Shown in pieces: positions 1 through 64,000 of a stretch of 64,000 nucleotides of DNA. Origin of the DNA: Liolophura sinensis. Lineage: Eukaryota > Mollusca > Polyplacophora > Chitonida > Chitonidae. The notes beneath the pieces are model-generated. The model did no database searches. It worked only from the letters and a program-made list of their open reading frames with translations, and was not told where the DNA came from. Both the position numbers and the translations under genes were made by a program. Each line of letters starts with the position of its first letter. Position 1 is the stretch's first letter. Location: contig NC_088304.1 in assembly GCF_032854445.1 (NCBI RefSeq), positions 6,707,704-6,771,703 on the forward strand, read 5' to 3'.

Positions 1-160
1 TCAATGGTCACCTGAAAATGTAAACTCTCAATGATCACCTGAAAATGTAAACTCTCAATGGTCACCTGAAAATGTAAACTCTCAATGGTCACCTGAAAAT
101 GTAAACTCTCAGTGATCACCTGAAAATGTAAACTTTCAACAGTCACCTGAAAAGTTGATG
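1..160 (+). repeat. 27-bp tandem repeat, possibly an exon-end plus 5' splice site array of the NUDT9 gene
   Basis: About six units start at 1, 28, 55, 82, 109 and 136 and continue off the left edge. Each of the first five holds AATGGTCACCTGAAAAT followed by gtaaac, a donor-like sequence. Read in the phase needed by the next exon (which starts at 245 with one leftover base), a unit gives NGHLK plus two bases. Joined to the exon at 245 this gives NGHLKINPQGRTG, which fits the region before GRTG in NUDT9. Reading through the donor meets TAA at once. The repeat is certain; its origin from an exon junction is inference. Confidence 0.7.
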
Positions 161-244
161 CCCCATGATGCCAAGATTAGCTCAGATTTTTTATGAATTT
201 TATAAAAATTCAAGATCATATAAATTGTCCACATTTTTTTCCAG

Positions 245-3200
245 AAACCCTCAAGGTAGAACAGGGATAATAGGCCGTGGCTTACTGGGGAAGTGGGGGC
301 CAAACCATGCCGCAGATCCTATTGTTACACGGTCAGTATTATAGTCAGTAGGCTGTGGCTTACTGGGGAATTGGGGGCCAAACCATGCCGCAGATCCTAT
401 TGTTACACGGTCAGTATTATAGTCAGTAGGCTGTGGCTTACTGGGGAATTGGGGGCCAAACCATGCCGCAGATCCTATTGTTACACGGTCTGTATTATAG
501 TCAGTAGGCTGTGGCTTACTGGGGAAGTGGGGGCCAAACCATGCCGCAGATCCTATTGTTACACGGTCAGTATTATAGTCAGTAGGCTGTGGCTTACTGG
601 GGAAGTGGGGGCCAAACCATGCCGCAGATCCTATTGTTACACGGTCTGTATTATAGTCAGTAGGCCGTGGCTTACTGGGGAAGTGGGGGCCAAACCATGC
701 CGCAGATCCTATTGTTACACGGTCTGTATTATAGTCAGTAGGCCGTGGCTTACTGGGGAAGTGGGGGCCAAACCATGCAGCAGATCCTATTGTTACACGG
801 TCAGTATTATAGTCAGTAGGCCTTGGCATACTGGGGAAGTGGAGGCCAAACCATGCAGCAGATCCTATTGTTACACGATCGGTATTATAGTCAGTAGGCC
901 GTGGCTTACTGGGGAAGTGGAGGCCAAACCATGCCGCAGATCCTATTGTTACACGGTCAGTATTATAGTCAGTAGGCCGTGGCTTACTGGGGAAGTGGGG
1001 GCCAAACCATGCAGCAGATCCTATTGTTACACGGTCAGTATTATAGTCAGTAGGCCGTGGCTTACTGGGGAAGTGGAGGCCAAACCATGCAGCAGATCCT
1101 ATTGTTACACGGTCTGTATTATAGTCAGTTGATCTCTTATTTAAATTTCGAGCCATTTGATTTTTTGATAAGTCAGTATAAAAAACACAAGATCCTGTAT
1201 CCTAGATGTGTCGTGTTTCTGTCCAGACTGGTTCTCTCCCCTTGGCGTCAGATGGGGCTAATCGCTTCATCCCAGATGAAATTTAGTATGTGAGTCAACC
1301 CGCACGTTTCATTTCCTTACAGTCAGAACTGTCCCGCTGTTGCAGAAGAGTTACCTTTCTGCGGTTTGAAATCCTCCCCACCCCCCCCCCATAAAATGGC
1401 AAACATAAAACAATCCAGGTGCAGCTTTTGTGAAGTAAACCTTTATGTACTAAATTCCTTATGATTAAAACTGAGGAAAACATGAACAGTTGGTGGCAGG
1501 AGCATAGACTGAAGTGAAGTGTGAGCTTGTTTATTTCATTCAGCGACTGTCCATATAATCCCGTGACCACCTCCGATGCTCTCCCGCCGTGCCCAGTCAG
1601 TAAGAACCACAATCCCAGGGTCCCAGGGTGAAACTTTAGGTCATTCACCATAAACCTGTACATGTATGTGATGTACATATCACTGTTACTTGTAGTTGAC
1701 GTAGTCTCATAAACTGTCATTAGTGGGTTGTTTATTTCTTTATTAGTCCAGCTTTTATGGTTGGAAAAGTTGTGAATTTGAGTTTTGAGGTACGGGTGGC
1801 AACCGTGTGCAGTATGAAGTAAATGATTTTGAATATGACATTAGCCACAAATCATAGTGAGTTCATATCAAATATTTTTTGTTTTAGATGGAAAAGAACA
1901 GCAAATGGGGACATCGCCGCAGACCGGGAGGGTAAAAATGTTCTGCAGATTGTTGTAGTCCAGAGAAGAGACACACATGAGTGGGCTTTACCAGGGGTAG
2001 GTTCAGGGGAGTTGGCACTTTGGAAACTATGGAGGATAGTCTGTGGTCCAGCCACATGCTCATTTGGCTATATAAACCAAATCTCACCACAACCAGTTGA
2101 CTCAGTGACCCAGTCGAGATCGCAGAATAGAATCCAGCTTTGGCTTGTTTGACTGCTGGTACAGCTTTATGTCAGGAGATTTGTAAGGCACAGATTACAC
2201 CAAGACATTCAAATTTCTCCCCCACCTTAGGCTGACCACCATTGTATAAAAGCAAAAATGGCTATATGATATGGCTGATATACAGTGAGTGTGGTATTCT
2301 TAAAACCACAGTCATTGATTCATTCTTATTTCTGTAGAGCATCTCACCATTGCGGTCACTGTGAGTTCAAGTCCAGCTCATGCTGGCTTCGTCTCCAGCC
2401 ATACGTGGGAAGGTCTAGCAGCAACCTGCGAATGGTCTTGTGTTTCCTCAGGCTCTGCCCGGTTTCCTCCCATTATAATGCTGGCCTCAGTCGTATAAGT
2501 GAAATATTCTTGAGTACGGCGTAAAACACTAATCAAACAAATAAATAAAACTGTAGAGCCTTAAACCCAATTTAACATATAAAGTAAACAGGCCTTCTTC
2601 TCTGGCTCAGGGAGCAGGTTTATTCCAATGCGTCATGCTTCATCAAACTACTTTTATTTTATTTTCCCTCTGTGTGACAGGGCATGGCTGATATTATGGA
2701 GCACATCTTAATCCACATGTATTTTCTTTTTTCTCTGTGTCACAGGGCATGGTTGATATCTTTGAGGAGCACATCTTAATCCACATGTATTTTCTTTTTG
2801 CTCTGTGTCACAGGGCATGGTTGATATTTTTGAGGAGCACATCTTAATCCACATGTATTTTCTTTTTGCTCTGTGTCACAGGGCATGGTTGATATTATTG
2901 GGGAGCACATTTTTATCCACATGTATTTTCTTTTTGCTCTGTGTCACAGGGCATGGTTGATATTTTTGAGGAGCACATTTTAATCCACATGTATTTTCTT
3001 TTTGCTCTGTGTCACAGGGCATGGTTGATATTATTGGGGAGCACATTTTTATCCACATGTATTTTCTTTTTGCTCTGTGTCACAGGGCATGGTTGATATT
3101 TTTGAGGAGCACATCTTAATCCACATGTATTTTCTTTTTGCTCTGTGTCACAGGGCATGGTTGATATTTTTGGGGAGGACATTTTAATCCACATGTATTT

Positions 3201-4576
3201 TCTTTTTGCTCTGTGTCACAGGGGATGGTTGATATTTTTGAGGAGGACATTTTAATCCACATGTATTTTCTTTTTGCTCTGTGTCACAGGGGATGGTTGA
3301 TATTTTTGAGGAGCACATTTTAATCCACATGTATTTTCTTTTTGCTCTGTGTCACAGGGCATGGTTGATATTTTTGAGGAGCACATTTTAATCCACATGT
3401 ATTTTCTTTTTGCTCTGTGTCACAGGGCATGGTTGATATTTTTGGGGAGCACATTTTAATCCACGTGTATTTTCTTTTTGCTCTGTGTCACAGGGCATGG
3501 TTGATATTGGGGAGCACATTTCAGTGACGTGCAAAAGAGAGTTCAGTGAAGAGGCCCTTAACTCCTTGCAAGCTGACCCGGTTGAGAAGAAGAAAATTGA
3601 GCAGTCTGTGGCAGCCCTGTTTCATGGGGGTAAAGAAGTAAGAGAACCTGATATTTTACCAAAAAATAATTGCAACAATATTGCTGATTACTGTTTGTAA
3701 TATTTGGAAAAGGGAAAACTTTATTTTGACTTCCTGTTTTACAGCAAAACTGAGCACTGATGATTTGAAAACTAAAGGTTGAATTATAGTGCCAGTAATA
3801 AATTCGTGCCGGTTTTAGATTATCCCTGATAAGTAGTCTTGTAGTTCTTCACCCATTTTGCATGTTTGCAAAATATTTATTCAAACATATTCTGAAGGGA
3901 ATTATTCTACGTTGATGAATAAAATTATACTTTTGGTATAGTTTTCAGCGCATAAATTGCACTGAAAGTTGCTCTTACCTATGCAGGAAGGTTGAGGAAT
4001 TTGAATACATGGTTGCACCTATATTGTAGATTTATAGAGGGTATGTGGATGACCCTAGGAACACTGACAATGCCTGGATGGAGACTGTGGCCTATAACTT
4101 CCATGATGCAGATGGCACAAGTGTCGGCAAGTTTAAACTAAACGCAGGTAAGTACACAGCCTCTGAACAACATGGAAATATATAGTAGGAAAAGCAAGAT
4201 TATTGCATTTTGACTCAGCATTTCAGAATTTTATTAAAATGTTGAAATGTCAAGCCAAAATAAAACCTTATTTTGTCTTTCTTCTTTTTGGTTTTTCTTT
4301 GAGTAAAACTACTTATGTATTAAGTTTAATTTGCACACACCAAATGACTCGTCACTGTCATATGACTAAAAATATTAAGTATGAAGATAAACACCGAGCA
4401 TGCTTGTACACACAGACATATATTGAAGCAGCGGTGCTAATGTCTGTCCGGTGTCTGTTGCAGGTGATGATGCTATGGGTGTTAACTGGATGGATGTGAG
4501 TCGTAACCTGAAACTGTATGCCAGTCATAACGACTTCGTCCGTCAGGTGGCCAGGTCACACAGTGCCAGCTGGTGA
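245..4576 (+). CDS. NUDT9: NUDT9-like ADP-ribose pyrophosphatase, 3' part of a spliced gene (5' exons outside window)
   Basis: Nudix hydrolase of the NUDT9/TRPM2-C-terminal family, which splits ADP-ribose into AMP and ribose 5-phosphate, in mitochondria in vertebrates. Exons by splice site and phase: 245-331, 1888-1996, 3494-3637, 4030-4147, 4464-4576 (stop TGA 4574-4576). The first carries the family signature [22 protein letters not shown]. The second ends in WALPG and joins the third (GMVDIGE...) to rebuild the Nudix box, with catalytic REFSEEA at about 3539-3559: Arg, both Glu and the Glu-Glu pair are present, with Ser where vertebrate NUDT9 has Gly. The fourth has [15 protein letters not shown], the last GDDA..VNWMD and LKLYASH. 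All five junctions agree in phase. Earlier exons, including any targeting peptide, lie before position 1. The exon and splice-site arrays inside two of its introns are listed separately. Confidence 0.93.
265..1130 (+). repeat. 78-bp minisatellite made of the NUDT9 exon 3' end plus its 5' splice site, 11 copies
   Basis: Eleven 78-bp units. Each has about 60 bp coding [18 protein letters not shown], then the donor gtcagt or gtctgt and a 17-bp linker ending in cag. Donors fall at 332, 410, 488 and every 78 bp to 1112. Only the first copy is attached to the authentic upstream half of the exon and a strong acceptor (poly-T then ccag at 241-244). Copies 2-11 start at the linker. Reading through a donor gives an in-frame TAG in the linker, so only the first donor yields an open message. 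Copies differ at a few codons (Arg to Cys or Leu, Lys to Asn, Gly to Arg). Because 78 is divisible by 3, long spurious frames stay open on both strands. Confidence 0.95.
2338..2552 (+). mobile_element. tRNA-derived SINE, family A, 5'-truncated, in a NUDT9 intron
   Basis: It contains a B-box-like GTGAGTTCAAGTCC, a middle part with CGGTTTCCTCCCATTATAATGC, and the family tail CTTGAGTACGGCGTAAAACA ending in an A/T-rich ATAAATAAA tract. The tRNA-like head is cut short. At least seven other copies of the same family lie in the window. Confidence 0.85.
2660..3493 (+). repeat. 68-bp minisatellite of decoy 3' splice sites copied from the NUDT9 Nudix-box exon, 12 copies
   Basis: Twelve units precede the true exon. 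Each contains a T-rich tract, the acceptor tgtcacag, and then GGCATGGTTGATATT..GAGCACAT, a near copy of the true exon start at 3494. Exon-like starts fall at 2681, 2746, 2814, 2882, 2950, 3018, 3086, 3154, 3222, 3290, 3358 and 3426. Spacing is exactly 68 bp from 2746 onward. The copied exon part is about 24 bp; the rest (tttaatccacatgtattttctttttgc) is intron-like. Since 68 is not divisible by 3, entering at a decoy shifts the next unit's frame and meets a stop (TAA in most units, TGA in the true exon from the last decoy). Only the acceptor at 3493 keeps the Nudix box open. Confidence 0.96.
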
Positions 4577-7500
4577 CATGTAAACAACTCAGAAGCTCAC
4601 AGTAGATATGTATACCCCATTGTTAGCCATTACCATAAGCCACCGTGTCATACACATGTACATTTTGTAGGTATAGATTCTCATCCCTGTTTTTATGTGT
4701 CTCATGGTGCCATTGTTTAGCCTGAATCTGAACTCCACCACAATGGACTGACATTGGGCATGATTTATTGTATGTCTTATATAACCAGGTAGATATCCAT
4801 TTTCTTTAACCTTTTCGTATGTTCAAGGGTCAACTCCAAACACAATTTACACATCCAGCGTAATCTGTGATTGTGGAGAATAATTTATGTTTGGTGGTTT
4901 GGACTACATGAGGGCTTGACTGAAAATCTGATGATTTCGGCTTGAGTGGAAAAACAGCACTACAGTATGCTTAAAACATCACCAAATGAACATGCAAAAG
5001 GTTGATGAAATATGGCAGTTCATTATGGGACAGATTCTGACCTGCCTGAGTAATGCGTAAGTGTGGTACTTTGCATATGGCATAGTAGCATTTCTGTAAA
5101 AGTCTCCATACACTGCTGTATGGCCATACACTTACTGTGTACAGAGATGTAATTTAGTTGTATGATATCATCGTGAAAACTAGGATTTTAGATGTATAGA
5201 ATATTAAGTCTTTGTTTTACAGGTATATATTTTATGGCATTTGGATTTCAGTGTACATGCAGTTAAAGTTCCAAGTGTAAACACTTTTGTCTTAATATTA
5301 TGATATAAGAGACTCCTTCCTTCAGAATGATCCCATAGTGATTCTTTGTTAAGAGACAGTGGAATTTTGTCAATCGCCTACCAAGCAGTGTGAGGTTACA
5401 TTAGTCAGTTCAAATTGTATACTTTAGTCCATGTAGCTTTTTGGGGTAGTTGAATGCCGACCCAACGTTGAAGGGAAATTGCTGTTTTAATAAGCATTTA
5501 TTAAGTGACACATTTTTTTTTTTAATTCTGATTGATCCATCCATATTTTAAGGCCAGTTAATTTTTTTTTTTTTTGTCAAGTCTGATTAAATTTATTCTG
5601 AGAAAAATGTAAGTGTTGGCCTCAAAAGTATCATTATAAAGCCTTCATGTTCTTTGTAAAGTGCATTTTTACACACCAAACTTCAGGTAAAATACAGTAA
5701 GCCAACAAAACATTCATAAACTGTGCTTTGCACGCCATGTTTTGCAAGCACAGCACATTGTACTCACTGCTTCACTGATAGGGCATATGTTGGAGGAGCC
5801 ATCCAGCCACCTTCGTTTCTCAACTAAACATAAGCTATTCCATCCATTTGGGATGAACTGTTTAAAATATTTATTGTTTTACCAAGATGTGCATGTACAT
5901 ATATACATCATTACTGTAGGTACGTGTACCATATATTTATCTCATTTATGTAAAAATTTGACCTGCAGTTCTTTCTCCTACTTGTTAGAAACTCTAACAT
6001 GTGTTTAAAGGTAGTTGTCAAGGCTAACTGTATAGGGCAATGGACCCCCCTGCATTTTTTGTTATAGTTTTTTGTAAGATCACTGATTCCTGTGTATCAG
6101 AGATTTCAAGGTTTATGTGAGATTGTACGATACGACAGTCCTGTTGGATATTTAACCCTGTTACATTGATCACCGTTACGCAGATATCTATCCTGAGGAC
6201 TCACACGTCCAGTCACACGTCCATCATGTAGTGTGAGTACCTTATCTAGTAAGACTTTGACAGATACAGTGTAACAGAGCTATCAACTCTCGTTGATCAT
6301 TTGAAACAGAGATAGATTATAATGAGGCGCAGGCTGTGAACCGCACTGGTTTACGCCTGTTTCTGTGTAATTAGCATTTGTTACAATGTACACACGATCA
6401 CATGTGACATTTTACCTGGTCTTTTTAGCATAGCTGGATCAATCCATTCCTGCTCAGAGCATTTCTGCACATCCATTCATCATTTGCATTCATTAACCTG
6501 GATGGTTGTAGACACGAGCGTTAAGTAGATGGTATCAGATGTGTACATGTACAGATGGTATTATAAATTACATGATAAAATATATATAAACAATTACATC
6601 TGTAAGTGATAAGCAATCATTGAGATGATAAAACCAGTGCACGATACAAAATGTTTGGTTCACGAATCAGATATGGTTTGAGATTCTTTTTCTTTAATTT
6701 TATGTAGCAGCTTTTAGGTTCGTTTTGTAAGCATGTTAACAAACAGCTCCTTCTAACAAGGCATCATTGTGAACATCCCAAGATTGTAGGTATCCCTGTA
6801 CCCTTTCAGTAATTAGGTGATAGGTCACTTGTCTCATCCAGGTGTCAGTTGACTGTGATTATACAATATAATTTACTATATGTGCCTTTATAATAATATT
6901 CATATCCTGTATCAGAGAAAATGTTTTGTCATATTTCTTCAGACAGTGTTTCCGTAAGTTACACAAAATGTAAAATCTGCCGTGCATATATTGATATGGA
7001 TTACTTTAAAAATGAACAAGAAACTGTATTAGCTACACTTATTGATATAAAACAATATTCATGCATTACTGTACATGTATGTCTTTTACATTTCAGATTT
7101 ACTAGTGCCGACTCTCTATGAAAGTGTTCAGTTTTCTTTTCTTAATATATGTCATTACTTATTGTGTATTACAGGATATAATTTGTTACATTCACATTAT
7201 ATTACCAAAAATGCTAATGAAATATCCATTGCCTTTTTTTTATATTTTCAAAAATAATTTTTATACGATCTCCGGAAATTGTAATTCTGTTGTTGGAAAT
7301 TAACTTCATATTTAGACAGTTAAAATTATAACTTTAATGGACTTGACATTCACAACATATTTATCTGTATGTATGTGTGTGTGTGTGTTGTGTGAAACAC
7401 CAAGAGGGCACGGTTAGGACTGCTTCAGCTTGCCATACCAGAGGAGGTTCTACTGTGACACGACGCATTATAACATGTATATAGCTTTTATACCTTTCCT

Positions 7501-9029
7501 CTCTCAATGTATTAAACCAACAGGTTATCTTCTTTCTTTCTAGATTAATTATTGCTCCAACCATGTCAACTTGAAATGTGACTATTTTTTGCACATCAGT
7601 ACTGTGGAATATTGTGTGAATTAGAATTAGCAAATTCAGATGGTTTAGATTAAGATAAGATTATGATACGAGCTAAATGAGCTATATTAAACCAAGGTTT
7701 TCCCGGTAGAACAGACAGATCATTGAAATAACGTCTTTGGTGATTATGTTAATGACACATGTACCCTGAAGTACTGCTGAAATAAATTATCAGTGCTATA
7801 ATGAGAGAACTCATTTGTTAAGGCTAGCCTCATCATGGTATTATTACATATATTTGGGAGTATGTATCATTATATGTCTGTGTCAGTGTAGTAGGCCTAA
7901 TGTACATGAGTACACAGTTAGTTCTCGTAAATCCTTACCTAGCTGTCCTGCCTCTCTAGACCAATTTCCACGATACATATTAAACCAGAACTGTTCGCCG
8001 CCGCTTGTGCTATAATGGCATTTCTGGTGGAGATGGTAGTTTATAGTTTTAATAGGAAACATTAACAACAAATGTATTTATTGTGGTAAACAGTGGGTTT
8101 TGTTTCTAGTATGCAATCATACTTCTTCTATGACTGCTGCAGAAAACATTAAACTTTATTTGTAACAGAGTATGTGTAATTTTTAAGAAATGGATTTATA
8201 AAGATTTAAAATTTTATAAATTTTTTTTTCATTTTCTAATTTGGAATTGACTGATTATTTATAACGTTTTTAGGTTTCACTCTACTCAACCAATTATGTG
8301 GTTATATTAACTTACTATGGATTTGAACTCTGTGCCATCTGTAATTGTTAAGAAAGTGTTTATTTATAATAATCACTTTATATCCAGGTGTGCTTCTGGA
8401 TATACATTACCTGTTTTTTTTTCTTTTTTCTAAAATATTTTTGAATGAATTTGTTTGCTTTCTGCCTTTTTCCAAGGTAATGCCAAGATGTTTTAATGTT
8501 AGTTTTTTTTACTGCTTAGATCCTGTGGAGCCTGATTCATTTTTGATTCTGTGATTTCATTTTTTTTTTTTTTTTTTTGTTTTAATTTAATTCTGTTCTT
8601 GTTTTGAATCTGTCATTTAATTTCAGCTATATATTGCTATAAGGTACATTGTTTTTAAGCAAAAGGAAACCCTGAAGACTATGCCTTTCTCCACTCGTTT
8701 GTGAATACATGTAGGCCTACATGAAGTGCCAACCTTGAGTATACCATACCATCACCCTTATCCATGTACCAATAAACACCCTTCATGTAAGAAGAAATAC
8801 TGGTTCTTCAGTGGGTCTTTGTCTTAATATGGATACATGTCACAAAATGGATATCTTTTGAAACAGGGCAGTTTTAGAAAACAACCAAAGCAATGGAGGC
8901 TGCCACCTGGTTCTTATAGTTATGAACTTAGTTATAGTTATGTTATTTTAGGTGTATAGGAAAGCTGGTGGAGTGTTCCACTTTGTCTCGATCCAGAGCA
9001 AACCCAGGTGCAGTGGTATTGAGGTGCGA

Positions 9030-9215
9030 TGGTTTCCTCCAGGTTCTTGTGAGGTGTAGTAGTTTATCCTTAATAAGATAAGGTGCAGTGGTTCCCTCCA
9101 CACACAGGTGAGGTGCAGTGGTTCCCTCCACATAGAGGTGAGGTGCAGTGGTTCCCTCCGCGTACAGGTGAGGTGAAGTGGTTCCCTCTACATACAGCTG
9201 AGGCACGTTGAATGA
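9030..9215. repeat. 30-bp minisatellite with GAGGTGCAGTGGTTCCCTCC core
   Basis: Several copies of a unit of about 30 bp with the core GTGAGGTGCAGTGGTTCCCTCC, followed by a looser set (GAGGCGGTGGTTTCCTCC) near 9280-9350. The period of 30 keeps a repetitive minus-strand frame (VEGTTAPHLY) open by arithmetic, not by coding. Confidence 0.85.
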
Positions 9216-9369
9216 ATGATTATGGCTTAACTCCAAATCGGCAACATTTCAGCCATATCGTGGCAAAGGTACACATATTTTCCAGGTACAGGTGAGGCAG
9301 TGGTTTCCTCCTGGTACAGGTGAGGCGGTGGTTTCCTCCAGGTACTGGGGAGGCATTGCAGGTGATTGC

Positions 9370-9612
9370 TGTGACATCTCACACCAACTGTGTGACCTCT
9401 TACCAACTGTGACACCATGCCTACTGTGTGACCCCATGCCTACTGTGTGACCCCATGCCTACTGTGCGGCTTCATGCCAATTACTGTGTGATCTATTGCC
9501 TTCTTTGTGAACCCATGCGTACTGTGTGACCTCATAGAAACTCTGTAACCTCATAGAAACCGTGTAACCTCGTATCAACCGTGTAACCTCACACTTGAAC
9601 TGCAACCTCATA
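9370..9612. repeat. Degenerate tandem repeat of about 20 bp (CTGTGTGACCYCATGCCTA-like)
   Basis: About twelve diverged copies of a unit near 20 bp such as ACTGTGTGACCCCATGCCT and ACCGTGTAACCTCATACCA. No coding signal. Confidence 0.75.
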
Positions 9613-9704
9613 CCAACAATGAGCCAACTGTGTGCTTGGGTACAAACTAATTCTAGAATGAAGCGGTGTCTCAATCAAGTGATTAAACTATTAACATCCA
9701 TCAT

Positions 9705-10010
9705 ATTGACCTGTTGTTTGGAGTTTTAACATTATACTCAAAAATTGTTGATGTATAGGATGCACTGAGTTTATGGATGGGGGCAACAGGTGGCAATGGA
9801 AAAGCCTCTTGACTTCGACCTGAAATATCTGCATTCAAACACGTGACCGCATTGATTGGCCATCAGTCTTATGAGTGCTGGAAATGAGTGCTAGTGCCTG
9901 AGGAAAACCACTGGATATTGGCAAGTTGCTGATAAACTTTTCCATATGTGACGTGCTGATGTATACACCACACTGGTGGAAGACATTAAATATTCTTCAA
10001 TGAACCCAAG
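9705..10010. mobile_element. Degenerate SINE-like repeat
   Basis: Shares word order with other dispersed repeats in the window: a start TTTGGAGTTTTAACATTATACTC, then GCCTGAGGAAAACCAC and GGCAAGTTGCTGATAAACTTT. Parallels occur at 25670-25830 (GAGAAAACCACAAACC, GGCAAGTTAGAGACAAACTT). Family and ends are uncertain. Confidence 0.45.
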
Positions 10011-13000
10011 GCAACAAACTGCCCTACGCCCGACCAGGTATCAGACACAGCCAGGAATGCAAAGCCACAGGGTGAGAAACGGCCATGAAACGCGGGGAAA
10101 GCTTAAATAGCGAAATGGGTGATAAAAGAACTGAATTCTTATATGTAAAATATATGATTTGATTGGTGTTGAAAGACTAGAACTTTTCACTGAAGCAGTC
10201 AAGTTTAATGATGGCGGAATCAGGATGTAATACTAAAAGAATATGATATAGTTTTTCTTTTAGGCTGATCCAGTCACATGGCAGTTTCATACAGAGTTTA
10301 ATACGGCCCACCTTCACAACACTTTGCAAATCAATTTTTTTGTAACTCTTCTTGTACGCTACCTCACCTTATTTCATGACAGCCATCAGACATCACTTAC
10401 AAAAACTTTACCAGAAATCTGATTTACACAGTACTGCAAAACTCGACATTGATCACTGTTTAATAACCATACGAACAAAAAGAGGTCATTCAGAGTGCAG
10501 AGTTTCTATAACAGTGGTATTAGAGCCATTTTTTAAATGGACAGCTCTTCTTCCCGTTTACTGAGGTTATATTTGGTACAGGAAAGTATGTACAGTAGCC
10601 ATGTCACCCTTCATCATACAAGCCAAAAATCACATATAATCTTTACACCATGAAGAAACCCCACTGTTGTACACATCAACACATACTGTAGTATCGTCCT
10701 CAACGTATTCACTACTGGTACAATCAAATTTTAATAAAATGACCACAAAAAAAAATAAATAAATAAAAAAAGAGAGATTTAGATTGTACACACCCAAAAC
10801 CAGATTAAACAGTTAATACTGATCTTCATAACCCCTACACATTACGCAACTCCCTCACCTTGCCCCAACACCTGCAACCCCTTCTTTTTCTTTATTCGCT
10901 TTTTCTTTAACTGTAAATATCTTACTCCATGTAGTTCTGATCTTCAATGTTCAACAGCATAGACAGGGCTATATCAAGTCCCTTATACAGGCCTACTGCT
11001 CAGACCTGGAGAACTTCCAACAGAACTAATAATACTGTCATTACCAATTTATAACAATGCAGAATTCTGATTTTCTTCTTCATAAGGAAATGCCTGAGTC
11101 CGAGCACACGGCCATTTCTATGTGGTTCTACCAGAAGTCATTTACCTTATAAAGTGAAGATCAGCTATAAAGTATGGTGCGTCTAATCATAACAAAATTT
11201 GAAGTGTAACCTGCTACATGCACGTGTATACAGTCAACACAGGCATGAGTCTATTGGTACAAATTTGTGTTCAGTTTCTGTACTATTTTCTGTTAACTGA
11301 GGGACTTTCATCTTTATATGTACTGGCTGTCTAACTGCTGAAGTATTCTGCAGTATCACACAGTCAATCTTTGCATTTGATATGTATATTTTTCTAATTC
11401 GTATTACATCTGTTTGAATCATTAACACTATGCATCCGTAAACTACACCTTTATGGATTTTGAAATTAGCACTATGTTCTATAAACTACAAAGATCAAGG
11501 CAAATATATACATGTATGTCTGTATAAAACAAATTTTATAGCCTGGAAACAGGACAATGTAAACATCTCAATTTATACATTAGATCTAATCTACATGTAC
11601 ATTATCTTAGAAACTACCTGAAGGAGAATCATGAAACCCACACATTACATTGGGAAGGCGGGCCTTCAGGTCAAGTGCAAAAACTAGCTCCATCCACGCT
11701 CAAGATTTGCATATTTAATGAGATGCAGGATTCTCATTGGTCATTAATACATCAAACAACCAATAAAAGCTGTGATGTTCACATCAGTTGGTGTACATGT
11801 ATTTATACTCCATTGTTTTCGTACTGCATGGGTTACTTCCCATTTTAAATGATTTATACCAACCTTGACGGCGGGTAGGCTATCGGTTCAATTATCCAAT
11901 GCTGTTAGTATCTGAGAGTACCAGTTAGATGGAATTTAAGTACTCACATTGATTAACACATTGATTAATATGCTTGTGAAATTTCTTGTAATGTTAACTA
12001 CTTTTGAATTACTGCAATCACCCACACAGTAAATGGCCAATCTTACCATCCACGTACTACAAGGTAATTCCTTGAGAAGGGAAGTAATTCATATATTTAT
12101 ACAAAAACGTGGAATCCAAGACAAGACCCCTAATGAAACCACTTTTCAAATAGCTGCATTATGTTAATACCCCACTGGGTCAAGGACTCAAACACGTGCC
12201 TCTGAACCAACACGGGCCAGCTTTCAGCATGTAGGCCTACCACATGCATGTCAGTTCTGTAACCTTACACATGCTTACACACACAGAAACCAATGTTTGA
12301 TACATGTTAAATTAAATTCATTTACTTCAACGACAACCTTGCTGGAATCTACATCAAGTAAAAAAAAAATGGTTGTCTTATACCAACTGGGTCAAAGTTC
12401 AAAAATATAGAAATATTTGCCTTCTTGACTGTGTTAATAATAAAGCATTAATCTTGTCTTCTCAATACGAAATAAGATTTGTTCACAGAAGAAAGTCTTG
12501 GATTTTACGGGAGAACATATACATGTTTACACAGACTCATATATATTGGCCTTTGAAAGATCTGTCAGAAAGAATTTGAGTTTTCAGAAGTTCACCCAAC
12601 ATTGAGCGTGTCTGTATTACACCAGTGTGAATAAACATTTTTTTCACAGAAAGCTACCCTAGGTCTGTTCACACTTTACACACTGTATGGTAACCCACAG
12701 TGGGCTACACTAGAAAGAAAGGCATACTATTACTCACTCAGTTACTCCATGACGAGATACAAAAATATATGGCGTCATTAATCCACTTATTGGAGAGGCC
12801 TAAACAAAAACAAAGGTTACTGACACTATTTATTTACATGTCCTGTCACTGAAGTACTGTGTAGCAAATACTGACACCATACATACACATACTGCCACTG
12901 AATTACAAATTCATCCTGCAAAAAAACCAACAATTTAGCAACGTGGATGTATTGGAAATCACTTCAGTATAACTTCGTTTCAGTTTAAACTCATTATTTT

Positions 13001-14029
13001 TCATAGCCCAACAAAGGGAGGCAACCTCGTCAACACACAAAGCTGTATGATACAGGAATATACATGCCCCTCAAGTGACCTTTGTTGTCCAATGAAAACC
13101 AGAGTAAATTGTCTCTTTCTGGATAAATCAGATTACATACGCAAATTCATAGAAGGTTACTTTCTCTAAAATCTAATTTTGCACAGCCCCTGGGTGAACC
13201 AGATCAGCCGTTCCCCATCCGTCCCCCATCCGTTCCCCATCCGTTCTCATGCCTGTATTTGGCTGTAGCATGAATTGCTGAATCATGAATTTGCAATTTT
13301 AAGAATTATTTTTCTGCCATCTCACAATTTAGGCTAACCTGGCAGAGCCTCAAGATTGGCCTTGCAAAGTACACATGAACAAACATGGTTAACAACGAAT
13401 ATACTATGGTTGTTACAAGTATCTCACTAAGCCTTAACTGATTAGTAACCTATTTTTCCGACATTTTTTCAGCCCATTCATAAACTCTTGTAATTTCTTT
13501 CATAAGTGACACTGTTTCTGTCATAATTTGATGTCAATGATGAGAGAAAACCATAGCTGAAGTGCTTAAAAATCTATGTGAAAATGGGTCCTGCCTTACA
13601 ATGCCTGTAGATGAAGTCGCATCTGGGAATAATTTCTCTCATAAACCAAAATTGCGTAGAGTCAGTTTTCTGATAAGATTAACACACAACCATGGCATAT
13701 ACTAATTTGTATCATGAAAAGGTATCTAAACTGAATACAGAATTTCACACTGTACAAATGCAATCATAAATCTACCTAACAACACTCTTACCACAAAAAC
13801 TGAGAAAAAAATGTTAAAATTCATTTTCTTCCACAAATACAAGTACATGTAACCCAAGAACTGAGCAAGCATTTAACTCCTTCCATCACAGGTTACATAT
13901 ATGCTGACTATTATCGTGAAGTCTATGATTGAAGACCTGACACCCCTGATAAACAATTGTCACTCCAACAAGTAACTCTTTTTATCAATACAACCACAAC
14001 AGCAGAGACAGTTCACTGGAAGATCCCAT

Positions 14030-17000
14030 TCACTGAAGAGGGGAGAATGGGGTGGGAATCAAGATCCTGGACTGCATGTGACGAATCAGCGGCACTACAA
14101 ATAAATAGCAAAATGCAAATTAGGCCATGCAACATCAAAATGCAAATAAACAAAAGATGTTCTTCAAACACTGTGTATGTGTGAAACAATTACATCAAGA
14201 GCAAAGCCTATACAGCAGCTGTACTGAAACAAGCAGTCTCACTGGAGCAAAAACTTTTAAGGGCTGAGCCAGAGTTCAATAGGTTGTGTAATACAAATTT
14301 GACCAACAGCTTTCCTTACAAGAGGACTTGGAAACATACACAATCTTACAATGCTGATCTGTCCCAAAGATCAGTGAAATACACTGTAAGCCTCCACAGA
14401 TCAAGGAGTAAAACCTCGGGACAAGCTGAAGTTTAATTTCAGCTGACACTGGAATAACTATACAAATTGGCATGTGGTGGATTTGAACCACTGACTCCTT
14501 ACCATTATGGAGATCATGGAGAAAAACCTTGGAACAAGCTGAAGTTAAATTTCAGCTGACACTGGAATAAATATACAAATTGGCATGTGGTGGATTTGAA
14601 CCAATGACTCCTTACCTGTGTAAGCCACACACTCATCCCAGCCCGGTTTCTGCCAAGCTGCCTCTCTTGTCTCCTTCCTTGTTTGGAGGTCTTTGTACCC
14701 TGTTCAAATACAATCCATACTCCATCAGCATACTACACATCACTGACTGTACATGTACAATTGGTATTGTTATCAACTTCATTTTTTTCAGAAACTGAAT
14801 CTGACAAAGAAAAACAGTATCTGAAGTCTATACAGTTCAAAGTTATATTTCAACATGCTAAGTTAGCACAACTTTCAAAAATTTCAATATGCATCTAAGG
14901 AGATATGCTGGAGGGCTCACAGCAAAGATATGGTTTCCTGGGTTAAATATTTGAATACATTTGAAATACCTAAAATTCTGCTTGGTCTAAGCACAACCTT
15001 GACCTGCATATCCCCCACACCAGCCAATCGGAAAAGATTCTGTACCCCTTTTGAGTCAGTGAGTGTTTGGAGTTTAATGTCATGTTCGACAATTTTTCAG
15101 TCATATGACGACGAAGGAATCCTTAGGGTGTCTGTAATGTACCTCCTTGTTGCAGGACGGATTTCCACTGCTCTTTTATCTAGTGCTTCTTCACTGAGAC
15201 GCCTTACCGAAAGCAAGTAAGCCACCCCGCCCAAGCCATTATACTGATACGGGTCAACCAGTCGTTGCACTATCCCCTTCATGCTGAACGCCAAGTGAGG
15301 AAGTTACGACCTCCTCTTTTAAAGTGTTAGGTGTGACTTGACCCAGGATTGATACTGGATCTACCGCTCCAGAAGCGGACGCTCTATTCACTGTGCTACC
15401 GGGGCTGGTGTACCCCTTTTGAGAAGCAAAAATGAACCTCTTTAGAGAAGCAAATGAACCCCTTTTGAGAAGGTAATGCATTTTAATATTTCAAGATCAA
15501 GACTACCAACACTTTCAATTCAAGACATTTCTATTGCAATGAATGGGTGCCATTTTTGGCATTGTCAGCAACCAATAAAACAATGCAAACATGCAACACT
15601 GCTGTGCAACTTGCTCAGGGAAGGATGAAACGTTAAAACATAAACAAAAACATGGATTCTGTATGGCAAGCCGATTCTTGCTGAACACAAAATGCTATCT
15701 AATATTCCAATACACATACAATAAGCAGACAACAAGGTAACACAACACTATATCTGGTCACAAAATATTGGCCTATGTGCAGTGGACAGTGACTAGGGGA
15801 AGGTGAGACGGTACATTAGAGCATACAGTACATGTATGTGGCACTACACTTGAAGTGCTTTAAAGGTGTGAAGTGCTTCCATTCTGTCTGAAACAAGATC
15901 TAGTACACTAGCCGCTGAATACAGTGATACAATGGGAGACTCGAGGACGAGTTACGCAGAAGGTCCAGCAGAATGACAGTAGAATGCATCATTTTCTTCT
16001 GTGACGTTGCAGTGCGTGTGCACTTCATATATGTTTCATGAGCACACGTATGCTGAATTCACTGTTTTGAAAAACCTTGATAGAGGCGAGAAGGAGTTTT
16101 ATGAGTTCCCCATTACCTAAAACACATTATCCCTGCACCCATATCATTAAACTGCAAACCGTTGATTATTTTGAGCAAGCCAGCCCATCCATGTAATGAA
16201 TTGTTCTCTTTGTCTGCTCAAAGTTGTTCTCTTTGTCTGCTCAGCAATGAAAGTCACAATGACAACCATCATGTACATCCAAAGCTTTTGCACGCACCCC
16301 CCCCCCCTCTCAGCCTCCCAACAAAATACTACACTAGTTTAACCAACAATACTGACAACCTGAATCTATTAGTTTATCTTCATCTCCTTCATTCTGTGCC
16401 TCCATAATACATGTAAATGTTACGCTGAAATTTGTATATTTTTAATATCTCAAAATTATACTTTACAATCTGTAAGTTTTCACTGCTTTATAGTTTCTAA
16501 TTTTAAATTTTGTTGTCAAATTTCTTGAAAATATGAGAGCATTGATTTAGTTAATTTCTCCTGATTAAACTGAAAAAAAAAATTGACGTCATTTTCTTTT
16601 CCCTCCACTTCTTACTTTCACCATACCTCAGATTCACACTGAAATACAATTATCCCATTATCAAACTTCATTTAACCACTATTTTTTGTACACCTTTGCA
16701 ATATATATCAGCTTGCGTTTAACATTCAGTTTTAATCAAGTTGATTCCTAATTACACAAAATCTAGAAAAATTTACATGTTACTGCATACATACCAAATA
16801 GATGCTGAACAGAGGTGAGTTGTCCAATTTGTGAGAAAAAGCCGGCTACTGCTTCATTGTTACTGCGTCTGTGCTGAATACCCCTGGCCCTTCAGTAAAC
16901 AAAGCCACAAATGGCAAACTCAAAGCTACGGTCCATGGTTATGAAAAAAACACAACAAACTATCAGCATGAGTAAACCAACAGCAAACATTAATTCACCG

Positions 17001-20000
17001 CATATCCAACCACGGGGACCATCTCAAAATCTCAAAGCATCAGTCACGTTTGCACACAATATGGCTTTATGGCACAGAAATGTAAACTAATCAATACAGT
17101 TTCTTTGGTCTAAGGTAAATGTTAATGTTTACATGCCAAAAATGATGTGTTAAATGGATTTTTGAAGGGGTAAAGGTGCATATTTGACATTGCTAGAATA
17201 ATCATGCTTTCTGTACATAATTTTCCAGAAAAAGCATAAAAAATGCCTCAAAAAGCAATAGTGCACATATGGTATCATGCCTTAGAGTAAATATGAGAAA
17301 TCTTAATTTTTTACAACTGTTCACAGATACCTACTTTTTTTTTTAGAAAAGTCTATAACTCTAGGAAACCTGAACTGTTTTGAATAAATCAGATGGTTGG
17401 AGATATTGAGGTGCCACACAGTAAAGACATAAATATATACTGCATACAGAACATAAATAGCCTGGCACTGATGCAAATGTGGCAGCTATTCATGCGGAAG
17501 TATCTGTCAGAGTACAAAAAGTGTTAAGTTTGAGCATACACCCAGCCTCCCTCCACAGCTGTAGCTCCACCCTAGAGAAATGAAAGCCTGGTGAGTCTTA
17601 ATTAATGCTGGAACTATTCACGAAATGCACCAAAAACACAATATCATCCACGATGTCTGCGAAAGTTCAGGCTTTATGATAATAAACCATTCTACAAATA
17701 AACCGGTATCTGTTAATGTTTTCCATCGGGTTTACTACTGCCAAAATTTTGAGCAATCAGTCTACATCTCTTGAAACCTGTGTGCTTGTAATACTCTGCT
17801 TCCTTAAGTCTTATGAATACTGTCAGAGGTTTACTTTTCCACTGAACTCTCCCAGACCTGCATTCCTTAAAAACACCATCAAATCTGCCATCTGTCAACA
17901 TCGAGTGAGCTCGGTGTAGTTCTCACGGGGCTAGTATGGGGTTGCAAAAAAAAGCATTCATGCTACAGGCTTTTATTACTGGGTGTCTTCACAATATTCT
18001 TAGAAAGATGAAAGTGAAGCTTAGCCTGAAGAACAAGCTAATAGTTGCTGACTATCTCACTAAATTTAAGTGACTCAGATCTTTTAATCTTTTAATACAT
18101 TAATACCTCAACCTTTTTGCATATGAAAAGAAACTTTCACGGTACATTTTTAATTTAATTTTGGATATAAAACTCAGTTGACTGAATCAGCCAATTACAG
18201 GGATTTATTCAGTCTTTATAGAATTATGCCTTCAGGATATGCTTGAATAAACACCTTGCAAAAAGGTTGAGGAATCACGGTGTACACAGTGAGAGAACCC
18301 AGCAAATGGCCTATTATAAAATAACTGTTACACCCAAACTGGCAGTGCAAATGTCAAACTGCCCCACATAAAATACTGAATAACACTACAACCATGCTGC
18401 AAAAAAAAAAAAAAAAAAAAAAAAACAAAGCGGTTACAGGCAGAGTTACTTCCCTTCACAGCAACAGTCACTGGTGTGCCTGCAGAAAAACTTACCCCAC
18501 AAATGCTGCACGGTGTTTAGTTCACCGATCTGACTAAAATAGCCAGCAACAGTTTCGGAATTATTGTCTCGATACTTAATGCCTTTGGCCCTTGGAAACA
18601 AAAACATAGTAAGTGAAATAGAGGAAGATTATGAAGATCAACACATACTTAATCAATGGTACAGTCTAAGCCATGCTAAACATTCTTTGTCAGGGCCATA
18701 TCTAGAAAAAAATTGAACGTTATGACCCAAAACTTTAAAGGCGACATTGTGACAGCGTGCATAAAGACATTTTATGAAACACAACTAAATGACGCTTTCT
18801 GGGATCTTCTGAGTCTGTGAATGAAAGAAGTTTGTACGAAAAATTCAACTTTTTAATGGTAAACCATCACCTTTACATGTACTTCTTAGTTTTCCTACAG
18901 CTTGATTACATGTAGTTTGATTGTCCAACAGTTTTCCAGAACTAAAATGGCTCTAGATATGGCCCCGTTTGTGGCATACTTAGTATCTCGCAGGCTCACC
19001 ACTAGCAAACCTGTAGCTGGCTTCTAGCATTCCACTCCCTGATACCTGCCTGGCCCATGCTGAAAATGTATTATTGGTGAGTTAATTGTCTGTGCATAAG
19101 GTGGTGAGCCAGCTAGAATTATTTTTGGGTGTGCCACAATCATTCCAGAGACAAACCACTGGCAGTCTAGCGGCTGGCCAATGGCTTGCCTGTAGAGAAC
19201 CGTAGCCTGGCTTTTACTGTACTGATGCTGCACCATGGGAACAGCACAACCCTGAAATTGTATATCCTCTGAAAATTGTGTCCTGAACATAAGCCTCAAC
19301 TGATTGTAAATCACTAAGCTCACAATAACATCCTTAGTGGCCGGTGACTGGTAGCTGTCATTTTTGTGTGAAGTTCATGGATCACCACAATCACAGTGTA
19401 TGTCTGGAGGAAGACCTGCCTTTTGTACCTGCTCCCGACAAGAAGTGACATACCCAAGCCCCAGCTTTTTTCCTCTCATATTCATTTCCAAGGAGGAGAA
19501 ATGATTTATTTCTTTACTATACAGGTATTTGTTTTTTTGTTTTATCTTTTCATGGATACTTCCATAGTCCAGGTACATGTATCTCTCAGCAGACATGTTG
19601 CACCTTTGTCATGTTGCTGTTTTTCCCTTCAATAACCTAAACAGAGAAGTTTCATCAGAGTGTATGAAGTCATACAGTTGTGGCCCCAATTTTGAGTTAG
19701 AATTTTATAAACAGAAATCACCACAAGTACCTGGAACCTGTCTACATGTACAGACACATTGTACAGTATTAACTGTGTCCATCCAGAAACACATGTACAA
19801 TATAAACCAAAGCTTACCAGAACTAGCTATTACTTCTACCCCTCACTTCTACACATGCACTGAAATGACAATTCCATCCGGCATTTGGTGCATATTCACT
19901 GCCACAACTGGCAAATTTTGAACAGAAATCTTGAAATCTTCAACAATGCCCAAGTTACCCATGTAACTGTACCCCTGTTAAGTGATGAGACAGGACGTGA

Positions 20001-23000
20001 GGAAAACACAAAAACTCTTGATACAAAGCCTTCTCTTCATCTTAAATGTGTACATCATGATTCTGACCAGCACTTTAAACAATTTTATTTATAAAAAATT
20101 GATCAAACAGTCCCACAGGAGGACAACAGCTGTGAGGCTAAGCCTAAACAAGCCTACATGTATCATGTGCGTCTCACAGGTTTAAATGGTCTTGCATGTC
20201 TAATGGTGGCAATGATGTACAGTGAACCTATAGAGAGCAGCACAGGCGCTGTGAGGAGAATGGATGAGGTAAACGCATAGAGAGCATGGGCGCATAATAC
20301 ATATTACTGCACCAGGGGATTCCCCTGTTCAGCCACAGCTGATTTCTCTATAAAGAAGGTTGATCAGAAGATTCTGATATAAAATACTCACCAATTATTT
20401 CCCCACTCTATCATGGTTCCTGGCTGGTGAATTAGATAAAAAGAAAAAGCAAGATACAGTATTAAAATGAAATCAATCTATACTTTTAACTTGTGAATTA
20501 CTAGTAATGAATATACTAGTAATGAATATACTAGTAATGAATATACTAGTAATGAATACACTAGTAATGAATACACTAGTAATGAATATACTAGTAATGA
20601 ATACACTAGTAATGAATACACTAGTAATGAATACTGACTGAATAACATAATAAAATAACAAGTGAACATAACACAACAGTCTTGCAAAACAAACTCGAAA
20701 CATCTGGATTTGACTCATCCACACAAATGCCCTGGAACATTAGAAGACACATTAACCTCACAATACTGCATCAAGCAAAAGTGGAAAGATGTCATAATGA
20801 ATTCAATGCTGCAAATCAACCGAGAGCTTGGGTCAAAACCCTGCCAAGTAAAAGCTACCAAACAAACCTCCTGACTTCTACGGTAGTTCCAAGAGAAACA
20901 AGGAGTACATATAACAAAGCATTCAGAGAATCCCATGAGCTCCTCTGCAATAAGAGTCAACATGAAAATGGAATTAGAATAAAGATAAAAGTTGTAAAGT
21001 GTTGTCGAGGTAAAGACATCACTGTGGGGAGTTTGTGCTCAAAGTTGAGGCAGTGGTCTTTGATGTGCAAATTGTGAACTGCATGCGGCAACCCTTGAAC
21101 AATTCCAAACCCTGTAACTGGCTGAGAAAATGTTCTGCTATGGTAGTGGAAAAAACTTCACTACGGTGTGTCACAGTACCAACTCGCTGGAGTCGTCTTT
21201 GATATGCAAATTGCTTCACATGATTGGCTATCCGTGTACTATGAGCCCTCTCATTGGCTGGACAAATACTAAGTGACAACACTCACTGTCTGAGTGGATG
21301 GTTTAAACATTCTGTCACAGTATAGGGAGGCACATGCATCGGCCATTGTCACAGACTTCTAGTACTGTTACATATTTGGAAAGCTTTCTACAGACACTGT
21401 GTATACCAGGTAAATTCTTACACTCTGAAAATCTGGTAAAGTAGCTAGAGAGATAAAAAGCTTATCTAGATAATTGATTGCATAAGAAACTGTAGCACTA
21501 CAAAAAAGGTTTGTAGAAATTTGTGTTGACAGGAGAACAGAATGAAGTCAATCTGAATGTGTGCATGATGTCCACAAAACAGGAAAATGGTAAAATCACC
21601 AAAGGAACCCAATACAGTTCTTGTTCTCCTTCATGTAGGTACAAAAAACATTAAAACTGTAGCCCTACATGAAATTTTTCTTGATTACGAAAATGGTAAA
21701 TCTGGCAAATTCCATAAATCTCATAAGCAATAAAGTCACAGAAACCCTGTATACAAGACACTGTTGCCCTGCATGGAGACTTAATTTCTAGAGAATGAGT
21801 ATACTACAGAAAACAAATTGAAGTTTATATAACTGGTCAATTTTTGAATTTAAAGTCTATCAATTAAAATCATTAAAAAACAATCACAAAGCTTATAAAC
21901 TAAAATCAATAAAACAGTTTAACTTTCTATCAGTGAGAGTTCTTTATAGATGTACACAGGCAAAAAGAAATATAAAAAAAAACAGTGCATTTACACACCA
22001 TAACTTAAACTAGCTAGCAAAAAGAAACAAATGCCTAACCTTCAATCCATGTGTGATAGCTCAATACACAAGAGCTAATAAAAAAGCAAACTCAACCTGC
22101 CATCCGAGAATGTGCATTCACACACCATACCTTACACTAGGGAGCAATAAAAAAAGCCTAACCTTCAATCCATGTATGATAGTATAATATACAGGAGCTA
22201 AAAAAAAGCAAGCTTAACCTACAATCCAAGAATGTGCATTTACACACCATACCTTAGACTAGAGAGCTAAACAAAAATAACTTAACCTTCAATCAATGAA
22301 TAGGAACCCATTAAAGATGTACAGGTGCTAAAGAAAAAAGCTTAACCTGACACCGACACCAACGTACAGGTGCGCTAAAAATGATATGAAGGAAACCATA
22401 TGGTACAGAGCTAACTCCATGGTTCATTTGATTTATTCTTAATAACACTATCCAACTCCTATTACTATCCAACTCCTATTAATATAAAGTTCTCAAAAGC
22501 AAAATCTTCCGTACATTCCGTAAACTTTTCGAAACTCACAATATTCTTTATGTCTTTTAGAACAAGGCTTATAACGTCGAGTAAGGCAATTATGCTGGGA
22601 TAATGTTAAAAAGAGCGTTCAGAAGAACAGCATCATTTGTGGCCATGCATGAGATGGATGACGTCATCTGTTCTTGCATACCACTCTTAACATTTACTTT
22701 AATACTGCCATGCTTGTTATAGGATGCCAATGCAGATGCTTGTGGCTTGACATTAGATAAAAAGCAAAATGAGGGCTTCTGTAGCCAGGGTGGTTAGTGT
22801 GCCAATGAACCATGAGTCTCTCACCAATGTGGTCACTGTGAGTTCAAGTCCAGCTCATGCTGGCTTCCTTTCTTGCCATACGTGGGAAGATTCACCAGCA
22901 ACTGTCAGATGGTCATCAATTTCTCCTGGGCTCTGCCTGTTTTCCTCCCATCATAATGTATAAGTGAAATATTCTTAAATACAGCATAAAACACCAATCA

Positions 23001-26000
23001 AAAAAACTAAAAGCAGAACTCCCTTTTTGTCATTCCAATTTCTCACCTTTAAAACATAACTTCTAAGCTCATATATATTTTTGGGAGGTCTTGGTTCAGG
23101 CTCGGGCCAGAAGCTGAAAGCCAGCATGATCTGATTACTGCGTGAACGTAACATCTTGTTCCTCCGTCTTCGAAATTCAATAAAATCCTACAACAGGCAG
23201 AAAAAAAATATATGATTCAAAACACACAGAACTGACTGACAATGAACTTTATTGAAAGAAGAAGATAGACGATCCCACATAACAGCATGATATCACAGTC
23301 ACGCTTGAGTGCACACTGTATTCTGTCCACAGTACCAATAATAATTAAATAATTATTTATTCAAAATACACGACACATGGCTTTTAACAATCTATGTTAT
23401 GATACTATTATTTTTCGTCACCACTGAAAACTGACAAATCTCATGCAAGAAACAATATACAAACAAAATCTTAGTTGTGATTCAATCAGCTAAATGTATG
23501 GAAAACCGACAAGTTTAAATGCAATTGCTAAGATGCACTGCAAACAGATTCTTGCACATGTCAAAGTAGCTGTAAGGAACTGGTGATGTGAAGCCAGTAC
23601 TGTAAAATCACACCTTCATCATGCATTTTTTCTTCTTGAAATTTGCCTTTTCTGTACTGACAGGAAGTTGTTCAAAGCTGGTTACAGATTTGAGGACAAT
23701 GCGGATACATGATGTTGTTTTCGCCCATGCACAATGTAAATGTAAGACAAAGATGGCATACAAGAAATTTGCAAAAAATGAAGTAGGTTGAACATTACTG
23801 GTTTAACAGCCACCAAATAACTCAGTGATTATTAACACATGTTAATAACAAATTCAACTATTAAAGCAAGACAAACTGACCTCATCAGTTCTGTAGATTA
23901 AATTGGCATTGTTGAGGACAGGGTAGCCTCCCTTATATGACCAGATGTGAACTGTAAGCAAACATAAATTGTGCATCAAAAGTCAAGACTTGGACAAGGT
24001 AGAAATAAAACTGAATTCAGAAAATGATGTTCAAACAATTACGCTTAACCATGGTAACATATCACATTCACTCAAACACAGCCAAGGCAAAATTTCTAAC
24101 AAAATCTAGTCTAATAAAACTTACATTAACCTGACAGAAGTTCCATTCATATTTGAAATGACAGCTATTTATTGGTTTGATGTGATTGACATCAAAAATG
24201 CACTGCACTAATAACACAATAAATATACCAGATAAAATAGCTGAAGTTCAGACATTGTCGGACATGTGAACATACACGCGCCAAATAACAGACAGGTACA
24301 GAAATGTGAACATACACGCGCCAAATAACAGACAGGTACAGAAATGTGAACATACACGCGACAAATAACAGACAGGTACAGAAATGTGAACATACACGCG
24401 ACAAATAACAAACAGGTACAGAAATGTGAACATACACGCGCCAAATAACAGACAGGTACAGAAATGTGAACATACACGCGCCAAATAACAGACAGGTACA
24501 GAAATGTGAACATACACGCGCCAAATAACAGACAGGTACAGAAAGGTGAACATACACGCGACAAATAACAGACAGGTACAGAAAGGTGAACATACACGCG
24601 CCAAATAACAGACAGGTACAGAAATGTGAACATACACGCGACAAATAACAGACAGGTACAGAAATGTGAACATACACGCGACAAATAACAGACAGGTTCA
24701 GAAATGTGAACATACACGCAACAAATAACAGACAGGTACAGAAAGGTGAACATACACGAGACAAATAACAGACAGGTACAGAAAGGTGAACATACACGCG
24801 ACAAATAACAGACAGGTACAGAAATGTGAACATACACGCAACAAATAACAGACAGGTACATAAATGTGAACCGTAATAACTGAACATAAGCAATAAACAG
24901 CCATGAACAAAAAGACGACAAAAACAGTCATAAACAGTAACAGACATGAACATAAACAAGACAAAAACAGACATGAACATAAAGAAGACAGAAACAGACA
25001 TAAACAAGAGACAAAACAGACAAGAACATAACAAGACAAAAAAAAAGACACGAACAGAAACACAACAAAAACAGACCTGAACATATCTAGACAACAGCTG
25101 ACTGACTTACTAGCTTGATCTTGGTCCCCAATCTCCACAGTAAAACTGCCAATCAAACAGGAACCCGTCTTTTTGTCATGCATCAACTGTTGAAACACTC
25201 CACTGCAAACAAAAGTGGAGAGACTGGCTGATTGACTGATTGATTTAATTACTGAGAGTTTCATAAACAAGGCCGAACTCGGAAAGAAACACAGGCAATA
25301 ACGCACGTAAGTTTACCCAGTGGATTGTCTAAAGAGTCTTTTTCATTTTTATTTGCTTGTTCAAGTTTGAAGCTTGTTCAAGCTACTGCTATAAAATAAA
25401 CTACATCTACTAATCATTTTTCTTTTAAATTACAGCCCGAGAAGATTTATGGGTGGAGGAAAGTGCCCGGAGTAAACCACCCACCTCTGTCAGCTACGTG
25501 ACAAATGTCATGACTTAAGACTGCTGTTGATACAAAAACGGATTTGAAAACACCACCTCATTGGTCAAGGCACTAACATTTGCAATGAGCCAGCACTTTT
25601 ACATTCTCATTGTGATAGCAAGGGCTCTCATTACAGGTTTAGCAGCAAGTAGCATGTCTGAGTTTATTTATTTATTTGATTGTTGTTTAATGCAATACTC
25701 AAAAAATGTTTGATTTCAAGAACAGTGACCAGTTTAATGGGTGGATGAAACCTAAGTACTCTAGAGAAAACCACAAACCTTTGGCAAGTTAGAGACAAAC
25801 TTTCGCACTGTCCAAACAGCCACACAAGTGTCACTGACCACTTTATGTCACCAAGACCTTTCTACAAATTGCAAAGCCCATGGCAAACCATCTTTACTAA
25901 CGGATCCGTTGCACATTTTGCAAACTTAAGAAAACAGCTTTTACTTACAAGTCTTTTAGATAGTCTTCCATGTATTCAGGTTTCACACAGTGAACTAAAA

Positions 26001-28412
26001 TCAGAAAAGTTTAGACAAAGAGTTCATAACTTTCCATCCAAACGACTACTTTGGATCATATATCATCAATTTTTAACTGGACACTCTATGTGCACAGCCA
26101 TGAGCATTTATATTTATTTATTGGTGTTTTACGCCTTACTCAAGAATATTTCACTTATACGATGATGGTCAACATCATGGTGGGAGGAAACCGGGCAGAG
26201 CCCGGGGGAACCCACGACCAACGAAGGCTGCTGGCAGACATTCCAACGTATGGCCGGAGAGGAGACTTGAACTCACAGCGACCGCATTGGTGAGAGGTTC
26301 CTGGGTCGTTACGCTGCGCTAATGTGCTAAACAACTGAGCCATGGAGGCCCCTCATGAGCATTTATAAGAGAATATTAATGACAATGTTAAAGAATAACT
26401 AAAATCAACACTTGCTCTGTAATTCATATACTGTTTCTTTGCTGGCCAGCTTGCTTGAATGAGACTCTTTGCTGGGCGTAAGGGTACGGACATTGAGTAA
26501 ATTTTTTAACCACCCTCCACTTTCTGGGGCAGGCTCTGGTTCAGGTGTAGCTGATCTGCATACCATAGGACTTGTCCCCAAACATCTGCACAGAAAAAAG
26601 AACAATGAATCTGTTAGTTGACTGACTTACAGATTTATTCAAATGACTTTCCTGCCAGATCTATTTCACCCACGTTACAGTGATTAGATTTATGTGAAAA
26701 AAGAAACTGGGTTCTGAATATCCTCCTTTCCAGGTTTTATTAGTGGAAGAAACCATAGTGCCTGGGTTCTGAATATCCTCCTTTCCAGGTTTTATTAGTG
26801 GAGGAAACCATAGTGCCTGGGATAAACCACCAAGTGTTTGTATGTTAGTGGCCACCTTTTCCACAAGTACTGACTTACAAGCCATTGTGGTGAAAAGCAA
26901 GGATTTTCAATGAAAGAGAGACTGTACACATGGTCAAATGAATGTTTTTTCCACAAGCAGTGAGAGCAAGGTAATCTGCGAGTTCCCTGTCAAGCTGGAT
27001 ATGAACGCGCACTTTGAGTTCTCTGGCTGGACAGTTGTGGTGAATCTATTACAAACAAGTTAGTTGTGGAGTGGGATAGCTCTCAATTCAAGTGAGGCAG
27101 TTGCGAGTTACAGTGTGAGACAGGCTCAAATGTGTCGGATGTACAGTACAGAACATTTATCACTATTCAAATAGTGCATTAAAAGATTCCCCTAGCATAA
27201 ATCGATGTCAACCAAATCTTCAAACAAATTAACTAACCTGTTCTTAGGGTGGCATTACCAAAAATAGTCCATGGCAACAACACAAAATGACAAAAAAGAG
27301 CATTTGATTTCCAGGGTCCAACTTTCTGTGGCCGCCATCTTGATGTGTTTGTCTTATTCACATGATCAATGTGATCACTCGAAATTTCATTCGAGGGAAA
27401 ACTCCTGAACTTGGCGATACATCTGCCTGGTCATAACCTCAAGATTAGTCTTGTTAAAGCAGCATGATGGAGGCAGGCTCACTAACTGCTGGTATACACC
27501 AGGATAACATGATTATTTTTCATGAACAGATGTGATAGTCATGGGCCTTTTTGGTTTAGGGGTCTCAAAACAGGTTAGGTTAATTAATTACAGGGACCAC
27601 ATGGTCAACCTTGATATTTATTTATTTATTTGATTGGTGTTTTACATCGTACTCAAGAATATTTCACTTATATGATGGGGGCCAGCATTATGGTATGTAT
27701 TCGTTACCCTGAGCTGGTGTGCTAACCCCCTTGGCCACGGAGGCCCCGTTGATTACACTTATGCTAGCAAAGTTTTAATGTGCGTGTAAACTGTGGCAAA
27801 TGTTCCTTGCTATCAATCCGACATGCTTGGGAATGTTAGGCGCAATGTTACTCTTGAGATTCTTGAAACAAGAGTTACCCCATTCCACTACTACGGACAT
27901 GTCGGTTTAGGTCAGGAAATGGTGAAGATGGTGGATATATTACTTGTGATGTGATGATCATTTTCAAAGTTTATCACAGTGTATATATTTCACATGTATC
28001 TACTCTTTTCTTTTAAATAAAGCTGATATTGTTTCCAGGCTTTACCGCGCAAAACTTGGGAGAGTTGGTGGGGGTACCATCATCGTGAATAATTTGTGAT
28101 ACATGAAATTTTGGTGAACTGTACTGTAGAAAATTCAGCTGACGATGTTGCTGGGGCACAGGGGGGTGTGTGTGGGGGGGGGGGGGGTGTACTTGTTCTT
28201 GTAGGGTATCGGATAGGACAAGATAATGATGTAGTCTGAGACTCAGTCATAATCATCCGACAACAGGCGCATTGCCTCTTAACCATTGCATTTGTCACTG
28301 ATTTGCCTTTGACGTTTGTCTACCTGATGAGGTTTGCATCTCGGGGACAAATTCTATTTGATAAGGCAGCCGCAGAAACTTTCTGCCCAGCAGTTCTCCA
28401 GAGTGCAGCCAT
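14030..28412 (-). CDS. NIPSNAP: NIPSNAP family protein, complete ten-exon model with alternative exon 8
   Basis: Closest to NIPSNAP1/2, mitochondrial-associated proteins linked to mitophagy signalling; the molecular activity is unsettled. Exons (minus): 28324-28412, 26416-26585, 25949-25994, 25111-25202, 23881-23951, 23047-23187, 20392-20423, then 18496-18590 or 16795-16889, then 14616-14699 and 14030-14094. The exons of one form sum to 885 nt, or 294 residues, close to the 284-286 of vertebrates. Exon 1 starts with a good Kozak context (aagATGG) and reads [20 protein letters not shown], basic and alanine-rich like a mitochondrial presequence. Later hallmarks are [92 protein letters not shown] and [17 protein letters not shown]-stop. 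All junction phases match. Exon 7 is only 32 nt. Introns carry SINEs, a foldback element and minisatellites. Confidence 0.95.
14403..14616 (-). repeat. Tandem duplication of about 100 bp at the 5' splice site of NIPSNAP exon 9
   Basis: Two copies, about 14403-14505 and 14517-14616, share ACAAGCTGAAGTT, TTTCAGCTGACACTGGAATAA and GGCATGTGGTGGATTTGAACCA through GACTCCTTACC. The right copy ends exactly at the exon 9 donor (minus strand ggtaag). The left copy holds the same ggtaag out of exon context, making a decoy donor. Confidence 0.85.
15057..15409 (-). mobile_element. tRNA-derived SINE, family B
   Basis: On the minus strand the head reads as a tRNA-like segment (AGCACAGTGAATAGAGCGTC, then ATCCTGGGTCAAGTC as B box). 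The middle has AAGGGGATAGTGCAACGACTG and AATGGCTTGGGCGG. The tail is TCATATGACTGAAAAATTGT plus a diverged copy of the family end. A second full copy is at 59815-60148. It lies in the NIPSNAP intron between exons 8b and 9. Confidence 0.85.
16795..16889 (-). CDS. NIPSNAP: NIPSNAP alternative exon 8b (95 nt)
   Basis: Acceptor ttactgaag, donor gtatgt. Reads [20 protein letters not shown] followed by [11 protein letters not shown]. It lies 1.6 kb downstream of exon 8a. The [15 protein letters not shown] stretch is the more vertebrate-like of the two, while 8a keeps the Trp before the next exon where 8b has Phe. Both ends fit the flanking exons, so the pair looks mutually exclusive. Confidence 0.92.
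18496..18590 (-). CDS. NIPSNAP: NIPSNAP alternative exon 8a (95 nt)
   Basis: Acceptor gtttccaag, donor gtaagt. Reads [20 protein letters not shown] followed by [11 protein letters not shown], entering with one leftover base and leaving with one (phase 2 in, 1 out). It pairs with exon 8b at 16795-16889: same length, same phases, 19 of 31 residues identical by eye. Because 95 is not divisible by 3, using both or neither breaks the frame of exon 9. Confidence 0.93.
18693..18965. mobile_element. Foldback/MITE-like element with 13-bp terminal inverted repeats
   Basis: It starts GGGCCATATCTAG and ends CTAGATATGGCCC, perfect inverted repeats 273 bp apart, with no coding capacity. It lies in NIPSNAP intron 7, just upstream of exon 8a. 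Confidence 0.7.
20505..20637. repeat. 15-bp minisatellite (ACTAGTAATGAATAC)
   Basis: About nine near-perfect copies of ACTAGTAATGAATAY in NIPSNAP intron 6. The repetitive minus-strand frame VFITS is a by-product of the period of 15. Confidence 0.95.
21990..22345. repeat. Tandem repeat of about 115 bp, roughly three diverged copies
   Basis: Units share CCTAACCTTCAATCCATG, AATGTGCATT, ACACACCATACCTTA and an A-rich run. In NIPSNAP intron 6, no coding signal. Confidence 0.8.
22778..23008 (+). mobile_element. tRNA-derived SINE, family A
   Basis: Head with TCTCACCAATGTGGTCACTG and B box GAGTTCAAGTCC, then GCTCATGCTGGCTTCC and GTGGGAAGATTCACC, and a tail ATAAGTGAAATATTCTT..AAAACACCAATCAAA. It ends about 40 bp downstream of the exon 6 donor in NIPSNAP. 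Confidence 0.88.
24250..24875. repeat. 40-bp minisatellite in NIPSNAP intron 4
   Basis: About fifteen highly similar 40-bp units (GAACATACACGCGMCAAATA, ACAGACAGGTACAGAAATGT). To the right, 24880-25090 is a degenerate stretch with related ACAGACATGAACATAAA words. Three 40-bp units equal 40 codons, which explains long open minus-strand frames (24192-25094) in all three frames. They have no exon-like relation to NIPSNAP. Confidence 0.96.
25433..25525. mobile_element. SINE fragment (GGAGTAAACCACC domain)
   Basis: GATTTATGGGTGGAGGAAAG then GCCCGGAGTAAACCACCCAC resembles the conserved block of other dispersed repeats here (25750-25800, 9895-9930). Partial copy; family uncertain. Confidence 0.45.
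25657..25830 (-). mobile_element. Degenerate SINE
   Basis: Tail TTTATTTATTTGATTGTTGT with TTAATGCAATACTC, then GGGTGGATGAAACC, AGAGAAAACCACAAACC and GGCAAGTTAGAGACAAACTTT. The tail-first order on the plus strand indicates minus orientation. It lies just beside NIPSNAP exon 3. Confidence 0.55.
26107..26352 (-). mobile_element. tRNA-derived SINE, family A, near full length
   Basis: Minus-strand head GGGGCCTCCATGGCTCAGTT (A box GGCTCAGTTGTTTAGC), B box GAGTTCAAGTC, body with CTCCGGCCATACG and GGGTTCCCCCGGGCTCTGCC, tail TAAGTGAAATATTCTTGAGT. It sits in the 421-nt NIPSNAP intron 2, whose donor is a GC (see findings). Confidence 0.92.
26695..26835. repeat. Direct duplication of about 62 bp in NIPSNAP intron 1
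   Basis: CTGGGTTCTGAATATCCTCC followed by TTTCCAGGTTTTATTAGTGG and AAACCATAGTGCC occurs twice in tandem. The GGAGGAAACCATAGTGCC..GATAAACCACC words again resemble the dispersed SINE core. Confidence 0.8.
27612..27750 (-). mobile_element. tRNA-derived SINE, family A, internally deleted
   Basis: Tail TTTATTTATTTGATTGGTGT, TACTCAAGAATATTTCACTT, then directly the head end (GGCCACGGAGGCCCC). The middle half of the element is missing. Confidence 0.8.
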
Positions 28413-28714
28413 CTTCGTGTATACCAGCCTCGTTTTCATTCCGGCGATCTTTTTTTTTTTTCTAAAATTTGATAAGATGTAATATTTTCGAACGCCTTTC
28501 TTTGTAATTCGTAATTTTAAAGAAACAAACATAAAATCATCCTTTTTCTAAAGCGGTGTATAAAAGTGATTTCATTACGCATGATCTTGTAACCCGGCAA
28601 CGGCCGCCATGTTGTTTACAAGTACAACAACAACAACCAGGATAACCGTTCGCCAGGAAAGGTTTCACAGAACCGTTCATACATCCTAATTACGCAGGAC
28701 TTCTCGACACCAAG
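28413..28714. promoter_or_regulatory. Bidirectional NIPSNAP/CFAP73 promoter with X-box-like, YY1-like and forkhead-like motifs
   Basis: Only 302 bp separate the two divergent start codons. At 28589-28601, GTAACCCGGCAAC reads as an imperfect RFX X-box (GTNNYY, 1-nt gap, RRNAAC). At 28603-28614, GCCGCCATGTTG matches a YY1-type promoter motif. At 28613-28619, TGTTTAC matches the core of forkhead/FOXJ1 sites. RFX plus FOXJ1 input is typical for motile-cilium genes such as CFAP73, while YY1 often drives mitochondrial genes. Motif calls are by eye and function is inferred. Confidence 0.6.
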
Positions 28715-31700
28715 ATGACTGTTAGCTTGGAAGAGTATTTTCGCACAACCTTCGAGGACAAACTCCTCGTGTGAGTATTTCAGACGACTAAAATTTTCAA
28801 ATACATGGAGTTCGCTCAAATGTACATATGATACAGTAGGCTATAGCCCCAAAAGACTCCAACTCGTTTTCTTATATTGGCCGAGCGTCGCTGGAGTCTC
28901 GACGCTAACAGTGTGAATTTCATACTCAAGAAAGGTCCAGGCCGATTTTCTTTGTTATCGAACAAGTCTCGTGCAAATAAAAACCGTCAACCTAAAGACC
29001 TGGGACCACTTTCACAAAGATGTCGTACTTAAACGACATCGCACATATAGGACGATGGTACGTTAGTAGTGACGTGCAAAATATCGTACGACAAATGTAC
29101 GATAAATGTCATATGCCGCTTTGTGAAGGTGGCCCTTGCTTTCCGCACCCACCGCACCAGTGCAATATGCCCCTATTAACTTTAGAATAGATTTATTATA
29201 TCCATAAAGGCTTCCATGGCACACGCTCCTCAGCCATGGCTGCAATCTTCCTACTGCTCCACTATGAAGCAGGACATGTGCGTAGGCCTAAATGTTGCTG
29301 CTCAACAGGCCAATATTAAAAAAAAAAAATATTTCGCAGCTAAGTAGTCTAGTGCCTTGATACAACAAATTAATTTGAACTCAGCACATAAAATCAAGTT
29401 GCCCCTAACAAAAACATACACATAAACAAAGGAGCCCTTGAGTACCCCAGTGCATGTTAATCGCATCAGTATTCCACACCAAATCATATACTATCTTCTT
29501 AAAAAACTATTTACACTTTAGGTATCGGCCTACATATCCATTCATCGTATTTGAAAGATCTGAAACTATTTAAAGGGAAAGAAAATATACAAAGGAAGTA
29601 AACATCAGTAGAAAGGCCATTGAAACTATATCTGAAAATATCTTCCCTTTTTGCCATATTTTTTTCTCTCTGTAAATTAAATGGCCCTGAGTTTTTAAGT
29701 GGGCTATTTGCAGTTAGTGTAAGATTTGAAGTGGGAAGTGTTAAGGGGAGTTAAACCAATTATCTGCACTCATTTTGGTCACATGGGGAGAGTGTTGGAG
29801 GTGTATAGGATGCAGATTCAATCTATGCACAATTGACCTTGAATAAAATGATGTTTATTTTCATGAAAAATGAAAAAATGAAAATTAAAGCTCTTAGTTC
29901 AGAAACTGTTGTGGAAGAGTAATGAGAATACCATATGTCTGGCCTTCAAACATGATAGTTCCTGATTCAGTGCCCTATCGTACATAAAGCTGCAGAAATC
30001 TAGTGCCATGTTATTTTCTTACTGACTTTTCATTCTCTTTTAGGCCTGAACATGGAAAGATTGTGAAAAGTTTTGTAACATCATCTCTGGTGACATACAC
30101 TATCAGTATGGTCAATAATTAAAACGATTAAAAAAAAATGATCTTTCTACTGGTGCTTACTTCATTTTTATGTTTTCTTTCCAGTTTATATAAAAAACTA
30201 GTTCCTATCATGGGAGATATAGCAAAGAGACATGATTAATTAAACTCAAATTACTTAAATGAAACAGCTAGGGATGTTCATAATTTTGCCCTGCAGATAA
30301 TCAAAATGATCAGCAAATTCATTGAAAGACTTCATTGTTGTAGGCTTAAAGTAATATATTACACCATGGAATGCAAAGGATTATTGAAACCTTTCAAAAC
30401 ATGCACATTGTATATAGTGTATATCTATATTCCTTTTTAAATAGACACTGGCAGCTAATTTGCTACACTTCAAGTAAACCAAATATGCTAGTCATTGCTA
30501 CTACATCATTTACAAATGTTGTTTGGGTTATTTTCCATAGATGAATATCACATAAATTTGTTTTGTGTGATAATGGACTTCACTTGTTCAGTTGATCTCT
30601 TCCAACAAGTATGACATTTTTTTTCATGATAGAAAGATGCCAGAGCGGGAGGATGACCACCTGACTCCCGCCACTCGCCTCCTGGAGAAGAGGCGGGAAA
30701 TGGCAGAGGTGGAACAGGCACTAGCTGCCCAGAAAGAGGTTTGTAAAAGGGTTTAATTACCACCTAGGTCAAAGTAGATACAGTAAATGACCTCAAATTT
30801 TGTCTAGGGCTATGCTGCTCAGATTTCCTGATTCTAGCAGTTTGATAAGTCTTATGAAACTGTTCAGAGTTTTCAGTTAAAAAACTGGGAAAAAATGTAA
30901 ATTTCAAGATTATTTTATGACATTTATTTGCCTCTAAATAGGAACTTTTTTTTGGAAAAAAATTTTAGGTCATATATATGCCAAAGACAAAAAACAATGA
31001 ACTGAGTATTTTCTTGTACCACAGCTAGAATATATTAACAACAACTCTCTTAATGAAATACACACATATACACTCTACATGTCTACACAAATAAATAAAT
31101 ACATGTTGGTGAATTATGTGTTGAATGTGTTTTCAGACATGATCATTTTTTATTTCATGCATGATTGAATGAAGACATAAGACATATGATACTGAGTAAA
31201 GAGTAAAATTTGTTTATACCCATGAAGAAAGTGATGGATATTTCATTTTTGTATTTAAACTTTCAGGAATTCCAAATGAAAATGGAAAGCCTTCAACAAA
31301 GAAGAGAAGAATTAGAGAGAAAAGAATATCAGTTGAAGGAATCTTTGTTAAAATTTGATAAATTTTTAAAGGTAAGTACGAAACAAGAATTTTGATGCAA
31401 AAGTCAATTTTATAATGAATTCACTGGATACCCTTGGTGGTTAAATGCCTGTATGTGACCAAGTTCTCATATCTCAGTGTAAGCTCAGCCCATGTACATC
31501 AGGCTGTATTAAATGTCACTGTAGCTAAAGAGTATTTGTGGCATACATCTACATGAAGTTTAAGTGGTTAACTAAACAGATATTTCATGTCAAAATTTCC
31601 AAACTCATTCATGATGTTTTCTGACATGAAATGATGAAACAGAGCATCGGCGTTAATCAATGTATTGCAACACAACGTTGGTAAAATAATGCATCTGATT

Positions 31701-34700
31701 TAAAATATAAGCTTTTTGTTCAAAGGAAAATGATTCCAAGAGAGCAAGAGCTGTTAAGAAGGCTAATGATGAGAGGGAAATGAAGAAGCAGAAAGACAAA
31801 GATATTCTCAGGTGGATTTCTGTTGTGTTATTTTCCTCTGCATAATCTCTGCGGACTCCCACAGAGTTAACTAAAGCATGATTCTTGTTCTGTGCCTCCT
31901 CAGCATTAAGGTGGCTGAGGATTAAAACCAGCAGCAATTCCTCAAAGTCCTGTCTGACCTAAGTCAAAATTTAAAAAATCTCTATACAATGTTTAGTTTG
32001 TGGTACTGGAAGTTGAAATTTGGTGAGGAAGGGGGGGGGGGGGAATTTTAATATCCCAAAACCCCCAAAAACCAGCTTTCAGATCATATTTCAAATTTTG
32101 ACTAAAGTCAGAAATGGCTTTGTGGAATCAGCCCCTGCTACAGCCTTAATATGGACTTTTGAGATTAAAGTCTTGCTCCCTGATGAGAGGTAATAAGTCC
32201 TAACTACATATACCATGTGACTTGTTTTGTTCACATGAATTTACTGATCACGTGTCTCACCATGTTCTGGTCTTGAGATACATGTATATATTACATGTCT
32301 TTCCTTGAGGAATGTCTTAGGCTGACGACGATTCACGTCAATATTCCCCGTCATACTAGTATTTGTCTGCTCTAACTATAACTTACTGTGGAACCTTTCT
32401 CAGATGCCCATGCTGTAGTAAATGTAATAAAAAAATACTTTCATAACAATTCTGACAGATCACTTAATTGGTACAGTAGAACTCTTTTTATCTTTATCGA
32501 TAAAAGAGTTTGAAGTCATCAACTCAAAACTCCACTGTTCAAGTCTGGTGAGGTTGCTCAGGTGAATGGCATTGGTTTGCTCTTGGTCACTGAATCCAGT
32601 TTCCTACACTCATATTTGAACCCTGGCTTGTAAAAAGTGTAAAATTCTCAAGTAAAGTTTTATTGGATAAATGAGTACGTCTATTATGTAACCAGAGACT
32701 GTATATATGACAGAATTGTTTTTAACTCTGCTTACAATGTATATACCCTACAGAGAACACACGTTTTAAATTTGACATGCTTGTTGGTTTTATATTTTGT
32801 ACCAGCCATACTACAAGTATGTTAAAATGGTATTGTCAGTGGAATATTTAAAAATGTGTACAGTGCTCTTAACTAAGTGTCTTATCAAATAAACTTGATT
32901 TCACAGGCTGAAAGTTGAAACAGAAGCATTAATGCGAGAAAAAGACAAGATCCAAACACGTTTGATGAACCATACAATCTTCCACAAGTACATGGAGAAA
33001 GTGCTGGAATCTGGTGAAGAATTTCACGAGATTCGAGACATCATTGCCAGATATGACACATTAACAGCAACTCATGAGGTCTGATGGACAAATCTTCATT
33101 TATTTATTTATTTTAATACTTTGGCATTAGGTACGTTTACTTGCTGAGGAAATTGAAACTTACATATTAACATTATTCATTATGGAGGCTGTGATGTTCT
33201 CCACATGTAAATTTAATGTATCTAATACGTACATGTAGATTTAATTTTATTTTTACAAAAACATTTTTTTACAGCTTAGTTTTACGGGGAAAAAATTGAT
33301 CGAAGGGTGGATTGATTGATTATTTGATTATTGCGTAAGGCCACCCTAATGCATAACTTTCTAGCCATAGTTCATCCGGAAAATTTAACATGTTTAAAAC
33401 TAAATTTAGTCTACAAAACATGGCTGCCTGTAGTGCTGGCTTACTTCATACTTTTAGTGTTATGACTTTGTAATAACTGCATGCTTTTCATTTATATAAT
33501 AGTATAAATGGTGGTAATGGATTGAGTTACTATGATGGTTGATAGCGTCCATTTTTTACCGACATCTTAACAACCCCGCAGAGGGTGCAGGTTGCGGAGG
33601 ACACAGTTTTAATTAAATTAATTTCATTTTATCTGCAACCTGGTTGACGTTTCTAAGTTTTCATAAAACCGCACCTTCCACAGGGTTGCTAAGGTTGCGG
33701 TCTAGATGGACGCTATCAGCCACCATAAGTAAGTGTTAACATGTGGTACATTATATAAATGTCAAGATGATTGGTACTAAAATGGTTGTAGTTTTGTCAT
33801 TCATGAGGCTTCGGCTGTTGTATACTGCTATAGTGTCATGTTGCTCTCATTAAATAATAGTGTAATACATGTATATGATTGCAGTATGCTGTTGTCCTGT
33901 TTCTTGCATTATCGTTGGCTCTCATGCGGGTGTACAGTACGTGTTGTCACATGTCTCATGGAGTTACAGTGCTAATCATGTAATGCTCAGTGTTAATACA
34001 ATCATAATGTTTGTAATGAAACACTTGTAGTCAGTGGTAATTAATATTATGTGGCGGATAGGCATTACATTTTATAGCATTAATGTTACTTGTGTTAATG
34101 CTTGTGCAAATACTAGTATAGTTGTAATGCCCAGATTTTCATGCCGTTGTACCTATTTGTTTGATCAGGACTTAATGGAGAAGGACCAGCTCAATCAAGA
34201 TGCTGTTGAAGCACAGAGACAACAGTTACTCAAATACACAGAGGTTTGACCTTTATGATGCCATAACTTTCTGAAAAGTTCCCTGTGTATGCTGAAAAAC
34301 TAAACATTCACAAATTATATGCAGTAACAACTAAATCCCATCATACAGTGTATATGTAGTCTCTTTTTTATATTCTCTTTTGGGTGGTAGGGTGACTCAG
34401 GGGCGCAAATTCCGTTTTCTAATTTCTTTACAGAGTGTGATTTACATTGTCCTGAAATTCAAGATCAGCTAAAGAAATTTAAAAACAAGAAAAATTAGCC
34501 TATGATAATGAATCATAAAATTTTCCAGGCATGGATCTTCTGGTTGGTTTTCTCATTACTTCAAGGCCTGTGCTTGATGTTTACAGGAAAAAAACAATGA
34601 AATTTTGTCCTACAACAACCAACTGGCCAGTCTTCAGACTAGGTTAGACAAAGCCCAAAGTGAGGCTGTCAAATGGGAGTCAGTCTGGACACATATCAAA

Positions 34701-36876
34701 AATACAGCTGCTAAAAAAACACTTCTGCTGGGCAGAATTAAAATGTAAGTACCCAGGGCTCTGTTGTTCAAAACTGTTTCAAGATTTAGTACCATATTTA
34801 ACTTTAAGCCAAGTCTTCAGTTTAGTACTTAGCCCAAAAATAATTGCGTAACAGTATATTAAATATGAAGTATAAGTCCACTGCTGTTAGACTTTGACTT
34901 TGGACAATTGTCTTTGGACAAGTGTCGTGGCTGCTGAGTTTGACTAAAATCTAAATATAAAAAGTTAATACCAGTATTAGCTAATACGCTTTTGAACAAC
35001 TGGGCCCTGATGTTCGAGACACATGTACATGTATATGAGTGGTAGATCAAACATTGTATTAAACCCATTTTCTCAAGCAGTTCAGCTAACAACAAAGTAA
35101 GTTTTCATCTTTTAATATTATATAGCCATGTACTATAATGGTAAATTCTTGAATTCCAGGGCCACACACAACTTGTATCAGCTTGTAAAGAAACACCAGA
35201 AACAGACAGCCCAGACTGAGGAGACCCATGAGCAGCTGAACCAGGTAACTGTCAGGCCTCTGGGGCTTGTCTTTCTTATAGTGTTGTGTCTTGACATGGG
35301 GTGAGAGATGATTTGTTGCCAGTAGTCCGGTACTCATCTGGACATGAATCTTAGCTTAACACTGCATTGGAGGTTAGTTCGTCAACAGGTAAAATTATAA
35401 TTGTCTCCCAGGACGCTGGAAAACAAAATTTGCCAAAAATTACCATGGTTTTGGTGTTAGGTACATGTGTATACCTGTATAGAAACATTCAAAGTATTAT
35501 ACATTACTTGTGTGAGTAAAGGCAGAAATGTTTCCAATGAGTTCCCAGATAATAAAGCCTGCTTGGTTTCCTGGAATATGGAGTAACATATTATGGTGTC
35601 TCCTTTAGCCAGACAAGTCAGATTTTCCTTTAGTCAGACAATGGAAAGGTTCCTTTAGCCAGACAATGGAAAGGTTCCTTTAGCCAGACAATGGAAAGGT
35701 TTATTTAGCCAGACAATGGAAAGGTTCCTTTAGCCAGACAATGGAAAGGTTCATTTAGCCAGACAATGGAAAGGTTCATTTAGCCAGACAATGGAAAGGT
35801 TCATTTAGCCAGACAATGGAAAAGTTCATTTAGCCAGACAATGGAAAGGTTCATTTAGCCAGACAATGGAAAGGTTCCTTTAGCCATACAATGGAAACTT
35901 TCCTCAGCATTTGACAATGGAAATTTTCTTTTAGCCATACAGTGGAAATTTTTCTTTAGCCAGACAATGAAAAGTTTCTTTAGCCAAACATTGGAAAGTT
36001 TTCTTTAGCCAGACAATGGAAAGTTTCCTTAGCCAAACATTGGAAAGTTTCCTTTAGCCAGGCAATGGAAAGTTTCTGTTAGCCATACAATGGAAAGTTT
36101 CCTCAGCATTTGGCATGGGTTTGCATAGCTAGTAGAACTAATGAAATGCCTACCTTCAGCCCATGCATTGTTGTTTCATTCAAATTCTTGCTTCCGTATT
36201 TTGAGGAGTGAAATGCAGCTCTTCACCACTCATTTGCATATCGAAATGACAATTCTGATTGGTAATTATGTAGCTTTGCGTGTTGATAAGTCATATGTGA
36301 TAGAATGGGAGTAAGGGTTTCCTTAGGTCTAATGGCTGTCTCAGTTAGTATAGTGTGACTTGTACTCGCTGCCATGTTGGATCTCTACAAAAAGACTTCC
36401 ATGGTCTCTCCCACGGGGTGCCTTTCACTGTGCATTGCTCTTTCATTAGACTGAGATCCAACATATGGCCTCCAGCGCAAGTCAACCATACGGACTGGGT
36501 TATAGACCTGGCTGACATTGCAAATATCTGGTGCATGTCTGTGGCTTCCAACCAACTTTTATTTATAAATAACTTGTTTGTCATGAACTTGGTTTGGACT
36601 CATGCATTTGAAATAGGTTTAGATGCAGTTTGTTGCCATGGTGATAGACAAGTCAATTCCTGTTTGATCATCAGCCTTGCCCAATCCTACCTGTACAAAA
36701 TCTGAGACCACAAACTGTGGAAAATGACATGAAGCTTCACCCATGACTAAGTTGCGCATTTTGCCTGATTGTAAAAGTTCTAAGGATCTTAGAAAGGCAA
36801 TTTGAGGTTCGTTTGGAATCTTACCCTACTGGGAAAATGTAAGCTTAAGCACCAAAAGTCATATTTTAAACTCAAA

Positions 36877-36935
<59 letters not shown>

Positions 36936-38404
36936 CTAAGTCAATCTGCACGTCTAATGTTCACTTTAAAACATGTATATATCCCACCCTTCATCACTTT
37001 GCCAATACCCCCTCTTGTTCACTTGCACCTTGATTGCTTAAGCCTGGTCAACTTCTTAAGCCTTACCAACCTAATTAATCGCAAGCAGGAGTTTGTATAT
37101 GTATTTTATACCAAATAAATAGACTGTTTCAATATTGGCCATTGGAAAGCTGTGGGGGGGGGGGGTCAATAATTAAGGGCTCATTATCACACTGGATTGA
37201 AAGAAAGAATATCAGGAGGAATTTTTATGTATGGAGAAAATGTTTAATAACAGTGTACAGGGAGAATTGTTAGTTGGTAGTGTACATCTATGTAGAAGGG
37301 AAAGTGGTTAACATTGTATTCAGGGCAGACATCCCAAATGTCATGAATATGTGTTGTTGGCCTGGATAAAATATGTAATAACTCCCCGATTTCCAGACAA
37401 GCACAGACCCGGGAAGATTTCCCATATGCATGCTTTATAGTGCAGCGAAGTACGCCAGTATAATATTAGTTGCTTTATCGTTTTGTAGCTGAAATAAATT
37501 CAACTCAAAGCACATTTATGTATACATGTTTGTATGCCTTGAAATATTTTTGTACTTTGTTGTTGTTAAAGTTGCGTAATATGTAAGCTGGCGAACTGTG
37601 AATCGTGCCGCGCGTGCAAAAACTTGGAATACAGGTATCATTGTGGTGGCAATAAGGTGGTGTGCAGTTAGGTGGTGTGCATTTGGGTAGTGTGCAATTA
37701 CATGCAGTTGTAGGTTGTCTGCAACTAGGTGGTGTGCAGTTAGGTGGTGTGCATTTGGGTAGTGTGCAATTACATACAGTTGTAGGTTGTCTGCGACTAG
37801 GTGGTCGGCAGTTAGGTCGTCTGCATCAATTGGCTTAGCTGCGTATATATGGCTGAATAGTGATTGGTGTTAGCTAGCTGTTATTAAATGCTTCGTTTGC
37901 TTTTGAACAGCCTGTTGTTATGTTTTTGGAGTTTATTTAGTATGCACGTTAACATTTAATATGGTGTATAGCATGTAATGTAGAGATTTAGATATATTTA
38001 TATACGGCTTTAACCCCCGCTTCATTAACCCGTGTTTTTCTGTGGCTTTGCTAATGGCTATCCCCTCTCTAACCCGTGCACCGCTTTTCCCTCCCTTCTC
38101 ATTAACAGGTTGAGTCCTTCATCTTTGATCTGGTGGACATCGTCAGAGAACTGAAGCGCTCGATGGAAGAACAGACCTCACTTTTGCCCACCACACAAAG
38201 CTAACTCCTCCCATGTAACCCTGGTAACCCTCTCATCTAACAAGGCTGACATTATACCACTCGCTCATTTGCTCAACTTTGTCCTCGTTCATTTGGCAAT
38301 TTTTACAGATCCGAATTTTCATCCAAGACCTGACCCAAGTCACCAATGAGATCAAGCGTATGGAGTTGACAGGGACTTCAATTGTACCACCTTCATCGAG
38401 TTAA
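28715..38404 (+). CDS. CFAP73: CFAP73 (CCDC42B/MIA2-like) ciliary coiled-coil protein, nine exons plus alternative last exon
   Basis: Axonemal coiled-coil protein of the CCDC42/CFAP73 family. The Chlamydomonas counterpart (MIA2) works with CFAP100 to tether I1 inner dynein arms. Exons: 28715-28770, 30633-30738, 31267-31371, 31726-31811, 32907-33078, 34169-34243, 34587-34744, 35160-35244, then 38109-38204 or 38309-38404. Total 312 residues with either end, close to human CFAP73 (308). Family words in order: [95 protein letters not shown]. All exons are rich in heptad-like E/K/Q/L, and all junction phases agree. Start context is accaagATGA. The EYFR and RLLEKR words favour CFAP73 over CCDC42, so the paralogue call is good but not certain. 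Confidence 0.92.
29002..29136. mobile_element. Palindromic foldback element (MITE-like), copy 1
   Basis: Starts GGGACCACTTTCACAAAG and ends CTTTGTGAAGGTGGCCCT, imperfect inverted repeats of 18 bp, in CFAP73 intron 1. The interior has further self-complementarity around AAACGACATCGCAC. A related element with the same terminal pattern is at 41324-41444. Confidence 0.8.
31937..32129. mobile_element. Foldback element with inverted CAAAG...TTGACT arms
   Basis: The left arm ATTCCTCAAAGTCC..CTGACCTAAGTCAAAATTT is answered on the right by AAATTTTGACTAAAGTCAG..GGCTTTGTGGAAT. A G12 run sits between. In the intron after CFAP73 exon 4. Arms imperfect, ends approximate. Confidence 0.6.
33535..33726. mobile_element. 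Foldback element (ATGGTTGATAGCGTCCAT termini)
   Basis: Starts ATGGTTGATAGCGTCCAT and ends ATGGACGCTATCAGCCACCAT. The inner arms AACAACCCCGCAGAGGGTGC and GCACCTTCCACAGGGTTGCT are also complementary. 192 bp, non-coding, in CFAP73 intron 5. Confidence 0.8.
34754..35009. mobile_element. Foldback element (CAGGGCNCNGTTGTTCAAAA termini)
   Basis: Starts CAGGGCTCTGTTGTTCAAAA and ends TTTTGAACAACTGGGCCCTG, near-perfect 20-bp inverted repeats. It begins 9 bp after the exon 7 donor of CFAP73 and fills most of intron 7. Confidence 0.85.
35615..36105. repeat. 25-bp minisatellite in CFAP73 intron 8
   Basis: About nineteen copies of CCAGACAATGGAAAGGTTCM (25-bp period with TTTAG), more diverged toward the right end. 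No similarity to CFAP73 exons. Confidence 0.95.
36876..36931. repeat. (TA)n microsatellite in CFAP73 intron 8
   Basis: Uninterrupted alternating TA/AT run of about 56 bp. Confidence 0.97.
37655..37830. repeat. Tandem repeat of about 75 bp built from GGTGGTGTGCAGTTA
   Basis: Two diverged copies of a higher-order unit (TTAGGTGGTGTGCATTTGGG, then AGTGTGCAATTACAT, CAGTTGTAGGTTGTCTGC), made of smaller GGTNGTNTGC repeats. In CFAP73 intron 8. Confidence 0.8.
38109..38204 (+). CDS. CFAP73: CFAP73 alternative last exon 9a
   Basis: Acceptor ctcattaacag, phase 0. Reads [20 protein letters not shown] and ends TTQS-stop: 31 codons plus TAA. It is a tandem partner of exon 9b 200 bp on, with the same length, same phase and 11 of 31 identical residues by eye. 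Either exon completes the protein, so transcripts may have two C-termini. Confidence 0.85.
   Translation, partial: VESFIFDLVDIVRELKRSMEEQTSLLPTTQS
38309..38404 (+). CDS. CFAP73: CFAP73 alternative last exon 9b
   Basis: Acceptor ggcaatttttacag, phase 0. Reads [20 protein letters not shown] and ends PSSS-stop: 31 codons plus TAA. The F-I-Q-D-L word is closer to the C-terminus of vertebrate CFAP73 than exon 9a is, so this is probably the ancestral end and 9a the derived copy. Confidence 0.85.
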   Translation: MRIFIQDLTQVTNEIKRMELTGTSIVPPSSS

Positions 38405-38457
38405 TATTTTATTCTAGTCATTTTTTTTTATTATTTCTATTATTTCTGTTATTCTGT

Positions 38458-38458
<1 letters not shown>

Positions 38459-38521
<63 letters not shown>
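38459..38521. repeat. (TA)n microsatellite downstream of CFAP73
   Basis: Uninterrupted alternating TA run of about 60 bp, 55 bp after the exon 9b stop codon, within the likely 3' UTR or just beyond. Confidence 0.97.
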
Positions 38522-38526
<5 letters not shown>

Positions 38527-39244
38527 TAGGACAAACTCCGCTTGTAATTGCAATGTTTGGTTCCTTATCCCCAGAATATACACCCATTTTCATTTGTTTC
38601 GTCTATGTCTAGGTTCACAAAATTTTACATCCTTTTTAATCTCTGCTCAGACTTTTCGTGTAATTTTACCTATTTTTTTTTTTTTTTTTTTTTTTCTTAT
38701 TTTTTTTTTTGGGAACCAAGTACTTGTTTGAAAAGAAATTTTGGAATTCAGCCATAAAATATCACAATACAACTTTTTTGCCATATTATTACATACAATA
38801 TGTTCTGGGGGCATCCTTGTGATATGCTGATTGTCCAAGTCATCCTAATGTATATTTCCCCTAATTTGCATATTGGTCATCATGCATATTTAACTGTTTG
38901 AAATACATACTGTGATCTCAAAATGCAACAATTGTGTCTGGGTTGTGATGTTGTAAATCTTCAGTAAGTAGTAAGCTATTCAGTGGTGTTTGATGATTTG
39001 ATGATCGAACATTTGATTGGTATCGAATGAATGATTGATATCTTTCTCTGGCTTAAGTTGCTGAGAGCCACACGCACACCCAAGCGCCGACAAAAATATA
39101 ATTTCCTATTTAGGTGGAAATAACGAAAAGGTATTATATTTGGACGTCATCCCCGGGCAGCCTATAGCTGATAGCTGAGTGTTTTGTTGAGTTAAGTATC
39201 CCTATCAAAAACGAAGCAGATAGAGTGGTCATATTGGCCCTCTG

Positions 39245-39557
39245 GTAAATTTTATTTGATTTATTTATAATTTGATTGGAGTCTTACACTGTATTGAAGA
39301 ATATTTCACTTATACGACGGCGGCAAGCAGTGTGGTGGGAAGATTTTTTTTCTTTTCTTGGTAGAGCTAATTTAGTAGAGCGAATCTGAATTAGCTGAAG
39401 CGAATTTAGTAAAGCGGTCTATTCCCAAATAAACCTAAAAATATTACAGTCAATCCTCACTCCAACGCTATGCCGAAGCCAGCAGATACAGTCAACTTGC
39501 CCACCTGTCACGTCCTACTGACGCTGCGTCACTAACCACTAGGGAGAGGGAGGCCCC
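39245..39557 (-). mobile_element. tRNA-derived SINE, family A, with an internal insertion
   Basis: The tail side (TTGATTGGAGTCTTACACTG, GAATATTTCACTTATACGAC, GGTGGGAAG) is followed by about 80 bp of unrelated TTAGTAGAGCGAA sequence and then the head side (GCTGCGTCACTAACCACTAG, GGGAGGCCCCA). Confidence 0.75.
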
Positions 39558-40549
39558 ACAGCCTACATAGCTCTCACAGATACGAACCATCTATAGATCC
39601 AAGCAAATTAACTGTGTAGACTACGTTTCCTAAAAACGACTTTGCAACAAATTGACACATCCACAACGACATGTGTGTCCATGACAGGCCTAAACCAATT
39701 GTGTGCCCCCCTTCACGCGTCATTGTATACCGCTTACACTTGTCATTGTGAACTGTGTTGCACAAACTGCATATAGACCAGTACTGCTGTCGACATATAT
39801 GTAACTGTGGCGAAGTTAAGTCACGGGTAAGTTGTGTTCTGCACACTACACATATATTGTTTAGAAGATTTGAAATGGCTGCCATTCATGACTGTATTCG
39901 CTAAATCTGAGGCAGAGGTGAACCTGTACCTATGCGCAGTGTGTTGCCTATGTCAGAGGGGTTTCCGTTATTTTGTAGTTACAAGTCGGAGCAGACATGT
40001 AAGTGGTAAACATGACCTCTGTTTGCAACCTGTACGCGGCGTCTCAACTCACACAAGGTACGTGTGTAGCTAAATGTAGTGGTCTGCAAGCCCTTACGGA
40101 AGGATGTTTGGCCCATCCATACCACTATCTTATTAATCTTCTCTGCATCAGAGACAGATTTTCTAGGCATCCGAAGTACGACGTTGAACCCCAAGCACTC
40201 AATCAATGCATCCCCATACACTTTGTTCAGCCGCATCTATTGCGGGTGTTGAGCTGTGAAACTCCCGGCAGAGATGGAACCTTACACGGAAGAGAATCGC
40301 AATCTCTGCTGTAAAATAGGGCCCTGTGAACGTATAGTTATGTATGCTTGGGGTTTCTACCACCCATAAAATAGCCCGCCATCCTGTAAGTGAAAAACTC
40401 TTGAGTATGGTCAGGTGATAGCAAACACATAAAACTGTAAATTCCTGGCAATGATTTGTTTAGAGCTCTCCGGAAGGAGAAATGGAAATTTTGCTCAGTT
40501 CTCAGTAACACCGATTAAGTGGATAATAAAACTGCAACACACTGGAGAT

Positions 40550-40793
40550 ATATTTATTTGTTTATTTGATTGGTGTTTTACGCCGCACTCAGTGATATTT
40601 CACTTATACGATGGCGGCCAGCAGTATTGTGGGAGAAAACCGAGCTGACGGAAAAGCACGACCATCCGCAGGTGGATGGAAGATCTTCCCATGTGCGACC
40701 AGAGAGGAAGCTAAGAGTTTGACCGCATGGGTGAGAGGTTCATTGCGCCGCACTGGCGTGTTAACCCCCTCGACCACGGAGGCTGCACCAGGG
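40550..40793 (-). mobile_element. tRNA-derived SINE, family A
   Basis: Tail TTTATTTGATTGGTGTTTTA, ACTTATACGATGGCGGCCAG, GTGGGAGAAAACCG, body CATGTGCGACCAGAGAGGAA, then the head ending GACCACGGAGGC. Near full length. Confidence 0.88.
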
Positions 40794-41323
40794 GTATGTA
40801 TAGGATCCCAATTTCTGATGCTCCTTTAAATAGCCAGTGGTTTCAAAACCAAAAGTGATTATTGATGTGACAGGCAGGCTCAGTTTTAGCCTTGGTGAGC
40901 GCTCATGTGACCATTTACGCTGTCTTACGTTCGTTGAAGACCTCTTGGCTTCCATCAACATGACCAGCAAGCGTGTACGTTACGCGTGGGAAAGTCCTTC
41001 ATTGACTTACTCCAGGCATTCCGGCTTAAAATGAAAAACGCTTGAGATTTGTGTTAAATAACAATCCGATAAATCAGATGTAGATCTCTGAGTGATGTTC
41101 AGCACTTAGTAGAAAGGAAGACTGTGGAAACCTGGTGCTAAGCCTGGTGAACGAGCCTAAGGACACAGAAAACGATGCCTTTATGAAAGCCAACCATTTA
41201 AATCTCATGCATCGTAGCAGGGAACTCTCCTACATTATCACTAAATGCATTTATTGTTGAAGGCGAAGATTGTACACGTATATCCTAATAAATCAATCAA
41301 AATATAAATCCCTCTTGTATTCT

Positions 41324-41444
41324 GGGACCTCTTACACAAAGCGATCGTAGTCTAAGTTGTGTGTAGCTACTCTGGCGACATGTTAAAAGCATGTTTTGCC
41401 ATGGTAGTCCACACAGGCTATGAGTGCTTTGTGCAAGAGGCCCC
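41324..41444. mobile_element. Palindromic foldback element (MITE-like), copy 2
   Basis: Starts GGGACCTCTTACACAAAGC and ends GCTTTGTGCAAGAGGCCCC. The terminal pattern matches the element at 29002-29136 (GGGACCNCTTNCACAAAG), but the interior differs. Confidence 0.78.
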
Positions 41445-42889
41445 ATATCTGCTTCTGTTTTCAGTTGTTACATTTGTTTTGTTCTTTTTTTCAAGTAGGC
41501 CTATCTTTTGGACCCATTGAATTTTCTTGACCATGGGTCACAGACTTAACTAAGAAACATTTACCACTTCATGTGAAGCAGACGTCTACTGTGGCCTTTA
41601 TCATTTAAGAATCACCCGAAACATAAAATACTGCTTCCAACATCAGATTTCCTGGTAGGCAGCTGGTCACGCAAGCAGAAACGTGTTCATCGGTGTATAA
41701 ATACTGGTATCGAATTTGTGTACTACACGGGTCTTGCACAGACAAACTTTGGTCACTCAGGATGGCGGGGATGGCCCAGAAACTCGTCTGCACTATCTTT
41801 ATTTTTTGTTTCCCTCCGAGGTTCCATTTTTCGAAGGCTAGTACATACGTTTGACTGACTTCAGTATTAACCAGACGTTCGGAGTTTTATTTGGAAGCGT
41901 TTGGTCTCGGGACAATCTTTCACAGGAACACAAAGCTTCTCCAGGACTCGTGTCAATCTTACATCGAGAGGGGATGGATAGCTCGGCCCTTGTCAGAAAG
42001 TCAACACCTGGACCACGGCACATGTCCATATCTGTCAATCACCCTGGCCTGGTTAGCGCATAGTAAAGAAGACAAGGTCTGCGCAAAACAAAGCTAACTT
42101 TTACAGCCCACGTCATTTGCTGTTGTAGTTAGAACTCTAATAGAGTACTGGAGTTAGATGGGAACTGGACTGAATGTCATAGCTGAATTTCATCGTACAA
42201 CCGTTTTCGGGAGTTTTCACGGACAGTGTAGCCGAAAGCATCAAGTCGAATACTGTAAACCCAGACCAGTTTCATGTTAAAGCAATAGGATTCTCATCTT
42301 TTTCTAAACAAAAAAAGGTGTTGGCGTTTAAACGCTTCTAGCGAGAAAACTGTTGATCGTAGCTCAAATCCATTGGTAAATGCTGGAAAGAGCATGTCTT
42401 GGGCTACACGTTGGTACAAGTAGCACATTTCTAGCTCCCATAGTTCTTGAGTTAAACGTCATTGAAATTAAATTAAATTAATTTTTTTTAGTGTTTTGCT
42501 TATATCTCAAAAAGTTACATAAATATGCAAAAAATAAAAGCAGATTTGGAATCAGCAGCTCAAAATACACCAGAATATACTGAAAAAAATTGACATTTCA
42601 GAACTTTTTGTGACGTCACAACTTCGACCAATGGCGAGCTTCCAGAGTTTTGACCGGAAGTCAACCATTTTTGCAAACTTTTTGGAACTCGTGACCATTT
42701 TAAAAGTTTTCAACAAAATCCAATATGGCGGACGAGCCACGTGACCTAGAAAAAATGGACAATGTACACCTAGAAAATCTCTGCCAGATAATATGAGCAA
42801 AATTTGGGACCTCTACATGAACGGTGTTGGAGTTCTGCTGCTAACAAATTCGGTGAAAAAAATAATAGTAAGAAAAAACAGAACGATTT

Positions 42890-42925
42890 CAATAGGGATC
42901 CCGTTCGGGAATCCCTAAAAAACAA
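42890..42925. other. Short perfect-stem hairpin inside an unknown repeat
   Basis: AGGGATCCCGTTCGGGAATCCCT: the arms AGGGATYCCCG and CGGGAATCCCT pair around a TTC loop, preceded by an A-rich GAAAAAACAGAACGATTTCA. It lies at the end of a stretch with TTTGTGACGTCACAACTTCG and CAATATGGCGGACGAGCC that looks like a dispersed repeat. Function unknown. Confidence 0.5.
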
Positions 42926-42984
42926 ATGCAACTTCTCATCTTTCTACATCTACGTCCCTAAAGTAAAATGCGTTTTGCATCGAG

Positions 42985-44150
42985 GCAAAATTTGCAGTAG
43001 AAACAAGCCTCGAAAGTGTCTTTAACTTCATTATAGATATAAGCCTCGGAAGTGTCTTTAAGTTCATTACATAGGCAAGCCTCGGAACTGTCTCTGACTT
43101 CATTACCGAGAGAGGCCTTGGAATTGTCTTTAAAAGACAAGCCTCGGACTGTCATTAGCTTAATTACAGAGACAAGCCTCGGAACTGTCTTTCACTTTAT
43201 TACAAAGACAAACCTCGGAACTGTGATTAGCTTAATTACAGAGATAGGCCTCGGAACTGTCTTTCACTTTATTACAAAGACAAACCTCGGAACTGTGATT
43301 AGCTTAATTACAGAGATAGGCCTCGGAACTGCCTTTAACTTTATTACAGAGAAAGGCCTCGGAACTGTCTTTCACTTTATTACAGAGACAAGCCCCGGAA
43401 CTGGCTTTAACTTCATTACAGAGGCAAGCCTCGGAACTGTCTTTAACTTCATTACAGAGGCAAGCCTCGGAACTGTCTTTAACTTCATTACAGAGATAGG
43501 CCTCGGAACTGCCTTTAACTTTATTACAGAGACAAGCCTCGGAACCGTCTTTAACTTCATTACAGAGATAGGCCTCGGAACTGTCTAACTTCATTACAAA
43601 TGCAAGCCTGGGAATGTCATTAGCTTAATTACAGAGACAGGCCTCGGAACTGTCTTTAACTTCATAACAGAGAAAGGCCTCGGAACTGTCTTTAACTTCA
43701 TTACAGAGATAGGCCTCAGAACTGTCTTTAACTTCATTACAGAGATAGGCCTCGGAACTGTCTTTAACTTCATTACAGAGGCAGGCCTCGAAATTGTATT
43801 CAACTTCATTACAGAGATAGGCCTCGGAACTGTCTTTAACTTCATTACAGAGAGAGGCCTCGGAATTGTCTTTAACTTCATTACAGAGATAGGCCTCGGA
43901 ACTGCCTTTAACTTTATTACAAAGACAAGTCTCGGAACTGTCTTTAACTTCATAACAGAGAAAGGCGTCGGAACTGTCTTTAACTTCATTACAGAGATAG
44001 GCCTCGGAACTGTTTTTAACTTCATTACAGAGACAGGCCTCGGAACTGTCTTTAACTTCATTACAGAGAAAGGCCTCGGAATTGTCTTTAACTTTATTAC
44101 AAAAACAAGCCTCGGAACTGTCTTTAACTTCAAAATACAGAGACAAGCTT
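42985..44150. repeat. 36-bp satellite (GGCCTCGGAACTGTCTTTAA core), about 32 copies
   Basis: Units of 36 bp, for example CATTACAGAGATAGGCCTCG plus GAACTGTCTTTAACTT, run over 1.1 kb with small substitutions. Thirty-six bp equal 12 codons, so frames stay open on both strands (plus 43052-43588 reading LGTVFNFITEI; minus 43594-44170 reading MKLKTVPR and NEVKDSSEAYLC). No start context, splice site or domain suggests a real protein. Confidence 0.96.
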
Positions 44151-45087
44151 TGTAACTTGCAGACGTACATCTTATCTCGACCTAGATTTGTAGAAAGACC
44201 AAAATTGGTTTCCTCTCTCGCAGACTTTATAAGAGGGATAGTTTAAATTCTAACTTTGTAAATTATCGTTACTTGGGCAGCAATATGCTGAAGGGTCCTG
44301 CATATGGCTAACATTTGTTATGTGACGATTTCACTCAGCGTCACAACGTTACTGCGAAACCCGGGGCGAGGGGAGTTTATTCATCATGTTGAATTTGATC
44401 CCCACGTTGGATATACTTGAACAGTTGCAATCCAAGAGCATCTGAGCAACATTATTATCGACAAATTGTAATCTACCATGGTACACGGTTTGAATACTGA
44501 TATTACTCATTCGCCTAGAACATACCTTGCGCTTTTCCAACATCACTAAAAACTTTTGACTGCTTCCTTTTGCGTTATTCCGTCCTAATTTGTATACTTT
44601 CTTAGTTCTGTTGCGGTTGGTGTGGGCTTTGTAACGTCCATCTTTCGTAGAATAGTTTCCATGTGGTATATTTCTCCACGGGGATGCAGGGCATGCTTGA
44701 GTATATAGCTAAAAGAAACCATGTCAAATAATATAACATTCTGACGTACTTGGTAGCTGTGAACCTTTAAGCTGGAGTTCTTATGACCATGGGAAAAGTA
44801 CTTTTAGAGCAACCGGAAACACGATGTCGCGTCATTCGCACCCCAGACCTGAAAGGTAAAACAGCGTTCGTGTGACGTTAGCGGAAACAGGTGCATTCTC
44901 GGATTACAGAAATGACTTGCGTCTGACAGGTTAAAATTGAGAGCAAGTTTTCCTTTGAGATTCCCAGGCTTATGAGTCTACTCGCTCAAGCCTGTAGTCC
45001 GCCATTATGGCCAAAGTGATGACGTCATGGGAACACTACATGAATTTTCTTATATATGTCCAAATGACCAACTCCGCACGACCTGTT

Positions 45088-45336
45088 TCTATTTATTTAT
45101 TTAATTGATTGGTATTTTACACCGTTCTCAAGAATATTTCTCTTATACTGTCGGCCAGGATTATGGGAGGAGGAAACCAGGCAGAGCAAGGGGGAAACCT
45201 ATGCTGGCAGACAATCCCAGGTATGGCCAGAGAGGAAGCCAGCATGAGCTAAACTCACAGCGACCAAATTTGTGGGCGGCCTCTAGGTCATTGCGCACCG
45301 CTCGCACGCTTTTCCCCTCGACCACGGTGGCCCCCA
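45088..45336 (-). mobile_element. tRNA-derived SINE, family A
   Basis: Tail TTTATTTAATTGATTGGTAT, CTCAAGAATATTTCTCTTAT, GGAGGAAACCAGGCAGAGC, body GGTATGGCCAGAGAGGAAGC, CAGCATGAGCTAAACTCAC, and head TCGACCACGGTGGCCCCC. Confidence 0.88.
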
Positions 45337-46342
45337 CGACAACTGAGTTGAATGGGGTCCTGTGTTATTTTGTCGCTTATGCCGAGATTTAGCATCCAGA
45401 TAATTTAACAAGCACTCATGGCTGCCATAATGTCAGCTTACAGCCAATAATTTTGATCAGCTTGTTTTTATGAAAAGCCCAAATTGTTTTGTTGTTGTCT
45501 TCTTTTTTGTGTGCTTCTTATACCCGAGTATAAAGCTTTCCAATGTGTAAAGTTTGTTCGCACTTCAGAGCTGAAGTTCACAATTCGAAAAGAACCAGGC
45601 ATTATTTACTAGAATAAAAACAAACCGGCGTTTACCTCTAAGCCACAGGCGTAGCGATCTCATACTTGGTACACAAACACAACTCTACAAAGGGACCATT
45701 TAAAATCTTTGGCGTCCTACGTCACGTTGCGTCACACTTATTTGTTAACTGAACTGATATAACGGAAGGGTTGCTTGGCGCATGCGCCTTAAGCGATGGG
45801 CGCACACATCTGCTTGGTATACAAGCACAACTCGTCGATCTCTGAAAATGATGATGAGTGAAAACCGCTTCTCTCGAAAACTGGTTTTTAACATAGTGAC
45901 AAGCCAACGACTACTTATAATGAAAGAGTGCATTATATAATTGTAGCTTAATTAAAATGAAGAATAATTATAAATTAAATAAAATGTATTCTAACTGTAA
46001 TGTGAAACAAAGAGCCAAATAATTGCAGTGTGACAGAAAATGCCAGCTTATAATCTTGCAAGTAAACATGCATAAGCTAAATATAATGCAAGAAAATTGC
46101 AACATTTTATAACCAAAAATACATGACACTCATGCTCCCACTATGATAGAGAAAAATTACGGTGAAAATATTGTGTCAATTAAATACAATAGAAAGAAAA
46201 TATCATCTTGTTTTGAGTTTTATTAAAAGAATGTGACTTATGGTTAAAGTGAAAAAAAACAACTAATTATATAAAAAAACACAGACAATAATCAGTGAGT
46301 ATGCATGGGCCTGTACTATTTTTTCATGGTCTATCAGTTACT

Positions 46343-46560
46343 TTTATTTATTGATTTACTTATTTATTTATTTGATTGGTGTTTTACACCGTATTAAGAA
46401 TAGTTCTTATGCGACGGCGACCAACATTATGATGGGGGAAACCGTGCACACCCACGATCACCAGCAGCTTTCTGCCAGACCTTCCCACTCAAGACCTGGG
46501 AGGAAGCCAGCATGAGGTGGGCTTGAACTCCCAACGATTGCCTTGGGGACAGGTTTCTGA
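46343..46560 (-). mobile_element. tRNA-derived SINE, family A, head truncated
   Basis: Tail TTTATTTATTTGATTGGTGT, TTTTACACCGTATTAAGAAT, GATGGGGGAAACC, body CAGCATGAGGTGGGCTTGAA. It stops near GGGACAGGTTTCTGAATC, next to a short (TA)n tract at 46566-46586. Confidence 0.85.
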
Positions 46561-47222
46561 ATCTTCCTATATATATATATATATATGCTCTTTGTATATA
46601 CATGTATATATGCATCGTCTTTGCACAGCAATGTTCCTAGTAAGAATCTGCTGCATGTCTAATAAATTTATTTCAATGTAATCGTATTGTTTACATCAAA
46701 ACACATGCATTTAATCTTTAATATTAAAAATATAAATATGATCAAAATCCAGGCTAAACACATTTATTGGCTAAAAAGTGCAAATATATTTGCTAAACAT
46801 GTGCTATATCCTCATGTATAACACTATGACACAAAGATAATATATGCCAAGAGGTGGTCCAAAATACCCACCGAACAAAAATTATTTTCAACTGCCTTTC
46901 TTTTAAAGAAAAAAGATTTACAAAAATGTTGATGACCACATGTGCAGCTCATTTTTCGCACTCTTTCATCTTAACTTTAGGTCAATTTTATGTTCACCCC
47001 ACCTCTGAGCCCATGATACAGCTTTCTAGCCAGTTTAAACTGTGCCGGATTTGATTACTCTTTTACCTCTTCTATATTATCAGGCCTATTATCACATTCG
47101 GTTCTGCTTATCGGGGTGTTATCAGCTGTTATATGTCGTCAGTGTGAATTGATTGCGTCTGAATTGACTGAAGTTAAATAAACAAACAAAAAAAATAATA
47201 AAATTATCTTGTCCCTTAGGAA

Positions 47223-49694
47223 CTATGGACGCGCCATCACCTCAAGTAACCTGTCCCAGAATACCGGCTCGTCAACTTGTTCGTTATCCCACAACAGAAA
47301 TGTGATGTGTTTCCACAGATTTAGTAGCGATCTTGGCATTTCTGCCACAGGGATCTCTTCCATCATGATCACAATAATGGCGTTCTCACGACCATCTCTC
47401 ACCATGCGCATGCCCGCCATTTGAATTTCAAACTCACACCAGTCACTGGTCAGGAAGGCTCTGCTGATCACCAGGATGACCTTCCGACTGTTGTTGACGG
47501 CGTCCACAATGTTCTGTTGTATGCTGACACCCACGGGGAAATCACGATCATGGAGGCACAGAGTGTAATTGTTCTCATTCTCTAGGACGTTTCTCAGAAC
47601 AATGCAGGCCCACTGGTAGTTGTGGTAATTATACGCTACAAACGCCTCATACTGAAATTGTTCAATTTCTATTTCCTCATACACAGGCCCTCTTCGGCAT
47701 TTGGTTAAAATCCAATATTTAATATTCCATCTATATCTGTACCCGAATATCCCCAGGACTACGGCCAGAGTGAATAAGCACGATCCAACAACGGAAAATG
47801 TCAACCAAAATTTGCTGACACAACTGACGTCCATGTTCTTTATGTGAGATTTGTAGCTCCATATGTTTGTAACAGTTCCATTTTTCAGGGTGCAAGACAG
47901 AGAACCATTGTCTGTAATATTAACCGAGGCCTCCAAAATCCAGTGAATGAATGTTAGCGTATTGCAGGTGCACAGGAAAGGGTTGTGTCCCAAAGACAGA
48001 CTTAACGTCTTACCGTGTGTTGACGTTGGCCAGCTACTGAGCCGGTTGATTTCCTCAGAAGATAACGACGAAATTACATTAAATGTCAAATCTAGCTCCT
48101 TAAGTGAATGTAAATGTAACACTGATTCTGGGATTTGAATGAACTTATTGTTCCCGAGAAGCAAAGTTTCCAGGGTAATCAGAGGTTTAAATAAGTTTTT
48201 ATGTAAGGTGGTAAGATCGTTGTTGGAAAGATCAAGTTGTCGTAATTTTTTCATTGGACGGAATACGATACCGTTAGGGTCGTTTTGAAATCCAATGTTT
48301 AGTTTACAATTTCTGGCACTGAGAATTTCCAATAAAGGAAAAGCCTCAAAAAAACTTGGTGACAGACCGCTGCAGTCAAAGCCTGACATGTTAAATAGCG
48401 CCAGATTCTGTAAACCAGAAATTCGAAACGCACAGTACTGGATCCCGAAGTATGCCATATCAATCACACGGAGATTTTCAGCGTTAACTAAGTCAATGTC
48501 AGGCAAATATAAATTACGGCCGCCCATGTACTTCGCTATTAATACTTCTAACTGTGGAGGAAGGATTGCGTGTACCTTAATTGTTCCACTCCGTTTTGCG
48601 ATACTATGTCGTTCTGTAGCGACTGGTAATGAAGTCGAAAAAACGTTCCTCTCTCTTCGTAATGCCGTATACTGGGCACTGAACTCCAAGTGTTTTAGAT
48701 TGATAAAACGATATACGCCTAAAAAGTTGTATATGTTATTAGAAATTGACAGAAGATTATCGTTCATAACAAACGTTTCAATACAATCGGGATAAAGGAA
48801 GTGTAACAGAAAGTCACCGTTGACCAACATAATTTTATTGCCCGACAAATCCAGGTGTTTTACACACATTGTATCCAGGTGAGCAGTCATGTTGGCAGTA
48901 AGGATGAGGTTTTCTGGATTAAGTCTGCCCCCTCTATTCTTGTTTGTCCCCACGATAGAGAGTGATGTCAGATTCCGCCATCGGAGATCCACTAGAGCAG
49001 ATAAGGTTCTTCCTAATCCATCGGTACGCATGTTCAATGTTGTTAAAAACGGGAAATGTTTTAACGTCCCTGGTTCCATGCCTAAGCACACTATCCTCAA
49101 AGTTTCAATGGACATGTTTGCAAACACAGCGAAAGTGTGTGTGTTGAGTGTGACCTGCATAGTATTGTCAATTACATGCAGAGACTTCAGTGAAGACAGA
49201 TGCAAAAAACCGGATCCAAAAGAGACATTTCTCAGGCCGTCGATTCTCAATTCTTTCAGAGAACTGAGACCATTAAAGATTTGCTCGGGATATCTACCGA
49301 TTTCTGAATATGGGTTCCGAAGATTCTTTTCTAATGCCAAAGCCTCTAACTTTTGCAGGGGTCTGAAAACACCAACAGGGTAAGCTTCATAAGTAAGAAG
49401 CAGATTATTTTCACTCAGTCTGAGAGTGGAGAGCCTTGACAATCCCCTGAAAGCTGACGGTTCTAACTTCTCCAGCCGGTTACCTGACAGATCCAGACTG
49501 GTCAAGGCGCTCAGGTTGATGAAGGAGTCATTGGGTATGGTTTTCAGCAGGTTGTCGCTCAAGTCCAAGCTTGCTATTGTTGACGTGATGTTGGTTGGTA
49601 CCTTCCTCAGCCGGTGATTATGAAGATCAACATGGCGTCCTTCCGCGTTGGTGTGTACGAAGATGATTGTGACAGTAATGAGTTGAGCAATCAT
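47223..49694 (-). CDS. Toll-like receptor, intronless, copy 1
   Basis: Membrane receptor of innate immunity, 823 residues in one exon. The start is the ATG at 49694, which begins a signal peptide (MIAQLITVTIIFVHTNAEG); the tandem copy supports this because it has an in-frame TAA just upstream. About residues 25-570 are leucine-rich repeats (LDLSDNLLKTIP, LDLSGNRL, LDLSNNDL). A single C-terminal cysteine cap follows (LCTCN..., residues about 571-628), then one transmembrane helix (about 629-652) and a TIR domain (about 682-823) with box 1 YEAFVAY, box 2 HDRDFPVG and box 3 FWDRLL. One cysteine cluster beside the membrane makes it a single-cysteine-cluster TLR. TIR domains pass signals to MyD88-type adaptors in other animals. 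The BB loop reads DFPVG where many TLRs have D-x-x-P-G. It is paralogous to 60529-63000; a specific TLR number is not assignable. Confidence 0.97.
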   Translation of the reverse strand: MIAQLITVTIIFVHTNAEGRHVDLHNHRLRKVPTNITSTIASLDLSDNLLKTIPNDSFINLSALTSLDLSGNRLEKLEPSAFRGLSRLSTLRLSENNLLLTYEAYPVGVFRPLQKLEALALEKNLRNPYSEIGRYPEQIFNGLSSLKELRIDGLRNVSFGSGFLHLSSLKSLHVIDNTMQVTLNTHTFAVFANMSIETLRIVCLGMEPGTLKHFPFLTTLNMRTDGLGRTLSALVDLRWRNLTSLSIVGTNKNRGGRLNPENLILTANMTAHLDTMCVKHLDLSGNKIMLVNGDFLLHFLYPDCIETFVMNDNLLSISNNIYNFLGVYRFINLKHLEFSAQYTALRRERNVFSTSLPVATERHSIAKRSGTIKVHAILPPQLEVLIAKYMGGRNLYLPDIDLVNAENLRVIDMAYFGIQYCAFRISGLQNLALFNMSGFDCSGLSPSFFEAFPLLEILSARNCKLNIGFQNDPNGIVFRPMKKLRQLDLSNNDLTTLHKNLFKPLITLETLLLGNNKFIQIPESVLHLHSLKELDLTFNVISSLSSEEINRLSSWPTSTHGKTLSLSLGHNPFLCTCNTLTFIHWILEASVNITDNGSLSCTLKNGTVTNIWSYKSHIKNMDVSCVSKFWLTFSVVGSCLFTLAVVLGIFGYRYRWNIKYWILTKCRRGPVYEEIEIEQFQYEAFVAYNYHNYQWACIVLRNVLENENNYTLCLHDRDFPVGVSIQQNIVDAVNNSRKVILVISRAFLTSDWCEFEIQMAGMRMVRDGRENAIIVIMMEEIPVAEMPRSLLNLWKHITFLLWDNEQVDEPVFWDRLLEVMARP

Positions 49695-49859
49695 GTCTAA
49701 CACTCCAAAATACGCTGTAAAAAGCCTTTGTATAGTGACTACCCAGAAACGGTTCCGATCTTCTTTAATCAAACTACGAACGTATTAAATAAGATACCGG
49801 GCAAACCTTGCTGTCAACAGTAGATGAATACTTATGTCGATTAGAAATATTTAGAAATA

Positions 49860-49867
49860 TTTATATA
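49860..49867 (-). promoter_or_regulatory. Putative TATA box of TLR copy 1
   Basis: Minus-strand TATATAAA about 166 bp upstream of the start codon. The same word occurs 156 bp upstream of the second TLR, within a flank duplicated with the gene. Function inferred from position and conservation. Confidence 0.4.
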
Positions 49868-50099
49868 TTTCGCTCTGAAAAAAAAATAGAGCCTTATACT
49901 TCGCTGTTTATTGGCTATTTAAACCTGCAATACGGATGCTAAGTGTGACGCTGCACAACGAAATAATTATCCCTCCCACGACGACTTCCTTATGATACTT
50001 GCCAGCGGGTGGTATCTGTCCGTGTTTTTGCAGTGTGCAGTGTATAGGATAACTTACCGACGCCGAAAGTGGGATTAACACAGAGGACATAACCACGTT

Positions 50100-51934
50100 C
50101 AGCCATTTCTGTCAAGTTCTGTATAGTCCAATACTTCAGCGCAGTTATTAGGAGATCTTATTCAGAAATAAATGTGAGATACATTTTCCCAACTTGAATA
50201 GTAGCCTATATCAAAAATTTGATTTTGTAAGTTTGTGGATTTACCCCAATAAGAACAATCGCGAACCTAATAGACAGCATCATAAGTCCCATCTCTTTAC
50301 AGCCTACTGCTATATTTTACTGCAATTCGTAAATAAATTATATTAAAAAATACAGTCATAAATAAATTACATTAAAAGAAAACAGCCATGCTGCTCGGAG
50401 CTGAACCAAATAAAGATTGAAAGTTTCATTTTATAACCATCGGAAGAATTAAATTTTCAACGCTATACGATGAGGGGTCATTTTATTTTTCTCAAAAACC
50501 GTCAGCCTGTTTTGACTAGTTAGAGGCCTGCGTGATCTCTGCAGTAAGTCCCATACGATGCTTCAATTGGCATATGGACCCAGTTTTTGTCAGTGCACAG
50601 TTTCTCATCAAACGGGGTGAAATAACTTAACGGTGAAAATTATTTATTAAATTACATTTTCCTAAAGGACGTTCCCTTGATTAAATGGAATATGCAGGTT
50701 TTATAGTATTTTATGTCGTTTAAGTTAAGTCATACCGGGCCAAAATTTGTTGGTGTCATTAGCATGTGACTCATTTTGCATATAGAAAAGAGCTCAGTTA
50801 TTTACATGTGAGTGTGACGTTGGGTGATTCATAACGCACTAGGGCCTATGTCTAGAGACGAGTTCACTGAAGTTTCGCGTGGGGGCATTCAAGCATATAC
50901 CGGAACCCGTGTTTCACATAGGCCCTAAAGGCAGGGGTAGGCTCGGGTAGGCTCGGTTCAAGTACAAAAAAGGTTTATAGCATGTTAAAATGCCTTCATG
51001 CATATACGCCACCATGTTCCTACCAGCGAGGTTGATACACGCGCTATAGGCTTCGTAATCACCCTTGCATGACTGCACGCATTAAAATCTTCAGAAACCT
51101 GCTCTTTCGACAACCAAAGGCATTGCGTCCCGCGTACTTCCGCCGGGGCATTTTCAGTCAATCAGTCTTGTATTTCCCTGTTTCGAATCAAATACATGTA
51201 AGTTCGGATCCTGTTTATTCCTTGACACAACATTATGCAATATCAAGAAGCAGTGCCGTGAACGGTAATCAGTGTACTTTTATTGAAACGAACAGGCACC
51301 GGAAAGTCACTGTGCTATCAGGCAATACCGGTGATAGCGAAAGAGGCCCAACGGCCGATCGCTGTAGCCTGTGTTGTTGTTGTTTCGCACTAATTGCGAT
51401 CAATCCTATTTTGTCTCGAAATGACTGTCCCCTCGATAACACTTAATGCGTCGATGTGCAGGGAGGTATTTTTTTGCGCTAGCACTTCTACGTCTAGTGT
51501 GAAATGAATTTAATCCATACAGTCACATCCCATGTTGTCAACAGCTGCGGTGGAATCTGATTAAGCCATGAATCATGCATATTTATAAACGAAAGTTCAG
51601 GGCTTTGAAGAGTCTATATGGTTCAGCAAATCAAGGTAGATTATGTCGGATATCGCTAGTTTGATTACATGAAAACGATATATCACCAAAACAGCTTATA
51701 TTCGTTTTCGCATTGGCCGCTTGGGTGTCTGATGGTTAAAGCGTTCGTCTCGAAGGGACCAGGGATTAAACTCGGGTCGCGTCATACCAAAGACTTAATC
51801 GTCTAATGACTCCTCGACGTCATATGACTTAACAATTGTTGAGTACGACGTAAAAACCCAGGCATACATAGATACATACATTCCATTAATTCTCACCGAC
51901 ATAACATTTTAAATACTGTTCTGAATGTGGAGAA
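50100..51934. other. Intergenic DNA upstream of TLR copy 1
   Basis: Up to about 50100 the sequence still resembles the flank of TLR copy 2. Beyond that I see no gene. The frame at 51069-51446 lacks domains. One SINE (51713-51873) is present. Confidence 0.5.
51713..51873 (+). mobile_element. tRNA-derived SINE, family C
   Basis: tRNA-like head with A box GGTGTCTGATGGTTAAAGCG and B-box region GATTAAACTCGGGTC, then a short body and the tail ACAATTGTTGAGTACGACGT, AAAAACCCAGGC, ending in GATACATACAT. The tail closely resembles those of families A and B. Confidence 0.75.
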
Positions 51935-52325
51935 TATTTTCTAAAGTCAAAGCTTCTGGCTTCTTTAGGGGTCTGAAAACACCAACAGGGTAAGCTCCTT
52001 AAGTAAGAAGCAGACTATTTTGACCCAGTCTGAGAGCCGTGACAATCCAATAAAAGCTGAAGGTTCTAACCTCTCCAGCTGGTTACCTAACAGATCCAGG
52101 CTGGTCAAGGCGCTTAGGTTGATGAAGAAGTCATTGGGTACCGGTATAGTTTTCAGGAGGTTGTCGCTCAAGTCCAAGCTCTCTGTGGCTGACGGAATGT
52201 TGATACGTAAGTGTTCTGTGCCCATGGTTATGAAGATCCACATGATGTCCTTCTCCTATAGTCTTTTTGAGGATCATTGTAACCATGATGGGTTGAGGGG
52301 CCATGTCTAACACGGTTAAATACTG
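51935..52325 (-). pseudogene. Truncated TLR pseudogene (N-terminal part only)
   Basis: About 390 bp corresponding to the first 110-130 codons of the flanking TLR genes, from the signal-peptide region (near 52305) to the segment GGTCTGAAAACACCAACAGGG. It reads ESLDLSDNLLKTIP, then SALTSLDLLGNQLERLEPSA. Lesions visible against both intact copies are a 6-bp insertion after KTIP, loss of about 8 bp near 52035 that shifts the frame, and a degraded start region. The remaining ~690 codons, including the TIR domain, are absent. Confidence 0.9.
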
Positions 52326-52399
52326 CTAATAGAAAATATTGGCATATTCAGGTGCCGTAATAGCCCTATTCATGCCAAAGCAACCAAATATTTTCTGTT

Positions 52400-55300
52400 C
52401 TTGTCACCCTGAAAAGATAATTAGTAGTTATCAAATTTACAGACAAATCAAAGAATAACGATGATAACAGAACCTATTGAATTTGGTGACGCCCTTAAGG
52501 TGGCTAATATAGTGGCTAACAGAATCTCTTACTTCTTGTGACAAGAAATACTACCAAATAAAATATTTGAGTTCTGTTGGTTTGTGGATTTAAAAGAGTC
52601 GCCACTGATTGTTGTTGCACAGCTAAAATCGAAAGCCGTCTTAATATGTCATTACGAATCTGTCCACAATATGGACACCGAAGTAAAAGATGATCGATAG
52701 TTTCTAAAACATTGCGGTGGTTACAAAACCCCGTGGGAGGCTTTTCAATTCTACAGAAATAAAACTTCAAGGGAACGTGACCCGACTGCAATCTCATTAA
52801 AAACACTTGTTGTAACCTTCCCTTCACTGACACCCAAGCATTTCTTACTGTAGGAAACAAACTGTAGTAAAATCTACCTTTGGCACCATTTTCCCATTCC
52901 TGCTGCCGCATTTCCTAAAACTGTTTTCGATAAACACTAAACATTTCCGATACAGACATATTTACAGGGATATCTATACCACTTTTCGTATACGCTGCTT
53001 TCGCCAACCGATCCGCCCTCTCGTTCCCTTCAATATTACTGTGGCCTGGAATCCACTCAAGGCAGACGTGAATGTTCTGATAGAATAGATAAGTAAAACA
53101 GTGTAGTATCTCAAGTACAACATTGTTAGCATTTCTCCCAGAATGGTTGATCAGAGCAAATAACGTACTTAGAGAGTCAGTAAATATTACACATTTGAAG
53201 GGACGAAATTCTTCTACAAATTTTAACGCCACCAAGATAGCAACTAATTCGGAGGTGAAGACAATAACATGATAAGATAGACGGTGAGACTTTTCATATT
53301 TTATTTCAGGGACACAGAATGCTGCGGATGTTTTTCCAGATTCTGGAAATTTCGACCCATCTGTGTAATTGTGGAGATAATCATACCAGGTCGAATATGA
53401 TCCTTAGCACACAATTCTGTATTTTTGATAGGGTCAGATTTCCTTACTTTCGAATGGAGTTTTGTAGATATAAAAGGAGGCCTCAGCTTCCATGGAGGGA
53501 ATGGAAATCTTGCTTCCTTTTGGACAATTTACTCATCAAGCTGCAATTCATCTCGAGTGGATTGAGAGCGAACACTCAATGTTTCTTGGTCTTTGACTTT
53601 CAATTTTTCTAATAGTCCAGAATGCCAAGTCACAGTTAAAACATCAGAGGCAGGATTATTATGACTTGTTAACAAAGACAAATAATACTTAAAACTTGTC
53701 ATTTTCTGTCTAATCCATAATGGGAGTTGACCTGTTGTTACCTTCAGTACCTGTAATGGGGTAGTCCTCATTAACCCAGTACATATACGTAAAGCCTGGT
53801 CCGTGTATAGAGCCAAGCCTCATCTTCAGTGTACGAGAGGCAGACAACTCCGCTCCATAATCCAACATAGATTTAATCAAAGATTTATACAGTTTACCCA
53901 TTGCATTTCTACCCTCCCCCAAGAAGTGCCAGACACACTTTTCATCAGATGAATTGCTGACTGGCATTTGGCCACCACTCCATCAATATGATTCTTCCAC
54001 GTAAGCTTAGCATCAAAAGCCATACCAAAAAATTTGAAATACTGGGTGTATGTAATATTGTAATCTGCCCCTTTTAATGATATATCACATGTGATTTTCG
54101 TTTTAGTAAATAACAGGGCTCCTGACTTAGAAGAGGAAAATTAAAAACCCCATAGCTTTCCCCGCTGAAAAATATTTGATACAGTAATATTAATGACTTT
54201 CACTACATGTTTCAGATTTCTTTTCGCAAACCAGACGGTCTTATCATCTGCAAATAAGGACCTTGTTGACACTGGATGGTACAGACTCAGGAAGGTCATT
54301 TATCATAACATTAAACAGTGTAGGTGATATAACGCTGCCTTGGGGTGTTTCGTTTGTGATAGCTACTTTTTTGGATAGACAAGAACCAAATCTCACTGGA
54401 TAACTCTGTCCGATAAGAAACTTTTGATCCACCCAAACATACGTTCATCTATACCATTTTACTTAGTTTAAACAACAATGCTTTTTCTACATGTAAGGAA
54501 AACAGCTACAAGGTATTCTTTGTTAGCTAACGCACACTGAATTGAATGTTCTAGATGAATTAAATGGTCTAAGGTTCTCCTACCTTCTCTGAAGCCACTC
54601 TGAACCGATGATATTATACTTTTACTTTCTAACTACCACAGCAGCCTGTAGTTAACCATCTTCTCCATTACCTTACAAATACAGGACGTCAGTGCAATGG
54701 GGCGGTAAGAAAGAAGATGGCTGTAACGCGGGCTTACCGGGTTTACACACCGGTACTACTACCGCATGTTTCCATGATAATGGTAAGGTCATCTTCATCC
54801 ACACAGAATTAATAAGCATTAAAATGAGATTTAAAAAATTATCTGGCATATTTTTCAACATGGTGTACCCAATTCCATCCAGGCCAGGGGGGTGACTCTT
54901 TTGTCTGCCGAAGTGCCCCCTTAAGTTCTTGAAGAGAAAATTCATCATTATTAGGCAATTCATCGAAGCAAACGTTTTGATATATATGGTCATTCTCTAG
55001 CTCAAATTTACTCTTATGTTCAAGAAATTCAGGGTCATAATTAGCGTCATTGCAGCAAAAGACTCAGCCAGGAGGTCACTTTTTTCTCGTTCGTAATAGC
55101 ATTGACGTTATCCTTAACAAGCGCTGGAATAGAGAAACCTTTACTCTGGCCTTTGCATCAGTACACTCAGTATTCCAATACGGTACGGGCTGTTTCTGTT
55201 GGTATTTACCTGCCGTCCGAGGAATGGTTTCATTAGCTATTGACGTTATTGCAGAAATAACATTATCATTAAATATATCAACATTGTCATTAGCAACTTC

Positions 55301-57450
55301 CTGCACTGAGACAGACAAACATTTGCTGCGGAATAACCCCCAGTTTACTTTTTTCATATTCCATCTAAGTGGATGCCTATATCACTGAATTTTGGTGTTA
55401 CCCGAACATCAATGATAACTGGGTAGTGGTCACTCCCACAACAGTTGTTCTGATCAGCCGATCATGACAGATCAGACGATATGTCAAGTGAGGATAACGT
55501 GAGATCTAACGGGGTTAATTCCCCTGACATTGGATTAAACCGTGTTCCAGTTCCATCATTATGAATAACCAAATCATATTTCTCTATAATATTTTCAACC
55601 AGTTTTCCATATGAATCATTAATTTTCCCACCCCAAACCAAACTGTGTGCAATGAAGTCACCACATATAATAATACTTGCGGAAACAGCTGAAAATATTT
55701 TGTCAAAATCTGCCATACTCAGTTTGTTACATGGGTTATACAAATTCAATAAAGTAACTTTTCTGGACATAGAGAAAATCTCTATTCCACAGCACTCTAT
55801 CGAACTCAGCTGCGGCAATTCTATTTCCCTATACACCAGGCCGTTTTTAATAAAGCCAAGCCCCCATGGTTGTTAAAATTGGTCTTGTTACATGCCGCAA
55901 CGAAATATACCTTGGGATATTATATTTTAGCTTAGGTTTGACAAATGTTTCCTGCACATATAAAATGTCAGGTGGTTTGGTCTAACTTACAAATAAACTG
56001 TTTGAACTCTTGTCCGTGTGCAACAAGACTCATTATTTTATATAATAGATACTGGACAATAGAGAGTCCCACCAAAAGGTAGATTATTAGCTGTAGGTTG
56101 TACTTAAACATTGTGGCTATCTTTACTCAACATCAAATTTAAATTATCAATATTTATACTGTGGCCGAGGTGTCTTTTTGGCGTACCGGACTAATGACTA
56201 TTGACTTGTCAATTCTGCTAACAGATTTCGAACAATCATAAATCATCTCAAGCACAAAGTCCAGAAACTTGTCTAAAGAAAGGTTGAGATATTCAGTCTG
56301 TATAGCGACTGCACAAGTTTTCACTGGCAGAGAGCAGCTTATAGGGGTGAGAACAGGTGTTGGACCAAGTTTGCCGAGCACGGCATTTCTTGCATTTTCT
56401 CCACTGGCTCGATCCACGGGCTGAACATTTCCATTTTGTAACCTAGAATGTACTGTAGGCGCACATTCTGCTAGATTTGCATTTTCTAAAGAATTCTCTT
56501 GAGATGTGCCAAGATTGCTTTTACCTCATGCCGCACAACTTCCACGCTTCTGAATAGGAGATTTTTCTCACTGTTTTCACGTACTGCACTTTCGTCGCCT
56601 CTCGCCTTGCTGGGCAAGCCCCACAACTTGTACTTTGTGCCCCCAGACCATTACTACATTTTGGAGTCTCTTTATTTGTACAGTTTTCATACGTATGGTT
56701 TCACCACAGCAGCGACATTTTGTTTTGGACCGCAGTGTTTGGAAACATGGACCATATAGTTGACAATTATAACACCGTATAACTGGTGGAATAAACTGTT
56801 TAACATTGAAGGACTGACAACAGATGTGGACCCGCCAAGCCCAAAAACAATACCAGCAATATAGAAGTAGACGGTTCTCTTTCTTTACCTTTGTTAGCCT
56901 TTTTGCTTCTACAACATTTTGTGACTTCAATGCTTTAACTATGTCTTTTTCAGTTGTTTCCACATCAACACCATATAAACCCCTTCACACTGCGAGGCAG
57001 GCTTAGGTGGGGAGCACACAACATTTACGCCAGCAAGAAGTGTGACACAACAGAGCTGAACAGCTTGTAGGGGGGATTTACATCGAATAAGCAGATCTCA
57101 TCCTGATAGTTTTTAACGCATTCAACGTCGCCGATTTTTATGTGAACATCTTTACCTAACTTTATCAAGTTGACTTTCTAAATCGGAGTCTGCCCTGGTA
57201 ATGACTTTTGGATTTTCACAGGCTACTTTTGGTTGTTTTGTTTTTTTCTTTTTTTTTGCAGAGTGACCGCTATTTGCGTCGCTATCACGTTCAGAGTTAC
57301 TGGACGAGGTTGGGTTACTTGAGGAGCGATCTTTTCTTTTTCTAGATACTTCTTGGTAGTCCCATACACTCTCGACACTTTGGAAACACTCCATTTCCCC
57401 TCCGAAGCCATGCCGGAGACTGAAAATGGGGAAAAGATATACGGGAGGAA
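52400..57450 (-). mobile_element. Decayed non-LTR retrotransposon with RNase H (I-like superfamily)
   Basis: Read on the minus strand in order. An ORF1 region (57450-56150) has a basic Ser/Lys-rich N-terminus and a CCHC-like knuckle (CYNCQLYG, then CRCCGE; one knuckle residue looks mutated). An ORF2 region follows: endonuclease at 55836-55462 (GDFIAHSLVWGG), linker at 55357-55076, reverse transcriptase at 54993-54200 (PPGLDGIGYTML, TPQGSVISPTLFNVMINDLP, and LFADD in a shifted frame), RNase H at 53235-52915 (FTDSLSTLFAL, WIPGHSNIEGNERADRLAK) and a cysteine/histidine tail at 52911-52516 (CNHRNVLETIDHLLLRCPYC). An RNase H after the RT and a CCHC ORF1 fit the I/Nimb/Loa group. Many frameshifts and stops: this copy is dead. 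It separates the TLR pseudogene from TLR copy 2. Confidence 0.9.
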
Positions 57451-57510
57451 AACTACTCTAACCGACCTATCAGTGCATGCACAACACAAGACAAATGACA
57501 TTAAATGTAC

Positions 57511-58521
57511 AAGACATTTAGCGTGCTGGTCCTTGGGACACTCAGGGCTGGTCAGACAAAGATATCCGTGTTAGTTCAGAGTCACACAAGAGAAACTATG
57601 TCTAACTCAGCAGTGCTAACTGTGCCTATATATCTATAAACTAAATAGTCTAAAAGAAAAAAAAAATAATAATTTGGATGAGTATATAACTAAATTCAAT
57701 ATAACTCACATGAACGATAACATACTCACAACAGCTTGGCCAAACAAACAAAAGACTCTCAACAGCTAAATAAGCTCTGAAAAGCCTTTAAACCTCTCGC
57801 TGACACGCATACAAAGTAGGCTTATGACTTCAAACTTAAACCTCCCCAAGACATTTAGCGTGCTGGTCCTTGGGACACTCAGGCCTGGTCAGACAAAGAT
57901 ATCCGTGTTAATTCAGAGTCACACAAGAGAAACTATGTCTAACTCAGCAGTGCTAACTGTGCCTATATATTTATAAACTAACTAGTCTAAAAGAAAAAAA
58001 ATAATAATTTGGATGAGTATATAACTAAATTCAATATAACTCACATGAATGATAACATACTCACAACAGCATGGCCAAACAAACAAAAGACTCTCAACAG
58101 CTAAATAAGCTCTGAAAAGACTTTAAAACCGCTCGCTGACACGCATACAAAGTAGGCTTATGACTTCAAACTTAAACCTCCCCAAGACATTTAGCGTGCT
58201 GGTCCTTGGGACACTCAGGGCTGGCCAGACAAAGATATCCGTGTTAGTTCAGAGTCACACAAGAGAAACTATGTCTAACTCAGCAGTGCTAACTGTGCCT
58301 ATATATTTATAAACTAACTAGTCTAAAAGAAAAAAAATAATAATAATTTGTATGAGTATATAACTAAATTCAATATAACTCACATGAACGATAACATACT
58401 CACAACAGCTTGGCCAAACAAACAAAAGACTCTCAACAGCTAAATAAGCTCTGAAAAGCCTTTAAACCGCTCGCTGACACGCATACAAAGTAGGCTTATG
58501 ACGTCAAACTTAAACCTCCCC
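57511..58521 (-). repeat. Three tandem ~337-bp monomers at the 5' end of the retrotransposon
   Basis: Units start at 57511, 57848 and 58184 (spacing 337 and 336) with AAGACATTTAGCGTGCTGGT and end with CTTAAACCTCCCC near 57847, 58183 and 58521. They differ by only a few bases and small indels in an A-rich run. They lie directly upstream of the ORF1 region of the minus-strand element, the place where some LINEs carry tandem 5' promoter monomers. Confidence 0.93.
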
Positions 58522-58689
58522 ATTTCTTTATCCAAAACTGGTTTAATAATAAAGTACGATATACAAGAGACTTAAGACAAGGAAGGCAAATTTCTACCTT
58601 TTTCCAAAATTGAAGAAAATGTGTATGGTTAAAGCTACATACCTTGACTTTAATAACCTGATTACAAACATTTTTAAATCATGGGCCCA

Positions 58690-59230
58690 CGCTATAGAAA
58701 GGCATAATAATGTTGATGAATACTCGCCTATTCTTCCGATATTTTTTTCAACCACTAATGAAACAAACATTAAATACACCGTTTTTTTATGACATGTTGA
58801 ATCTTGCATATAAAAAACAGTATATTTATGATAAATGGCAATATAACCTTAGACTAAAAAGAAAGAAATTTGGCAAATATATTTTCTTTTCTTTTTCATT
58901 GTACACAATATACAAAACTGAGTGATTTTCAATTACCTACAAGATCACATTTCTGTACAATAGGCTGTAAAGAAGACGATGTCTGGGAAATATGTGAAAC
59001 CATCAAAGAGACACATGAACATCTTCATCTGCAATTTCCGACTGTAAAGAATTTTTGGAAAAAATCTGAAGAATTGATAAACCATAGTTCCAAACTAAAC
59101 GTCATCTTCTCGGCGGAAAAAATGCATTTCAGGGTGGGGAAAAGGTCCATCTGTCATTAACATCTTAATAATACTTAACAAGGAAATTTATTTTTAATTG
59201 TAGAAAACTAAACGTAGCCCTACATATCAC
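58690..59230 (+). mobile_element. Scrap of a second LINE (3' end of ORF2)
   Basis: Around 58925-59160 the plus strand reads DFQLPTRSHFCTIGCKED, ETIKETHEHLHLQFPTVKNF and KKSEELINHSSKLNVIFSAE. This matches the cysteine-plus-EHL..CP.V..FW layout of the zf-RVT-type tail of LINE ORF2. Upstream the frame is broken by stops. Orientation is opposite to the neighbouring I-like element. Confidence 0.6.
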
Positions 59231-59698
59231 TGGCTGTCTTAATAAATTGCGAAAATACTATAAAAGGTCTATTATAAAAATCTCAGGGAAAGAGACAGTT
59301 GAAGGAGAAGCGCAAATTTTATTACTAATTGGCAACACACTTTAAAACAGTTATGAATGCATAAGAGCTGGAGTGGTAGAAAAAAAATAGAAACATATAT
59401 GTATAAGATACATTATTCAGATTTCACAGATATTGTCTTCTGATTGGTGGAGATAAAAAATAAAATAGCTGGGTACATGGCCAGTTGATCTCAAGGTTAG
59501 TCGATAACTTGCCAAATGTCGGTAGTTTACGCCGGGTGCTAAGATTTTCTCCTCCCATAAAAACTGATGATAATGTAAAGAAAGTGACAAGCATTTAGGA
59601 GTATTAATCAGTCTTATGGTACGATTAAATGTCACTTGTGCATAAATCATTGTCATTCATGACACACATTTAACACTGCATGACCGTTTTAAGTTCTT

Positions 59699-59812
59699 GA
59701 CCGGCTCAGATGGTAGAGCGTCCGCTTCGGAGACGGTTGATCTATGGTAAATCCTGGGTCGGACCAAACAAAAGACCTTGAAAGACGAAGTTGTATTTTC
59801 CTCGATTGGCTA
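59699..59812 (+). mobile_element. tRNA-derived SINE head, family C-like, joined to another SINE
   Basis: CCGGCTCAGATGGTAGAGCG (A box) and AAATCCTGGGTCGGACC (B-box-like) form a tRNA-like head, followed by ~50 bp of body. The tail is missing; the sequence runs straight into the tail end of the reversed family B SINE. Confidence 0.65.
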
Positions 59813-59814
59813 AG

Positions 59815-60148
59815 AGTGAGTGAGTGCTTGGGGTTTAACGTCGTACTTAACAATTTTTCAGTCATATGATGACGAAGTAGTCCTCATAGTGCCTGTAATG
59901 TGCCTCCTTGCTGCAGGACGGAATTCCACGGCTCTTTAATCTTTACTGAGACGCTTTACTTAAGGCAAGTAAGGCGTCCTGCCCAAGCCATTATACTGAC
60001 AAGGGTCAACCAGTCGGTTCACTATCCCCTTCATGTTGAACGCCAAGCGAGGAAGCTGTTAAGGCCTTATGTGGGACTCGACCCAGGATCGACCCTGGAT
60101 CTACCGGTCCCGAAGCCGACGCTCTACCAACTGTGCTATCGGGACCCG
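59815..60148 (-). mobile_element. tRNA-derived SINE, family B, full length
   Basis: Minus-strand head GATAGCACAGTTGGTAGAGC with GTCGGCTTCGGGACCGGTAG and B box GATCCTGGGTCGAGTCCCAC, middle AAGGGGATAGTGAACCGACT, AATGGCTTGGGCAGG, tail TCATATGACTGAAAAATTGT, TAAGTACGACGTTAAACCCC. The head is close to an intact tRNA. A tail-only fragment of the same family lies at 60310-60376 on the plus strand. Confidence 0.9.
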
Positions 60149-60528
60149 TTGGCTAAAAAGAAGTGCAACGATTGGTTCACCCGTATCAGTATAATGGCTT
60201 GGGCGGTGCGGATTTCTTCTCTTAGTAAGCCGTCTAAGTTAAGCAGCACTAGATAAAAAAAACCGTGGAAAACCCGTCCTTCAACAAAGAGGCACATTAC
60301 ATGCACCACTCCTTTGTCGTCATATGACTGAAAACGTCATATGACGTTAAACCCCAAGCACTCACTCATTCACTCCAAGTTCTTACTTCATATACTTTCT
60401 CAGTTGTCAGTGGTGTTTTCAAAACAGGTCTTTCAAGTATTGATCTAAAACTTCCACTGTAATTCACCTCTAGTATACGAATGTCTTTTTCGATTCATTC
60501 ATTTCCATTGTGCTATGAATACACGTGT

Positions 60529-63000
60529 CTAAGGACGCGCCATCACCTCAAGTAACCTGTCCCAGAATTCCGGCTCGTCAGCTTGTTCGTTATCCCACAG
60601 AAGAAATGTGATGTGTTTCCACAGATTTAGTAGCGATCTTGGCATTTCTGCCACAGGGATCTCTTCCATCATGATCACAATAATGGCGTTCTCACGACCA
60701 TCTCTCACCATGCGCATGCCCGCCATTTGAATTTCAAACTCACACCAGTCACTGGTCAGGAAGGCTTTGCTGATCACCAGGATGACCTTCCGACTGTTGT
60801 TGACGGCGTCCACAATGTTCTGTTGTATGCTGACACCCACGGGGAAATCACGATCATGGAGGCACAGAGTGTAATTGTTCTCATTCTCTAGGACGTTTCT
60901 CAGAACAATGCAGGCCCACTGGTAGTTGTGGTAATTATACGCTACAAACCCGTCAAACTGAAATTGTTCAATTTCTATTCCCTCATACACAGGCCCTCTT
61001 CGGCATTTGGTTAAAATCCAATATTTAATATTCCATCTATATCTGTACCCGAATATCCCCAGGACTACGGCCAGAGTGAATAAGCACGATCCAATAACGG
61101 AAAATGTCAACCAAAATTTGCTGACACAACTGACGTCCATGTTCTTTATGTGAGAATTGTAGCTCCATATGTTTGTAACAGTTCCATTTTTCAGGGTGCA
61201 AGACAGAGAACCATTGTCTGTAATATTAACCGAGGCCTCCAAAATCCAGTGAATGAATGTTAGCGTATTGCAGGTGCACAGGAAAGGGTTGTGTCCCAAA
61301 GACAGACTTAACGTCTTACCGTGTGTTGACTTTGGCCAGCTACTGAGCCGGTTGATTTCCTCAGAAGATAACGACGAAATTACATTAAATGTCAAATCTA
61401 GCTCCTTAAGTGAATGTACATGTAACACTGATTCTGGGATTTGAATGAATTTGTTATTCCCGAGAAGCACAGTTTCCAGGGTAATCAGAGGTTTAAATAA
61501 GTTTTTATGTAAGGTGGTAAGATCGTTGTTGGAAAGATCAAGTTGTCGTAATTTTTTCATTGGACGGAATACGATACCGTTAGGGTCGTTTTGAAATCCA
61601 ATGTTTAGTTTACAATTTCTGGCACTGAGAATTTCCAATAAAGGAAAAGCCTCAAAAAAACTTGGTGACAGACCGCTGCAGTCAAAGCCTGACATGTTAA
61701 ACTGCTCCAAATTCTGTAAACCAGAAATTCGAAACGCACAGTACTGGATCCCGAAGTATGCCATATCAATCACACGGAGATTTTCAGCGTTAACTAAATC
61801 AATGTCAGGTAAATATATATTACGGCCGCCAATGTATTTCGCTATTAATACTTCTAACTGTGGAGGGAGAACTACGTGTACCTTAATTGTTCCACTCCGT
61901 TTCGTGCGACTATATCGTTCTGTAACGACTGGTAATGAAGTCGAAAAAACGTTCCTCTTTCTTCGTAATGCCGTATACTGGGCACTGAACTCCAAATGTT
62001 TTAGATTGATAAAACGATATACGCCTAAAACGCTGTATATGTTATTAGAAACTGACAGAAGATTATCGATCATGACAAATGTTTCTATACAATCGGGATA
62101 ATGAAAGTCTAACAGCACGTCACCGTTCACCAGTATAATTTTATTGCCCGACAAATCCAGGTGTTTTACACACATTGTAGCCAGGTGAGCAGTCATGTTG
62201 GTAGTAAGGATGAGGTTTTCTGGATTAAGTCTGCCCCCTCTATTCTCGTTTGCCCTGACGATAGAGAGTGATGTCAGGTTCCGCCATCGGAGATCCACCA
62301 GAGCAGATAAAGCTCTTCCTAATCCATCGGTGCGCATGTTCAATGTTGTTAAAAACGGGAAATGTTTTAACGTCCCTGGTTTCATGCCTAAGCACACTAT
62401 CCTCAAAGTTTCAATGGACATGTTTGCAAACACAGCGAAAGTGTGTGCGTTGAGTGTGACCTGCTTATTATCGTCAATTACATACAGGGACTTCAGTGAA
62501 GACAGATGCAAAAAACCGGATCCAAAAGAGACATTTCTCAGGCCGTCGATTCTCAATTCTTTCAGAGAACTGAGACCACTAAAGATCTGCTCGGGATATT
62601 CACCGAGTTCTGAATATGGGTTCCGGAGATTCTTTTCTAATGCCAAAGCCTCTAACTTTTGCAGGGGTCTGAAAACACCAACAGGGTAAGCTTCATAAGT
62701 AAGAAGCAGATTATTTTCACTCAATCTGAGAGTGGAGAGCCTTGACAATCCCCTGAAAGCTGACGGTTCTAACCTCTCCAGCCGATTACCTGACAAATCC
62801 AGACTGGTCAAGGCGTTCAGTTTGATGAAGGAGTCATTGGGTATGGTTTTCAGCAGGTTGTCGCTCAAGTCCAAGCTCTCTGTTGTTGACGGGATGTTGG
62901 TTGGTACCTTCCTCAGCCGGTGATTATGAAGATCAACATGGCGTCCTTCCGCGTTGGTGTGTACGAAGATGACTGTGACAGTAATGAGTTGAGCAATCAT
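60529..63000 (-). CDS. Toll-like receptor, intronless, copy 2
   Basis: Same architecture and exactly the same length (823 residues) as the receptor at 47223-49694: signal peptide MIAQLITVTVIFVHTNAEG, leucine-rich repeats, one C-terminal cysteine cap, a transmembrane helix and a TIR domain. The start is fixed by an in-frame TAA a few codons upstream of the ATG at 63000. By eye about 60 residues differ from copy 1, roughly three quarters of them in the N-terminal half (LRRs), whereas the last ~420 residues differ at only about 14. In the TIR, box 1 is FDGFVAY instead of YEAFVAY; DFPVG and FW are kept. The matching upstream flank (to about 63360) shows that the duplication included the promoter. 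Confidence 0.97.
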   Translation of the reverse strand: MIAQLITVTVIFVHTNAEGRHVDLHNHRLRKVPTNIPSTTESLDLSDNLLKTIPNDSFIKLNALTSLDLSGNRLERLEPSAFRGLSRLSTLRLSENNLLLTYEAYPVGVFRPLQKLEALALEKNLRNPYSELGEYPEQIFSGLSSLKELRIDGLRNVSFGSGFLHLSSLKSLYVIDDNKQVTLNAHTFAVFANMSIETLRIVCLGMKPGTLKHFPFLTTLNMRTDGLGRALSALVDLRWRNLTSLSIVRANENRGGRLNPENLILTTNMTAHLATMCVKHLDLSGNKIILVNGDVLLDFHYPDCIETFVMIDNLLSVSNNIYSVLGVYRFINLKHLEFSAQYTALRRKRNVFSTSLPVVTERYSRTKRSGTIKVHVVLPPQLEVLIAKYIGGRNIYLPDIDLVNAENLRVIDMAYFGIQYCAFRISGLQNLEQFNMSGFDCSGLSPSFFEAFPLLEILSARNCKLNIGFQNDPNGIVFRPMKKLRQLDLSNNDLTTLHKNLFKPLITLETVLLGNNKFIQIPESVLHVHSLKELDLTFNVISSLSSEEINRLSSWPKSTHGKTLSLSLGHNPFLCTCNTLTFIHWILEASVNITDNGSLSCTLKNGTVTNIWSYNSHIKNMDVSCVSKFWLTFSVIGSCLFTLAVVLGIFGYRYRWNIKYWILTKCRRGPVYEGIEIEQFQFDGFVAYNYHNYQWACIVLRNVLENENNYTLCLHDRDFPVGVSIQQNIVDAVNNSRKVILVISKAFLTSDWCEFEIQMAGMRMVRDGRENAIIVIMMEEIPVAEMPRSLLNLWKHITFLLWDNEQADEPEFWDRLLEVMARP

Positions 63001-63155
63001 GTCTAACACTCCAAAATACGCTGTAAAAAGCCTTTAAATAGTGACCACCCAGAAACGGTTCCGATCTTCTTTAATCAAACCACGAACGCATCAAATAAGA
63101 TACTGGACAAACCTTGCTGTCAACAGTAGATGAATTCTTAAGTCGATTAGAAACA

Positions 63156-63163
63156 TTTATATA
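63156..63163 (-). promoter_or_regulatory. Putative TATA box of TLR copy 2
   Basis: Minus-strand TATATAAA 156 bp upstream of the start codon, embedded in CGAAATATATAAATG as in copy 1. Confidence 0.4.
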
Positions 63164-63389
63164 TTTCGCTCTGAAAAAAAAACTTCAGTAGATCCTTATA
63201 GCTCGCTAACTGTTTATTGGCTATTTAAACTTGTAATACGGATACTAAGTTTGACCCTGTACAAAGAAACAATTATCCCTACCATCACGACTTCCTTATG
63301 ATATTTGATAGCTGGCGGTATATGTCCGTGATTTATAGTGAAAAGTGTATAGGGTAATGACTATGGGAACTTATCGACGGTAGAATCTC

Positions 63390-64000
63390 ACGGTTTCTAC
63401 TTCGCATGGTCTAATCTCTCTGTACCGACTTAGCAAAGTCTAGACTCGGTTCTAACTTTACGCAGTCTAGTCTCGCAGTTTCGACTTTACAGAGTCTAGT
63501 TTTGTAGTTCCCACTGAACATAATTTCACCGTAACGGATTTGCAGAGTTTAGTCTCGCGGTCCCGACTTTACACAGCCAAGTCACGGTAACGACTTTACA
63601 GAGTCTAGTCTCACAGTTCCGGCTTCACACAGTCTCATCTTGCGCTCGAATTTACCCAGTCTAGTCTAGTGGTTCAGATTTTACACAGCCTAGGCTCATC
63701 GCTCCCATTTTACAGTCTAGTCTGTCCTGTTCCTGACTGAACCCAGTTCAGTCTCGCGTTCTCGAGAGTACCGACTTTACAAAGTCTAGACTCGGTTTTA
63801 ACTTTACACAGTGTAGTCTCGTGGTTCCAACTTAAAGGGCCCTTACTAGGTTCTAACTTTACACAGCCTACTCTCGCCGTTCCGAATTTACACTAGTTTC
63901 GTGGTGCCGATTTTACACAGTTTAGTCTCTCGGTTCCAGCTGTACACAGTCTAGTCTAGTCGAAACCTCGAGACTAGATTCTGTAAAGTCTCCCGACTTT
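63390..64000. repeat. Degenerate minisatellite of about 30 bp (ACTTTACACAGTCTAGTCTC)
   Basis: About twenty diverged units built from GACTTTACACAGTCTAGTCT plus CGYGGTTCC, continuing past the right edge. No coding signal. Confidence 0.9.

Follow-up and report, generated by a model that had tools for sequence, protein, structure and literature searches.

Tandem repeats that carry splice sites have a precedent in the minisatellite of the human gene IFI6 (G1P3, 6-16), which provides several splice donors (Turri, Cuin and Porter 1995, NAR 23:1854); splicing from two of its downstream repeat units has been reported to yield extra isoforms (PMC4526556). A related event is known from the RdRp gene of potato, in which an intron was gained by a tandem genomic duplication across an intron-exon boundary (PMC4974935), while work on exons with large flanking introns found that the splice sites closest to each other across the exon are preferred (PMC9225289). 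Here, we analysed a window of 64,000 nucleotides (C10:6707704-6771703) from the chiton Liolophura sinensis, in whose genome (609 Mb, 632 contigs) we found minisatellites that repeat the edges of exons. Like IFI6, the chiton has tandem repeats at an exon edge with a donor site in each unit. Its units are longer, however, and include up to 61 bp of exon; acceptors are repeated as well, several loci are involved, and use of a downstream copy would truncate the encoded protein, whereas in IFI6 it yields isoforms. With the potato gene the chiton arrays share a duplicated segment that spans the boundary, with the splice signals copied along, but in potato one duplication produced a new intron supported by transcripts, whereas the arrays hold many copies and the protein model contains no new intron. 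The chiton also has competing sites of the kind addressed by the proximity rule, under which, given long introns, the site nearest across the exon is favoured (PMC9225289); its arrays, however, are natural and comprise about ten or more rivals, and their usage is inferred from a protein. The published genome of the genus lists 27.89% repeats, 14.04% being unclassified and simple repeats, microsatellites and RNA together amounting to 0.08%; the words 'tandem' and 'satellite' are absent from the main text of that paper (PMC11068029).

Judged by full-length homology and a Nudix domain, the gene concerned is NUDT9, coding for an ADP-ribose pyrophosphatase. The gene has seven exons, including two that lie upstream of the window; joined, they encode exactly the 304-aa NCBI protein P0001, and the hand-spliced product is 100% identical to the Liolophura sinensis entry 'ADP-ribose pyrophosphatase, mitochondrial-like'. 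Residues 27-304 align with PDB 1q33 (E 5e-95), the solved structure of the ADP-ribose pyrophosphatase NUDT9 of human, and the Pfam NUDIX domain is matched with 38.3 bits (cut-off 21.1). In the exon model, all on the forward strand, exon 3 spans 245-331, exon 4 1888-1996, exon 5 3494-3637, exon 6 4030-4147 and exon 7, including the stop codon, 4464-4576. The two neighbouring introns hosting the arrays, designated A and B, measure 1556 and 1497 bp, respectively.

Array A (271-1129, forward strand; TRF score 1571) consists of 11.0 copies of a 78-bp unit, in which the final 61 bp of exon 3 are followed by the initial 17 bp of intron 3, and its first copy is the exon itself. The donor implied by the known protein, ACACG/GTCAGT (332-337), is followed on the same strand by ten further donors at a spacing of 78 bp, from 410 to 1112 (410-1117); accordingly, the 20-mer spanning the exon 3 donor (331/332) recurs ten times downstream in its intron. 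At 878 the donor copy reads ATCGGT and has lost its GT, and the most variable column of the array is donor position +4. Array B (2655-3508, forward strand; TRF score 1512) mirrors this arrangement on the acceptor side: its 68-bp unit, present in 12.6 copies, comprises a polypyrimidine tract, an acceptor and the start of exon 5, and the last copy is the real boundary. Twelve further acceptors (2681-3426, forward strand) precede it, with their first exon-like bases at 2681 and, from 2746 to 3426, at intervals of 68 bp, and the 20-mer spanning the exon 5 acceptor (3494) recurs twelve times in its intron, always upstream. With 97% (A) and 95% (B) matches and 0% indels in TRF, both are minisatellites, and they are junction-spanning ones of the IFI6 type, the unit holding the splice site of the abutting exon. 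The donors from 332 onwards and the acceptor array before 3494, both proposed in the original prediction from the sequence alone, are thus real. Neither unit matched anything elsewhere in the sequence examined up to that stage.

The NCBI protein corresponds to splicing at the first donor of array A and the last acceptor of array B, i.e. at the exon-proximal copies only, while any of the 22 other copies is predicted to give products of 147 aa (A) or 212-228 aa (B) instead of 304. In scores from a generic matrix, the true donor of array A is equalled by five of the ten other donors, and in array B, as in the acceptor array L038 at another locus, one copy outscores the others. Site strength thus cannot be the whole guide to the choice of copy.

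Further features claimed for the window did not hold up. The possible donor array from position 20 onwards is a 27-bp array in the middle of intron 2 (1-153 in the window, forward strand, TRF; beginning at L007:9380), about 930 bp beyond the donor of that intron and about 90 bp before the acceptor at 245. Its unit lacks the splice site of an abutting exon, no repeat copy of either intron 2 junction was detected within 2 kb by the 20-mer test, and we rejected it as a donor array. The exon duplications suggested for neighbouring NIPSNAP and CFAP73 could not be confirmed either: two-copy duplications are present at 14398-14616 and 26707-26821 (TRF), but their exonic status is not supported, CFAP73-like (DUF4200) exons are indicated by weak, sub-threshold Pfam matches only (30574-30753 and 32899-33081), and the trace of NIPSNAP is limited to a short minus-strand motif at 23952.

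How common are such arrays in this genome? Sixteen 10-kb stretches at arbitrary places (160 kb) contain 29 minisatellites (period of at least 12, at least 2.5 copies, at least 60 bp), which cover 9.2% of the sequence. As an unselected sample of junctions we used 81 matches to the myosin motor domain, the DNA around 73 of which was analysed, with splice sites placed mechanically by a generic matrix and without transcript support. A junction was counted as repeated when the 20-mer centred on it recurred (at least 16 of 20 bases) within 200 bp on the intron side and not on the exon side. Of 146 junctions, 140 were usable; the other six had no site above threshold or no visible sequence. Eight of the 140 (5.7%) were repeated into the intron, namely the donors at L036, L041, L056, L066, L067 and L077 and the acceptors at L038 and L050; these include L077 with only about two copies and L041, whose array begins 59 bp from the junction but whose units nonetheless copy it. 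Junction arrays hence recur beyond NUDT9, as had been anticipated, and this small sample suggests that about one exon edge in twenty is repeated in this genome. Counting first copies in the same way, 232 of 13955 random genome positions passed (1.66%; locus bootstrap 1.1-2.3%), so that the eight junctions compare with 2.3 expected, a 3.4-fold excess (Poisson P(≥8) = 0.003). Deep introns of the same genes, represented by 15 stretches, gave 43 of 2837 (1.5%, 0.4-3.0%), corresponding to 2.1 expected junctions (P = 0.0016). None of the eight junctions of four NUDIX genes passed the strict test; two further NUDIX loci (L001 and L003) were left out as they lacked a usable donor.

This matched first-copy measure (8/140 versus 232/13955) is the estimate on which we rely. 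A first test had compared 5 of 106 junctions with 265 of 3088 random positions (8.6%), apparently without enrichment, and was replaced because every array copy had been counted at random positions but only the first at junctions. A collapsed-unit estimate for the first batch gave 4.3 expected versus 5 observed (P = 0.43), with a density that takes in the junction arrays themselves; on the basis of random-genome units, 1.3 of the 106 junctions would be expected to be repeated. Several candidates stand outside these counts. The array at L011:4842-4939 was not accepted as a junction array, its exon being without support; two other exons at this locus read like what we presume to be a serine carboxypeptidase. 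The array L023:3467-5845 (89 bp x 27), whose units contain CATCATCAG/GTAAGAC, resembles a donor array, but no homology was found in support of its exon, and it was kept outside the 140 junctions. An acceptor at L005 lies, by eye, within a diverged 28-bp array, but fails the 20-mer test and was not counted.

With these rates, the occurrence of two arrays in a single gene loses its weight. Such a coincidence had been regarded as unlikely by chance, yet the probability of two arrays among the 12 junctions of NUDT9 is 0.107 at the rate of 5/106 and about 0.15 at 8/140. Since the gene was singled out for its arrays, two in 12 junctions need no special cause.

We then asked whether the excess is tied to the boundary itself. 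Measured from +10 to +80 into the intron, the rate of repeated positions is 4.4-7.1%, compared to 5.7% at the junction, and the rate of about 5.9% from +20 to +80 predicts 8.2 repeated junctions, where 8 were observed. Within the exon (-60 to -20), the rate drops to 1.4-2.1%. A peak of array origins at the junction was sought in the 140-junction sample and is absent. As the rate is level over the first 80 bp of the intron, junction included, the boundary is not the target; rather, the whole intron flank is raised, which speaks against a mechanism that amplifies exon boundaries. The comparison with random placement demanded by the original prediction, carried out on the sample only, has a divided outcome: junctions do carry an excess of arrays, which does not peak at the boundary itself. 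Array edges called by TRF point in the same direction, as they fall between -57 and +100 at 12.0% of 133 sides (cluster bootstrap 5.9-18.1%, 18 clusters), compared to 4.8% at random positions (3.1-6.6%) and 5.1% in deep introns (0.3-11.2%), the latter interval overlapping that of the sides. In the NUDIX genes, an array begins at most 100 bp away at three of eight sides. Together, these data are suggestive of an enrichment in intron flanks, obtained from one main gene family with few clusters and with transposons unmasked.

Sequence conservation was compared in eight arrays (A, B, L023, L036, L038, L041, L050 and L056), a set that includes L023 and leaves out the later L066, L067 and L077. Splice-core positions changed in 21 of 818 cases and the rest of the units in 86 of 3635 (Fisher P = 0.71), so the cores are no better conserved than the remaining sequence, although the power of this test is modest because the array copies are young. 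In array A, 6 of 99 core positions changed versus 15 of 759 elsewhere. Array B shows the opposite, with less variable cores (1/176 versus 16/572), which runs against a neutral reading.

But, why should a gene carry up to a dozen spare copies of its own splice sites? The excess over random positions and over deep introns is not explained by purely uniform placement. We consider it likely that minisatellites specific to single loci are pervasive in this genome, are probably denser beside exons, and are tolerated as the exon-proximal copy is the one used, which for NUDT9 follows from the NCBI protein. The arrays apparently stem from tandem repeats that arise genome-wide, perhaps more often beside exons, and not from a function of the copies. 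A short segment at an arbitrary place would be duplicated in tandem, probably more commonly in intron sequence adjacent to exons than in deep introns or elsewhere, and the array would then grow by slippage or unequal exchange. Where the founding segment happens to straddle a junction, the exon edge would be copied along. Such an array may survive as the copy adjoining the rest of the exon remains intact and in use: under exon definition, the closest pair across the exon, i.e. the first donor and the last acceptor, would win, in keeping with the preference reported for large flanking introns (PMC9225289), and the other copies would be removed with the intron and presumably drift like any repeat. 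A rival reading holds that exon neighbourhoods are mutational hot spots, in which tandem duplications are born within about 100-200 bp of junctions and thereby catch some of them; co-transcriptional splicing intermediates, R-loops, nucleosome edges or base composition are conceivable causes by which DNA would be broken or re-primed. The plateau from the junction (5.7%) to +20 to +80 (about 5.9%), well above random positions (1.66%) and deep introns (1.5%), the TRF edges (12.0% of sides versus 4.8% and 5.1%) and the three of eight NUDIX sides all argue for it. Nevertheless, we regard it as possible but rather doubtful, given that the evidence comes from one main gene family with about 18 clusters, that the intervals for sides and deep introns overlap, that unmasked transposons could dilute the deep introns, that splice sites were placed mechanically and that no NUDIX junction (0/8) passed the strict test.

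An alternative, raised in the original prediction as a splicing control device, is that selection retains the arrays as decoy splice sites; they would act as an off-switch of splicing that truncates NUDT9, and it is true that each of the 22 other copies is predicted to lead to a product of 147 or 212-228 instead of 304 aa. Maintenance of the decoy sites is, however, not supported: their cores are as variable as the remaining unit sequence, position +4 is the most variable column of array A, one of its donors has lost the GT, and similar arrays lie at eight of 140 unrelated junctions. We therefore rate such a switch as very improbable. Least probable of all is that misassembly produced the arrays or their copy numbers. 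Assembly errors often stem from tandem repeats, but arrays of 0.9 kb are far below the length of HiFi reads, their copies carry distinct variants, and the phenomenon recurs at other loci. In addition, the published assembly of the genus, which may differ from the one analysed, was built from PacBio HiFi and Omni-C data (PMC11068029).

Returning to the reading we favour, widespread minisatellites tolerated beside exons, both the scale of the phenomenon and its acceptor arrays seem to be new, while for donor minisatellites human IFI6 is the precedent. No report of junction-spanning minisatellites on a genome-wide scale was found in the part of the literature covered, a weak indication of novelty. 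Provided that the sampled rate holds, the genome would contain thousands of natural competitions between near-identical splice sites, in which the proximity rule could be tested on a large scale by ordinary RNA-seq. Should an excess of repeats beside exons be confirmed, it would be contrary to the usual expectation that repeats are purged there, and the duplicated boundaries suggest a route to new introns and alternative exons. Taken to its widest extent, the hypothesis, which we put forward tentatively as a serious possibility, would be that exon neighbourhoods are birthplaces of minisatellites, that about one junction in twenty, thousands genome-wide, lies in such an array, that accurate splicing depends on choosing the exon-proximal one out of as many as a dozen or more equal sites, and that the chiton may thereby offer a natural experiment on competition between splice sites across a whole genome and be continually supplied with new introns and splice variants.

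Besides the 27-bp array in the middle of NUDT9 intron 2 (L007, upstream of the window, position 9380, to window position 153), the same intron carries a 20-bp unit repeated 28 times immediately ahead of it (L007:8784-9345), so that long arrays are found in three of the six introns of this ADP-ribose pyrophosphatase gene.

Elsewhere in the genome, we found an array of 27 copies of an 89-bp unit (L023:3467-5845, one of the stretches sampled at arbitrary places), which is a candidate donor array: the unit contains a perfect-looking donor, and the start of the array falls within an exon-like open frame, a putative exon. At L005, the locus of a NUDIX exon, a 28-bp unit is repeated about 30 times in a diverged array, each unit terminating in CAG|G, and the acceptor of that exon seems to be located within this array.

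Within the window, two minus-strand open frames of 853 aa (47223-49784) and 834 aa (60529-63033) resemble each other and, by eye, look like Toll-like receptors, with leucine-rich repeats and a TIR domain. Several further minus-strand frames (52516-57000), likewise judged by eye only, resemble fragments of a non-LTR retroelement and are adjoined by three copies of a 336-bp repeat (57510-58522).

In L084 (C12:670501-672000), 1.5 kb between myosin exons, a 146-bp tandem repeat extends throughout. Minisatellites account for 10.5% of the 64-kb window and for approximately 9% of sixteen 10-kb stretches at arbitrary places (L010-L025, 160 kb), whereas the repeat table of the genome paper for this genus gives 0.08% for simple repeats (PMC11068029).

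Follow-up and report, generated by a model that had tools for sequence, protein, structure and literature searches.

Tandem copies of a splice donor and a splice acceptor in the NUDT9 gene of the chiton Liolophura sinensis

In the genome of the chiton Liolophura sinensis, the exon holding the Nudix box of a NUDT9 gene is preceded by a run of near-identical copies of its own splice acceptor. Are these copies a special device of this gene, as the original prediction proposed, or a repeat expansion that the gene merely tolerates? The locus was studied in a window of 64,000 nt, the whole stretch of DNA analysed (contig NC_088304.1, positions 6,707,704 to 6,771,703, forward strand), and similar arrays were sought at exon ends of other gene families in the same genome.

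The NUDT9 gene and its two arrays

Judged by its sequence, the array-bearing gene is NUDT9, as predicted, and more precisely a stand-alone NUDT9 of this chiton; its product would be an ADP-ribose-cleaving enzyme (ADP-ribose pyrophosphatase). The reading of 189 amino acids is spread over five exons of the forward strand, all with GT/AG splice sites and intact within the part seen: exon A (245..331, 29 protein letters, true donor ACG/GTCAGT at 332), exon B (1888..1996, donor GGG/GTAGGT, with 1996 the last exon base and the GT at 1997), exon C (3494..3637, true acceptor CAG/GGC, with the 21 protein letters of the Nudix box), exon D (4030..4147) and exon E (4464..4576, ending with the stop codon TGA). 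The translation matches PF00293 and 1q33 (E = 9.4e-72), the latter with NUDT9 query residues 1-189 aligned, that is, the whole domain, including exons A and C. The Nudix box, which we take to be GX5EX7REFXEE, is intact, and the five exons are free of stops and frameshifts. No TRPM channel part was found upstream of NUDT9: C10 has none of the 25 LSDAT and 19 TRPM2-domain matches listed, a search that weak matches could escape. Likewise, a search that may miss some matches did not find a second stand-alone NUDT9, the remaining matches lying 15-26 kb from TRPM2-domain exons of the same strand. By eye, the open frames 7052-7330 and 7786-7953 of L009 also hold NUDT9-like sequence.

The acceptor array occupies positions 2655..3508 of the forward strand (68 bp x 12.6), upstream of and into the start of exon C, and contains 12 decoys in addition to the true acceptor at 3494, which confirms the predicted repetition of an acceptor before the Nudix-box exon. 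With 95% matches and a TRF score of 1512 it leaves no room for a chance origin; a single dinucleotide shuffle of a background sample of 206,862 bases yielded 0 arrays of period >=10, compared with 126 TRF rows in the unshuffled sequence. Each unit consists of about 38 nt of intron end, with a polypyrimidine tract, CACAG and a TTAAT that is a possible branch point, followed by the first 30 nt or so of exon C. An intron-exon junction has indeed become a minisatellite, even if the exon-like part is longer than the 24 bp or so first proposed and the regularity is slightly less than perfect: 11 of the 12 intervals measure 68 bp but the first 65 bp, and the tgtcacag expected in every copy is found in 12 of 13, the first reading tgtgacag. 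The first exon bases that the decoys would define lie at 2681, 2746, 2814, 2882, 2950, 3018, 3086, 3154, 3222, 3290, 3358 and 3426. The copies differ by private variants, and 11 of the 12 decoys share a 3-bp insertion that is missing from the first copy and from the true exon C.

All 12 decoys keep their AG, and all lead to a premature stop, so that only the last acceptor gives an intact Nudix enzyme, as had been anticipated. The stop was expected in the next unit in every case; this holds for ten decoys (after 96-99 nt), while from 2814 and 2950 the frame runs through one more unit and stops after 144 nt. The 13 acceptors all score between 11.75 and 12.7 bits in a genome-specific matrix, trained on 50 acceptors of Liolophura sinensis that are the sampled sites above 5 bits (training mean 9.1). 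The decoys are as strong as the true acceptor, and strength alone therefore cannot account for the choice among them. Exon C measures 144 nt from the true acceptor and at least 212 nt from any decoy. Beyond its own locus the 68-bp unit was not found in a search that skips common words; spread from a dispersed repeat family was rejected, since the units are confined to their own locus within the reach of that search.

A second array, absent from the original prediction, mirrors the first at the other kind of splice site of the same gene. It spans positions 271..1129 of the forward strand (78 bp x 11.0, 97% matches in TRF), and its unit is made up of the last 61 nt of exon A and 17 nt of intron. 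The decoy donors lie at 410, 488, 566, 644, 722, 800, 878, 956, 1034 and 1112; GT is kept in nine of the ten, the one at 878 being mutated to AT, and the use of any of them would lead to an in-frame TAG. Two arrays in one gene, together with the weakness of the true donor of exon A (2.2 bits), could mark a NUDT9 copy that is decaying and without function. Nevertheless, the five exons are open, the Nudix box is kept and no other stand-alone NUDT9 was found, if one allows for missed matches, which makes such a decay very improbable.

Similar arrays in other genes of the genome

In a survey of 200 exon matches (400 ends) in genes for myosins, kinases, CCT chaperonins and kinesins, 18 exon ends bear a minisatellite whose decoy splice sites are intact. 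Before the removal of one kinesin match that is itself an array copy (L105, 3472-3594), the sample comprised 201 exon matches, and 23 arrays ran across one of their ends. Intact decoys are present in 18 of these arrays; L018, L043, L104 and L115, as well as a 27-bp array of L097, were excluded from the count of splice-site arrays. The counted arrays are distributed among myosins (6 per 56 exon matches), kinases (5/45), CCT chaperonins (4/32) and kinesins (3/67). A score of 5 bits is attained by only nine of the 18 true sites, every one a donor (acceptors 0/6), so some of these exon ends are less surely placed. Under strict boundary scoring of the first sample, 90 of 202 exon ends were kept and six were spanned, again all donors. 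The idea of a special NUDT9 device is not supported, given the occurrence of such arrays in unrelated gene families, four in number and including the CCT chaperonins, and a NUDT9-specific origin was rejected on the same ground. This occurrence also bears on the quality of the assembly. The genome is heterozygous (1.24%) and the copy number may deviate from either haplotype; yet the published assembly was built from HiFi reads with a mean length of 8,347 bp, against an array of 854 bp, the copies carry private variants and arrays of this sort recur at 18 of the 400 sampled ends, so that an assembly artefact or collapsed haplotypes are extremely improbable sources of the arrays.

The position of the arrays relative to exon ends gives a mixed picture. 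In the final 30 bp of exon matches, the density of exon-facing array ends is roughly 3.2-fold that in introns (14 in 12,000 bp compared with 54 in 146,974 bp), which purely random placement would not predict, although of these 14 ends two fail on the placement of the true acceptor and two more are doubtful. TRF coverage points the opposite way: it is 4.6% over the final 30 bp inside an exon match, rises to 6.6% over the adjoining 30 bp outside and reaches 15-16% at 240-399 bp, deeper in the introns. End density would by itself suggest a roughly threefold enrichment at junctions, with some of the ends misplaced, but the coverage does not bear it out.

Counted over 21 arrays, the intact decoys number 147: 140 end in a premature stop, one shifts the frame and six stay open in frame, all six in a single CCT array whose unit measures 66 bp. 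Genes for CCT chaperonins are nevertheless among those with arrays, a point in favour of tolerance. As for the dinucleotides themselves, decoy GT/AG pairs changed in 7 of 292 cases, compared with 21.0 expected from random adjacent pairs (P = 0.007), and in 7 of 38 when variable columns are considered (11.9 expected, P = 0.051). The test covers 19 of the 21 arrays, L038 and L092 having fewer than three decoys, in a sample biased by the choice of decoys for their likeness to the true site and by the dropping of decoy-less arrays. Comparisons without realignment overstate retention, since they count as changes any positions that are out of register or lie beyond the array, and were set aside for the realigned test. 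Decoy GT/AG pairs are thus not purged and are perhaps even kept, and pure neutrality does not predict so few changes.

The decoys might also provide raw material. In NUDT9, the intron part of the donor unit is 17 nt long and the exon-like parts of the acceptor units lie less than 40 nt apart. Both lengths are too short for splicing between units; microexons between acceptor units were rejected as well, as a donor-like GTATTT exists but would leave, by eye, an intron of 27 nt. These spacings and the stop that follows every NUDT9 decoy argue against the arrays as a source of new introns or exons. The scenario was proposed for amphioxus globins, in the model of PMC3087553, and the six open decoys of the CCT array agree with it, but for NUDT9 it is scarcely credible.

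Known splice-junction minisatellites and possible scenarios

The kind of repeat described here is already known, contrary to the original prediction, which knew of no precedent. Amphioxus 'mirage' minisatellites, identical in kind, are reported in Adh3, in the globins BflGb6 and BflGb9 and in TnC, with imperfect ones in PGBD5. They are described as varying in length, also somatically, and regular splicing, followed there by RT-PCR, is reportedly undisturbed. Like them, both NUDT9 arrays span an exon-intron boundary. Either boundary may be affected, NUDT9 having one donor and one acceptor array, and signals are kept in many units of the mirages as they are in 12/12 decoy acceptors and 9/10 decoy donors of NUDT9. 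The edges of the NUDT9 acceptor array, where the 3-bp insertion is absent, appear to escape homogenisation in the same way as those of BflGb6 (PMC3087553). The amphioxus host is a chordate, whereas ours is a mollusc, and the copy numbers given there are lower, with 6 and 3 units in BflGb6. In human ABCA7, intron 18 holds a VNTR of 25-bp repeats. The first GT of this VNTR serves as the exon 18 donor, so that any of its units might act as a decoy donor, as in NUDT9; retention of one unit (2 +/- 1%) causes a frameshift. It differs by alleles that are far longer, with as many as about 427 repeats, by starting at the donor GT without exon sequence in the repeat, and by a main length effect that is skipping of exon 19. 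Another repeat is said, in the title of the paper on it, to provide multiple splice donor sites, donors and not acceptors. Finally, De Grassi and Ciccarelli 2009 (PMC2812944) report that human segmental-duplication genes have internal tandem repeats which lie at exon-intron boundaries and alter splicing, with 27 intron modifications; these are recent paralogues between which the repeats vary. What is new is the mollusc host, the two mirages in one gene and the frequency estimate, no genome-wide count being reported in the accessible amphioxus text.

Several scenarios may explain the persistence of the decoys. One possibility is a regulatory rheostat, in which the number of decoys would set the share of productive NUDT9 transcripts and selection would keep them. 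The 12 decoy acceptors with AG and full strength, all leading to premature stops, the roughly threefold rarity of changes at decoy GT/AG across 19 arrays and the reported effect of ABCA7 VNTR length on splicing and expression are consistent with it. Yet unrelated gene families carry similar arrays, amphioxus mirages reportedly leave splicing undisturbed, one-unit retention in ABCA7 is described as constant across lengths, and the sample behind the retention signal has a bias in favour of decoys that are intact. The rheostat is possible but unsupported, and we consider it unlikely. Its extension to a length-variable layer of splicing control throughout the chiton, in which decoy stacks at several percent of exon ends, many of full strength and with GT/AG kept by selection, would set the productive mRNA of each gene, NUDT9 with its donor and acceptor stacks being one example, is quite improbable.

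It is quite likely, rather, that the NUDT9 arrays are tolerated mirages, of which the exon-proximal site is used and the decoy products decay. A short segment across the junction of intron 2 and exon C would have undergone tandem duplication and spread from there into the intron, and the donor of exon A would have gone through the same process. Every unit reproduces a splice site in full, but the frame is open only from the copy adjoining the exon body. The spliceosome would mostly pick that exon-proximal site, presumably guided by exon definition, under which the shortest exon is preferred (144 nt, compared with at least 212 nt from a decoy), and by the neighbouring exon sequences; occasional use of a decoy would give premature-stop transcripts that are degraded. 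We propose that the arrays arise often because the introns are rich in minisatellites, and persist because the authentic junction is left intact. Since such arrays prove common in a sample of other genes of this animal, the decoy copies are probably tolerated and not a special switch.

The amphioxus type of mirage thus reaches a mollusc. Should the sample be representative, runs of decoys would be present at thousands of junctions in a single animal, whose assembly has 28,010 predicted protein-coding genes, with CCT, kinesin, kinase and myosin genes among the hosts. They would then make it possible to study on a large scale, in a natural setting, which of several identical sites the spliceosome selects, and would be a gauge of the aberrant splicing that a genome tolerates. 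Annotation of such genomes calls for caution, as exon ends may be off by whole repeat units.

The NUDT9 gene and its two arrays

The five exons of the gene (A-E, at 245-331, 1888-1996, 3494-3637, 4030-4147 and 4464-4576, plus strand) form an open frame of 189 amino acids ending in a stop codon, and the gene is intact over the exons seen. It had been named NUDT9, and the name holds: the best solved relative of the product, over its whole length, is 1q33 (E = 9.4e-72), an ADP-ribose pyrophosphatase that we take to be human NUDT9; TRPM2 channels rank below, and the Nudix box is complete. Reading by eye also places NUDT9-like sequence in two more open frames, upstream of the exons in L009, the locus cut around this gene. 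None of the LSDAT or TRPM2-domain matches listed falls on contig C10. The remaining NUDT9-like matches (C8 46.7 Mb, C1 75.3 Mb and C8 16.9 Mb), by contrast, are accompanied on their own strand by TRPM2-domain matches at a distance of 15-26 kb. Most likely, then, the window holds a stand-alone NUDT9, while the other matches represent NUDT9-H domains within TRPM2-like channels. Among the latter, L010 (G000:C8:46720000-46729800) carries its own donor array (104 bp x 3.5, L010:1466-1824), located where exon B of NUDT9 has its counterpart; in this region, NUDT9-H exons from two TRPM2-like genes occur on opposite strands with about 4 kb between them. At the NUDT9-like loci L011 and L012, no matched exon end carries an array.

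As originally predicted, acceptor copies are stacked before exon C: Tandem Repeats Finder (TRF) reports an array at 2655-3508 (plus strand, 68 bp x 12.6, 95% matches), whose unit combines the intron end with the first 30 bp or so of exon C. Of its 13 acceptors, the one at 3494 is the true site and the other 12 are decoys. Each scores 11.75-12.7 bits, whereas the 50 sites used to train the matrix, themselves sampled sites already above 5 bits, average 9.1. A premature stop follows from every one of the 12 decoys; the prediction that it would fall in the next unit stands for ten, and for the other two it falls one unit beyond. A 3-bp insertion is present in 11 of the 12 decoys but missing from the first copy and from the true exon, the usual sign of array edges escaping homogenisation. 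The same gene contains a donor array that had been overlooked, at 271-1129 (plus strand, 78 bp x 11, 97% matches), with a unit made up of the last 61 nt of exon A and 17 nt of intron. Its ten decoy donors, nine with an intact GT, all lie downstream of the true donor at 332, and any of them, if used, would add an in-frame TAG (10/10). The true donor is weak (2.2 bits) and several decoys score equally. The two arrays are mirror images, the productive copy being first at the donor and last at the acceptor, and in both it adjoins the exon body.

The intron between exons B and C also holds a SINE-like element (about 2330-2550) with a short A-rich repeat at its end, resembling mollusc SINEs. Further minisatellites lie at 24264-24871 (40 bp x 15.2) and 42999-44145 (36 bp x 32.2). 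On the minus strand, two long and very similar open frames (47223-49784 and 60529-63033) are probably Toll-like receptor genes in tandem, judging by eye from their leucine-rich repeats and TIR-like C-terminal part; between them are non-LTR retrotransposon-like fragments (52516-53403 and 55462-56984, minus strand, by eye), with RNase H-like, endonuclease-like and zinc knuckle-like parts.

Splice-junction arrays in four gene families

The frequency of such arrays was studied in two samples. The first, from families chosen beforehand (PF00063 myosin head and PF00069 kinase), comprised 101 exon matches in 80 loci, cut with about 450 bp of flank on each side; the second (PF00118 CCT and PF00225 kinesin), for which the criterion was written after the first sample, comprised 100 exon matches in 25 loci and favoured clusters of close-set exons, which may lower its array count. 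The matches used were 201 of 401 among the matches listed, mostly the shorter, single-exon-like ones. Arrays with a TRF period of at least 10 and a score of at least 50 crossed an exon end in 23 cases, of which 18 hold at least one decoy with an intact GT or AG (12 donors and six acceptors). With one kinesin match left out as being a copy within an array, this corresponds to 18 of 400 exon ends. A match does not always end where its exon does, so true junctions may carry arrays at a higher rate. By family, splice-site arrays were found for 6/56 myosin, 5/45 kinase, 4/32 CCT (three of the four in one gene, L097) and 3/67 kinesin matches, and no array appeared when the sampled bases were shuffled once. 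In 17 arrays the decoys share at least 70% of 24 nt with the true site; the other, L028, with the acceptor site taken here, has 13 decoys with at least 62% identity over a longer comparison of 32 nt. True sites reach at least 5 bits in nine of the 18 arrays, all donors. The six true acceptors score from -0.5 to 2.6 bits (L028 -0.2), and several low-scoring ones, such as those of L038 and L057, open by eye into recognisable protein.

The CCT chaperonin gene L097 (G000:C8:53403943-53412782) has three splice-junction arrays, two donor and one acceptor. In the kinesin locus L105 (G000:C11:27411237-27415130), a 73-bp unit is repeated over 2 kb (TRF period 219) and supplies 26 decoy donors, of which 23 retain GT, and one array copy still matches as a kinesin exon.

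Placement of arrays and retention of decoys

Array coverage is about 2% inside exons and climbs to 15-16% in intron sequence 240-399 bp beyond the exon. Exon-facing array ends are densest in the last 30 bp of exon matches, with 14 in 12,000 bp, two of which (L043 and L104) are intronic once the acceptor is placed and two (L018 and L115) doubtful, against 54 in 146,974 bp of intron. The density ratio of 3.2 (nominal one-sided p = 0.0005), much the same in both samples (3.2 and 3.3, respectively), is a hint that arrays are drawn to junctions.

When the 18 sampled arrays are pooled with three from NUDT9-like genes, the GT or AG is intact in 147 of 155 decoys. Use of these would give a premature stop in 140 cases and a frameshift in one; the remaining six, all in one L097 donor array, have a 66-bp unit open in frame and would lengthen rather than truncate the protein. 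With each array's copies aligned (19 arrays, 146 copies), the GT/AG depart from the array consensus in 7 of 292 cells, where random adjacent pairs from the same units would give 21.0 (P = 0.007); the result is similar without the NUDT9-like arrays (6/244 against 19.1, P = 0.007), and by variable columns the figures are 7/38 against 11.9 (P = 0.051). The same dinucleotides at other unit positions differ in 77 of 1,118. Changes being fewer than for random pairs, the decoys are not being removed. Retention of their GT/AG is suggested, in a set where decoys were picked for resembling the true site and from which arrays lacking decoys were omitted.

Known systems and proposed working

Minisatellites whose unit spans an exon-intron boundary are called mirages in amphioxus, where Canestro and others (2002) reportedly gave the primary report; Turri (1995) is said to describe a human minisatellite case. 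The original prediction knew of no described case; the literature has several: amphioxus mirages, with regular splicing reported undisturbed (PMC3087553, PMC3902484), and human cases, including PMC2812944 and ABCA7. In ABCA7, the VNTR starts with the exon 18 donor, one-unit retention is 2 +/- 1% and constant over VNTR length, and exon 19 skipping rises with length. In open-access literature, judged by titles and abstract beginnings, neither such arrays in a mollusc nor a genome-wide rate was found among the matches listed. The word "tandem" has no occurrence in the main text, as available, of the paper on this genome, that of Liolophura sinensis (632 scaffolds, 609.5 Mb), first published as that of L. 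japonica; in another chiton, TRF marks 9.21% of the genome.

The array anatomy, the stops and the array frequency were observed directly. By analogy with the amphioxus mirages and human ABCA7, the spliceosome would most likely choose the exon-proximal site in most splicing events, and transcripts from decoy sites would be lost to decay. The arrays are not evidence for the proposed tuning of NUDT9 enzyme amount by a splicing switch. They are real and represent a known kind of array in a new phylum, and the unexpected abundance of splice-junction arrays in this chiton merits a genome-wide count.
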